Virus record (IMG/VR): IMGVR_UViG_3300034073_001874
Span: 1 to 39,060 of that record
DNA length: 39,060 nucleotides
Direction: 5' to 3' (one strand)
Origin: a virus
Shown here: in pieces, positions 1-39,060 of the stretch
How the letters are laid out: each line of letters starts with the position of its first letter
How positions within the stretch are numbered: the stretch's first letter is position 1
Position numbers and translations under genes: made by a program
The notes under the pieces: generated by a model
What the model was told of the DNA's origin: nothing
What the model saw: only the letters and a program-made list of their open reading frames with translations
Database searches by the model: none

Positions 1-405
1 AACTGCCGAAACAACAACTTCAGCAAGCAACTCGACAATCAAATTTAGATTGCCAGTGTCACCCAAACGAAGATATTGATCAGTAAGACCAGCAACCTTG
101 TTGCCTTTTACATAAACATTTACAACATAAGGACCACCAACGCGAACACCACGAAACGCAAAACGTCCAGCGGCATCTGTTGTGACCTTATTTACTGTAT
201 TTGAAGGAACGTGGATCAGTTCAACAACTGCTCCTGTTGTTACTTCACCACTTGAATCAACAACTGAACCAGAAGCACTTGCTGCTGTTTCTTGTGCGGA
301 AACTGGCATTGAGCCAATTGCGCCAAAGAGAATAGCAGTAGCCGCTACGAAAGAGAGAATACTCTTTCGGGTGTTGCTGAGGATTTTTTCTTTAAGATCG
401 CTCAT
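1..405 (-). CDS. Secreted carboxypeptidase-regulatory-like domain protein, probable N-terminus of an Oar/TonB-dependent receptor-like protein (partial)
   Basis: The frame is open through the left edge, so only the first 135 residues are visible. The start ATG (403-405) follows an AAAGGAG Shine-Dalgarno with five-base spacing. Residues 1-38 form a signal peptide: a basic N-terminus, the hydrophobic core SILSFVAATAILFGAIG, and a likely cleavage after PVSA. Residues 45-110 look like a carboxypeptidase-regulatory beta-sandwich (GSVVDSSGEVTTGAVVEL, then TTDAAGRFAFRGVRVGG). The segment LAEVVVSAV resembles the TonB-box region after this domain in Oar-like outer-membrane receptors. It has its own promoter. 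The family assignment is inference; another secreted phage adhesin with the same fold remains possible because the barrel lies outside the window. Confidence 0.6.
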   Translation of the reverse strand, partial: MSDLKEKILSNTRKSILSFVAATAILFGAIGSMPVSAQETAASASGSVVDSSGEVTTGAVVELIHVPSNTVNKVTTDAAGRFAFRGVRVGGPYVVNVYVKGNKVAGLTDQYLRLGDTGNLNLIVELLAEVVVSAV

Positions 406-445
406 TTCAACTCCTTTTTGCTACTAAAGAAACTTGTAGAAATCT

Positions 446-454
446 GGGGGGGGG
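446..454 (-). repeat. Homopolymer run of nine (C9 on the transcribed strand) in the 5' leader
   Basis: Nine consecutive G on the plus strand read as C9 on the minus strand. The run lies between the predicted promoter (477-505) and the Shine-Dalgarno of the receptor-like gene that starts at 405. Tracts of this length are prone to slipped-strand length change. Confidence 0.85.
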
Positions 455-476
455 ATATTCGGAGTGCTGACTTTCG

Positions 477-505
477 TATATAGTTACCAAAGTATTACGA
501 ATCAA
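477..505 (-). promoter_or_regulatory. Predicted sigma70-like promoter of the receptor-like gene
   Basis: On the minus strand, TTGATT (500-505) and TATATA (477-482) are separated by exactly 17 bases. The next gene downstream is the secreted protein starting at 405, about 70 bases away. The gap between this gene and the upstream operon (406-512) has no other gene. Confidence 0.5.
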
Positions 506-512
506 TTACGAA

Positions 513-626
513 TTAGTAAAATAATCCATATGCAATGCACCACAATTCCAATAACGCCATATAAATCACATATAGTATCGGTAATGCTACAATAAAAGCA
601 AATATTTTTGTAATAAAATCATCCAT
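513..626 (-). CDS. Small single-pass membrane protein (37 aa)
   Basis: The start ATG (624-626) overlaps the end of the upstream glycosyltransferase gene by eight bases (ATGGATGA), which suggests translational coupling. The peptide begins MDDFITKIFAFIVAL and is almost entirely one hydrophobic helix with a short polar N-terminus. No family is recognised. A longer open frame upstream lies inside the glycosyltransferase gene and is rejected as the start. Confidence 0.6.
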   Translation of the reverse strand: MDDFITKIFAFIVALPILYVIYMALLELWCIAYGLFY

Positions 627-1281
627 ATTTGTTAAAATTCTCTTTATGAGTTCTGTAATACAATAACCCTTGTGGAATGTGCGCGAAAGAAGCGAGTTCT
701 TTTTGCGCATTCATGTACATAACCTTATCTTCTTCTGTGTATTTAGAATTTGGTTGAATCTTCTTAAATCCAAATTTTTTCCCCAACCAGGTTCTATAAA
801 CCATAGACCCATGATGACCGCTTCTACGATCCCAATAATAATCTGGATTTAGTGGTTCACCAATCGCAGTTCTTGCCAAAATATTCTTTTTATGATCTTG
901 TTTTGGTACTCTAATGTTATAGAATGTTTTTAATTCCGTACCTGTAACGATAATATCGTAATTCACAACATCAGCGTCTTCATTCAAAAATCTCTCAACA
1001 GCATCACTGCGCAACCAATTATCTGCACCGATAAACATATAACGATCAGTTGTTACCCTCTGAAGCATATCATTAAAATTAGCAACAGTTCCAAGATTAT
1101 CCTTTCTCAACACAAATTCAACTTCAGGATATATCTTTGGGAGATGTTCGCAATCACCTGCTGCATCATCCACAAATAAAATTTTATCAGGTTTTTTTGT
1201 CTGCGATAATAAAGTTTCAATGCAATGACCTGCAAGATGACCGTAATGATACGAGGCAACAATAATTGTTATCGATTCCAT
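619..1281 (-). CDS. Family 2 glycosyltransferase, copy A
   Basis: A 220-residue GT-A fold glycosyltransferase. The N-terminal beta-strand ITIIVASYHYG is followed by PDKILFVDDAAGD, which carries the nucleotide-sugar binding aspartates, and by YMFIGADNWLRSD, which supplies the DxD-like region. The ATG at 1281 is chosen because AAGGA lies six bases upstream; the frame also has an upstream TTG. It begins just after the stop of its paralogue (copy B), and the two share long identical blocks such as YPEVEFVLR and GADNWLRSDA. It presumably transfers a sugar to a phage or host surface glycan; donor and acceptor cannot be read from sequence. Confidence 0.85.
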   Translation of the reverse strand: MESITIIVASYHYGHLAGHCIETLLSQTKKPDKILFVDDAAGDCEHLPKIYPEVEFVLRKDNLGTVANFNDMLQRVTTDRYMFIGADNWLRSDAVERFLNEDADVVNYDIIVTGTELKTFYNIRVPKQDHKKNILARTAIGEPLNPDYYWDRRSGHHGSMVYRTWLGKKFGFKKIQPNSKYTEEDKVMYMNAQKELASFAHIPQGLLYYRTHKENFNKYG

Positions 1282-1283
1282 GA

Positions 1284-1901
1284 TCAATCCTTATTGAAAT
1301 TTTCTCGATGTTTACGATAATAAAGTAATCCCTGTGGAACATGCGAAACTGTCGCACCAGCATTTACCATACAGTCCCACAAACGCCAATCTTCTTCAGT
1401 ATGGTCAGTAATTGCATCGCGTTTTTTATAACCAAATCTTTGTGCAAGTTTGGTATTGTACAACATTGAGCCGTGATGTTTCATTGCTCTAGACCAATAA
1501 TAATCTCCTTGGTAACTAATAACTTCTGAACTGTGCCATCTTGCTGTATCGCTTTTCAGCGTCCCAGTTAACACTATGTCATAAGTTACAATATCGGCTT
1601 TTTGAGTCATTAAAATTTCTATGGCATCTGATCGAAGCCAATTGTCTGCACCAACAAACATACACCTGTCAGTTTGAACTCGTTGAAGCATATCATCAAA
1701 GTTATCGACAACTCCATAGTTCTTTTCGCGCAACACAAATTCCACTTCAGGATATAATTTTGGAAAGTGCGCACAGTCACCAGCGCCATCATCTACGAAT
1801 AAAATTTTATCTGGCGTTTGTGATTGAGCAAGTATACTCTCAATACAATGTCCTGCTAAATGCCCATAACGATAAGAGGCAATAACAACAGTAACAGTCA
1901 C
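1284..1901 (-). CDS. Family 2 glycosyltransferase, copy B
   Basis: A 205-residue GT2 enzyme and tandem paralogue of the next gene. The strand VTVVIASYRYG, the acidic motif PDKILFVDDGAGD and CMFVGADNWLRSD match copy A position by position, and both end in a GLLYYR.H.ENFNK motif. The start is taken as GTG at 1899-1901, which overlaps the stop of the upstream dioxygenase as GTGA and has GAGG eight bases upstream. A longer frame to 1985 would read through the dioxygenase gene and is unlikely. Acts in the glycan cluster 513-4221. Confidence 0.85.
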   Translation of the reverse strand: MTVTVVIASYRYGHLAGHCIESILAQSQTPDKILFVDDGAGDCAHFPKLYPEVEFVLREKNYGVVDNFDDMLQRVQTDRCMFVGADNWLRSDAIEILMTQKADIVTYDIVLTGTLKSDTARWHSSEVISYQGDYYWSRAMKHHGSMLYNTKLAQRFGYKKRDAITDHTEEDWRLWDCMVNAGATVSHVPQGLLYYRKHRENFNKD

Positions 1902-2629
1902 GGAATCATCCTCGGATCGATATTCGGAACAACTTGACCGTTTATCATATAATGCGGATAAGTCCTTGCTGCCTTTGTTCTGCAAAAGCCATTCATATAA
2001 GTCATTCGATCTGCATTTGAATTATTCTTTTCACTTCCATGAACAATCATCACAGACCAAATCAACACACTACCTTGTGTAGCAGTATACTTTTTACCTT
2101 TCAATTCTCCACGTTCAAATTTACGCAAGTTTTGCGGTTTAGGTATTCTCATAGTTTTATGAGAACCCTCGATGAACTCAATAGCACCATTGTCTTCAGT
2201 TATATCGTCAACTGCTATGATTGTTTGGAAATAATCTTCTTCGACGTCGTCTGTGAATATACTGGGTTCTCTAAAGATAGTATCTTGATGCCAAGCAAAT
2301 TCGTCCAAATCACCTTTTTCTCTAAAATAGATCTGATTGTTAATTTGACGAACATCATCACCAATAAACTCTCGCACAAGATCGCTCATAGAGTGACTTA
2401 TTCTAATTTGATTTATCGTTTGATTTGCTAATGCTGGGAAAAAGATTAAGGACTTTTTATTATATGCTTGTTCGCTCGGAGAATGAGGATATCCCGCATC
2501 TTTAATTTGTTTATCAGTTACTGTATAAGCCGCTTCTTTTATAGATTTACATTCAGTGGGTGTGAAGACGTTTGGAATTACAATAATTCCTTTTTCTTGA
2601 TATTCTTGTTTAAGAGAGGAAAGATTCAT
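1898..2629 (-). CDS. Phytanoyl-CoA dioxygenase (PhyH)-like 2OG-Fe(II) oxygenase
   Basis: The 243-residue protein has the PhyH layout: an N-terminal LKQEYQEKGIIVIPNVFTPTEC segment (broken here as LKQEYQEKGI and IVIPNVFTP), the iron-binding FAWHQDTIF (HxD), then the distal histidine in MIVHGSEKN and the arginine in DRMTYMNGF that would bind 2-oxoglutarate. The family hydroxylates small molecules or modified sugars and amino acids. It sits between a methyltransferase and glycosyltransferases, so a sugar or glycan-linked substrate is inferred. The ATG at 2629 is preferred over an in-frame TTG at 2641; the ribosome site is weak, suggesting coupling to the upstream gene. Confidence 0.82.
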   Translation of the reverse strand: MNLSSLKQEYQEKGIIVIPNVFTPTECKSIKEAAYTVTDKQIKDAGYPHSPSEQAYNKKSLIFFPALANQTINQIRISHSMSDLVREFIGDDVRQINNQIYFREKGDLDEFAWHQDTIFREPSIFTDDVEEDYFQTIIAVDDITEDNGAIEFIEGSHKTMRIPKPQNLRKFERGELKGKKYTATQGSVLIWSVMIVHGSEKNNSNADRMTYMNGFCRTKAARTYPHYMINGQVVPNIDPRMIP

Positions 2630-3249
2630 ACTCGAAGCCAAACGCTACTGCCGCGAACTGCACCAAAATTTCTTTTTATGTCTTTCGGCACAAAGGGATA
2701 TTTTTCAATAAGTTTATCATTTGCCATGATAGAAGTCAAATGATTGTTCACAATTAAATCATAACGAGACGATAACAACTCAACATAATAATGCTCATTC
2801 CATTTAGACATAATTGGATCAGTTTTCCAATCATCTGGATAATCGTCAGGTCTAAAGTAATCGTGGAACTGAAGTAAAACGCCTTTTTTAAGTTTTGGTA
2901 AAATTTTGAATAGAATATGTTCTACGTCTGAGCCTTGATAAACTTCATGACTAGAATCAACAAATAAGATGTCATCTTTTTCTAAAGATTTAAAAATTTC
3001 AATCGGCACTTCTTGAACTAGTTGTTCGTTATATGAAATTTCTGGGTATTTCGCGCGAGGCTTGGGGTCGATTGCAATAACGTCGACGCCTGAACGATAC
3101 GCTAGGAAGGTGCTATAGCCACATCCAATTTCAATTGTTCGTTTTGCGCCCTTAAGAAAATGCCAATAAGTTAATGCGTCCAATGGAGGGAATTGATCAT
3201 TATCCCATTCAAAATCTTTTGGGAAGTCTTGTACATTAAGTTCTAACAT
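2626..3249 (-). CDS. Class I SAM-dependent methyltransferase (Methyltransf_24-like)
   Basis: 207 residues. Motif I reads TIEIGCGYSTFLAYRSG, followed by the acidic end of strand 2 in VDVIAIDPKPR. DDILFVDSSHEVY and LLQFHDYFRPDDYP match the post-motif pattern of the TylF/Methyltransf_24 group, which often methylates sugars. It overlaps the upstream deacetylase stop (TAATG at 3249) and its own stop overlaps the dioxygenase start, so these genes are one transcriptional unit. The substrate is not determinable; sugar O-methylation is the likeliest role given the neighbours. Confidence 0.78.
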   Translation of the reverse strand: MLELNVQDFPKDFEWDNDQFPPLDALTYWHFLKGAKRTIEIGCGYSTFLAYRSGVDVIAIDPKPRAKYPEISYNEQLVQEVPIEIFKSLEKDDILFVDSSHEVYQGSDVEHILFKILPKLKKGVLLQFHDYFRPDDYPDDWKTDPIMSKWNEHYYVELLSSRYDLIVNNHLTSIMANDKLIEKYPFVPKDIKRNFGAVRGSSVWLRV

Positions 3250-3761
3250 TAGATATAACTTCTAAAGATCTTATAGTTATAATTAGGATCAGTTAAATCT
3301 TTGGTTCCTTGATGAACGCTGTATGCCATTTTAAAACCCGCTTCTTTCACACACTCAATCACAAGATCATTGTATGTTCCATAAGGGTATGCAAAATATT
3401 TCATGGGAAACGGAGGTGTGACCTCTTTCATAATTTCATTACGATCAAGTTTAGTCAAATCGCGATGCGACCAAGTGTGCCAACCTAACTTAAAATCATA
3501 CTTGGCGCATAGTTCATAAACTTCTTCCCAAGTACAATAATCTTCAAGAGCAGGAACATGAGCAAGATCAAAATGATTATTGCCGCCCATGAAGTCGCCC
3601 ATAACAAACATAATTCCCGATTTGCCAACTAAAACGTCTTGATTGTCGTATACGTTTTTATAGATGCCATCGAATCCAATTGGTTCGTGACACGCAAGTA
3701 TTTGTTCTCGCGTGTTATAGTTTGAATGCTTATAATTGCCAATGTTATGCGCTAACTTCAT
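3249..3761 (-). CDS. Polysaccharide deacetylase (NodB-like)
   Basis: 170 residues resembling a compact carbohydrate esterase 4 domain. GWHTWSHRDLTKL corresponds to the metal-binding H(S/T)xxH motif, and FAYPYGTYND corresponds to the downstream catalytic groove motif. An aspartate-containing early motif (GIMFVMGDF or EPIGFDG) could supply the metal and catalytic acids, but I cannot assign it with certainty. The family removes N-acetyl groups from chitin-like or peptidoglycan sugars. It has no signal peptide, so a cytoplasmic sugar or glycan intermediate is the probable substrate. It overlaps the upstream methyltransferase by 17 bases. Confidence 0.75.
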   Translation of the reverse strand: MKLAHNIGNYKHSNYNTREQILACHEPIGFDGIYKNVYDNQDVLVGKSGIMFVMGDFMGGNNHFDLAHVPALEDYCTWEEVYELCAKYDFKLGWHTWSHRDLTKLDRNEIMKEVTPPFPMKYFAYPYGTYNDLVIECVKEAGFKMAYSVHQGTKDLTDPNYNYKIFRSYI

Positions 3762-4221
3762 ACAAGATCACCGATTGAACGTATTCTCGATATTTAAACT
3801 CTTGAACGGCAATTGGTGTGCCGAAATTATATGGAATTAGCCAATCTTTAATGCCAGCAATCAACACATGACGATAAGCACAATTATGAATCCAATTATA
3901 AATTTGTTCATGATTGTATTGTTTATACAATGTACCTGTAGTCATAACAAGATCATACATTCCATCTGGCTCATGCACTCTTTGTACATTTGCTGGAAAT
4001 CTTGCTGCAGCAAGATCAGATATTTCTAATCCATGAATATTTGTTGCAGGTAAATCTGTAGTGACGAATCCTTCACCACACCCAATATCTAACGCTTTAC
4101 GATAATGCGTTTTGAACATTGATAAGATTTTTTGTTTTCTTATTAAATCGTCTTCGGTAGTTCTATATGCCCAAGGATCTGGATTGATATACCAACTTTC
4201 TAGTTCTTCTTTAGTTTGCAT
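3745..4221 (-). CDS. SAM-dependent methyltransferase (NodS/Methyltransf_11-like)
   Basis: 158 residues. The SAM-binding motif I is KALDIGCGEGFVTTDL, followed by the acidic IHGLEISDLA and then MYDLVMTTGTLYKQ, the usual motif II region. The start at 4219-4221 (MQTKEELE) directly follows the upstream stop, and TTTGGGA serves as the ribosome site; an in-frame start at 4254 would lie inside the upstream gene. The region after the SAM fold is short, like NodS-type N-methyltransferases. It is followed by a deacetylase, and deacetylation then N-methylation of an amino sugar would make a coherent pair. That pairing is inference. Confidence 0.78.
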   Translation of the reverse strand: MQTKEELESWYINPDPWAYRTTEDDLIRKQKILSMFKTHYRKALDIGCGEGFVTTDLPATNIHGLEISDLAAARFPANVQRVHEPDGMYDLVMTTGTLYKQYNHEQIYNWIHNCAYRHVLIAGIKDWLIPYNFGTPIAVQEFKYREYVQSVILYEVSA

Positions 4222-4222
4222 T

Positions 4223-4711
4223 TTAATCCCAAAGGTTCTGATAATATTTTCCAAACAAACGAAAACCGTTCTTTTTACGATCCCAGTATGCTTTTGATTT
4301 TACATAATCAAACTCACCAGGAGAGACAAGAACTAACTCATCAAATTTATTACCTTCTTTCTTTACACGCTTGTACTTTGGCTTCTTGATGTAAAAGTTT
4401 GGATCGTGATCTTTTGCATGCTCGTTGAATGTCCAGATCATTTCTTTCATGATCCAATCCCAACGCTTAAAGTGATTGGAGTCAATATCCCATTCATCCT
4501 TTTTTGGTTTGGCAGCAGTCGAACGAAGATGCTCAGGAACATCTTCATCATCGGTGCACGGTGCGCCATGTTGAGTCTTGCGCAACTGTCGAAGCATCGG
4601 AAGAATGATGTCAGCAAGAGTATGATCCATGTTCCATGTGTCCCATGGATCAATGTGAATTGACTTCCTCTGCTTACCGTTTCGTGGATACTTGCCAATC
4701 TTAATCTTCAT
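4223..4711 (-). CDS. Conserved phage protein of unknown function
   Basis: A 162-residue soluble protein. It carries the recognisable block DPWDTWNMDHTLADIILPML followed by KTQHGAP and DEDVPEHLR, a pattern I recall as very common in marine and T4-like phages without an assigned function. It is rich in Trp, Lys and Asp and has no transmembrane segment or signal peptide. It starts at an ATG after the 29-residue basic peptide gene and ends one base before the methyltransferase start. It may be a packaging or replication accessory factor, but nothing in the sequence proves a role. Confidence 0.75.
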   Translation of the reverse strand: MKIKIGKYPRNGKQRKSIHIDPWDTWNMDHTLADIILPMLRQLRKTQHGAPCTDDEDVPEHLRSTAAKPKKDEWDIDSNHFKRWDWIMKEMIWTFNEHAKDHDPNFYIKKPKYKRVKKEGNKFDELVLVSPGEFDYVKSKAYWDRKKNGFRLFGKYYQNLWD

Positions 4712-4713
4712 AA

Positions 4714-4803
4714 TTACGACTTCTTACGTCTCGCCTTTCGTTTCTTCGAACCTAGTTTCGCGCGACCCTTTCCGAATCCTTTTGTACCTGTTTTTGCTGG
4801 CAT
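4714..4803 (-). CDS. Very basic 29-residue peptide
   Basis: A short gene with an excellent ribosome site (GAGGAG, six bases before ATG 4801-4803). The peptide begins MPAKTGTKGFGKGR and ends in a run of Lys/Arg (KKRKARRKKS), so it is strongly cationic and probably binds nucleic acid. It fills the gap between its neighbours almost exactly, which supports it being real. No family recognised. Confidence 0.65.
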   Translation of the reverse strand: MPAKTGTKGFGKGRAKLGSKKRKARRKKS

Positions 4804-4813
4804 GATATACTCC

Positions 4814-5101
4814 TCAACAATCTTCTGGACCAATAAATGATTTTTGCATATTTTTTATAGTATACGATTTATCATTGAATGTATATTGAGTTTCGTTAGT
4901 TGAAGGTTCTGGTACATTATATCCTAAAATAAGTTCCTGATTGTCTCCAATCGGATAACCGCTTGCCTTCAAAAATCCTGTGATCTCGTGTAAAATCGTA
5001 CTCACACTTTTTGGATTTTCGAAAGAAACAGTTACAATTTTCGCGGCATCATCAGAATATGATACTGTTTCGCCTTCATAGGTTAAAGTAATTTTAGCCA
5101 T
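4814..5101 (-). CDS. Hypothetical protein (95 aa)
   Basis: A small soluble protein starting MAKITLTYEGETV. Its start overlaps the stop of the upstream zinc-motif membrane protein by eight bases. It has alternating beta-type segments and ends in PEDC. No motif or family is recognised; it may be a small beta-rich phage accessory protein. Confidence 0.6.
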   Translation of the reverse strand: MAKITLTYEGETVSYSDDAAKIVTVSFENPKSVSTILHEITGFLKASGYPIGDNQELILGYNVPEPSTNETQYTFNDKSYTIKNMQKSFIGPEDC

Positions 5102-5276
5102 AAAATGTTCCTACCATTATAAGAATACCAATAAGAATAACAACACCAAGTTTCACGATCAACGGCATTTCTGGTTTTATTTCATTTGGGCAACGCCCCT
5201 GATTCCAGTCACAACCAGGACCAATTCTTTTATTGCAATAAAAACAAACTTTACCTTCATCTCGGTACTTTTTCAT
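5094..5276 (-). CDS. Small cysteine-motif membrane protein (60 aa)
   Basis: The start ATG 5274-5276 is preceded by GAGGG; the TTG further upstream is less likely. The N-terminal half contains CFYCNKRIGPGCDWNQGRC, four cysteines that could form a zinc site. The C-terminal half is a hydrophobic helix (LIVKLGVVILIGILIMVG). A zinc finger tethered to the inner membrane is what the sequence shows; the role is unknown. Confidence 0.65.
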   Translation of the reverse strand: MKKYRDEGKVCFYCNKRIGPGCDWNQGRCPNEIKPEMPLIVKLGVVILIGILIMVGTFYG

Positions 5277-5348
5277 CGTGCCCTCTGAAGACAATTTTCT
5301 ATTGCTGTTGAACCGAAGTTTTAACGATAAAAGGTTTTTCTTTTTTAA

Positions 5349-5585
5349 TCACAACAGACCTTTCGATTTAAAGTGTTCTTGAAGATTGTCAAAACCGCCA
5401 ATATACTCGCCATCGAGAAAGATCTGAGGAACTGTGCGGGCAAGAGGAACAGATTCAAGTAACTGCTCTTTCGACCAGTCGACTCCAATCTTGCGCTCTT
5501 CGATTTCATATCCTTTACTCTTGAGTAGAGCGAGTGCTGAAACGCAATAAGGACAACTCACTTTAGACCAAACGATGGCTTTCAT
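5349..5585 (-). CDS. Glutaredoxin
   Basis: A 78-residue thioredoxin-fold protein with the dithiol active site CPYC near residue 11, the cis-proline motif TVPQIFLDGEYIGG, and the GG(F)D..Q glutathione-binding segment. This is the full length of a phage or bacterial class I glutaredoxin. It probably reduces ribonucleotide reductase, and the window encodes a class II NrdJ with a C-terminal cysteine pair that would need such a reductant. The link to NrdJ is inferred from family biology, not from adjacency. Confidence 0.9.
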   Translation of the reverse strand: MKAIVWSKVSCPYCVSALALLKSKGYEIEERKIGVDWSKEQLLESVPLARTVPQIFLDGEYIGGFDNLQEHFKSKGLL

Positions 5586-5621
5586 ATATTATACCTTGTA
5601 ATGTTTAACAAGTCAACGAAA

Positions 5622-5696
5622 TGGTAGCGGGGGATGGAGTCGCACCACCGACCTGTGGATTATGAGTCCACCGTTCTGCTACTGAACTACCCCGCG
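5622..5696 (-). tRNA. tRNA-Met(CAT), initiator-like acceptor stem
   Basis: Anticodon loop CTCATAA. The 5' end reads CGCGGGG with T8, and the 3' side ends CCCCGC then T, A73 and an encoded CCA, so position 1-72 is a C x T mismatch, as expected of bacterial initiator tRNA. The D-stem pair 11-24 is T-A (elongator-like), and only two of the three anticodon-stem G-C pairs of initiators are present, so initiator identity is likely but not certain. Confidence 0.85.
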
Positions 5697-5701
5697 AATT
5701 C

Positions 5702-5821
5702 TTATTTAGTTTGCTTTTTTGGTTCTTTCTTCTTTCCGAAGATTTTATCCCAATTATCGTCAAATTGTTTTCTTGGGACACTAAATGGGCGTGGCTTGCT
5801 TCCTTTCCCGCCAGTGCTCAT
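5702..5821 (-). CDS. Conserved phage small protein (39 aa)
   Basis: The ATG 5819-5821 overlaps the stop of the HNH gene (ATGA), and the gene ends just before the tRNA. The peptide begins MSTGGKGSKPRPFSVP and continues FDDNWDKIFGKKK, a pattern I recall from many marine T4-like phages, usually in this neighbourhood. It is basic and probably intrinsically disordered. Function unknown. Confidence 0.7.
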   Translation of the reverse strand: MSTGGKGSKPRPFSVPRKQFDDNWDKIFGKKKEPKKQTK

Positions 5822-6390
5822 GCTGCCAGCCTCCAAACACGACTGTTCTTCGGAATGCTTGCTTTCAGATATTCCATTTGATCAGCAAGCACCTTACGAT
5901 TCTTTAATAGTATACGCTCATGCACAGTTGGTGCATAAGGAACATATAGAAGATGCATTCTTGCTTCTTCTGGTGTGCGATTACCTTTCTTGTGATTACA
6001 TGAACGGCAGGCAGTTACACAGTTGTTCCAGTGATTACCACCACCACGAGACTTTGGATGAACGTGATCAATTGTTAATTGACTTGTACTAAACTCATCT
6101 CCACAATATGCGCAGATATGATGATCTCGAGCATAGAGTGTCATACGATCAGCAAACAAAGTTGATTGATTATAGAATTTGTCGCCTAACAAAGGACCAC
6201 TTACGCCAATGATGCAAGAAATATCAATGCGCGATTGTTCGCCATGTTCATTATGACCGCCGAACATGGTTTTCATTTTTTCGCCCAATTCCCAGAGAAC
6301 TTTCTTCTTGGCATAGTAACACGCAGCCATTTCAAAGTTCACCCAGTCTTTAGGCATCCCGCCTTTATCGACAACTAATACAAGAGACAT
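5818..6390 (-). CDS. HNH endonuclease
   Basis: A 190-residue protein with a complete HNH domain at about residues 90-150. ICAYCGDEF supplies the first zinc ligands, LTIDHVHPKSRGG carries the DH of the catalytic beta-beta-alpha-metal motif, and WNNCVTACRSCNHKKGNRTPEEA gives the asparagine and second CxxC. The N-terminal 85 residues form a conserved lead domain. In cyanophage-type genomes this HNH protein is widespread; it may act in DNA processing or as a mobile nuclease. Its stop overlaps the start of the 39-residue gene. Confidence 0.9.
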   Translation of the reverse strand: MSLVLVVDKGGMPKDWVNFEMAACYYAKKKVLWELGEKMKTMFGGHNEHGEQSRIDISCIIGVSGPLLGDKFYNQSTLFADRMTLYARDHHICAYCGDEFSTSQLTIDHVHPKSRGGGNHWNNCVTACRSCNHKKGNRTPEEARMHLLYVPYAPTVHERILLKNRKVLADQMEYLKASIPKNSRVWRLAA

Positions 6391-6408
6391 TACATCCTCA
6401 CTTTCACA

Positions 6409-7254
6409 TTATTTAGTTTCAACTAGTTCAAGTTTACTGAATGCATTTCCTTCGCGAAGATCATCATTAATATACACTGCTTCAGTTAAAAGCCACAGTT
6501 GAGCGCCTTGCTCTTCGCAGAAGTTTAACAATGCAGCAGAATCTTTCGGAAAGCAAGAACCACCAAATCCCAATTTACCATCTGGTCCTGGTACTCGCCA
6601 GTGAGTTGGACCAAGTCGTTTATCCAATACGGCAATTTCTGAAATCTTATTATAATCAACATCAATCTTATCGCAAAGAGTTTTAAATTCATTCGCAAAT
6701 GTGACTTTGGTCGCTAAGAAGCAATTTGCAAGATACTTAAAGAGTTCGGCTTCTTTCGTTGTACGCTCGATAATGTGAGCAACGTTATCGACCTTTGCAT
6801 TAAACTCTTGATAAATGATTTTCATAACTGCTGAGATGCCTGCATCATCAGCACCGATAATGATTAGTGGTTGATGACGGAAATCGTTATATGCATTGGC
6901 TTCTGTTAAAAATTCTGGATTGAAGCCGATTGTCATATTGAAATCTGAGGCAAGACGTTGCGCAGTTCCTGGCACAACGGTCGATTTAATTACAACATAT
7001 TTACGACGATCAACTTGAGCAATATCGTCAATTACACTAGCGACAATAGAAGTATCGCAAGCACCATCTTCTCTCATTGGAGTTGGAACGCAAACGAAAA
7101 TGATATCAGATTGATCCACAAACTCTTCAAAAGTCGCGACAGTGCGCTTCGATTCTTCAACATCCCAAACAAGCGTATTGAAAACATCTTTAAAGTTTTC
7201 ATACATTGCGCCACCAACAAAACCGCGACCAATGATTCCAATTGTATAACTCAT
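6409..7254 (-). CDS. UDP-glucose/GDP-mannose dehydrogenase family protein, short form
   Basis: 281 residues. The Rossmann motif GIIGRGFVGGAM binds NAD, VPTPMREDGACD and VVIKSTVVPGT follow, and GFGGSCFPKD contains the catalytic cysteine. TEANAYNDF and FNPEFLTE match the linker region. The C-terminal UDP-binding domain of full-length enzymes (about 400 residues or more) is largely missing. The family oxidises nucleotide sugars to uronic acids. The ATG at 7252-7254 is chosen because GGAG lies five bases upstream; a longer frame would run into the tRNA. Confidence 0.85.
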   Translation of the reverse strand: MSYTIGIIGRGFVGGAMYENFKDVFNTLVWDVEESKRTVATFEEFVDQSDIIFVCVPTPMREDGACDTSIVASVIDDIAQVDRRKYVVIKSTVVPGTAQRLASDFNMTIGFNPEFLTEANAYNDFRHQPLIIIGADDAGISAVMKIIYQEFNAKVDNVAHIIERTTKEAELFKYLANCFLATKVTFANEFKTLCDKIDVDYNKISEIAVLDKRLGPTHWRVPGPDGKLGFGGSCFPKDSAALLNFCEEQGAQLWLLTEAVYINDDLREGNAFSKLELVETK

Positions 7255-7269
7255 ATCAACTCCATTAAT

Positions 7270-7346
7270 TGGTGCCTTCGGACAGATTCGAACTGTCACT
7301 GTTTAGTTCCTAAGACTAACGCCTCTACCAGTTGGGCTACGAAGGC
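7270..7346 (-). tRNA. tRNA-Leu(TAG) by anticodon, with an unusual short variable loop
   Basis: Acceptor GCCTTCG pairs with CGAAGGC, A73 and CCA are encoded, the T-loop is TTCGAAT, and the anticodon loop CTTAGGA sits on a TTAGT/ACTAA stem. The variable region is only five bases (ACAGT), whereas bacterial leucine tRNAs have a long variable arm. The D-stem is three pairs, as in class II tRNAs. Charging identity is therefore uncertain. Confidence 0.8.
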
Positions 7347-7353
7347 AAATAAT

Positions 7354-7986
7354 TTATTTCTCAAATGTTCTTCCCCTTATCCATCCAACTGGAATATCTT
7401 GCACGCTTTTTATTTTCATGTTAGACTTTCCATCAGTAATCCAAAAAGTTCCATATTGTGAGTTCTTATTCCCTTTTTGGTTTTCTGAATTCTTCATGGC
7501 TATGATCTTTTTTGTTTCGTCACTATGTCTTTTACCCAAAAATGATTGTTGACCTTTTTTGCGCTCAGAAATCTTTTCTTTAGTTTTGTTGTTATGATTT
7601 TTGCCAAAGAAAACGCCTTTTGGGTAGTATTGTTTTCTTTGTTTTTCCATCATTGACATATGTTGTTTATTGTGAGTTGGATTATTATACCCCTTTGAGT
7701 TTAGATAATCAAACCCACCGAATCCACCTTTCTTGAGATTGTATGTGTTGTTCTCTGACAAGAAATCTTCAGTCACAATCTCTGCTTCTTTGACGAACAT
7801 ATCCTCTGGATTATCAAAAACAAACAAAATTTCTTTCTTAAAATTTTTAACTCCATATTTTTGGATGGCGTGTTTGAGATATTTCCCAGAACCCAAATAG
7901 TCGTCATTCAGGTCAACGGTCTTATGAGTTCCAATATAGAACTTGCCGTTGACCTGATTTGTCGTTTTATAAACGATATAGAACAT
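7354..7986 (-). CDS. GIY-YIG free-standing homing endonuclease with NUMOD-like DNA-binding repeats
   Basis: 210 residues. The GIY-YIG module is at residues 2-90: FYIVYKTTN, then KFYIGTHKT, a Lys/Arg-rich helix, and a conserved glutamate-bearing segment. The C-terminal half carries repeated NUMOD3-like helices (NKTKEKISERKKG and GKRHSDETKKI) typical of Seg and I-Tev type nucleases. It lies between two tRNA genes, and a T4-type late box is 23 bases upstream of the start. The ribosome site AGGAAATTCCT is self-complementary, which may limit translation. Confidence 0.88.
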   Translation of the reverse strand: MFYIVYKTTNQVNGKFYIGTHKTVDLNDDYLGSGKYLKHAIQKYGVKNFKKEILFVFDNPEDMFVKEAEIVTEDFLSENNTYNLKKGGFGGFDYLNSKGYNNPTHNKQHMSMMEKQRKQYYPKGVFFGKNHNNKTKEKISERKKGQQSFLGKRHSDETKKIIAMKNSENQKGNKNSQYGTFWITDGKSNMKIKSVQDIPVGWIRGRTFEK

Positions 7987-8008
7987 AGGAATTTCCTGCT
8001 ACTATATC

Positions 8009-8016
8009 TATTTATA
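8009..8016 (-). promoter_or_regulatory. T4-type late promoter box TATAAATA
   Basis: An exact TATAAATA on the minus strand, located 23 bases before the ATG of the GIY-YIG endonuclease. T4-like phages use this single -10-like element with a gp55-type sigma factor for late transcription, and T4 homing nuclease genes commonly have such a private late promoter. Confidence 0.6.
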
Positions 8017-8041
8017 AAAGTTCGAGTCTTGACTGAGACTC
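8016..8041 (-). terminator. Weak terminator-like hairpin after tRNA-Ser
   Basis: On the minus strand GAGTC and GACTC pair across an eight-base loop shortly after the end of tRNA-Ser and are followed by GAAC and TTTT. The stem is only five pairs, and the T run overlaps the late box of the next gene. Confidence 0.3.
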
Positions 8042-8046
8042 AAGGG

Positions 8047-8133
8047 CGGAAGTGGTAGGATTCGAACCTACGAGACCCGTAAAGATCTGCTTGTTTTCAA
8101 GACAAGTCTATTTAACCGCTCTAGCACACTTCC
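8047..8133 (-). tRNA. tRNA-Ser(TGA)
   Basis: Class II tRNA with a long variable arm. Acceptor GGAAGTG/CACTTCC, discriminator G73, anticodon loop CTTGAAA, T-loop TTCGAAT. The 3' CCA is not fully encoded (CCC follows G73). Confidence 0.92.
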
Positions 8134-8137
8134 AAAT

Positions 8138-8497
8138 TTATTTTCTCAAACTGTGTCGAGTTGGTTTCCCATTTTCATCAACACATACAAAAACCATTTC
8201 ATCAATATTAACTATAATCCTTTGAGAAGTCAAGTCGCGCACTTGCACTTCAAGAGTTATACTAGTGCTTCCGACTTTCTTCAACGCAACTCCAATTTCA
8301 ACAACATCACCTTGGCGGGCAGGAGCAACAAAGTTGATCTCTGAAATGCTCTTAGTGACAACTCGTTTGTGGCGAGTTTCAATGGCTGCGTAAATTGCAG
8401 CCTCTTCGTCAATCCATTCCAAACACCGCCCACCGAACAGCGTATCATTCGCGTTCAGGTCTTCAGGCTTGACCAACTTCCTTGTTAGGAATCTCAT
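8138..8497 (-). CDS. Acyl-CoA thioesterase, hotdog fold (YciA-like)
   Basis: 119 residues, the size of a single hotdog domain. The signature NDTLFGGRCLEWIDEEAAIYA has the GG...L.W.DE arrangement of the YciA/BFIT thioesterase family, with the acidic residue on the central helix, followed by VTKSISEINFVAPARQGD, the substrate-tunnel strand. The family hydrolyses acyl-CoA to free acid and CoA in the cytoplasm. It lies immediately after tRNA-Ser and overlaps the upstream small gene by 35 bases. This is a metabolic gene of apparent host origin carried by the phage; its target acyl-CoA is unknown. Confidence 0.85.
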   Translation of the reverse strand: MRFLTRKLVKPEDLNANDTLFGGRCLEWIDEEAAIYAAIETRHKRVVTKSISEINFVAPARQGDVVEIGVALKKVGSTSITLEVQVRDLTSQRIIVNIDEMVFVCVDENGKPTRHSLRK

Positions 8498-8807
8498 TTG
8501 TCACCTTATTATACTCTTTTAATATGAAAATATCAAGTGCTTCGACAATCTTACCAACTCTGTAATATTGATTATTCTTGGCTGCGTCAAGTGTTTGAAC
8601 TCGAAGCGCAGAAAGATCGCAAAGCAATCCATCAAATGTGTATTCTTTTGCGCGCACCTGAGCAAGTATATATCTATATTTTCCTGCGAATGTATATACA
8701 TTTGGATTTGGGATTCCGCTTGATGATGCACCTTTATTTTCTAATGCATCACATAACATATCTACATGCGGCTGAAGATCTTCAAAACGAAATTGTTTTT
8801 GTGTCAC
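8463..8807 (-). CDS. Hypothetical protein (114 aa)
   Basis: A soluble, mostly helical protein beginning MTQKQFRFEDLQPHVDML. No motif is recognised. It overlaps both neighbours (four bases at its start, 35 at its end), placing it in one operon with the thioesterase. Confidence 0.6.
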   Translation of the reverse strand: MTQKQFRFEDLQPHVDMLCDALENKGASSSGIPNPNVYTFAGKYRYILAQVRAKEYTFDGLLCDLSALRVQTLDAAKNNQYYRVGKIVEALDIFILKEYNKVTNEIPNKEVGQA

Positions 8808-9013
8808 AGTTTTCTCTTAATAACAAAATTCTGATCGTCATGTAAATGAATCCAACGTTCACCAAATTCAGAACCTTCTACTGGCTGAATTTTACCCCAA
8901 GGACCAGGGCGTTTGGATGAATAGTATGAGTCATATTTACGAATGAGTACCCATTCGATACCATGTTTTTTTAATATTTGTTGACCATATAAGGTCTTGG
9001 GTTCAAGAAACAT
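8804..9013 (-). CDS. Hypothetical protein (69 aa)
   Basis: A small basic protein beginning MFLEPKTLYGQQILKKHG with a Tyr-, Trp- and His-rich centre (WVLIRKYDSYY, WIHLHDDQNF). Start ATG at 9013; it overlaps the next gene by four bases. No family recognised. Confidence 0.55.
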   Translation of the reverse strand: MFLEPKTLYGQQILKKHGIEWVLIRKYDSYYSSKRPGPWGKIQPVEGSEFGERWIHLHDDQNFVIKRKL

Positions 9014-9035
9014 TTTTATTCATATAAGTCTCGGT

Positions 9036-9140
9036 TCATCTACCGTGACGCACTGCGCAATACGTCCTAGATTCCTCTTTTACAAAAGCAGCCATCGCTG
9101 TGCGACAAACCTTACACCGAAAGGTAGGGCGGCTGGTGAG
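9036..9140 (-). other. Open frame in phase after the stop codon of the preceding gene, with a cysteine motif
   Basis: Directly after the TAA at 9141-9143 the same frame stays open for 34 codons and encodes FRCKVCRTAMAAFVKEES then TYCAVRHGR. It has no start codon next to it; an internal ATG would leave only 19 residues. The CxxC plus a further Cys/His looks like half a zinc finger. It could be a read-through extension, a decayed exon of a longer ancestral protein, or chance. Confidence 0.35.
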
Positions 9141-9404
9141 TTATTTAGTCTTTTCTAGATCTATAAAACGAAGTTCTTGGATTGATTTGATTTCTTTCGG
9201 CGTTCGAACTCGTTTTGGAGTATGAGCGCCATCACAAACTGGGCATCTAGGAACACCGCAGTCTAACGCATGATGTTTTGCATAACGATGCTCATCTTTA
9301 ATGTCCACCCCAGCAAGTTTAGCAATTCGGACTTGCTTCTTAATTTTAGTGTGAGTGTTTGCTCTTCTTTGCGAGCGTTTCATCTTCTGTTCTTCGCTGG
9401 ACAC
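9141..9404 (-). CDS. Conserved basic zinc-motif protein (87 aa)
   Basis: The GTG start at 9402-9404 follows AGGGGG that overlaps the upstream stop. The sequence is strongly basic (KMKRSQRRANTHTKIKK, then VRIAKLAG) and ends with HALDCGVPRCPVCDGAHTPKR, a C-x4-C-x2-C cluster I recall from small conserved phage and bacterial proteins of unknown function. It probably binds nucleic acid. The frame continues after its stop codon (9036-9140). Confidence 0.65.
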   Translation of the reverse strand: MSSEEQKMKRSQRRANTHTKIKKQVRIAKLAGVDIKDEHRYAKHHALDCGVPRCPVCDGAHTPKRVRTPKEIKSIQELRFIDLEKTK

Positions 9405-9414
9405 TTTACACCCC

Positions 9415-10095
9415 CTACAGCCAATGGTTCAAGAGTTTTTCTGGTAACACCATTACATTATTAAATCGTTGTCGCGCAAAATGAAAACTTATTTGACAAA
9501 CAGCGCCAACTTTTTGAGTATGATTGTACCAGAGTTCATTTAATGCCTGAGTGTCTTTATGTTTCATATTTCGAAGAATCAATCCAGTTGCAAAGTATTC
9601 GTTTTGGGTTAAACTGTAACCAGAATTCACTTCTTCTGTTAAGTAGTTTACAATCAATTCCCAATCTGCTCTATATCGCCACTGATACATTGACTCAGCA
9701 AAATCAAACAATACGTTTGGAGATGGTGATGTTGGGTGTTTTCGTAAACCCATTGGAGAATCATTCTGATTCAAATCATTAATAACCGATTCAACCTCAA
9801 AGAGATTCGGAACGAGTTTATCGTCATAATATAAAAGATAATCGTAGCAAGTCAATTCTTTAAAAAGGTGTGGTAAGATCTTAGGAACCTTTGCCTGTTT
9901 TGCAGAAATATTTGAATCTGCTGTCGGTTCAACATTAAAGTAAATTGGTCGATAACCAAACGACTTAGAAATCGTATCTAAGAAATTTTCATTATTTGAT
10001 ACCAGATAATGCGGATATCGATTCTGAATCGGATATGGTTTGATCGTAGAATAATCGTTCAATCCACAATAAGTGGTATAAACCGCTAAACGCAT
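9415..10095 (-). CDS. Putative glycosyltransferase (DUF616/TOD1-like)
   Basis: 226 residues. The N-terminus MRLAVYTTYCGLNDY begins a Rossmann-like strand. AKVPKILPHLFKELTCYDY then LLYYDDKLVPN gives the acidic pair at the end of a strand expected for sugar-nucleotide metal binding, as in the DUF616 group. It ends with RHP-type and FARQRFNNV motifs. The start directly follows the upstream stop. It belongs with the other sugar-transfer genes of this region; the family call is by pattern and moderately sure. Confidence 0.6.
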   Translation of the reverse strand: MRLAVYTTYCGLNDYSTIKPYPIQNRYPHYLVSNNENFLDTISKSFGYRPIYFNVEPTADSNISAKQAKVPKILPHLFKELTCYDYLLYYDDKLVPNLFEVESVINDLNQNDSPMGLRKHPTSPSPNVLFDFAESMYQWRYRADWELIVNYLTEEVNSGYSLTQNEYFATGLILRNMKHKDTQALNELWYNHTQKVGAVCQISFHFARQRFNNVMVLPEKLLNHWL

Positions 10096-10096
10096 A

Positions 10097-10345
10097 TTAG
10101 CCAGCGGTAATAGTTTTTACACTACTCAAACGAAATGAACGCCACCCATTTACCTCAGTGTCCCAAACAGAAATGGTATCGCCACTATTCTCTTGAAGAA
10201 GTTGCGGAGCCGCAGTGCCACCAGGAAGATATTCTGTTAACAATGTACAACGCATAACTCTTTCTTCACCATTCAACTTGGTGAATGTCACAGTCAAAAC
10301 GTCATTGTTTAACATGTTCATAACATCTTGTCGATTAAAGTTCAT
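10097..10345 (-). CDS. DUF2693-like small protein
   Basis: 82 residues with the pattern VTFTKLNGEERVMRCTL, then YLPGG, then ISVWDTEVNGWRSFRLSSV, which matches the small SH3-like DUF2693 family found in many myoviruses. It is cytoplasmic, with no known function. It lies between tRNA-Gly and a glycosyltransferase and starts about 19 bases after the tRNA. Confidence 0.75.
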   Translation of the reverse strand: MNFNRQDVMNMLNNDVLTVTFTKLNGEERVMRCTLLTEYLPGGTAAPQLLQENSGDTISVWDTEVNGWRSFRLSSVKTITAG

Positions 10346-10363
10346 AACAATTCCCCTTTAAAT

Positions 10364-10437
10364 TGGAGCGGGTAGCGAGAATCGAACTCGCACGATAACC
10401 TTGGCAAGGTCACAGGCAACCATTACATCATACCCGC
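10364..10437 (-). tRNA. tRNA-Gly(GCC)
   Basis: Acceptor GCGGGTA/TACCCGC, T73 then encoded CCA, T-loop TTCGATT, anticodon loop TTGCCAA on a TGACC/GGTTA stem. Confidence 0.93.
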
Positions 10438-10454
10438 TTTACAAGTATATATTA

Positions 10455-10757
10455 TCACGCCATCAAAATACGATATAATCCTACTATATCCAACGTTGTA
10501 AGTAAAATATAATTCGCTAACATTCCAAAACTATTTCGCGTCCAAGCAGCCCACGAATACATAGCGCACCCTACAATCCAAAAAGGATAGATATATGCGA
10601 GCGGTGGATATGGAACGGTCAATGTCATTGCAAGAGTGCAACCAATACTGATCATCCATGCAACAACTTCTATACAAAAACGAAAAGGATAAGAATGATA
10701 ATCGTCTTTTGCCCAGTTCCATGTGTCTAACGCTGCTTGTTTTATTCGCACAACCAA
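10455..10757 (-). CDS. Small multi-pass membrane protein (100 aa)
   Basis: Three hydrophobic helices are visible: VVAWMISIGCTLAMTL, YIYPFWIVGCAMYSWAAW and MLANYILLTTLDIVGLY. The N-terminus contains a Trp/Lys-rich amphipathic start. The start is uncertain between TTG at 10757 and GTG at 10751; either overlaps the upstream 45-residue gene. No family recognised. Confidence 0.6.
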   Translation of the reverse strand: MVVRIKQAALDTWNWAKDDYHSYPFRFCIEVVAWMISIGCTLAMTLTVPYPPLAYIYPFWIVGCAMYSWAAWTRNSFGMLANYILLTTLDIVGLYRILMA

Positions 10758-10879
10758 TCATCCATGTAGTTATACTTTAGCCATTCTCTGCATATCTTCT
10801 TAATTTCTTCTGAAGAAAGATCGCTATTGGCTATGTAATTTAGCAATTCTTCAGCAGTTAAATTATTAAGATTCTTCAT
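10742..10879 (-). CDS. Hypothetical helical protein (45 aa)
   Basis: Starts at ATG 10877-10879, just downstream of tRNA-Gly(TCC). The longer open frame upstream runs through two tRNA genes and is spurious. The peptide MKNLNNLTAEELLNYIANS is amphipathic helical and ends YMDDWLCE. Function unknown. Confidence 0.55.
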   Translation of the reverse strand: MKNLNNLTAEELLNYIANSDLSSEEIKKICREWLKYNYMDDWLCE

Positions 10880-10892
10880 ACTATTCTCAATT

Positions 10893-10966
10893 TGGAGCGG
10901 TGTGCGAGAATCGAACTCGCTTAACCAGCTTGGAAGGCTGGGACACAACCAATATGCCAACACCGC
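10893..10966 (-). tRNA. tRNA-Gly(TCC)
   Basis: Acceptor GCGGTGT with its 3' partner ACACCGC, T73 and encoded CCA, T-loop TTCGATT, anticodon loop CTTCCAA on CCAGC/GCTGG. Confidence 0.93.
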
Positions 10967-10971
10967 ATTTC

Positions 10972-11056
10972 TGGTGCGACTGGTCGGACTCGAACCGACA
11001 TTCCTAACGGAGGCAGATTTTAAGTCTGCTGCGGATACCGATTTCGCCACAGTCGC
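10972..11056 (-). tRNA. tRNA-Leu(TAA)
   Basis: Class II tRNA with a normal long variable arm. Acceptor GCGACTG/CAGTCGC, A73, CCA encoded, anticodon loop CTTAAAA on GCAGA/TCTGC, T-loop TTCGAGT. Confidence 0.93.
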
Positions 11057-11061
11057 AAAAA

Positions 11062-11634
11062 TTATTCTTTCAATGACTCCATAATGTCATTGTATACTTG
11101 ATCCTGTTTGTCATGAACAAGATCCCAAATATGATCTGACCAAATATCAAAGTAAACATCGCTTTGTTCTTCTTGATCGAGTTCGCGGAGCGACGGAACC
11201 ATCTCGTGCATCATCTCTTCAATCTCGCCTTCTTCGCCCCACTCACATCCATCAATGATACCATCTTTGTTGTAAACATAGACGCCAAAGAAGTTTGGCA
11301 TTTCATCTTCATAAAAGACAGAGGCAATGAAGTCAGGATCAACAGAAGCAATCTGCTCAAAGAGCCACTCGATTCCTGCTTGTGGAAAACTCCAAGCAGA
11401 AACTGTATTGAAATAATCATCACCGCGATCTTCGAAGTGACACCACTTCGGACCAACGTTTTCTAGATTCCATTCATACAGATTAGTGACTTCTTTATCA
11501 AGACCGAAGATGTCGCTGAACCATTCATAACCTTTTTCTTCTGGTTGAATGCGCGAATAGAGTTCTTGTAACTTTGCTTTACCAGCATCGCTGAGTTTAT
11601 CAAATCGAACCGAAGTATTTACATGATTAGCCAT
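11062..11634 (-). CDS. YubB/DUF1281-like ferredoxin-fold protein
   Basis: 190 residues. The ATG at 11632-11634 has GGAG six bases upstream; the longer frame reads through tRNA-Pro. The layout NLYEWNLENVGPKWCHFED, then SAWSFPQAGIEWLFEQIAS, then FFGVYVYNKDGIIDGCEW, matches the YubB-like ferredoxin-fold family seen on plasmids and phages, in which a W..N.WG.KW motif is followed by the aromatic SAWSFP stretch. The C-terminus is very acidic (EEGEIEEMMHEM). No enzymatic function is established for the family. Confidence 0.7.
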   Translation of the reverse strand: MANHVNTSVRFDKLSDAGKAKLQELYSRIQPEEKGYEWFSDIFGLDKEVTNLYEWNLENVGPKWCHFEDRGDDYFNTVSAWSFPQAGIEWLFEQIASVDPDFIASVFYEDEMPNFFGVYVYNKDGIIDGCEWGEEGEIEEMMHEMVPSLRELDQEEQSDVYFDIWSDHIWDLVHDKQDQVYNDIMESLKE

Positions 11635-11657
11635 AACGATCTCCAGTTTTAAAAATT

Positions 11658-11731
11658 TCGGACAGAGAGGATTCGAACCTCCGACCCTCTGCTCCCAAAG
11701 CAGATGCACTACCAGGCTGTGCTACTGTCCG
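11658..11731 (-). tRNA. tRNA-Pro(TGG)
   Basis: Acceptor CGGACAG/CTGTCCG, A73, T-loop TTCGAAT, anticodon loop TTTGGGA on TCTGC/GCAGA. The 3' CCA is not encoded. Confidence 0.93.
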
Positions 11732-11777
11732 TATTCATATATTATACTCTATGTATGCTTACAAGTAAACTTAAATT

Positions 11778-11853
11778 TGGTGGGACCACTTGGATTCGAA
11801 CCAAGACTCAACGAATTATGAGTTCGCTGCATTAACCGTTATGCTATAGTCCC
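11778..11853 (-). tRNA. tRNA with anticodon CAT: elongator Met or Ile2 (lysidine type)
   Basis: Acceptor GGGACTA/TGGTCCC, A73, CCA encoded, anticodon loop CTCATAA on GCGAA/TTCGT, T-loop TTCGAAT. The CAT anticodon cannot distinguish elongator Met from Ile2, which requires TilS modification; an Ile(CAT) tRNA is known in T4. Confidence 0.88.
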
Positions 11854-11854
11854 G

Positions 11855-12403
11855 TCATTGATAGGTGTAAAGGAATTCAATTCGATCTAAAGATTGAATG
11901 TATCTTTTATCCAGTTGAGGATTATGTACGGGAGCCATGGGCAAATTACGAACAATGTTGCGTTTATAACGTTCATAAAAATCAAAATTCAAAAGAAACA
12001 ACTTACTGTTCGTGTACTTATGAAACCAATATGTTGCTATGGTTCCAGTTGTTGGTCTTGGAATTTTAATTTCTTCGACCATGGCTTCCCACGCTTCAAC
12101 CTCCCAGAAGTGAGTATGGTCATACCACTCTAAGGGAATCTTTTTCATGTTGAAACCTTTATTTGTTCCTGTGCCGCGAATAATATATTTTTCATTCATA
12201 GCATTTTTACTTTTATGAAATTCGCGATCATCGGTTCCAGTATTTAAAAACCATATGTCACATTCACCCCAACGACGACTTGTGTTAAGACGAACAACAA
12301 CACCATCAAATTCAATTTTAGTGTTGCTTAAATCTACTGCCGAACCAACGATTAATATATCTCTATCGTTGATAAATTCAACTATTTCTTTTTTTGAAAT
12401 CAT
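11855..12403 (-). CDS. Sialyltransferase-like (GT29-like) glycosyltransferase
   Basis: 182 residues. ILIVGSAVDLSN, then FDGVVVRLNTSRRWGECDIWF (shown as FDGVVVRLNTS and RRWGECDIWF), then IPRPTTGTIATYW and APVHNPQLDKRYI, follow the order of small GT29/sialyl-motif-like proteins of marine viruses: an early glycine-rich strand, a V.R.N motif, a PTTG motif and a late histidine. It probably transfers an acidic sugar or a related residue. ATG 12401-12403 is preferred over TTG 12409. It overlaps the upstream ParB-like gene by 26 bases. Confidence 0.62.
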   Translation of the reverse strand: MISKKEIVEFINDRDILIVGSAVDLSNTKIEFDGVVVRLNTSRRWGECDIWFLNTGTDDREFHKSKNAMNEKYIIRGTGTNKGFNMKKIPLEWYDHTHFWEVEAWEAMVEEIKIPRPTTGTIATYWFHKYTNSKLFLLNFDFYERYKRNIVRNLPMAPVHNPQLDKRYIQSLDRIEFLYTYQ

Positions 12404-12854
12404 CTGCAAACCAATTTTTTCTATCGTACACCCAAATCATAAACGTTGAATTTGTCATAAAAATTCTTTCAATATGATTGTTGTGAATTTCACATAATCG
12501 ATCGAAACTTTGAATGATCTTATCAGGTTCTTTTATTTTATCCCAATGCTTTTCTCGATACATAATAAGACAATTCACTTTTTCCAGTTTCAGTTGCTTA
12601 CAGGCTTCATACCTTTTCCCGCCATGCTCAACATGATAACTCCCATCTTCCATATACTTAACACAAATCGGATACTTGAGACCGATGTTTGGGTCTAGGA
12701 TTTCTGCTTTCATTTTTTCGATGGCTATTTGATAGCCCTCATGCGCACAAGTGTCCCACCAAATCTGGTCGCGCTCGGGGAAATTCAACTCATCATATCT
12801 TAGATATGTATGAACGAGTTTAAAATTTTGTTTGTGTTCGTTTTGAAAAATCAT
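12378..12854 (-). CDS. ParB/Srx-fold-like protein
   Basis: 158 residues. The central part YPICVKYMEDGSYHVEHGGK (VEHGGKRYEACKQLKLEKV follows) resembles the ParB nuclease-like motif in which a D/EGG.RR..A segment follows a beta-strand. It is Trp-rich near the N-terminus (DQIWWDTCAHEGY). In this glycan gene cluster the ParB-like fold is unexpected; it may modify or sense nucleotides. It overlaps the GT8-like gene upstream by 35 bases. Confidence 0.5.
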   Translation of the reverse strand: MIFQNEHKQNFKLVHTYLRYDELNFPERDQIWWDTCAHEGYQIAIEKMKAEILDPNIGLKYPICVKYMEDGSYHVEHGGKRYEACKQLKLEKVNCLIMYREKHWDKIKEPDKIIQSFDRLCEIHNNHIERIFMTNSTFMIWVYDRKNWFADDFKKRNS

Positions 12855-13509
12855 TCAACGCTTCATTCCACAATTCATAATACTCGCACTTTTCATAGCC
12901 CTTAAACCAAGGACCACCTTCCGTGAAGTGTAATGCTTTTGGTGCACCATCTTTTGGTTCTTTATACCAACCGACTAACCAATTCCATTCGTGTGAAATT
13001 TCTCCAATCACATCATCAGTCAGCCAAGAAAACCTATGTAGGAATTGCGCACTGGAAGAATTGACTAAGTCAATTGTCAATTCTCTATTTAAAGGATGCG
13101 CACAATTCCAGAGAATCAACGACGACCAATTCTTTCTTGGGTATAGAAATTGTTTTTGGTTATCCATTTTATATGATGTGTTAGGTTGATAGTTGTGTTT
13201 TACTACCATTACCGCATACTTATCGTCTGTTTGTTTTAAGAGATTGGAAGCATCCTCAAGAAATAAAAAGTCGCAATCTATGTATAGAGCCCAACCTTTA
13301 TATTCACACAAAGCAGGAACTAAAAATCTTGTAAACGCGAATTCGGTAGAACTCAAAGAATCGTTTTCGCGATAGTATACTCTCTGTTTTCTTAACTCTT
13401 CTTGTTTAAGGAAAACGATTTCTAAATTTGAATTAAACTGCTTCAGCCGATATTCGCACACTTCCGCTGCAATTTTTTCTTTTTCATCGTATCCGATAAA
13501 AACTTTCAT
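12820..13509 (-). CDS. Family 8-type glycosyltransferase
   Basis: 229 residues. MKVFIGYDEKEKIAAEV is the N-terminal GT-A strand with the D-binding motif. WALYIDCDFLFLED contains the DxD metal and donor binding site (DCD), and KALHFTEGGPWFKGY is the typical C-terminal HxxxGGPW motif of GT8-like enzymes. The full domain is present. It transfers a hexose or related sugar from a nucleotide sugar, acceptor unknown. It overlaps its upstream neighbour by four bases and its downstream neighbour by 35. Confidence 0.82.
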   Translation of the reverse strand: MKVFIGYDEKEKIAAEVCEYRLKQFNSNLEIVFLKQEELRKQRVYYRENDSLSSTEFAFTRFLVPALCEYKGWALYIDCDFLFLEDASNLLKQTDDKYAVMVVKHNYQPNTSYKMDNQKQFLYPRKNWSSLILWNCAHPLNRELTIDLVNSSSAQFLHRFSWLTDDVIGEISHEWNWLVGWYKEPKDGAPKALHFTEGGPWFKGYEKCEYYELWNEALNDFSKRTQTKF

Positions 13510-13733
13510 TCTATAATTTCAATTTCGCTTTCTGTAACTACAGCAACTCTTGCGCCACAAGGAAGAAGTAATTTGTCATTTCCTGAATACACAACTTCAC
13601 TTGGTCCATGTATCTTTACACGATGACAATAAGTATTCTTCCTGCCTTCCTTAATGGTAAGCACAGGATTATTCTCATTGTTCTTTTTATTTGCACGAAT
13701 GACGTGCTGATTGACATGAATATACTTTTTCAT
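13506..13733 (-). CDS. Conserved phage protein (75 aa)
   Basis: The ATG at 13731-13733 (MKKYIHVNQHVIRANKK) has TGGAG in register; the upstream frame start at 13745 lies within that ribosome site. The sequence (TYCHRVKIHGPSEVVYSG, then LPCGARVAVVTE) is beta-rich and recalls a small protein common in marine T4-like phages. Function unknown. Confidence 0.7.
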   Translation of the reverse strand: MKKYIHVNQHVIRANKKNNENNPVLTIKEGRKNTYCHRVKIHGPSEVVYSGNDKLLLPCGARVAVVTESEIEIIE

Positions 13734-13747
13734 ATGATACTCCAAAC

Positions 13748-13824
13748 TGGCGCGATCGGAGGGACTCGAACCCCCAACCTAGAGATTAGAAATCTCTTGC
13801 ACTATCCGATTGTGCTACGACCGC
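13748..13824 (-). tRNA. tRNA-Arg(TCT)
   Basis: Acceptor GCGGTCG/CGATCGC with one wobble pair, G73, CCA encoded, anticodon loop TTTCTAA on AGAGA/TCTCT, T-loop TTCGAGT. Confidence 0.93.
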
Positions 13825-13852
13825 AAAAAAAGAGGGAGCACTTGGCTCCCTC
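13825..13852 (-). terminator. Rho-independent terminator 2 of the Ala/Val-rich protein gene
   Basis: On the minus strand GAGGGAGC and GCTCCCTC form an eight-pair stem with a five-base loop, followed immediately by seven T. It lies directly before the tRNA-Arg 5' end. Confidence 0.9.
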
Positions 13853-13865
13853 TCTATCATATATT

Positions 13866-13898
13866 AAAACAGGCGTCGAATCAAACTTCGAACACCTG
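13866..13898 (-). terminator. Rho-independent terminator 1 of the Ala/Val-rich protein gene
   Basis: On the minus strand CAGGTGT pairs with ACGCCTG (one T-G wobble), with an inner CGAA/TTCG extension, followed by TTTT. It starts four bases after the stop codon and forms a tandem pair with the hairpin at 13825-13852. Confidence 0.7.
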
Positions 13899-13901
13899 AT
13901 A

Positions 13902-14546
13902 TTATTTTCCCAATAGACTATCGACCTTTGCTTCCGCAACTGCCAAACGTGCTTCAAGACCATCAAGAACTGGATCAGCAGGAGCAGCAACTGCAACTGC
14001 AAGTTCTTCCTTAACTTCTGGAGCAACTTCGGCACCTGTAGCAGCAGCAACAACTGCAGCGACAGCCTCTGCTGTGGCAACAACTGCTTCAGCAGATGGA
14101 ACTGGTGCTTCGGCAACTGCTTCCTTGATGAGCACAGCAACTGCTTCTGGATCCTTCACAACTTCTGGATCAGCAGCAACAACTGCAGCAACGGCAGCAG
14201 CGACAACAACTGCAACTTCTGGATTGTCAATTGCCTCGGCTTCATGTTGAGCATGAAGAACATCTTCAACAACAAGAACTGCTTCTGAATCTTCAGCACT
14301 TGGTGAGAGAAGAACAACTTCTTCAACAGCGATGGTTGCGGCGGCTGCTGGGGCAGCAACAAGCACAGCAACTTGTTCTTGTGTCTTAAGAGCAATCAAT
14401 TGGTCAACTTGAACTTCAACTACTGAAAGTCTTTGATCGAATTCAGCAACATCATCGATAATATCTGTATTTGCAACTGTGCCAGTTAGTGTGGCTAACT
14501 TGGATTCAACAGCAGCGAGTCTTACGGCAAGATCGTGTAGTCTCAT
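13902..14546 (-). CDS. Ala/Val-rich low-complexity protein with coiled-coil ends
   Basis: A 214-residue protein that starts at ATG 14544-14546 with GGAG upstream. Residues 1-60 (LHDLAVRLAAVESKLATL, then FDQRLSVVEVQVDQLIAL) and the last 25 (LDGLEARLAVAEAKVDSLL) have heptad hydrophobic patterns and probably oligomerise. The middle 130 residues are almost only Ala, Val, Glu, Pro and Asp in imperfect repeats. A GATAAATA late box lies about 40 bases upstream, and two strong terminators follow. This suggests an abundant late product such as a capsid decoration or fibre protein; that role is inference. Confidence 0.7.
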   Translation of the reverse strand: MRLHDLAVRLAAVESKLATLTGTVANTDIIDDVAEFDQRLSVVEVQVDQLIALKTQEQVAVLVAAPAAAATIAVEEVVLLSPSAEDSEAVLVVEDVLHAQHEAEAIDNPEVAVVVAAAVAAVVAADPEVVKDPEAVAVLIKEAVAEAPVPSAEAVVATAEAVAAVVAAATGAEVAPEVKEELAVAVAAPADPVLDGLEARLAVAEAKVDSLLGK

Positions 14547-14587
14547 TTGTCGGTCTCCTGGAGGATTTAATTGTTCGAACACAAACC

Positions 14588-14595
14588 TATTTATC
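14588..14595 (-). promoter_or_regulatory. T4-like late promoter box GATAAATA
   Basis: A one-mismatch version of TATAAATA on the minus strand, 41 bases upstream of the ATG of the Ala/Val-rich protein. It lies between that gene and tRNA-Val. Confidence 0.45.
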
Positions 14596-14634
14596 CCCAA
14601 GAAGATTAATCTCCGTTAAGATTATATTAAATGT

Positions 14635-14710
14635 TGGTGCACGGTGTAGGACTCGAACCTACATGATACACCGTGTAAAGGTGTCGCTTAACCTCTCAGA
14701 CCAACCGTGC
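14635..14710 (-). tRNA. tRNA-Val(TAC)
   Basis: Acceptor GCACGGT/ACCGTGC, A73, CCA encoded, anticodon loop TTTACAC on ACACC/GGTGT, T-loop TTCGAGT. The D-arm pairs poorly. Confidence 0.88.
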
Positions 14711-14716
14711 ATAAAC

Positions 14717-14793
14717 TGGTGGGACAAGATGGATTCGAACCATCGACCTCAGTCTTATCAGGACTGTGCGCTAACCAACTGTGCCATTGTCCC
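14717..14793 (-). tRNA. tRNA-Ile(GAT)
   Basis: Acceptor GGGACAA/TTGTCCC, A73, CCA encoded, anticodon loop CTGATAA on CAGTC/GACTG. Confidence 0.94.
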
Positions 14794-14797
14794 GAAA

Positions 14798-14872
14798 TGG
14801 AGTGACGGACTGGATTCGCACCAGCATAGAAGAGTTTTGCAGACTCTCGCCTCACTTTTCAGCCACCGTCAC
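14798..14872 (-). tRNA. tRNA-Cys(GCA)
   Basis: Acceptor GTGACGG/CCGTCAC, T73 as expected for Cys, CCA encoded, anticodon loop CTGCAAA on AGAGT/ACTCT. Confidence 0.93.
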
Positions 14873-14876
14873 AAAA

Positions 14877-14963
14877 TGGTGGACAGGGCTAGATTCGAAC
14901 TAGCGTAACCCGTTGGGTGATTGATTTACAGTCAATTGGATTTAACCGCTCTCCCACCTGTCC
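14877..14963 (-). tRNA. tRNA-Tyr(GTA)
   Basis: Class II tRNA with a long variable arm, acceptor GGACAGG with 3' CCTGTCC, A73, CCA encoded, anticodon loop CTGTAAA on ATTGA/TCAAT. Confidence 0.93.
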
Positions 14964-14970
14964 ATAATTT

Positions 14971-15044
14971 TGGCTGAGGAGCATGGATTCGAACCACGAT
15001 AAGCAGGATCAAAACCTGCTGTCCTGCCGTTAGACGACTCCTCA
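14971..15044 (-). tRNA. tRNA-Gln(TTG)
   Basis: Acceptor TGAGGAG/CTCCTCA, G73, CCA encoded, anticodon loop TTTTGAT on GCAGG/CCTGC. T1-A72 fits Gln. Confidence 0.93.
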
Positions 15045-15053
15045 ATAATAAGT

Positions 15054-15350
15054 GCTGGATGAGACAACTGGGTTTGCTCGTTCTGGGCATCCGATGAAGG
15101 CGACACATTACTGCTCGCCACATCCAGCGTTAATTAGTTGCTTCCTCTTTGCGGTGGTAACTTAGACCATCAAGCACTAGTCTCTACCTTACGGGTACTA
15201 ATGCCATCACGCAGTCCTTCCATCCACTTCACGACCAAAGAGGATTGTCGCATTGCCAGCGCCCTTTTCAACCCAAGGGTAAGGTCCTGCGAGTCATGAT
15301 CTCGCTTCTCATCGTGCGGACGCACACTATCCGATTATGAGTCGGAACGT
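15054..15350 (-). ncRNA. Candidate large structured RNA, 3' domain
   Basis: No gene or tRNA fits these 297 bases, yet complementary pairs are dense. On the minus strand: TCCGA/TCGGA around CTCATAA (15330-15346); GTGC/GCAC (15314-15325); GCGAG/CTCGC with a seven-base loop (15289-15305); CCCTT/AAGGG (15262-15279); a nine-pair helix TCCTCTTTG/CAAAGAGGA (15143-15151 with 15236-15244) enclosing an eight-pair hairpin GCATTAGT/ACTAGTGC (15174-15204) that needs a G-U pair on the minus strand only; and an eight-pair GCTGGATG/CATCCAGC helix (15054-15061 with 15121-15128) enclosing GGCGA/TCGCC. The loop at 15270-15275 is complementary to 15069-15074 (AACCCA/TGGGTT). It is probably co-transcribed with the tRNAs from the promoter at 16090-16118. 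Confidence 0.65.
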
Positions 15351-15352
15351 TT

Positions 15353-15427
15353 TGGTGGAGAACTGGGGAATCGAACCCCAAACTCTGCGATGCAAACGCA
15401 GCGTGTTCCCGTTAGCACTAGTTCCCC
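15353..15427 (-). tRNA. tRNA-Ala(TGC), embedded between structured-RNA domains
   Basis: Acceptor GGGGAAC/GTTCTCC contains the G3-U70 pair that defines Ala, A73, CCA encoded, anticodon loop TTTGCAT on CTGCG/CGCAG. It separates the two non-tRNA structured stretches 15054-15350 and 15435-15586. Confidence 0.94.
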
Positions 15428-15434
15428 AAAAATG

Positions 15435-15586
15435 GCGTGGGCTATCGTTCGCGAATTCTCACGCTACTGGATTATTCTTATCTATGCCCCCACGCAACAT
15501 AGAATGCATTCCGTTCAACCTCATATATCGTTGGTGCTATTCAAACGGAAAAGTCTTTGCACCAACGGATGACTCACAGTGAATTC
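15435..15586 (-). ncRNA. Candidate large structured RNA, 5' double-pseudoknot domain
   Basis: This inter-tRNA stretch (15428-15602) has no credible gene. On the minus strand, CGTTGGTGC (15559-15567) pairs over nine bases with GCACCAACG (15529-15537), and its loop (15544-15550, TTCCGTT) pairs over seven bases with AACGGAA at 15509-15515, an H-type pseudoknot. Next, TCTATG (15498-15503) pairs with CATAGA (15481-15486), and its loop (15489-15495, GCGTGGG) pairs with CCCACGC at 15435-15441, a second pseudoknot. The palindrome GAATTC occurs at both ends (15581-15586 and 15453-15458) and could close the domain, but that would compete topologically with the second pseudoknot. Confidence 0.65.
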
Positions 15587-15602
15587 CCTGCAAGCACCAA
15601 GA

Positions 15603-15677
15603 TGGCTGGCGAGGCAGGGATCGAACCTGCGACAGGCTGATTAACAGTCAGCTGATCTACCTCTGATCTACTCGCCA
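15603..15677 (-). tRNA. tRNA-Asn(GTT)
   Basis: Acceptor TGGCGAG/CTCGCCA, G73, CCA encoded, anticodon loop CTGTTAA on GCTGA/TCAGC. Confidence 0.94.
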
Positions 15678-15682
15678 AAAAC

Positions 15683-15758
15683 TGGGTCCGCAGGACGGAC
15701 TCGAACCGCCAACAACTGGTTTTGGAGACCAGGATTCTACCAATTGAACTACTGCGGA
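15683..15758 (-). tRNA. tRNA-Trp(CCA) with C73
   Basis: Acceptor TCCGCAG/CTGCGGA, anticodon loop CTCCAAA on CTGGT/ACCAG, T-loop TTCGAGT, CCA encoded. The discriminator base is C, whereas bacterial Trp tRNA normally has G73. Confidence 0.92.
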
Positions 15759-15770
15759 ACAATCACAAAA

Positions 15771-15844
15771 TGGTAGGACCAGAGGGAATCGAACCCTCGT
15801 CGAAGGATTAAAAGTCCTATGCTAGACCTTCCAGCTATGGTCCC
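15771..15844 (-). tRNA. tRNA-Lys(TTT)
   Basis: Acceptor GGGACCA/TGGTCCT with G1-U72, A73, CCA encoded, anticodon loop CTTTTAA on TAGGA/TCCTT (outermost pair mismatched). Confidence 0.92.
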
Positions 15845-15864
15845 AAAATCTCATAACAAAAATA

Positions 15865-15939
15865 TGGCGTTCCCTACGAGATTCGAACTCGTGTACCCGC
15901 CGTGAAAGGGCGATATCCTTACCGCTAGATGAAGGGAAC
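15865..15939 (-). tRNA. tRNA-Glu(TTC)
   Basis: Acceptor GTTCCCT/AGGGAAC, G73, CCA encoded, anticodon loop CTTTCAC on TCGCC/GGCGG, very like bacterial tRNA-Glu. Confidence 0.94.
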
Positions 15940-15945
15940 ATAAAT

Positions 15946-16021
15946 TGGTGCCGCCGATAGGACTTGAACCTACAACCCCCTGATTACAAATCAGGTGCAC
16001 TACCAGTTGTGCTACAGCGGC
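15946..16021 (-). tRNA. tRNA-Thr(TGT), first tRNA of the array
   Basis: Acceptor GCCGCTG/CGGCGGC, A73, CCA encoded, anticodon loop TTTGTAA on CCTGA/TCAGG, T-loop TTCAAGT. It is the first tRNA downstream of the promoter at 16090-16118. Confidence 0.94.
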
Positions 16022-16089
16022 AATCATAAAATTCATCTTTTAAAGAACAGGAGAGTCGCAGGGACTTCCTTCATCAACCTTATAAGACT

Positions 16090-16118
16090 ATTATAGCAGA
16101 ATAAGGCTGTTTCGTAAA
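16090..16118 (-). promoter_or_regulatory. Predicted sigma70-like promoter of the tRNA array
   Basis: On the minus strand TTTACG (16113-16118) and a perfect TATAAT (16090-16095) are separated by 17 bases. The start would be near 16083, about 60 bases before the first tRNA. Confidence 0.7.
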
Positions 16119-16178
16119 CGTTAAAAATACTAATAAAATCAATGACTTAAAAGGTTCGCGTTTTTCGGTGCGGGAGGG

Positions 16179-16250
16179 GAATTCAAGGGCACCTTGGGAC
16201 TTTGTCCTACCTCATCATTGCGAGGGAGTAGCGAAACACTCCAGGAATTC
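16179..16250 (-). ncRNA. Candidate compact structured RNA element (72 nt)
   Basis: GAATTC at both ends (16179-16184, 16245-16250) can pair with itself and closes four successive hairpins. In minus-strand order: GGAGT/ACTCC with an eight-base loop, CCTC/GAGG, GGAC/GTCC with a three-base loop, and AAGG/CCTT with a three-base loop. It is not a tRNA: there is no T-loop, no acceptor of seven pairs and no anticodon arm. It lies in the 284-base gap between the 57-residue gene and the tRNA promoter. The rest of that gap holds only the promoter and a possible CGC/GCG hairpin at 16158-16172. It could be a 3' UTR structure or a small RNA. Confidence 0.45.
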
Positions 16251-16306
16251 ATACTTAACACCATAAGCAAATTATATAGTAAGCATGTCCTGAAAATCAA
16301 TCACTT

Positions 16307-16480
16307 TTATGAATTATTTTGCTGTAACTTTTCAGCCTCAATAACAACACAATCAATAACGTCTTTCTTTTTAATTTCACTTCTTGCTAACTTCTTGGCT
16401 TCCTCTTCCGAATCAGCCTCAACAACAGTGTAACGAAATCCGTTAGTGTATTGCATTTGTATGAAATATTTCATTTTCAT
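16307..16480 (-). CDS. Hypothetical protein (57 aa)
   Basis: The ATG at 16478-16480 overlaps the upstream stop as ATGA. The protein begins MKMKYFIQMQYTNGFRYTVV, then ADSEEEAKKLARSEIKKKDV, and ends in ViEAEKLQQ. The beta-strand then acidic-basic helix pattern recalls small phage proteins that handle substituted amino acids, but no family is recognised. Confidence 0.65.
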   Translation of the reverse strand: MKMKYFIQMQYTNGFRYTVVEADSEEEAKKLARSEIKKKDVIDCVVIEAEKLQQNNS

Positions 16481-16713
16481 TTAGTGATCTTCCTCAAGTC
16501 GATCTCTTTGTTGAAACATCGACCTTGCTTTATCATCTTTCGTTGATAAGAAACATCACAATCACGACAGATGAATCTTGGTGGTTGTGTTGGTGCTTCT
16601 TTCTCACCTTCAAGCCAGAACAAATATTCGAGTTTAGAATCGAAGCACGGTGGTACTTCTACATTCTTCATCGACTCTTCAAAGTTCTTAATCGCAACTT
16701 TCAACTGTTTCAT
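16477..16713 (-). CDS. Hypothetical protein with CxxC motif (78 aa)
   Basis: A small protein starting MKQLKVAIKNFEESMKN. The C-terminal half contains PRFICRDCDVSYQRKMIKQG followed by RCFNKE, so three cysteines could bind zinc. The start overlaps the stop of the HNH gene (TAATG at 16713), so it is co-translated with it. Function unknown. Confidence 0.65.
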   Translation of the reverse strand: MKQLKVAIKNFEESMKNVEVPPCFDSKLEYLFWLEGEKEAPTQPPRFICRDCDVSYQRKMIKQGRCFNKEIDLRKITK

Positions 16714-18314
16714 TACTTGGTCTCCTCACCAGCAGGAGGAACGTTCACATCTAAACCATTGGCTTGACGCCACATACGACGCCATTCACGTGCGTTTGTA
16801 GAGCCCATTGCCTTATTCAGATCCTTGCGAATCATGGCACAGTTTTCCAGTTTAGTTGGACCACCTTCAGCATGCGCAACGATGTGACCCGCATCAGCGT
16901 TATCCATTGACAGCGGTTCACCAGTAACCCAGCAACGGAATCCTTGACGCGCCAGAGCAGCCTCGCGAACTGCGAAAGAGAATCCACGAACGGTGTCCTT
17001 GAACGTAAGACCAACGTTATCCAAATTATGCTCTGCACAATAGTCCTGCATTGCTTCTTCAAGCCACAAGACCGTTTGTCGAACACGTTCACCATCAGCA
17101 TTGTAACCGCTCATCCATTCGCGCATCTTAGATGAAACAGGAATCGGTTCACCTTCAGGAAGCGAGAACTTCTTTGCATCAACCAGAGTGTTAACCCACT
17201 TGTCAGCAGCAGGTACAGAATTGCTACCAGGTTTACCAACAAGAGCAGTCAGTGCTCCAGTCAAAACTTGAACAAAGACAGATGGATTGGACAATTTAAA
17301 ATCCTTTCCTTGCGACTTCAACCACCAGTAATATCGAGCAGCCATTACAACGCGATCCAGAGTCATACCCTTTGTTGATATATCGCAAATGTATGCCTCA
17401 CCGAGTTTGACCAAGAAGTCCAAACAACCATTAACTCGATCAACAGTGCTTGACAAGAATTTCTTATCGTCTAAGAACTTACCATTATCCTCATCACCAT
17501 ATACGGTGTAAAGATTTTCAAGATCTTCGTATGATGCTTTCGTCAATCCGTTCTCAATAGCATAGATGAACAAAATTGCAACAAACTCATCATAGCAAAG
17601 ACGCTTGTTTGGATAAGCAAGATACTTCGGTTTCTTCTCACCAGCAGAGACACCCTTCGTGATGATTCGCTCTTGAAAGAGTTCGTGCATATTGTACTGC
17701 GGCGTATGATTGTACAATTTGCGCGCAATTTCACGAACAGCGATAGCAACAAGATTCTCAGAGTTAGAATTCAACATCTCTTGGTGATTGACCGAAGTCG
17801 TGTTGTTCTTATTCTGAAAGAGTTTTGCTGCTTGCTTTGCCGTTGCGTTTGGATAAATGCAAAGACGCACCACATAGAAGTTGAAGAAGTCTTTTAACTC
17901 TTGCGGAAGATCTCTATATCGCAAACCAGCGATTGAAACCTTCTCACCAGAAGCCAATTTGACAACAACTTTACAGTCGGAAGGAATACGAATCTTACCC
18001 GAGATGAATTTGTTGATTGCTCGAGAACGGTGACTACCGTCGATGATTTCGTAAACTTCTTCTTCGCGACCAGTTTCTTTATTTGTACACTTGTAACAAC
18101 GGAAAGAAATTTCACCAACGTCTGAACCATCTATGATGGATACGACAATTGCTTGGGATTTTGTTTCCTGAGAATTGTCTGTACTGAGACGTTGACCGAC
18201 AGGGTCGATGTTGTATGTGCCGTCATTGATCCCGTTATTATATTCAAAGATCGTCAGCGTCTTTGTTACGGGAAGAGGGATATTGGGGATGACCCCATGA
18301 ACTACATTTGACAT
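16713..18314 (-). CDS. DUF262/ParB-like protein fused to an HNH endonuclease
   Basis: 533 residues. Residues about 30-200 resemble the DUF262/ParB-like domain with its signature EIIDGSHRSRAI (residues 89-100, compare DGQQR). A long helical middle follows. The C-terminal HNH domain is near residues 445-515: CWVTGEPL, then DAGHIVAHAEGG with H477 and H481, NCAMI with N491, and DLNKAMG with N500. DUF262 plus HNH is the plan of GmrSD-like modification-dependent nucleases, so it may cut modified or competitor DNA. ATG 18312-18314 is chosen for its AAGGTGG site. A consensus promoter and two leader hairpins precede it. Confidence 0.78.
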   Translation of the reverse strand: MSNVVHGVIPNIPLPVTKTLTIFEYNNGINDGTYNIDPVGQRLSTDNSQETKSQAIVVSIIDGSDVGEISFRCYKCTNKETGREEEVYEIIDGSHRSRAINKFISGKIRIPSDCKVVVKLASGEKVSIAGLRYRDLPQELKDFFNFYVVRLCIYPNATAKQAAKLFQNKNNTTSVNHQEMLNSNSENLVAIAVREIARKLYNHTPQYNMHELFQERIITKGVSAGEKKPKYLAYPNKRLCYDEFVAILFIYAIENGLTKASYEDLENLYTVYGDEDNGKFLDDKKFLSSTVDRVNGCLDFLVKLGEAYICDISTKGMTLDRVVMAARYYWWLKSQGKDFKLSNPSVFVQVLTGALTALVGKPGSNSVPAADKWVNTLVDAKKFSLPEGEPIPVSSKMREWMSGYNADGERVRQTVLWLEEAMQDYCAEHNLDNVGLTFKDTVRGFSFAVREAALARQGFRCWVTGEPLSMDNADAGHIVAHAEGGPTKLENCAMIRKDLNKAMGSTNAREWRRMWRQANGLDVNVPPAGEETK

Positions 18315-18351
18315 AATTACCACCTTTAACATTAGATTAAATTAACCAAAA

Positions 18352-18370
18352 TCCTTCGGGATACGAAGGA
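18352..18370 (-). promoter_or_regulatory. Leader hairpin 2 before the DUF262-HNH gene
   Basis: Seven-pair stem TCCTTCG/CGAAGGA with a five-base loop, followed by TTTTGG on the minus strand. It could be an attenuator or weak terminator in the leader. Confidence 0.5.
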
Positions 18371-18378
18371 GTACCATT

Positions 18379-18398
18379 ACAAGGTTTTCATACCTTGT
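18379..18398 (-). promoter_or_regulatory. Leader hairpin 1 at the predicted transcript 5' end
   Basis: Seven-pair stem ACAAGGT/ACCTTGT with a six-base loop, beginning at the expected start site of the promoter at 18405-18433. A 5'-terminal hairpin commonly stabilises an mRNA. Confidence 0.55.
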
Positions 18399-18404
18399 AC
18401 ATCC

Positions 18405-18433
18405 ATTATAACATAGTTACACTTACAGGTCAA
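18405..18433 (-). promoter_or_regulatory. Strong sigma70-like promoter
   Basis: TTGACC (18428-18433) and TATAAT (18405-18410) with exactly 17 bases between them on the minus strand. It drives the DUF262-HNH gene and probably the two small genes after it. Confidence 0.8.
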
Positions 18434-18451
18434 CTAAATTATAATAAATTT

Positions 18452-18643
18452 TTATCGTCTATCATAAGAATCTAGATCATAGTCATCTAGTTCTTCGTCG
18501 TTCAAGTCATCGGCTTCATCTTCGTACTCTGCATTCGGATTGAACTTCCACCGAGACTCATTCTTCAAACGACGCTGTTTCAATCCTTCACTGTTTCGAC
18601 TGTATTGCTTTTCGCGAAACTCATTCTGTTTCTTCTTATTCAT
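18452..18643 (-). CDS. Small acidic-tailed protein (63 aa)
   Basis: The first half is basic and helical (MNKKKQNEFREKQYSRNS), the second very acidic (EYEDEADDLNDEELDDYDLD). Charge-segregated proteins of this kind are often disordered binding partners. It starts two bases after the metallopeptidase gene. No family recognised. Confidence 0.6.
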   Translation of the reverse strand: MNKKKQNEFREKQYSRNSEGLKQRRLKNESRWKFNPNAEYEDEADDLNDEELDDYDLDSYDRR

Positions 18644-18645
18644 GA

Positions 18646-19179
18646 TTACTTACTCAAACGCTCCTCTTTTAATTTATTGCAAAAGATTCTATAAAGACCC
18701 AACTCACGACCATACGCTTCAACTTCCCATGGACTTTCGAAATACTTTTCTTCTTCCATGTAATGCGAGGCATCAAAGAACAATCCCTTATATCGAACAT
18801 CGCCGCTCTTGTAATCAAACAACTCATTGTTGAGATATTGTTTTACATGAGTCAATTCATGCCCAAGATCAATGAGAACATTCTTCAATCTTGTGATTGG
18901 CTTCTTGCCCAATTTATTAATGCGTTTGTAATTAAGAACAACAGTGAACTTCTTGTTGCCCTCGTCGTCAAGACCATCATAGGTGCACCATGCTTTATAC
19001 TTTTTCAGTTCGAGAATTTCAGCAGCATCTTTAATTTCTTGTTCGCCAAGAACTTTTACATTGATCTTCGCTTTCTTCTGAACGCACGGACGCACCAGAC
19101 GATTGAGGACAAATTTAGAATATTTCCGAATCATCGCTGAGTCGGATCTGTTTAAAAAATTGCTGGTAATTGCAATCAT
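18646..19179 (-). CDS. Zincin-like metallopeptidase
   Basis: 177 residues. The zinc motif LGHELTHVKQYL (HELTH, residues 107-111) is followed about 40 residues later by SPWEVEAYGREL (residues 149-160), whose glutamate would be the third zinc ligand, as in gluzincin or SprT-like phage proteins. The region before it (KAWCTYDGLDDEGNKKFTVV) is a beta-sheet. The ATG at 19179 has GGAG upstream overlapping the previous stop. It could process phage or host proteins; the target is unknown. It lies in an operon with an AAA+ ATPase, which makes substrate unfolding plus cleavage a testable idea. Confidence 0.78.
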   Translation of the reverse strand: MIAITSNFLNRSDSAMIRKYSKFVLNRLVRPCVQKKAKINVKVLGEQEIKDAAEILELKKYKAWCTYDGLDDEGNKKFTVVLNYKRINKLGKKPITRLKNVLIDLGHELTHVKQYLNNELFDYKSGDVRYKGLFFDASHYMEEEKYFESPWEVEAYGRELGLYRIFCNKLKEERLSK

Positions 19180-19180
19180 G

Positions 19181-20281
19181 TTACTCCACTCGCAGTAGAA
19201 TTGTATCCTTATTGATTCGACCGTTCAGTTCTTGGGGTTTCGAATTAATCTCGCCCATCACTTTACGCAACACAACTTTACCACCTTCGAGAACCCGCGA
19301 GAGAACATCTTTCGGCTTTCGGAGAGTCTTACAGATAGACTCACTATATTTATAATTTTGAATCGCGGATCCTTTCACCTCAAGCCCAGCGGCATCAGAG
19401 GCGACGTAGACGCCCAGTTTGCGCGTCTTAACGTTATAGACCCATAACTTTTCAGCCCCAACGATCTTGACAGGATCGATGGACACCAACTTGTTATCAA
19501 TGTCTTCCTTCTTGTACTTGAGATTCTTAACCTTCTTGTCGAAGGAGACTGGCTTCTTCTTGCGTGGCTTACGAGCCGCACTCTTGTTCGAAGAGAGTTT
19601 CTCAGCGTCGGTCGCAACAAGACCGAAGAATTTCGCAGCCTCGATCATTTCTTTACGAGGGCGTGGATATGATTCTTTCACATACTCATCTTTCGACTCG
19701 ATGATCGCGATCCAGTCAGCGGCACGCTGCTTGAAATATTCCGCGATCTTAGAAGCATGCATCGGCTTCACTTCATTCTCGACCATCCAGGTGTATGGTA
19801 CGAATTCTTCTCCGCTTTGTTCATGCCAAACGTTATCGAACTTGGCTTCAAGTTCCATGATGAAGAAGTCGACCTTACCTTGAACTCGCTCTTGAATTGA
19901 GACGACGTTGCTGTTGTCGGGGACGACTGTTCCAAGATTCTTTTCTGTGACGATTTCGTCCAGGCGACTTCTGAAAACACGCATGCGCTCCTTAAAGTTT
20001 GCAAATACAGTATCGGGCACCAATGCACCACGACTCAAGCAACGCGCCAACCAACCGTCCACGATATTCCAGGACAGGTTTAGATAATCCGCTGCTTGCT
20101 TCTGTAATGGACTGATCTCGTTGTTCTTTACAAGATACTCAATCAGATACTTGCGCGCATCACGCGACTCTTTATTGTGATTGTACCACTGAAACGCAAA
20201 GACGAGATCGAATTGCGTACAGGGTCCTTCCTGTTTTTCCCACGAGGGTTCAGGAACAACTTTCGGAATAAATTTAGCCAT
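19181..20281 (-). CDS. Conserved phage protein of unknown function (366 aa)
   Basis: The N-terminal part has a WYNHNKESRDARKYLIEYL helix and LNLSWNIVDGWLAR, which looks like a helix-turn-helix-like or scaffold segment. The middle is helical and charged. Around residue 235 a basic linker (ARKPRKKKPVSFDKKVKNL) leads to a beta-rich C-terminus (KLWVYNVKTRKLGVYVAS). It lies between the AAA+ ATPase and the metallopeptidase, so it may be their adaptor or DNA-binding partner. That role is inference; I do not recognise the family. Confidence 0.65.
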   Translation of the reverse strand: MAKFIPKVVPEPSWEKQEGPCTQFDLVFAFQWYNHNKESRDARKYLIEYLVKNNEISPLQKQAADYLNLSWNIVDGWLARCLSRGALVPDTVFANFKERMRVFRSRLDEIVTEKNLGTVVPDNSNVVSIQERVQGKVDFFIMELEAKFDNVWHEQSGEEFVPYTWMVENEVKPMHASKIAEYFKQRAADWIAIIESKDEYVKESYPRPRKEMIEAAKFFGLVATDAEKLSSNKSAARKPRKKKPVSFDKKVKNLKYKKEDIDNKLVSIDPVKIVGAEKLWVYNVKTRKLGVYVASDAAGLEVKGSAIQNYKYSESICKTLRKPKDVLSRVLEGGKVVLRKVMGEINSKPQELNGRINKDTILLRVE

Positions 20282-20312
20282 AGGAATACTCTACCTGTTT
20301 TAGATTGTAAAA

Positions 20313-20546
20313 TCAAACTTCTATGATTGTGACTTTTACAGCCTTATAACCATTTTTTTCTAGATATTTCCATGCCTTTTTATAACCACCCACACCACGA
20401 ACCCACAATTCACCCCAACAACCATACATCTCTGCAACAGCAGCAACGTTCCATTGAATCAAACAATCTTTAGTGGTTTCTGGTTTTATACTCTTGATCA
20501 AACCTTTGGGACCACGAACAGCCCATAATGTAACTTTCTTAGCCAT
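20313..20546 (-). CDS. Hypothetical protein (77 aa)
   Basis: The start at ATG 20544-20546 (MAKKVTLWAVRGPKGLIKS) lies just after the ATPase stop; the longer frame runs into the ATPase gene. Its Trp-rich pattern (WNVAAVAEMYGCWGELWVRG, then YKKAWKYLEKNGY) suggests a small alpha/beta domain. No family recognised. Confidence 0.6.
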   Translation of the reverse strand: MAKKVTLWAVRGPKGLIKSIKPETTKDCLIQWNVAAVAEMYGCWGELWVRGVGGYKKAWKYLEKNGYKAVKVTIIEV

Positions 20547-20550
20547 ACAA

Positions 20551-21420
20551 TTATACTCCACGGAAGCAGGTCTGCTTCGCAAGTTTCTGCCAGTTGACGC
20601 GATCCATCTTATACAAGCCTGCAAGTTTCACTACCATACGCAGTGACAACTCGCGCAGACGGTCAACGTTGTTTTCGATAAATTGCATGATCTGAATAGT
20701 ATCTATGTCAGCCATGCCACGATCTCGCAACATCCCGCCACGAACAACTTGCTTGATGCGAACAAGATAATCCATCTTGGTCTTCATCGCAAGATCGAGA
20801 TAATGCGAACGAGAAACGAGAGCCTCGAAGTGCGGAGCCAACTTGTTGCCTGACCGAATCAGAGCATCAAAGTCATAGTTCGTGATGAAAATGACCGAAC
20901 CTTCAAACTCGAACTTCTCAGGAATGCTCTCGCCGTCCTCATCTTCTTCACGTTCGAGCGAACGTGACAACCAGTGAAGAACACGACGCTCCGTAGAATC
21001 GCACGCAGTCTTCAACAAGTTCATGCTGACGTCGTCGTGGAAAATAGAATCAGAGTCGTCGAACACGAGCACGCTGTTCGTGAATCGTGCTTCGTACAGC
21101 AACTTGTAAAGCGACAACGGACGCACGTATCCTTTAATGTATACGACGTGATGACCCTTACGCTCGAGCGCCGCCAGTTTGGATTCGACGGTGTACGACT
21201 TACCCAGCCCTGCGGGACCAGAGACGATGAGCGACCGATTAATGCCGCGACCTGTAGCCTCGGACATGACCTCGAGCGCCTCGAAGCGATCTTTCAGTTT
21301 CGCTTCGATCTGCGGGATCGTTTCAGTTGAAATTGGGAGTACAAACTGCGGCGCGTGATTGATACCAGCACGCTGCTTTTTAGTACGACGAAAACCTGCT
21401 TTTGGTACGCCACGTGGCAT
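20551..21420 (-). CDS. AAA+ ATPase
   Basis: 289 residues. Walker A is GPAGLGKS (residues 68-75), and Walker B is VLVFDDSDSIF (residues 117-127). IFITNYDFDAL follows as sensor 1, and a sensor-2 arginine may lie in RELSLRMVVKLAGL. The basic N-terminus (GFRRTKKQRAG) could bind DNA. Similar stand-alone AAA+ proteins occur in T4-like and other phages without a defined role. It has its own strong promoter (21453-21481) and heads an operon with the 77-residue protein, the 366-residue protein and the metallopeptidase. Confidence 0.85.
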   Translation of the reverse strand: MPRGVPKAGFRRTKKQRAGINHAPQFVLPISTETIPQIEAKLKDRFEALEVMSEATGRGINRSLIVSGPAGLGKSYTVESKLAALERKGHHVVYIKGYVRPLSLYKLLYEARFTNSVLVFDDSDSIFHDDVSMNLLKTACDSTERRVLHWLSRSLEREEDEDGESIPEKFEFEGSVIFITNYDFDALIRSGNKLAPHFEALVSRSHYLDLAMKTKMDYLVRIKQVVRGGMLRDRGMADIDTIQIMQFIENNVDRLRELSLRMVVKLAGLYKMDRVNWQKLAKQTCFRGV

Positions 21421-21452
21421 TAGAATTTCACCTTATCTACTAACATAATACA

Positions 21453-21481
21453 ATTATACAGTAAAACGTAAGAAAGGACAA
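21453..21481 (-). promoter_or_regulatory. Sigma70-like promoter of the AAA+ operon
   Basis: TTGTCC (21476-21481) and TATAAT (21453-21458) separated by 17 bases on the minus strand. The -35 box overlaps the downstream arm of the hairpin at 21479-21497. Confidence 0.7.
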
Positions 21482-21497
21482 GGGGAAAATCCCCTTG
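21479..21497 (-). terminator. Terminator-like hairpin after the 65-residue gene
   Basis: Seven-pair stem CAAGGGG/CCCCTTG with loop ATTTT on the minus strand, followed by TCCTTTCTT, so the T run is interrupted. Confidence 0.5.
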
Positions 21498-21520
21498 CCT
21501 TTCAATAACTTACGTCAACC

Positions 21521-21718
21521 TCAACTAGTGATAATATCCACGCTTTCACCGCTACCGTAGTCGGTGATTTCCTCCACCCAGCGCGTTTTCGTACTCGCGC
21601 TGTATAATTTTAGCGCCTCGCGTCGGCTCTTGGTCTTAAGTATACGCTTGTTTCCTCGCGTTTTCTTACCGTTAAAAGTGATGATCGCGTTTTCGTAAAC
21701 TTCGTAATATTGCTTCAT
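21521..21718 (-). CDS. Hypothetical basic protein (65 aa)
   Basis: Begins MKQYYEVYENAIITFNGKKT and is rich in Lys/Arg (RGNKRILKTKSRREALKLY). Preceded by AGAAGGAAAG and by a sigma70-like promoter (21752-21780). It could be an early nucleic-acid-binding factor. No family recognised. Confidence 0.6.
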   Translation of the reverse strand: MKQYYEVYENAIITFNGKKTRGNKRILKTKSRREALKLYSASTKTRWVEEITDYGSGESVDIITS

Positions 21719-21751
21719 CTTTCCTTCTGGTTTTAGCCTATCACATCATCT

Positions 21752-21780
21752 ATAATACACTATTTCGCGTCAGATGTAAA
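21752..21780 (-). promoter_or_regulatory. Sigma70-like promoter of the 65-residue gene
   Basis: TTTACA (21775-21780) and TATTAT (21752-21757) with 17 bases between on the minus strand, about 40 bases before the start codon at 21718. Confidence 0.6.
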
Positions 21781-21793
21781 TAGAAAAAAACCC

Positions 21794-21840
21794 TGTAAAA
21801 TCAATAACTTACGAAACTGTTGTAAAATCAACAACTTACG
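21794..21840 (-). repeat. Two 20-bp direct repeats, with a third partial copy at 21505-21516
   Basis: On the minus strand CGTAAGTTRTTGATTTTACA occurs twice (21821-21840 and 21794-21813), differing at one base and spaced 27 bases apart. GTTGACGTAAGTTRTTGA also follows the stop of both the 118-residue and the 65-residue gene. A T7 run is next to the second copy (21784-21790). The region 21781-21840 has no gene. Confidence 0.7.
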
Positions 21841-22197
21841 TCAACTTTCGAAAATTTCCCTAAACTTACGAAAACCCTCCTTTCCGAGGATCTGAGAAAT
21901 GATCTTTTTCGATCGCTTACACTTCTTGATAATGAGACCCTCTTGATTCGAGTCTATAAGATTTTTCAGATAGGTATTTGGGTCGCCCAGAATGGCTTCG
22001 AACAATTCAACTTTATTATTTTCATAAAACATGACTTGATACTTGATACCCGCTTCATGTTCTTCAAACTTACGATCTTTCTTTTCATTTAAACTTAGAA
22101 ACGTCAGCGACCATCCATCATTGTCGCCTTCTTTCGTCTTACAGAAATAAACACCATCAAAGTCCTTCTTCTCGTCTACTAAATCGTTAACTGTCAT
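21841..22197 (-). CDS. Hypothetical protein (118 aa)
   Basis: A charged soluble protein beginning MTVNDLVDEKKDFDGVYFC. It has a beta-rich first half (GWSLTFLSL, YQVMFYENNKVELF) and a basic helical C-terminus (KKCKRSKKIISQILG). It overlaps the GIY-YIG gene by 11 bases, so it is translated with it. No family recognised. Confidence 0.6.
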   Translation of the reverse strand: MTVNDLVDEKKDFDGVYFCKTKEGDNDGWSLTFLSLNEKKDRKFEEHEAGIKYQVMFYENNKVELFEAILGDPNTYLKNLIDSNQEGLIIKKCKRSKKIISQILGKEGFRKFREIFES

Positions 22198-22639
22198 TTT
22201 GACTCCCCTCTTTACGATTGCGGTAGAAATAGCGATTGGCTATATTTTCATTGTAGTATGCACGCTCGTTGTTTTCATTCACAGCCTCGAGGACTTCTTT
22301 TATGAACTGCGTTTTTACTTCTTGATAGTTTACCTCACCTTTGGTTTTATGCAAAGAAATAATCTCTCTTTTAAATCTTTCTTTGCCGTGTTGTTCTATA
22401 ATCTCAAGAATTGTCTTGGAAGAACCATAGTAATCCTTCCAATCACTTTCGCTTTTGTTTTTCTTACGTCGTCCCTTGACTTTCTTTACTGTTCGTACAG
22501 ACCAGAAATATTTGCGACCAATGTACTTACGATTGTTGACGGAGTCTGTCAAGCAATACACAAAGCCATAGTTATCTTGAATATCTTCGGAAGTAAAAGG
22601 TTTGCCTTGATAGAGCCAAGGGTTTTCATAGTCAAGCAT
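22187..22639 (-). CDS. GIY-YIG nuclease-like protein
   Basis: 150 residues. The core is GFVYCLTDSVNNRKYIG (residues 25-41), followed by the basic helix VKKVKGRRKKNKSESDWKDY and YYGSSKTILEIIEQHGKERF, the arrangement of small T4-like phage GIY-YIG nucleases. There is no separate DNA-binding tail, so it may be a Seg-like remnant or a repair-type nuclease. The ATG follows a 13-pair hairpin and a T run and has no clear ribosome site. Confidence 0.8.
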   Translation of the reverse strand: MLDYENPWLYQGKPFTSEDIQDNYGFVYCLTDSVNNRKYIGRKYFWSVRTVKKVKGRRKKNKSESDWKDYYGSSKTILEIIEQHGKERFKREIISLHKTKGEVNYQEVKTQFIKEVLEAVNENNERAYYNENIANRYFYRNRKEGSQNDS

Positions 22640-22640
22640 A

Positions 22641-22676
22641 AAAAAATACTCATTAGCACAACACTAATGAGTATTT
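22641..22676 (-). terminator. Strong hairpin: terminator of the zinc-ribbon gene and/or ribosome-site sequestering hairpin
   Basis: On the minus strand AATACTCATTAG pairs with CTAATGAGTATT across a seven-base loop (about 13 pairs), followed by six or seven T and then the ATG of the GIY-YIG gene. The only plausible Shine-Dalgarno (TAATGAG) lies inside the 3' arm. Confidence 0.85.
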
Positions 22677-22679
22677 ATC
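22672..22679 (-). promoter_or_regulatory. T4-like late promoter box GATAAATA at the base of the hairpin
   Basis: A one-mismatch TATAAATA overlapping the 5' edge of the hairpin. A transcript starting six or seven bases downstream would omit most of the 5' arm and free the ribosome site of the GIY-YIG gene. Confidence 0.4.
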
Positions 22680-22681
22680 TT

Positions 22682-22876
22682 TTAATTATATCGATCGTCG
22701 TCTTCGAAATTATCTTCTTCTTCGTCTTCTTCGTCGTCCTCATAATCTTCTTCTATTTCTTCGCCGCAGAAAGGGCAGTATTGAGGCTCGTTTGTAACTT
22801 TCTCGAAAAAGTATTTTAAGAAATACTCTGACTCGCAATTGTTACAATTTACTTTTTTATATTCTTCCGAAATCAT
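22682..22876 (-). CDS. Zinc-ribbon protein with acidic tail (64 aa)
   Basis: ATG 22874-22876 (MISEEYKKVN) is chosen because GGAG lies five bases upstream; the longer frame overlaps the oxygenase gene. CNNCESEYFLKYFFEKVTN and then PQYCPFCGEE provide two CxxC knuckles of a zinc ribbon. The last 20 residues are nearly all Asp/Glu. Small acidic zinc ribbons often act as DNA-mimic or transcription modulators; that is only a possibility. Confidence 0.7.
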   Translation of the reverse strand: MISEEYKKVNCNNCESEYFLKYFFEKVTNEPQYCPFCGEEIEEDYEDDEEDEEEDNFEDDDRYN

Positions 22877-22886
22877 TTTTTCTCCG

Positions 22887-23459
22887 TTACCAAGTCCAAG
22901 AAACAAAACTATATCTAGTTCCTTTCGTAACTTCATCTACACGATGTGGGTACATAAAGTTGCTAGGGAAGATCATAAGTTGACCAGCTTTAAGTTCAAT
23001 TCGTTCAGATTCCCAAAATACCAATTCACCGCCTTCATAGTCGTCATTAAGTGCACCTAAGATTGACAAGACAGGAACACCTTTTCTATTTCCATCAAAC
23101 ATGCTGTGAATATGATCGCAATGCAACTTCATTTGTGTATTCTTTTTGTATCGATTAAAACGAATTTGACTGTATCCATTCCAACCACCAAACCACTCAG
23201 CCATGTATGAGTGATCTTTTAAGACATATTGTTCAATTGCAAACCAAACTTTCTTATTAATTTCGGCAGCTTCTGGTATTGAAGAATATGCAATAGAAAG
23301 TTCTTTATCATAACTCACATACGCATCATCTTTTGCTGTGTAAAATGAATGCATATGCCAATCGATGTTCTTTATTTTCTTTACAACATTTTTACAAGTC
23401 TTTGCATCTAAAAAATTGTCATAAACTTTCAAGTAATCTTTCACGTTCATTGACATCAT
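22887..23459 (-). CDS. 2OG-Fe(II) oxygenase (prolyl-4-hydroxylase-like)
   Basis: 190 residues. MKLHCDHIHSMF gives the HxD iron motif, VPVLSILGALNDDYEGGELVF the double-stranded beta-helix core (GALNDDYEGGELVFW), and MYPHRVDEVTKGTRYSFVSW the distal histidine and the arginine that binds 2-oxoglutarate. This is the plan of P4H/PiuC-like enzymes common in cyanophages. It overlaps the upstream gene by four bases. It hydroxylates a protein, sugar or small molecule; the glycan neighbourhood favours a surface-associated substrate. Confidence 0.85.
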   Translation of the reverse strand: MMSMNVKDYLKVYDNFLDAKTCKNVVKKIKNIDWHMHSFYTAKDDAYVSYDKELSIAYSSIPEAAEINKKVWFAIEQYVLKDHSYMAEWFGGWNGYSQIRFNRYKKNTQMKLHCDHIHSMFDGNRKGVPVLSILGALNDDYEGGELVFWESERIELKAGQLMIFPSNFMYPHRVDEVTKGTRYSFVSWTW

Positions 23460-24100
23460 TTTTGCGTTACCTCATAATCATAACGATCGTCGTCAGAAAG
23501 AACCCACTTACTGGTGTTCTCAACAGACCACATATTTGTGCCTAGTTTACGCTCAATAACGTTTTGACCAGGTTTAGTGACAAATGAGGGTTCAAAAGCA
23601 CGCACACGATTGTTAGGCTGTATTGCGAAATTTCCGTTGTCCAATTTAATAAGATGACCGCACTTATGCTGTCCAGGTACTTCACTAAACCCTGTGTCAA
23701 GAACATTTTTATCCTCCTGAGACCAATCAAGTGTGAACATATATGTGCCTTCGTTCCACTTCTTATTGCGATCAATATACTTGATTCGTTTGTTAATCAA
23801 AAAGTCAAACTGTGTGACGCCAATATATGAACTGAAAGAATCCCACAGAACTAGATTGTATAGTTCCTCTTGCGGCGCAGGAGTTTTATGACAGAAGGCG
23901 TGGATCGGCATGCGGAACCAAAGCCCCTCATCTTCCATGATAAAATGAAATAACGGAACACGGTGCGGAACAGACGCAACTCCGAATATAAGAACTGGAA
24001 GATATGTGTCTTTTGCTTCATCGAACTCTGTTCTGTTCTGAAGAAAATTGGTCCGCACATAGCATTCTATGGGCGGGATGTTAGCGTTTAAGTATGCCAT
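23456..24100 (-). CDS. Conserved marine-phage protein of unknown function (214 aa)
   Basis: Begins MAYLNANIPPIECYVRTNFL and contains FGVASVPHRVPLFHFIMEDEG, then FHKTP-type and WDSFSSYIGVTQFDFL motifs with a beta-rich composition. No signal peptide or membrane segment. It lies between the 1009-residue glycan enzyme and the oxygenase, suggesting the same pathway. I recall similar proteins in marine myoviruses without function. Confidence 0.65.
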   Translation of the reverse strand: MAYLNANIPPIECYVRTNFLQNRTEFDEAKDTYLPVLIFGVASVPHRVPLFHFIMEDEGLWFRMPIHAFCHKTPAPQEELYNLVLWDSFSSYIGVTQFDFLINKRIKYIDRNKKWNEGTYMFTLDWSQEDKNVLDTGFSEVPGQHKCGHLIKLDNGNFAIQPNNRVRAFEPSFVTKPGQNVIERKLGTNMWSVENTSKWVLSDDDRYDYEVTQK

Positions 24101-24114
24101 GGCAGTATATATCT

Positions 24115-27100
24115 TTAATCAAAGAAGAATAAATGGAACAAACGAGAATCGTTAACTGTTTGCCCAAAATATTTGTTGGCTGCATGGAAACAACGAGCAT
24201 CCCAAATTGCTAGTCGATTGAAAACATTTCCGATATTGTCAACTAAATCAAACTTCGTAGAATCATAAAAACCACCACTGAAGCAAGCATCAGCGCCTGG
24301 TTCATCCGCAGATCTGATTCCTGTGCCTTTATGCGCATACAAACACGTTCCAGTGTCATATGGAGCATTAGGTGTTAGATATACAGCACCTGCCCAAGTT
24401 TGAGAATCATAATGATATACCAAAGCATCTTCAGGTGTGCAATATTGCAAACTACCATTCATGCCATGGTCCCACTTTTTGATCTTAATTCCCATAATAT
24501 CTTCAATTGCTTTTTTCATTTCTTCCGTTAAATACTTTTCCTTTGTACGCTTACCCTTGTACCAATTAATATCGCCTTCAAAATTCGCTTTTAATGCAAA
24601 GTCGCGAACAGCGTATGGATCAGCATAGAAATCATCAACGACGAAAATTCTTTTCTTTTGCGACGCTTTTGAGTTTATTTTAAACACTGGCTTTTCTCTA
24701 TTTTGATTCTCCATTGCAATCTTATGCAAATGCTTTGGATAACCGCCAGTATCATTGTACATGTTGGTATTGATTAGGAAATGATACGTTGGAAAGGGAT
24801 TCGTTCTTTCTGGGCGCATTATGAATGATGTATGATTGTACATCTTTTCCCATTCACCGAGTTCTGCGTATACTTCCGCAAGATAAATGTGATGGTCATT
24901 GCGAATTTCTGCGAATGATTCTGCTTTCTGATAATGCCAAATCGCTTTCTCGTAATCCTTCAAGAAACGATATGCGTTACCGATAGCGCACACTGCATAA
25001 TAAGCCATTTCATCAACATGACTTGCCGTTTGTGTTTCATTAAATTTATGAGTGTGATTCACAACACTGTTAAAATAGAATATGCAGCGACGAGCATATT
25101 CTTCCTGATGCACTTCCTTGAGTGGGAAAAAATTACCACGATAGCAATCTTCGTATGACTTACCGATATACCAGAAATGATACAAATCGGTCAACATCGT
25201 ACCTTCGCGAATTAACTTCTCTTCAAGTTTGAGTGCGTCAGTTACATATTTGGTAGGGACTGAATAACTTTCGCCATGTGAAACTCCACCAATCATCTTA
25301 AATGTTTTTGGCAGACTTGTTCTTACGAAATTTTCTCCAATCCCATCCATTTCGAGAGAGATGGTTTCGTGCGCTGGGTCGTGATTGAACTTCCAAGGAA
25401 GTTTAGCGTTCCAAATCCATGCTCTGTAATAGATTAATCCTGGGGCAATAGATGTAACATGAAAACTTTGTGGGCTGGTATCTTCAAATATCGACCAATC
25501 AAAATCTTCTGCAACTTCTAAAGTTTCATCGCAATCCATTTTCATGATCCAATCACAACCGTGATCGGACTTCAAGGCAGTCTGTAGTAGATGATCGCGA
25601 TTCCAACCAAAATTTACCCAACCTTCTTCTACTTTATAGAGATGACCAGGAATATTCGTTTCAGCAGCCCATTGCTTCACAATATCAACAGTACCATCAG
25701 TTGAGCCGTTATCTTGCAGAACCCAATACTTGATATAAGGTGCGACTGAATCTAACATTTTACGAATATTCGATGCTTCATTCTTGAACATCGAAATCAT
25801 ACAAATTTTAGCACCTTTTGGTTTTTCTGACTGTATATTGCCCATGAATATTTCTCTGATAATGTTTATGGTCTTTTCGTTTTTACTAATCACACCCAAT
25901 CCATACCCATCAATTAGATTTAATTTTGGTAATTCTATCTCACTGAATAGTTTTTTGACTCCGAAGTCTGATTGCGTAACTTTAGTGTTATGTAGTAGTA
26001 TGATGCCATCATCAGACAAAAATTTAGACCAAACCTCATAATTTTCTTTTACGGATTCATAAGTATGATAGCCGTCAATATGAAGGATATCGATCTTCTT
26101 ATTCCAAGTTTTTGCAACTTCAGAGAAGTCGCCCTCTATAATCTCAACATTATTCAACTCAAGTTGCTTTAGTGTTGAAAAAGTTTTTTCTTTCTGATCA
26201 GGATGATTACCAGTTAATGGGTCAGATTTGAAATTATCGATACCATATACCGTTCCAATTTCTGGCATTGCGAAAGTAAACGTTGAATAGCCATAATCAA
26301 CACCAAGATCAACAATTGTTGACGGTTTAATTTCATGAACTAACCATTGTGCAAATGCATTATGTGGTTTCCATGCGCTTAATATGGAATCAATAACTTT
26401 TTCTCTGTTTGATTTGTTCATGATGACGTTTGTTTTTATTATGGGAGTATCTTGGTAACTTTCTGGCTGCAACGGTTCGAGGTATAAATTATTACCGCTA
26501 TAATAATAGTTATAGAAATTAGGATCTTTCGTACCAATCCAAAACTCTGGCTGATGGCGTTTCCATTCAGTATTCTCATATAAAAAACCTGGATCTAATT
26601 GCGCAATGTAACTCGCATTAGCCCACCAAAAGTTTCCAGAATAATGCGGATGGCTAATTTTATGATTTAAAATGCTTGCTTCTTTTGTCCATTCAGTACC
26701 AACGCAATCATACTCATTCAAAAGTTTTACAGAATCTCTCCAACGAGTGATGTTGAAGTATCCCATATATGACCACCAAAGGTCAAGGTTTTTATACAAA
26801 ACATTTTTTAAAACTTCGTAATGCTTATCATTTTTAATCTTTTCATTACCCCAACCAGTTCCCTTTGTATGAAGATACAGAATTTTATAGTCGGGATTTT
26901 TTACAGCAAATTTATAAAGATCGAAAAGAGTATCTGCTTCTGAATCTGTTTTATTATTTCTTTTTACAGAGTTCACTTTGATCAAATCATAAGGTAGAGG
27001 TTCGTTACCATTTACACCGAAATGTATATGGCTTGCAGAATCATACACACCTGACTGCTGTAGTGCGATAATCTGTTTCTCGAACATCTCTACCCAATGA

Positions 27101-27144
27101 TTTGCTTGGTAGATATGATAAAATATTGCGATTTTATCGCTCAT
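24115..27144 (-). CDS. Multidomain glycan-modification protein: glycosyltransferase, methyltransferase, GT2, TPR, 2OG-oxygenase-like
   Basis: 1009 residues. 1-240: a glycosyltransferase-like domain (KILYLHTKGTGW, then HYSGNFWWANASYI). 255-425: a TylF/Methyltransf_24-type SAM domain (TIVDLGVDYGYSTFTFAM, then ILHIDGYHTYESV). 447-690: a GT2 domain (KICMISMFKNEASN, VLQDNGSTDGT, IMKMDCDETLEV). 714-790: TPR-like helices (GNAYRFLKDYEKAIWHYQKA). 830-1009: a DUF6445-like oxygenase fold with H911/D913 (HYD), H987 and R1001 placed like a 2OG-Fe(II) triad plus cosubstrate arginine. It is probably a cytoplasmic machine that builds and decorates one glycan. The domain order is unusual; each call is by motif only. 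Confidence 0.8.
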   Translation of the reverse strand: MSDKIAIFYHIYQANHWVEMFEKQIIALQQSGVYDSASHIHFGVNGNEPLPYDLIKVNSVKRNNKTDSEADTLFDLYKFAVKNPDYKILYLHTKGTGWGNEKIKNDKHYEVLKNVLYKNLDLWWSYMGYFNITRWRDSVKLLNEYDCVGTEWTKEASILNHKISHPHYSGNFWWANASYIAQLDPGFLYENTEWKRHQPEFWIGTKDPNFYNYYYSGNNLYLEPLQPESYQDTPIIKTNVIMNKSNREKVIDSILSAWKPHNAFAQWLVHEIKPSTIVDLGVDYGYSTFTFAMPEIGTVYGIDNFKSDPLTGNHPDQKEKTFSTLKQLELNNVEIIEGDFSEVAKTWNKKIDILHIDGYHTYESVKENYEVWSKFLSDDGIILLHNTKVTQSDFGVKKLFSEIELPKLNLIDGYGLGVISKNEKTINIIREIFMGNIQSEKPKGAKICMISMFKNEASNIRKMLDSVAPYIKYWVLQDNGSTDGTVDIVKQWAAETNIPGHLYKVEEGWVNFGWNRDHLLQTALKSDHGCDWIMKMDCDETLEVAEDFDWSIFEDTSPQSFHVTSIAPGLIYYRAWIWNAKLPWKFNHDPAHETISLEMDGIGENFVRTSLPKTFKMIGGVSHGESYSVPTKYVTDALKLEEKLIREGTMLTDLYHFWYIGKSYEDCYRGNFFPLKEVHQEEYARRCIFYFNSVVNHTHKFNETQTASHVDEMAYYAVCAIGNAYRFLKDYEKAIWHYQKAESFAEIRNDHHIYLAEVYAELGEWEKMYNHTSFIMRPERTNPFPTYHFLINTNMYNDTGGYPKHLHKIAMENQNREKPVFKINSKASQKKRIFVVDDFYADPYAVRDFALKANFEGDINWYKGKRTKEKYLTEEMKKAIEDIMGIKIKKWDHGMNGSLQYCTPEDALVYHYDSQTWAGAVYLTPNAPYDTGTCLYAHKGTGIRSADEPGADACFSGGFYDSTKFDLVDNIGNVFNRLAIWDARCFHAANKYFGQTVNDSRLFHLFFFD

Positions 27145-27156
27145 AATTTTTCTCTA

Positions 27157-28392
27157 TCAAATCTTAACTGGATGTGGTCTTCGCTTGTTATCCTTAACCG
27201 CAACAAGCCATGCGTTAGTGACAGCGATCTTATCGTCCCACCAAATTGTATCCAAACGGAAATCTTGGAAACGAATCGTATCATTACGAATAAAGCGAGC
27301 CTTATCCTTGCGCGTGTAATACCAGAAAGAATTCTCATTCCAATAACTGACGTGCGTTGGATCTTGGAATGCACCGCGTCCGTCTGTGCTTGGCACTTCA
27401 ATGAATGCCCAACCACCATCAGCAAGAACGCGATAAATTTCAGACATAATCTTATGCTTATCGTGTAAATGTTCAATCAAGTGTGACGCATTCAATACAC
27501 CAACGCTATTATCTGGAAGTGGGATTCCATCATTTAAATCGCAAGTAATATCACCACCCTCAAGATCTAGAGTAGTACAACCTGCCTTTCCGTTAATGCC
27601 ACCGCCAAGATCAATAATCATCAAATTGCGATCTTTAGCGTCTTTAACTGCCAAGTCCCATGCATGTTTATGAAACAATTCAACAGTACGTTCTTGAATT
27701 GCTTTATTGCGTTCGAGCCAAGTATTATTACCAGTGATGCGATAAACATAAAGCGGCTTGCTGATGTGATGCATCTTTGTTGCAAGATAAGTACGAATCA
27801 TCAATTCGTGATCGTCGCAAATATCCAACTTTGGATCATGACCACCAATCTGAACATAAAGATCTTTACGCCATGCACGAACGTGATCTGGTGCGTACCA
27901 AATGAATGCAACACTATGACTTGACGGTGGAAAGGAAATCATTGAAATATATTCCTTTCCGCGCCATTCATGCTTTTCATGAACCCAACCATAGTATGGA
28001 CTGTATGGCGTGAATTCATCTTTCATATGCCAGTTAATGTCGTTGCTGTAAACGAAACCGACATCGGAATTATTTTCAAATGCTTGCTTCAATTCTTCTA
28101 AGCAAGTTGGTAGGAGAAGGTCGTCGTGATCGACTTCGACAAGAATATCCCCTTCACCTTTCATAAAGGCGTTATGTTTATTGAATCCCACGCAAGTATT
28201 GTTTTCGTGACATTCATAAATCTTAACGCGAGGATCTGATACGATAGCAGAATCAACGAGGGAGCGTGTTGCTCCCCCGTTGAGCCACAGTACCCATTCC
28301 CAATCTGTATAGGTTTGTTCTGTTAAACTCTGATACAGTTCAAAAAGAAACGCATTTTTTAAGTGTGTCGCGGTGATAATACTAAATTTCAC
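27157..28392 (-). CDS. GT2 glycosyltransferase fused to a SAM methyltransferase
   Basis: 411 residues. 1-230 is a GT2 domain: KFSIITATHLKN, then WEWVLWLNGGAT, ILVEVDHDDLLLPTCL (DHD metal motif) and DICDDHELMIRTYLA. 250-400 is a methyltransferase: LMIIDLGGGINGKAGCTTLD (motif I), LPDNSVGVLNASHLIEHL and AFIEVPSTDGRG, as in Methyltransf_11. The GTG start at 28390-28392 has GAGGTGA upstream. It precedes the 1009-residue enzyme by 12 bases, and both pair a glycosyltransferase with a methyltransferase, consistent with one pathway. Confidence 0.85.
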   Translation of the reverse strand: MKFSIITATHLKNAFLFELYQSLTEQTYTDWEWVLWLNGGATRSLVDSAIVSDPRVKIYECHENNTCVGFNKHNAFMKGEGDILVEVDHDDLLLPTCLEELKQAFENNSDVGFVYSNDINWHMKDEFTPYSPYYGWVHEKHEWRGKEYISMISFPPSSHSVAFIWYAPDHVRAWRKDLYVQIGGHDPKLDICDDHELMIRTYLATKMHHISKPLYVYRITGNNTWLERNKAIQERTVELFHKHAWDLAVKDAKDRNLMIIDLGGGINGKAGCTTLDLEGGDITCDLNDGIPLPDNSVGVLNASHLIEHLHDKHKIMSEIYRVLADGGWAFIEVPSTDGRGAFQDPTHVSYWNENSFWYYTRKDKARFIRNDTIRFQDFRLDTIWWDDKIAVTNAWLVAVKDNKRRPHPVKI

Positions 28393-28443
28393 AAGTCACC
28401 TCATAGTTTTTTCAAAACAAAACCTAACAGATTAAAGAATTAA

Positions 28444-28668
28444 TTACTCAGCAGCTGGAGTGTCAACAACAGCAACATCAGCTGCTGCTTCTTCTTGACC
28501 AACAACGCCTGCATCAGCAGCAGGTGCTTCAGCAGCAGCAGCTTCTGGTTCAGAAACTTCAGCAGCAGGCGCTTCAGCAGTTACTGCATCGGTTGGCTGA
28601 TCTTCAACAGCGCCACCACAAGCAGTAAGACCAAGAGCAACAAGACCAACAATAATAGACTTATTCAT
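28444..28668 (-). CDS. Phage-encoded lipoprotein with Ala/Glu-rich tail (74 aa)
   Basis: The N-terminus MNKSIIVGLVALGLTACGG is a lipoprotein signal with lipobox LTAC, so the mature protein begins at a lipidated Cys17. The remaining 57 residues are almost only Ala, Glu, Val, Pro and Asp (APAAEVSEPEAAAAEAP) and probably disordered. AAGGAG precedes the start. Phage lipoproteins are often made to change the host envelope or block superinfection; that role is inference. Confidence 0.75.
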   Translation of the reverse strand: MNKSIIVGLVALGLTACGGAVEDQPTDAVTAEAPAAEVSEPEAAAAEAPAADAGVVGQEEAAADVAVVDTPAAE

Positions 28669-28701
28669 ATATATTCTCCTTTTTATTTACTAACAACAAA
28701 A

Positions 28702-29019
28702 TTACGGACGTGATGGATAATAACCCTGTGATGAGATCAAACACTTTGGCTCATCAACTCTCCACTCACGCTTACCTTTAACAACAGCAACGACCTTCTC
28801 ATTACCATCCTTATCCTTTGTGATTTGATAATCGATTACGTCAGGACGAAGATCTGGCAACTTGAAATTCGTGCGACCGTCACCACCATAATAAGTTCCA
28901 AGCAAACTAAACAATGCTTCATTGCGTTGAATTGGAAGTGTATCACCATTGCAATACAAGTAACCAACTGGCGCAAAATTACCACCAAACCAAACAATAG
29001 TTGCTAAAATTGGATCCAT
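28702..29019 (-). CDS. Phage tail-collar domain protein (short)
   Basis: 105 residues. The N-terminus (MDPILATIVWFGGNFAPVGY, then LYCNGDTLPIQRNEALFSLL, GTYYGGDGRTNFKLPDLR) is a nearly complete Tail Collar (pfam07484-like) domain of the MdpB type. After LPDLR the usual long receptor-binding tail is missing, and a 45-residue unrelated end follows. It could be a minor tail tip or fibre-associated protein, or a chaperone-like fragment. Confidence 0.85.
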   Translation of the reverse strand: MDPILATIVWFGGNFAPVGYLYCNGDTLPIQRNEALFSLLGTYYGGDGRTNFKLPDLRPDVIDYQITKDKDGNEKVVAVVKGKREWRVDEPKCLISSQGYYPSRP

Positions 29020-29034
29020 TTTATTCTCCTAATA

Positions 29035-30924
29035 TTAAATTTCACATCCACCCGCAGCAGTGCAAGCGAGTTCCTTTGCTGAAGTTGTTGTATCTGTTTC
29101 TTCCATAAACTCCACCCAGTTGATGTCAACGTTTTGGAGAGCAAGAAGTTCAGTGTACTTGGCTTCATCAATTTCTTCGTAAGGCGCTTGACGATATGAA
29201 CCGTTGTCGCGTGGGAGGAAAGAAACACCTGAAAGAATCGAGATGTTCTTATAAACCCATGCACCAACTTCCATCCACTCATCATCACCAACATATACAG
29301 TGATCGAAGGCTTATGTTCACACCAGTGATCCTGATACATCTTCCAAAGTTCCAACTGCTCAATTGCAGTCATGTCATTGCGAGTGACGGAGTTCTTTGG
29401 TGCCTTCATTGGGAAACTGAATACCCAGTTTGACTTGCTGTAGAAATCTTCTTCAGCCTTGTATCCCTTACCAATCATAAACTGAGCAAGTGGATCCTTC
29501 ATATCTGCTCTCACGCGACGGATATAAAACTGAGCGTAACGTGGGTGAATGCCTGATGCGGAATCAACCAATTGTGAAACAGTGCCAGAAGGTTTAACGC
29601 AAGTGATTGAAGCTGACTGTGGAATACCAAGAGCTTCGGCGAGTTCTTTATTTGTTTCAACACAGTGTAAACGAATTTCATCAAGCGCATCCGCGAGTTT
29701 CTGTGATGGCTTATTTAGCAACTTGTTATCGCAAATGCCAGTCAATGAAACGCCCAGCAATCTTTCTTCGTCACAATTGTTCTTCCAACGCTTGTTAATA
29801 TAACGGAAGTCTGTGAGTGTTGATTGCAACGTACCGATGATTGTAGCAAGACGAGCCTTACGCTTCAATGAATCAACATCATCATTTGCACGAACAACGA
29901 TTTCTGAAAGATTACAGAACTCAAATGGACGAAGAATAATCTCAGAACATGGATTTGTACCAAACTCATGCTTTGGATCACGACGACCATTCTTTTCAGC
30001 AACGGCTTGTGATGCTTGACGCGAGAAGATACCACGCTCACCTGAACGAGACATGTATAATGCATGCCATTCGTTCATGAATGTATCCATGTCTACTCTT
30101 TTGTCATACACTGCCGAAATGTTTGCGAGTGCACGTTGACCGTTATGTGTCCACCAGTCACCCGATTTAGCATGGCGCAAGTGGTCATCGTTGAGGTCGG
30201 TAAGAGAAATGAGAGCAGAACGGCGAACACCACCGCAAACAACAATATCAGCAATCTTACATACGATGTCATGACATTCCAACGTTGATAGTTTCCTACC
30301 ACGTGCCTTTTGAAAAATATTGAGAGTGAATTTAATTAAATCTACAAGTGGTTCTGGACCAGAAGCGCGACCACCGAATGTCTTCAAACGCTCACCTGCT
30401 GGACGAACCTTGCTGACATCCCACTTTGGAATCTTGCCAGAATAAAGTAATGAAATGATTTCACGATAAGCAGACGCCCAACCAATCTTACTATCAGCAA
30501 CGACAACAGTTGTATCTGTTTCGTGTAGTTCTTCTGGAACTTCTGGCAACTTGTTTGTATACTTTGACTCAACAGAAAAGCCAACGCCAGTGCCGCACAT
30601 GAGAATATACATGATCTCATCAAATGCTTTAGTGTTATCAATGGCGACATAGGAGCAATTATATCCAGCCACTTGATCTTTTTCCAAAGCAGGACCAGCA
30701 GTCATTAAACAACGCATTGATGGCATGACTTCCAAATTTAAAATTGCTGAACGCAACTCTTCCCATGGAACTTGTTTATTGTTATTTGTTTTTTCTTTAA
30801 AGAAATTAATGTATCTGTCAACGGTTTCATCCCATGTCTCACGACGACCTAGTTCGTCATTGAAACGAGCGTAGCGCGAAATGTGAATGAAATCTTGATA
30901 AATGGACGGAAGTCGTGTCGCCAT
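29035..30924 (-). CDS. nrdJ: Adenosylcobalamin-dependent class II ribonucleotide reductase
   Basis: A 629-residue monomeric RTPR-type enzyme. GYNCSYVAIDN carries C90, matching the first redox cysteine. CGTGVGFSVE and NPCSEIILRPFEFCNL hold C326 (thiyl), E328 and C337, with the 11-residue spacing known in the family. The C-terminal CTAAGGC is the shuttle pair. It reduces ribonucleotides using vitamin B12 instead of a diiron or glycyl radical, so it needs host or environmental cobalamin. No NrdB or NrdD gene is present here. It follows thyX directly (11-base gap), forming a dNTP-supply module. Confidence 0.93.
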   Translation of the reverse strand: MATRLPSIYQDFIHISRYARFNDELGRRETWDETVDRYINFFKEKTNNNKQVPWEELRSAILNLEVMPSMRCLMTAGPALEKDQVAGYNCSYVAIDNTKAFDEIMYILMCGTGVGFSVESKYTNKLPEVPEELHETDTTVVVADSKIGWASAYREIISLLYSGKIPKWDVSKVRPAGERLKTFGGRASGPEPLVDLIKFTLNIFQKARGRKLSTLECHDIVCKIADIVVCGGVRRSALISLTDLNDDHLRHAKSGDWWTHNGQRALANISAVYDKRVDMDTFMNEWHALYMSRSGERGIFSRQASQAVAEKNGRRDPKHEFGTNPCSEIILRPFEFCNLSEIVVRANDDVDSLKRKARLATIIGTLQSTLTDFRYINKRWKNNCDEERLLGVSLTGICDNKLLNKPSQKLADALDEIRLHCVETNKELAEALGIPQSASITCVKPSGTVSQLVDSASGIHPRYAQFYIRRVRADMKDPLAQFMIGKGYKAEEDFYSKSNWVFSFPMKAPKNSVTRNDMTAIEQLELWKMYQDHWCEHKPSITVYVGDDEWMEVGAWVYKNISILSGVSFLPRDNGSYRQAPYEEIDEAKYTELLALQNVDINWVEFMEETDTTTSAKELACTAAGGCEI

Positions 30925-30934
30925 TATTTGCTCC

Positions 30935-31591
30935 TTATTGTTCTACGAATTGTGTTGAAAGCGGAAATACCTCAGCGATGACTTTAGCACATTCTTTTGC
31001 AATATTCATATGCTCAAGTTGCGTGCCATTACCGCTGCGGAGTTGTATATAGTGAATCCAAGATCTTAGAGTTCCGCTCATATACATGCGCGAAAGAGTG
31101 AGACCTTCAGGAAGAATCGCACGAGCCTGTTCCTTGGCAATATTATTTTTAATCGCCCAAGCATAGTTAGATTTTACTAATTCTAAGATCTGACGTTGGC
31201 GTTCATGCCATTCGTACATAAGCATGTAGTCGTCCGTCTTTACGCTATTTTGACGGTTTACGGGATCTTGAAGTCTGGCGTCACGAAATTCAAAATCTAA
31301 ATCTTTAGTTGGATCAGCATAACGTTGCGAGAATTCTTGAAACGAAAAACTACGATGACGCAAAATCTGACGAGCAATATCTCTTGTTGTTTCAATCTCT
31401 AAACACATGGTTGCCATTTCAAGCGGCGACCAGTGCTGATGTTTAATCAAGTATTTGATTAACTTTTCTGCTGTTTCAGAATTCATTTGATTGGAGGGAT
31501 TGGAGACTCTTGCGCAATAGGCAACAAGATCCGTTGGCGTCTCCAACCCCTCAAGAACTGGTTTACTATATGAAACTAATTTTACCTTCAT
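30935..31591 (-). CDS. thyX: Flavin-dependent thymidylate synthase ThyX
   Basis: 218 residues. The ThyX motif RHRSFSFQEFSQRY is at residues 78-91, with the dUMP and FAD contact residues of the RHRxxSxxxxSxR signature. ETAEKLIKYLIKHQHWSPLE precedes it and LRSGNGTQLEH follows near the C-terminus, as in full-length enzymes. It converts dUMP to dTMP using FAD, NADPH and methylene-tetrahydrofolate, and is independent of a thyA/folA pair. It is next to nrdJ and the primase. Confidence 0.95.
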   Translation of the reverse strand: MKVKLVSYSKPVLEGLETPTDLVAYCARVSNPSNQMNSETAEKLIKYLIKHQHWSPLEMATMCLEIETTRDIARQILRHRSFSFQEFSQRYADPTKDLDFEFRDARLQDPVNRQNSVKTDDYMLMYEWHERQRQILELVKSNYAWAIKNNIAKEQARAILPEGLTLSRMYMSGTLRSWIHYIQLRSGNGTQLEHMNIAKECAKVIAEVFPLSTQFVEQ

Positions 31592-31592
31592 C

Positions 31593-31850
31593 TCAAAAAT
31601 CCTTCACATCAAATTCAAGAGTTTTATGCCTCATTTCAGAAACGCCACCGTCTGCCGCAAGTGTTTGTGCGCGAACGTAAGCGTCTTTATAATCGGAATA
31701 AATTGAGTCATCAAACCACCACCAACGATCAAAAAAATATTTTGCTTGACGGCGATATTCAACATACCACTTGCCGTTATGAAACTGTACTCGCACTTTA
31801 GAGATTGGATGTTTAATTATCTCTAGACCAAGATCATCTAATGTGACCAT
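31593..31850 (-). CDS. Conserved small phage protein (85 aa)
   Basis: Basic and Trp-rich: YFFDRWWWFDDSIYSDYKDA follows VRVQFHNGKWYVEYRR. It lies between primase and thyX with one-base gaps on both sides, so it is in the same operon. I recall similar proteins in T4-like marine phages; no function is known. Confidence 0.65.
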   Translation of the reverse strand: MVTLDDLGLEIIKHPISKVRVQFHNGKWYVEYRRQAKYFFDRWWWFDDSIYSDYKDAYVRAQTLAADGGVSEMRHKTLEFDVKDF

Positions 31851-31851
31851 G

Positions 31852-32931
31852 TTAGCACCTTCTCCAATTCATAAACTTCAGTTTGGCTTCTAACCCGCTG
31901 AAAGTGTTGGCATCTATAATAATCTTTATTTGTTCAGAAGTCAACCCATTTAAAATCATTTCATTGATATCCTTACCGTTTACTGCTTCTGGAAACAAAC
32001 AAACTTTATAACCTTTATCGATAGACTTTTCAATTTGCTTTACAATATCTTTATTGCGCGGTTCATTATCATAAACAAGAGTTACATTTAACTCTGGAAG
32101 AACTGCTGCCACGCCGCCCAAATTACTATCGCCAGAGGCAATGCTATTTTCGAGAAATAAAGAATCAAACTGCCCTTCGACGACATAGACACGTTCTTGC
32201 TTGCGCAAGCGATGCAATCCGAACAATTTCTTTTCATCTGATATCTTCACCGTAACGTATCGAATTTTCGATTTGGAAGACAAAGCCCTCCCCGCGACGT
32301 TTGTTACCTGACTCTTTTCGTTAGTGTAAAAGAGTACGATACGCTCGTCGTTAGGGACCTCGTCTTTACCATGTTGGGGGAATTCTAGATCGAGAAAATC
32401 CTTGAATTTCTCTGTAAAGAATATTTCTTTCCAGTGCTTCTTGGGAATTTGTCTCTTTTGTATATAGTCACGCGCAGGGTGATCTGCAGGTAAATTTTCT
32501 ATACAATAATGTGTAAACGCTCTTGGAGTTCTCTCCAGGCTTTCAACTGTCGTTGAATCTCCTCTGGACTTGTCGAGAGTAGACTGGAATCGGGAATAGG
32601 CATTTCCCTTGAGTTGCTGGAAGTCGGGTTTTTTGTAGTTGTGGTGTCCTGTTTCACCAACTGCGTATCGTTCCAGGGCGTATTGTTTATAGGTTCCACT
32701 ATCGACTTCCTGTAAAAACTTCGCAAACGTCGTAGACTTGTTGCAGTTATGACAGGTGTAGAAGTAGTCGTTCGATTTGCGATAAACATACCCACGAGCC
32801 TTCAGTTTGTTCTTCTTCGAATCTCCACAATACAAACAGCGAAAGTTGAATAGATCTTCTTTTTTCTGTTTGAATTGTTGTAATCGAGATGAAATTAAAA
32901 GCAAATATTTCCGATCAATGTAGACACTCAT
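31852..32931 (-). CDS. DNA primase, T4 gp61-like
   Basis: 359 residues. An N-terminal zinc ribbon with C32/C35 (CLYCGDSKK) and C60/C63 (CHNC) leads into a helical region, then a TOPRIM core: VYVVEGQFDSLFLE contains the catalytic glutamate, and TLVYDNEPRN the acidic D.E motif. This is the compact layout of T4 gp61-type primases that work with a gp41-type helicase. The helicase is not in the window. It starts the thyX-nrdJ operon segment. Confidence 0.9.
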   Translation of the reverse strand: MSVYIDRKYLLLISSRLQQFKQKKEDLFNFRCLYCGDSKKNKLKARGYVYRKSNDYFYTCHNCNKSTTFAKFLQEVDSGTYKQYALERYAVGETGHHNYKKPDFQQLKGNAYSRFQSTLDKSRGDSTTVESLERTPRAFTHYCIENLPADHPARDYIQKRQIPKKHWKEIFFTEKFKDFLDLEFPQHGKDEVPNDERIVLFYTNEKSQVTNVAGRALSSKSKIRYVTVKISDEKKLFGLHRLRKQERVYVVEGQFDSLFLENSIASGDSNLGGVAAVLPELNVTLVYDNEPRNKDIVKQIEKSIDKGYKVCLFPEAVNGKDINEMILNGLTSEQIKIIIDANTFSGLEAKLKFMNWRRC

Positions 32932-32970
32932 AATACATCACAAATAAGCCAACGGATTAAATACTATAAA

Positions 32971-33315
32971 CTATTTTATTTCAAAAGGCAAACCTAATTT
33001 AGAAATAAGCCACCCAACAACAACTGCGCCACCCATTACAAGCCAACGCCATTTGTTTAAATCGTCTATTTTTTGTTTTTCTATTGCGTGCTGCGCAGCC
33101 ATTTCTTCGCGCAATGCTTTCATCTCTTGCACCAGATCAGTGCGAAGATCATCCATCATTGCTTGAAGTTCGCGCTTGTCTTCGATAGTTCTTTCGTCTA
33201 GTTTGTCCAGTGTTCGATCAAACTTCTCGTAGATGACTGAGAAGAAGGAGACTTTCTCTCGCATTGCAGCGACCTCAGTCTCTATTTTACTTAATCTGCC
33301 TTCGAAGTCAATCAT
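32971..33315 (-). CDS. Coiled-coil protein with C-terminal membrane anchor (114 aa)
   Basis: Residues 1-85 are a long heptad coil (FEGRLSKIETEVAAMREK, then DLRTDLVQEMKALREEM); 88-105 form a transmembrane helix (WLVMGGAVVVGWLISKL). It overlaps the preceding small gene as ATGA. Such proteins occur near phage lysis genes, and a role in the cell envelope or holin accessory is plausible. Family not certain. Confidence 0.7.
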   Translation of the reverse strand: MIDFEGRLSKIETEVAAMREKVSFFSVIYEKFDRTLDKLDERTIEDKRELQAMMDDLRTDLVQEMKALREEMAAQHAIEKQKIDDLNKWRWLVMGGAVVVGWLISKLGLPFEIK

Positions 33316-33470
33316 TTTACTGGTGTACTCTTTGTAATGACTCCTGCGCGTCGAAGTGTTCGAGCGCGGCAGTGTGCTTTTTGTGAAAATCCTTTAGGGT
33401 TGGAGCAATCAATCTTCTTTTTATACTTCATGCTCCATGCATCATGTATATAGGTTTTGAAAGATTTCAT
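33312..33470 (-). CDS. Conserved basic peptide of T4-like marine phages (52 aa)
   Basis: ATG 33468-33470 overlaps the stop of the DUF6356-like gene (TGATG). It reads MKSFKTYIHDAWSMKYKKK, then IDCSNPKGFSQKAHCRARTL, a pattern I recall as a short conserved protein (NPKGFSQKAHC) in many marine T4-like phages. It probably binds zinc through the two cysteines and His; function unknown. Confidence 0.75.
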   Translation of the reverse strand: MKSFKTYIHDAWSMKYKKKIDCSNPKGFSQKAHCRARTLRRAGVITKSTPVK

Positions 33471-33745
33471 CAATCTTTCGATGAAAGTATTTTTCTTACA
33501 ACTAGTTCACGATCGCTCGCGCGTTCCCAAATACTAGGCATTTTGTTTTCGTCAATGTCATACATCTTTTTTAAGATGTAATTTCTAGTTGCTCTATCTA
33601 ATTCTTTGTGCGCACACAATTGATCGCTCACTGCCGTTTTCCAAATATTTGGAAATAAACCGTGCACTAATAACATAAAAGCCCATTTCCACGCTCGAAT
33701 GAGATGAGCAAAATAACTTAATCCAACTTCATTTAAGTGGGACAT
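33470..33745 (-). CDS. DUF6356-like membrane-associated protein (91 aa)
   Basis: Begins MSHLNEVGLSYFAHLIRAWK and has one hydrophobic segment (WAFMLLVHGLFPNIW), then a charged C-terminal half. The NEVG.SYF.H..RAWK...LLVHG..P order resembles the DUF6356 family of phages and marine bacteria. It overlaps the Rz1-like gene and the 52-residue gene, so it is in the lysis operon. Confidence 0.65.
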   Translation of the reverse strand: MSHLNEVGLSYFAHLIRAWKWAFMLLVHGLFPNIWKTAVSDQLCAHKELDRATRNYILKKMYDIDENKMPSIWERASDRELVVRKILSSKD

Positions 33746-33917
33746 CTCTCGTTAACTCCGATTGGGGTGTTACAGGTGGAACAATTGTTTTTAATGGTTG
33801 CGGCGGTTTCATTAAATCTGCAGGTGGTGCTGGCATTTCAATCTTTGGTACCAAACGAGTTAATGGATTACCACAAGCAGCAAGAAACAAAAAAGAAAGT
33901 GCTACGAGAAATCTCAT
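33729..33917 (-). CDS. Rz1-like o-spanin lipoprotein
   Basis: A 62-residue protein with signal MRFLVALSFLFLAACG (lipobox LAAC) and a proline-rich mature part (MPAPPADLMKPPQPLKT). Proline-rich outer-membrane lipoproteins of this size directly after an Rz-like gene are o-spanins, which fuse the outer membrane with the Rz i-spanin at lysis. ATG 33915-33917 has GAGGAG upstream; its start overlaps the Rz-like stop by four bases. Confidence 0.8.
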   Translation of the reverse strand: MRFLVALSFLFLAACGNPLTRLVPKIEMPAPPADLMKPPQPLKTIVPPVTPQSELTRDVPLK

Positions 33918-34477
33918 TGTGCAGCCTCCTCTTTCTTCCATGGCATTTTTGGCATATCAGGTAAACTAATATCTAATCCACGATCAGCATTTTGTTTGTC
34001 TACTGACGCCTTTGTCTCAAGAATCCATGATTGCAAACTTACAAGTTGCTGAGCATTTTGTAAACAAATAGAATAATTTGCCAATACAGTACCAAGTGCT
34101 TGATTGTCTTTTACAACTGAATCAGTATCATCAGTTGTCTTTTGTGGATCAAGCTGTTGCCCTTGAACGCTGGCGTCGTGCAGATAAACCCAACCATTGG
34201 TTAGATTGTATTTGCCCTTGACTTCGTTTTCAGCAGCGTTTTGATAGATGACTTCACGTTCTTTGACAACTTTAATCTTGTCGACGTATTCAGTCACAAC
34301 ACGCTCTTTGATATTGTTTTGTTCTTTTTCAAGTTCAATCTTCAACTGCTCTGCTTCGTTAGCCGCTTGTTGAATCATGACTTCACCAGCAGATGTTCCT
34401 TTTTTGTAACCAGCAGCAAATGCGCCACCAACTACAAGAACCACCGCAAGGATCTTATATGGCAATGGTATAAGCAT
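33914..34477 (-). CDS. Rz-like i-spanin
   Basis: 187 residues. An N-terminal anchor (YKILAVVLVVGGAFAAGY, no cleavage site) is followed by a coiled coil (NEAEQLKIELEKEQNNIKER) and periplasmic domain. This is the inner-membrane i-spanin plan; the o-spanin follows at once. The spanin complex disrupts the outer membrane in Gram-negative hosts, which tells that the host is Gram-negative. Longer than lambda Rz but similar to T4-like equivalents. Confidence 0.8.
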   Translation of the reverse strand: MLIPLPYKILAVVLVVGGAFAAGYKKGTSAGEVMIQQAANEAEQLKIELEKEQNNIKERVVTEYVDKIKVVKEREVIYQNAAENEVKGKYNLTNGWVYLHDASVQGQQLDPQKTTDDTDSVVKDNQALGTVLANYSICLQNAQQLVSLQSWILETKASVDKQNADRGLDISLPDMPKMPWKKEEAAQ

Positions 34478-34480
34478 AAT

Positions 34481-34648
34481 TTATTCCTTTGGCCAGATAT
34501 TACTCTCAACTTGATCACTCAACCAAATGCTGGCTCCAAGCAATTTTGAATAAAGCCAGTATGTTGAATTAGACAATAATAAAAACAATTCAGCCAACCA
34601 CTTGAACAAGTAAATGAACGGAATTGCAAAAGGTTCTAGTATAAACAT
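34481..34648 (-). CDS. Small hydrophobic membrane protein (55 aa)
   Basis: ATG 34646-34648 overlaps the nuclease stop (TGATG), and it ends two bases before the Rz-like start. MFILEPFAIPFIYLFKWLAE then LFLLLSNSTYWLYSKLLG is a long aromatic membrane segment. Within the lysis operon it could be a holin partner or antiholin. Family not recognised. Confidence 0.65.
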   Translation of the reverse strand: MFILEPFAIPFIYLFKWLAELFLLLSNSTYWLYSKLLGASIWLSDQVESNIWPKE

Positions 34649-35067
34649 CAATTACACCATGATTGTTTCTTTTCACCAAAGTATGCTCGAGCATGACCGT
34701 TTTGAATCAACAGTTCAGATAATCTCTGACCATCGACAATTAGATCACCAAGAACACGCCCACCAAACTTGTCGTGCGCCTTCAATTCGACTTGAATCTT
34801 CTGAGCATTAGCGACAAGGTTTTTGGTAAACGCGCTGGCTTTTTCTGCCGCAGCAGCCTCTGCTGGGCAACCAGCGCGTGCACCCTTTTCTGGCGTGTCA
34901 ACACCAAGAATTCTCAAACTCAATTGAGGTTTCAATGGTGCTGGCATAAATGGTGCTTCAAACACCACTGTATCACCATCACTGACTTTCAAGATTTTGA
35001 AGTCATATGGATTTGCAATTGTCACACTTGAAAAGAACAGCAAAGAAAAGGCTAATAACTTTTTCAT
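34648..35067 (-). CDS. Exported SNase-like (thermonuclease) nuclease
   Basis: 139 residues. A signal peptide (MKKLLAFSLLFFSSVTIANP) precedes an OB-fold nuclease: VSDGDTVVF, LRILGVDTPEKG (with the conserved R and E of the active site) and KFGGRVLGDLIVDG (second catalytic Arg). The domain is complete but compact. It would act in the periplasm on Ca2+-dependent DNA or RNA cleavage, for example degrading host or incoming nucleic acid. It is between an EF-hand membrane protein and the spanins. Confidence 0.85.
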   Translation of the reverse strand: MKKLLAFSLLFFSSVTIANPYDFKILKVSDGDTVVFEAPFMPAPLKPQLSLRILGVDTPEKGARAGCPAEAAAAEKASAFTKNLVANAQKIQVELKAHDKFGGRVLGDLIVDGQRLSELLIQNGHARAYFGEKKQSWCN

Positions 35068-35288
35068 TACTTCGCCTTCTTTGCACGAGCCTTTTTCACT
35101 TTTTCAACTGCTTTACCAGCAGCAGCAACTGCTTCCGTTTTTGCTTCCGTAGCAACTTCTTTAGCAGCATGCACAACGTCTTTGTGATCAACAACGCCGT
35201 CATTGTTTGCGTCTGGATTTTTCCACAATTTCCAGCCAACCCAAGCAGCAACAGCAACTAATAACAATACAATTAATGTATCCATCAT
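35067..35288 (-). CDS. EF-hand/dockerin-like membrane protein (73 aa)
   Basis: An N-terminal membrane helix (LIVLLLVAVAAWVGWKLW) is followed by a calcium-loop motif, DANNDGVVDHKDV, and a basic Ala/Lys-rich tail (KAVEKVKKARAKKAK). The single loop matches the DxNxDGxxD pattern. It is anchored with the loop and tail on one side of the membrane. It overlaps the nuclease start by one base; a calcium-dependent role with the nuclease is an inference. Confidence 0.7.
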   Translation of the reverse strand: MMDTLIVLLLVAVAAWVGWKLWKNPDANNDGVVDHKDVVHAAKEVATEAKTEAVAAAGKAVEKVKKARAKKAK

Positions 35289-35301
35289 CTTCTCCTGTTA
35301 A

Positions 35302-35541
35302 TTAAGCAACAGGTGGTTTTTTTGGAGCAAACTTCTCAGCGACAGTTGTACCAAGACCACCCAACACGATCATCATCATTGAGTCGTACATAAACTTCTC
35401 AACAACGAATCCCCAAAACAAATTCAATACAAATGCCAAAGCAACTAAAAATGTTGCCATAACTGTAATGACTCGTTTTGATGACACCGAACCGTTTTCA
35501 CCGTCCGATAGCATTGATTTTAAATTTGCAAATAGATTCAT
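35302..35541 (-). CDS. Putative holin (79 aa, two transmembrane helices)
   Basis: SSKRVITVMATFLVALAFVL then a short turn and YDSMMMIVLGGLGTTVAEKF give two membrane helices with a basic C-terminus (KFAPKKPPVA), the usual class II holin plan. AGGAG precedes the ATG. Location upstream of nuclease and spanins fits a holin, but no endolysin is visible in the window, so the call is moderate. Confidence 0.6.
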   Translation of the reverse strand: MNLFANLKSMLSDGENGSVSSKRVITVMATFLVALAFVLNLFWGFVVEKFMYDSMMMIVLGGLGTTVAEKFAPKKPPVA

Positions 35542-35543
35542 TT

Positions 35544-35708
35544 TTATCTCCTAACAAGAATAGTATAAGATTCATCAGTTATTTTACGACCGCGAACCTC
35601 TGCCTCCAATCGTTTCGCAAAATGATAATCGTGCGTTACAATTAGAATCTTATTACCAATACTCACAATATATCGCGTCTGAGCATTGCGGAGACATAAT
35701 GTTTCCAT
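35544..35708 (-). CDS. Hypothetical protein (54 aa)
   Basis: Fills the gap between the holin-like gene and the coiled-coil gene. It starts METLCLRNAQTRYIVSIGNK and ends in basic beta-type sequence (ITDESYTILVRR). ATG 35706-35708 has only a weak ribosome site. No family recognised. Confidence 0.5.
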   Translation of the reverse strand: METLCLRNAQTRYIVSIGNKILIVTHDYHFAKRLEAEVRGRKITDESYTILVRR

Positions 35709-35717
35709 CTCACGTTC

Positions 35718-36272
35718 CTATTTAGCCAACGGGTTTTCCCAGGCTTTTTGAATTTTATCGTCGACTTTCTTCTCTAATTCCTTTAATTTAGCGTCTGTTT
35801 CGCGCTCGATCGTTCTTAATCGACCTGACATATCGCGATCTGTTGTTGCGACGAATCCACGAACTTCCTTATCGAGTTCGCGATTTCTACGCTCTGCTGC
35901 ATCGACATCTGCTTGAAGGGAATCAATATCACCCTTTAGGTCGGTACGAACATCGCGAATAATATCGTTACTTTCGTCTACCAATACAACGGCATTATCG
36001 ATCTTCTGTTCAAGTTTAGTCATACGTTCTTGAATGCCAGATAGGTCTGGGGCAACGTATTCTTGAATCTGTGCTTTCATGTCCATATAGTCTTTATAGA
36101 CTTCAAATGCACCATAGAGACCGCCAAGAACCGTTGAAACAATACCGCCAGCGATCATAAGTTTGGCTGGTGTGAATGCATAACCGCCAATGCTAATAAC
36201 AGTATTTTCGCTCATATACTGTTCCTTGGCTGCTTCTAATTGATCTACTTTTTCGTCTATATCCTTACTCAT
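35718..36272 (-). CDS. Membrane-anchored coiled-coil phage protein (184 aa)
   Basis: One membrane helix near residues 36-56 (AKLMIAGGIVSTVLGGLYGA) precedes a long coiled coil (LSGIQERMTKLEQKIDNAVV, then ERETDAKLKELEKKVDDK). Similar proteins are found next to structural genes of cyanophage-type T4-like viruses. It may organise head or tail assembly at the membrane; unproven. Confidence 0.7.
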   Translation of the reverse strand: MSKDIDEKVDQLEAAKEQYMSENTVISIGGYAFTPAKLMIAGGIVSTVLGGLYGAFEVYKDYMDMKAQIQEYVAPDLSGIQERMTKLEQKIDNAVVLVDESNDIIRDVRTDLKGDIDSLQADVDAAERRNRELDKEVRGFVATTDRDMSGRLRTIERETDAKLKELEKKVDDKIQKAWENPLAK

Positions 36273-36296
36273 CGATGCTATTCCTCTGTAAAACTT

Positions 36297-36740
36297 TTAT
36301 CTTGTTATGATATAAACAAAACCAAATATAATTCCAACAAATATAAAAAATAAAATTCCAATACATGTCATTAGAATCAATTCTTCTTCTTTTTGCGCTG
36401 CTATCAATGCAGCCCTTCTTCGTGCTTGCGCCTCTTCCAATTCTTTCTGCGCATGCGCTCTTTGAAACTTTATCCAGTCATCCCATAAACCAGGTCGACC
36501 TGCAATTAACATATAATCTTTAAGTTCTTTTTCTTTCCTTCGTGCTTCTTCCAAAGCAAAAAATTCTTCTAACTGAGTTCTTTCGATTGCGGTGGTATTG
36601 ACAACTTTCGTTTCTAATTTTTGTTTATTATGAAAGAAGTTGCCCAAGTGCCCAGCGCATTCTCCGAGTTCTCTGCCATTACTTATCACTTCTTTAATCA
36701 CAGCGTATGCGGCATTAATTGCTGCGAGTTCTGCTAGCAT
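36297..36740 (-). CDS. Charged coiled-coil protein with C-terminal membrane helix (147 aa)
   Basis: A helical charged body (LEEARRKEKELKDYMLIAG, then HAQKELEEAQARRRAALIAA) ends in a membrane helix (MTCIGILFFIFVGIIFGFVY). It starts at the overlap with the stop of the large virion-like gene (TAATG at 36740). A recurrent but uncharacterised neighbour of T4-like structural genes. Confidence 0.7.
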   Translation of the reverse strand: MLAELAAINAAYAVIKEVISNGRELGECAGHLGNFFHNKQKLETKVVNTTAIERTQLEEFFALEEARRKEKELKDYMLIAGRPGLWDDWIKFQRAHAQKELEEAQARRRAALIAAQKEEELILMTCIGILFFIFVGIIFGFVYIITR

Positions 36741-39060
36741 TACTTATATTGCTCTTCGACCATCTTTTTATAAGTGTCTGTATTTCCTTTTTCTAGAAAG
36801 TATGAGCCACGAACGTTGTCTTTAATGATCACGCCCTTGTATATGTCCTCTGGTTTGTACCATACATTATTATCTCTCAACATCGCAGTTCTATAGGCAC
36901 TCACATCAGTTTCAGAACCAATGGCAGCAAGAATACCAGATTGATCTGCTTCCATATAGTTTGCATTGATAGCATCTTGTTCTTCTTTATTTGCTGCCAC
37001 GACTTGTTCAGCACGAAGTTCAGCGTCAGACTTTTCTTGACCTGCGCTACCAAGAACACCAAGCAATTCTAGACTTGCTGTATTGGGTTGAACATTGAAA
37101 GCATTTGCGAGAGCAGGATCATTGGCTATTGTCATTGCTTCTGCTTCCGCAAAGCCCATACTGTTATTGTCTTCACTTTGTTGTGATGACGCGATTGCTT
37201 GCTGAATAATACTATTCTCAAGTTCTTCTTGCTCTGATTGAACTTGACTGTTGATATTTTCTGCAAACATTTCCATAGTTTGTTCTACGGTAGTAAACTC
37301 AACAGCGCTTTGTTGCTCTTCTTGAGTATTTTCTACCATCATTGATGTGTCTTGCATTTCGTTTGATGATTCAATGACATTCGTATCAGCAACGACAACC
37401 TCTTCAGTTTGCGTCTCAACCATAAAATCTTGAGATTGCTGAGGTATCATAGATTCAGCAACTTGCTCAACTTCAAAAGAAACAGTTTCTTGAGTTTGTT
37501 CCATAGAAGTATCAGCGACAAGAGTTTCGTTATTTTGTTCAGCTTGTTCTTGAATTGAACTTTCGATGTTGGAAGTTTCTACTTCGTTTGATTGCTGCTG
37601 CTCTTGTGTTTCAAAGGATGCAACTATAGCGGTTTCGGCAACAGAAGCAGCAGAGGCTACTAATGATTCAGATGAAGATTCTACAGCAACACTTTCTGCT
37701 TGATTCATGGATTCGGTTGCAGCCATCTCTGTCATACTCATAGTAGCCAAAAGTGACTCTTGACCCAATGCGCGTCCAGTTTCTAGGATATCGAGAGCAT
37801 CTGCTGATGATAAATCTGAACTGATTAAATCTGAAGCATCAGAAGTTGTGGCAGCAGCTGCTGTCGTTTCTTGCACCGATTCTGTCGTCGAAGCAAATAC
37901 TAGAGTCTCAGACGTTGTTGATTCTGATTGCGTTGCTGACTCGATCGCTTCAATTGCTGATTCTACAGTTTGATTTGATGCTGCACTGGCTGCATTATTC
38001 GTAGATGATGAAGGTGAACCAGAACTACCACCAATACTTAATGCTGTTGTATCAGCAGCGATTGCCAATGCTGCCTCTAGTACATTCGTTGCAATAGAAT
38101 CAGCAAGTTCGTTTGATTTTTGCTCGTCGTTCAATTCTTTAGCAACAAGAGTTTCTTCAATACTATCTAAACTCTCATCTGCAGAATCATCATCAGCTAA
38201 CATTTCCTCTAATGATTCAGGTTCTTCGGTAAATGTTTCTTCTTCTATAGGATCTTCAGCTGCTACAAAGGTTTCTTCTTCTATGGCAATATCTTGTTCT
38301 TCCTCTTCTTCAAATACACTACCGCCATCATCAGAGCCATCGTCAAAACCAGAATTTTCGTCAGCAAAATAGGTTTCTTCTTGATCATCAATTATCGAAT
38401 TGATAATGCAAGTTGGATCTGTTGGGTTTATATTGCAATCAGGTGCAATTGGTTGTTCTGGTTCAGGTATTGGTACAACTTCACTGGACTGAACATAATA
38501 AGTTGTATTTTGTAAACCGCTTGGATTATTACCATTATAGATTTGATACGATTCACCAGCCTGATCACCTTGGAAACCAGAAGTAAATGTTCTTCCTGTT
38601 GGACCAAGATAATCAAATGATCCATAGTTTATAGAAAAGTCATTGTTAGAAAACAATGTAATTTCGTATGTGAATTTATTTGATGTTCCTAGTTCATCAA
38701 CGCCATACCAGCCAACAACAAAGCGATCATTGAATGATTGATAATATGGATTGCCAGGATTGTTGAAATCTGCAAGATCAGACCACATACCAAAGATAGA
38801 ATTGTTCATATTATAATAAGGATTGTCTGAAAAGAATGGCAATGCATTGCCAGAGCAGCATCCGTTAGCATTACTTGTAAAACTTATAAAACCGTTTTGA
38901 GATACGAAAACAGAATCATATGGATTGCCATAAAAGTAAAATTCAAACGGCAAGTCTATTGGATTAGACACACCATCATCATATAATGTCAATGCGATTC
39001 CACCAGTGTTCTTTATTTCTTCAATAGGCGTGGCTGTTTGCTGTTGAATAACAGTGTATG
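36740..39060 (-). CDS. Large virion-like protein with N-terminal beta domain and Gln/Ser/Glu-rich tail (partial)
   Basis: The frame stays open to the right edge (773 codons visible), so the true start is outside the window; a TTG at 38992 is not the start. The visible N-terminal part (LPFEFYFYGNPYDSVFVSQN, then GFISFTSNANGCCSGNALPF) is a nidogen- or fibre-like beta domain, ending near PIPEPEQPIAPDCN. About 500 residues of low-complexity Gln/Ser/Glu/Thr/Ala follow (SSIQEQAEQNNETLVADTS). The final 90 residues are more ordered and helical. Such proteins are typically virion surface or tail-fibre-associated in marine myoviruses. Confidence 0.7.
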   Translation of the reverse strand, partial: YTVIQQQTATPIEEIKNTGGIALTLYDDGVSNPIDLPFEFYFYGNPYDSVFVSQNGFISFTSNANGCCSGNALPFFSDNPYYNMNNSIFGMWSDLADFNNPGNPYYQSFNDRFVVGWYGVDELGTSNKFTYEITLFSNNDFSINYGSFDYLGPTGRTFTSGFQGDQAGESYQIYNGNNPSGLQNTTYYVQSSEVVPIPEPEQPIAPDCNINPTDPTCIINSIIDDQEETYFADENSGFDDGSDDGGSVFEEEEEQDIAIEEETFVAAEDPIEEETFTEEPESLEEMLADDDSADESLDSIEETLVAKELNDEQKSNELADSIATNVLEAALAIAADTTALSIGGSSGSPSSSTNNAASAASNQTVESAIEAIESATQSESTTSETLVFASTTESVQETTAAAATTSDASDLISSDLSSADALDILETGRALGQESLLATMSMTEMAATESMNQAESVAVESSSESLVASAASVAETAIVASFETQEQQQSNEVETSNIESSIQEQAEQNNETLVADTSMEQTQETVSFEVEQVAESMIPQQSQDFMVETQTEEVVVADTNVIESSNEMQDTSMMVENTQEEQQSAVEFTTVEQTMEMFAENINSQVQSEQEELENSIIQQAIASSQQSEDNNSMGFAEAEAMTIANDPALANAFNVQPNTASLELLGVLGSAGQEKSDAELRAEQVVAANKEEQDAINANYMEADQSGILAAIGSETDVSAYRTAMLRDNNVWYKPEDIYKGVIIKDNVRGSYFLEKGNTDTYKKMVEEQYK

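Follow-up and report, generated by a model that had tools for sequence, protein, structure and literature searches.

An Oar-type TonB-dependent receptor gene apparently kept by T4-like phages

The window, i.e. the whole stretch of DNA analysed, is an IMG/VR virus record of 39,060 bases. At its left edge, a minus-strand open reading frame starts with an ATG at position 405 and runs to position 1 and off the contig end, so that 135 amino acids are encoded within the window (Table 1). A ribosome-binding site, AAAAAGGAG, is located 5 bases ahead of the ATG and was rated good. The encoded fragment begins with a signal peptide that was recognized by inspection, with a basic n-region, a hydrophobic core at about residues 15-28 and a VSA-Q cleavage-like site. 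This is followed by a CarboxypepD_reg domain (PF13620), which was detected with Pfam at residues 45-122 (E=4.1e-13, 49.9 bits against a cut-off of 32.3) and was found independently in a six-frame search (7.6e-15). The fragment ends in a TonB-box-like segment, called by motif and by position before the plug only; in alignment, LLAEVVVSA of the window is matched by LLAEVVVQA and DLAEVVVLA in the phage relatives described below. The reading frame, signal peptide and TonB box are all clean. The original prediction of a phage-encoded, Oar-like receptor N-terminus, based on the signal peptide, the carboxypeptidase-regulatory-like domain and the AEVVVSA segment, is borne out by these features.

Table 1. 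Positions of the receptor fragment, of its leader and neighbors, and of a protease gene in a related phage
Feature	Position	Strand	Basis or remark
N-terminal 135 codons of an Oar-subclass TonB-dependent outer-membrane transporter	1..405	-	3' part past contig end
TonB-box-like segment LAEVVVSAV, at contig end	1..27	-	motif and alignment with relatives
CarboxypepD_reg N-terminal extension, PF13620	40..273	-	Pfam
Predicted Sec signal peptide, residues 1-38, cleavage after ...PVSAQ or nearby	292..405	-	inspection only
Ribosome-binding site and spacer (AAAAAGGAGTTGAA)	406..419	-	sequence
C9 tract in 5' leader of receptor gene	446..454	-	absent from L038 and L048 leaders
Possible 37-aa hydrophobic peptide ORF, between glycosyltransferase and receptor gene	513..626	-	by eye, no independent support
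Glycosyltransferase (PF00535), next gene upstream of receptor	619..1287	-	Pfam
S8 subtilisin-like protease, tail-fibre-like C-terminus	L138 9753-11615	+	95.8-kb phage G001

The receptor gene had been predicted to stand under its own promoter. This part does not hold for the window, as a consensus sigma-70 promoter is absent from the 213-bp gap upstream of the gene, and the nearest minus-strand promoter match in the window (410-383) overlaps the receptor start codon. Only one relative, L048, has a sigma-70-like promoter (TTGACA-17-TACACT), with a terminator upstream of it. The C9 tract in the leader is the only G/C run of at least 6 (or A/T run of at least 8) in the whole 39-kb window, and the leaders of the L038 and L048 receptor genes do not contain it. 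In front of genes for outer-membrane proteins, slippage at such a tract can cause phase variation. The glycosyltransferase upstream opens a phage cluster that is common to related T4-like phages. Two adjoining family-2 glycosyltransferases are present at 619-1985 (-), each matching one single gene of related phages with 45-60% identity; from the sequences, this pair beside the receptor gene suggests a duplication. In addition, twenty tRNA genes with many different anticodons were observed at 5622-16021 (-), which is a large set for 39 kb. At the right contig end, an open frame at 36740-39058 (-) encodes an acidic Ser/Glu-rich protein of at least 750 amino acids, which has no match in PHROG and Pfam and is related to positions 171200-172990 of the phage record G010.

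As a direct query, the 135-amino-acid fragment retrieved no relatives in IMG/VR, named phages or plasmids. A 29% match to MT837825, a 6-kb 'Bacteriophage sp.' record, was set aside as an unverified and unannotated gut contig, a nickel/cobalt ECF match of the fragment (E=0.013) was far below the cut-off and was dropped, and a 28-base match between window positions 8-34 and 29067-29094 looks like chance. The RG-x-R-x-GGPY motif is typical of Oar-like N-termini, and this was borne out by the later searches. A degenerate pattern of this motif matched one IMG/VR contig, IMGVR_UViG_3300021962_000054 (95,795 bases; phage G001), which contains an intact receptor frame of 1063 amino acids (L038). With the L038 protein as query, two more phage contigs were found: L048, with the first 596 residues of the receptor (82% identical to L038), and L049, with the last 143 residues (86% identical). 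No further phage contigs came up when the full-length family or the C-terminal part was used in alignment-based scans. L038 and L048 match the window fragment at 52-56% identity. At the sequence level, the receptor N-terminus is therefore far above chance, as it matches full and partial receptors in two other phages. L038 and L048 share only 51% identity in the stretch equivalent to the window fragment but 89% after it, so the N-terminal identity of the window copy probably understates the closeness of the full proteins. An extension of the sequence to the left had also been proposed; an exact search of IMG/VR with the contig-end sequence found no continuation of the window gene, and the rest was supplied by the homologous phage genes instead. 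Beyond codon 135, the window gene presumably resembles these relatives.

The three receptor-bearing contigs are phages. The L038 contig (95.8 kb) encodes a T4-type major capsid protein gp23 (2e-100; PHROG major head protein), and the L048 receptor adjoins genes for a gp45-type sliding clamp, a gp44-type clamp loader, RegA (6e-48) and Hsp20. Between the L049 record and G010, a gp23-bearing record of 173 kb, there are 72 ORF matches, and in L049 a block a few kb downstream of the receptor is 94-97% identical to G010. The window shares 32 ORFs with G010, with a median identity of 76% and up to 98%, and judged by these sequences G010 is the phage nearest to the window. The receptor gene is absent from G010 and from 33 other related records, many of which are fragments. 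Where it is present, it occupies two kinds of location. In L038 and L049, it is followed after about 7 and 2-3 kb, respectively, by one conserved gene (G010 4942-5364), and in L048 and the window it adjoins genes that in G010 are placed between hsp20 and a gene which, from its sequence, we take to be the DNA polymerase. The same pairs are found in the trees, L038 with L049 (98/74) and the window with L048 (86/65), neither being strongly supported. Sequences resembling intrinsic terminators were seen by eye 3' of the receptor gene in L038 and L049. Among the traits of an auxiliary gene (moron), phage location and absence from G010 were observed, and a promoter with an upstream terminator was observed in L048 only. 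Two further observations were made on the L038 contig. A porin-like outer-membrane protein gene (Porin_5, 5.5e-14) is located directly downstream of the intact receptor at 10228-11205 (+) and was not found in the other phage records searched. Upstream of the receptor, at 558-5776 (+), there is a row of short ORFs resembling 2-oxoglutarate/iron oxygenases, one of which was confirmed by PHROG.

The plug, barrel and C-terminal signal were read in these relatives, the window itself holding 135 codons only. L038 contains, in order, the Pfam domains CarboxypepD_reg (PF13620), Plug (PF07715, over the cut-off) and OMP_b-brl_4 (7e-39), and has no match in PHROG. Its AlphaFold model (pLDDT 84, pTM 0.82) has 22 barrel strands with 11 long and 10 short connections, as assigned by us from the predicted secondary structure, which in the model is the classic topology of a TonB-dependent transporter. 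The top Foldseek matches were FusA (1.5e-31) and YddB (1.3e-30), and VIA matches to solved TonB-dependent transporters had Z values of 29-36, including PirA (35.7), Cir (35.4), FecA (34.8) and BtuB (33.7), with FusA also within 34-36. The C-terminal ...GVKFKF, the aromatic signal for BAM insertion, is kept in L038 and L049. The plug and 22-strand barrel that the original prediction had asked to look for are thus found in the continuation of the gene in the three other phage contigs. A tail fibre, adhesin or other non-barrel protein was rejected, as the domains and fold of the relatives are those of a plug and barrel.

Between L038 and L048, identity is 89% in the plug, 90% in the strands and 88% in the extracellular loops vs 56% in the N-terminal domain. 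Compared with the bacterial receptor L056, the phage receptor is 74% identical in the loops and 70% in the strands. As placed by the model, the predicted extracellular loops are as conserved as the strands, both against the other phage copy and against bacterial copies. One predicted extracellular loop contains two conserved cysteines, 462 and 468 in L038 numbering. Over 468 codons, dN was 0.087 and dS 0.79, giving a dN/dS of about 0.11 beyond the N-terminal domain, and these substitution rates indicate that the receptor is under purifying selection beyond its N-terminus; pairs with the window copy, in which dS is saturated, were left unused. The N-terminal extension (56%) diverges fast, and its partner may differ between the phages.

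A true barrel could also mainly serve protection or adsorption control, by replacing, titrating or decoying a host receptor and so excluding competing phages or bacteriocins. TonB-dependent receptors commonly serve as receptors for phages and colicins. It has been shown that phages block such receptors, e.g., Cor and FhuA (PMC11436027), and the fold matches of the phage receptor include 8a60, a structure of FhuA together with the exclusion lipoprotein Llp. Loop conservation would likewise be required of a decoy for the same ligands. However, the loops lack the divergence that is expected of an escape variant, the plug and TonB box are kept even though a passive decoy would not need them, and a displayed receptor would tie up the phage's own progeny if the phage uses that receptor. 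This explanation is considered unlikely. Masking of the phage's own receptor, as first suggested for this gene, has also become less likely because the loops are conserved like the barrel strands.

The nearest bacterial relatives of the phage receptor were found in gammaproteobacterial metagenome-assembled genomes (MAGs) by an alignment search of bacterial genomes and are 70% identical to it along its whole length. When 200 genomes were sampled across the family, the best additional hit was a fragment with 76% identity, and only 18 genomes had any strong match. The full-length tree unites the phage copies in a single clade (100/100) that is sister to L055 and L056, from Steroidobacteraceae-like MAGs, and the phage gene probably derives from one close to those of such gammaproteobacteria. 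The window copy joins the phage clade in the N-terminal tree with moderate support (92/78), a placement that rests on 125 fast-evolving columns. L055 and L056 have the same domain order as the phage receptor. In contrast to the phage copies, they are chromosomal, with a conserved bacterial context of thymidine kinase, nuclease and phosphoribosyltransferase genes (read from translations). L055 (CAMCBU010000030.1) is titled Klebsiella pneumoniae; this title looks wrong because its receptor protein is 96% identical to that of the Steroidobacteraceae MAG L056 and the two are also syntenic. The GC3 is 0.26 for the window gene and 0.34-0.37 for L038 and L048, as opposed to 0.83 for the bacterial copies, and this composition points to a long residence of the receptor gene in phages. 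Since the distribution of the gene in bacteria is much wider, we infer that it was transferred from a bacterium to a phage. From the record names, the MAGs are presumably of freshwater and the phage samples of estuarine origin.

These data also bear on whether the gene truly belongs to the window phage or represents a chimeric contig end joined to bacterial DNA, or a truncated remnant. The gene lies at the very contig edge, and two other contigs break inside it, as occurs where similar copies coexist in a sample. However, its GC3 fits the neighboring phage genes and not the bacterial copies, its sequence is closest to the phage copies, the gene recurs in three other phage contigs (intact in one of them), and the window copy is undamaged in reading frame, signal peptide and TonB box, which makes an artefact or a remnant very unlikely.

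Cobalamin, needed by the phage ribonucleotide reductase NrdJ, had been offered as a possible ligand. Import of cobalamin for a B12-dependent reductase would fit the window, which encodes an adenosylcobalamin-type enzyme (TIGR02505, 336 bits, slightly below the cut-off of 340), and BtuB is among the structural matches. However, the phage with the intact receptor encodes the iron-dependent class Ia enzymes NrdA and NrdB instead, and receptors for other ligands match the fold equally well; the Z value of BtuB is close to those of the siderophore receptors, so the fold prefers neither clearly. This reading is weakened accordingly, because the BtuB match is no better than the others and the intact-receptor phage has class Ia NrdAB, and it appears highly improbable. 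Least probable is an exporter by which the infected cell releases a phage protein, as Oar of Myxococcus does for the protease PopC: the receptor shares its subclass and architecture with Oar, which is needed for secretion of the subtilisin-like PopC (PMC6434023), and in G001 a gene for an S8 subtilisin-like protease follows the receptor gene 2.8 kb downstream, but such a protease was present in only one of the four phages within the sequence examined, and its C-terminus resembles tail-fibre and virion structural proteins, so that it may be a virion part.

The reading that is preferred, with a probability of roughly 0.7, is that the window gene is part of a full-length Oar-subclass TonB-dependent transporter, which several T4-like phages retain as an auxiliary gene. 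This reading is carried by the structure of the gene, its location in phages, homology, the predicted fold and selection. In an infected cell, the host Sec system would export the phage receptor, the host BAM complex would insert it into the outer membrane with the C-terminal Phe as signal, and host TonB-ExbBD would energize it; no ton genes were found beside the phage receptor in the gene neighborhoods that were read. In this way, a cell whose own genes are being shut down would keep or gain the ability to take up a scarce ligand. Energized import is favored because the loops, plug, TonB box and C-terminal Phe are conserved together, as a ligand transporter needs; for the TonB box, AEVVVSA of the window corresponds to AEVVVQAG (L048), AEVVVLAG (L038) and AEVVIAAN (L056). 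From this, we infer import rather than export as the direction.

The Oar subclass of TonB-dependent receptors combines a CarboxypepD_reg N-terminal extension with a plug and barrel, and Oar of Myxococcus xanthus secretes the subtilisin-like protease PopC (PMC6434023). The phage receptor resembles this subclass in its signal peptide, PF13620 extension, TonB box, plug and 22-strand barrel. It differs from Oar of Myxococcus in being phage-encoded, and the likeness is one of domain architecture. Protease secretion is the role of the Myxococcus protein; on the phage side, the S8 protease gene of G001 is circumstantial. TonB-dependent receptors have been described before in phages. The marine megaphage Mar_Mega_1 carries a SusC-type receptor (PMC9723777), which is probably BFVD A0A8D9FQQ5; among viral models, the sole convincing match to the L038 model was a SusC-like receptor of an uncultured marine phage. 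Both are phage-encoded with a matching fold, but the Mar_Mega_1 receptor is of the SusC type, occurs in a megaphage and is 10% identical over the structural alignment, whereas the receptor described here is of the Oar type and occurs in T4-like phages. In the pelagiphage Polarivirus skadi, a protein annotated as TonB-dependent receptor is located among tail and capsid genes and was read by the authors as a hint to the host receptor (PMC10504331). The annotation name is alike, but the gene described here appears to be an auxiliary one outside the structural modules. Similar annotations exist in other phages and prophages (PMC6302217, PMC6193963). In the open-access literature searched, neither a description of an Oar-type receptor from T4-like phages nor a test of its selection was found. 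Phage TonB-dependent receptors as such are thus already published, and what is new here is the Oar type in T4-like phages together with its phylogeny and selection.

The auxiliary genes that phages carry usually reprogram intracellular metabolism. Judging from their genes, these viruses apparently install an uptake channel of their own in the cells they infect. A broader view, for which the odds seem about even, is that a lineage of T4-like phages of freshwater or estuarine gammaproteobacteria has domesticated an Oar-type transporter as a lasting part of the infection program and remodels the outer membrane of its infected hosts with a phage-encoded, energized gate for import or, as in Myxococcus, export. 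If true, lytic phages would also alter what an infected cell takes up or releases. As TonB-dependent receptors are favorite receptors of phages and bacteriocins, a phage carrying one raises the testable question of nutrient limitation versus competition in the course of infection.
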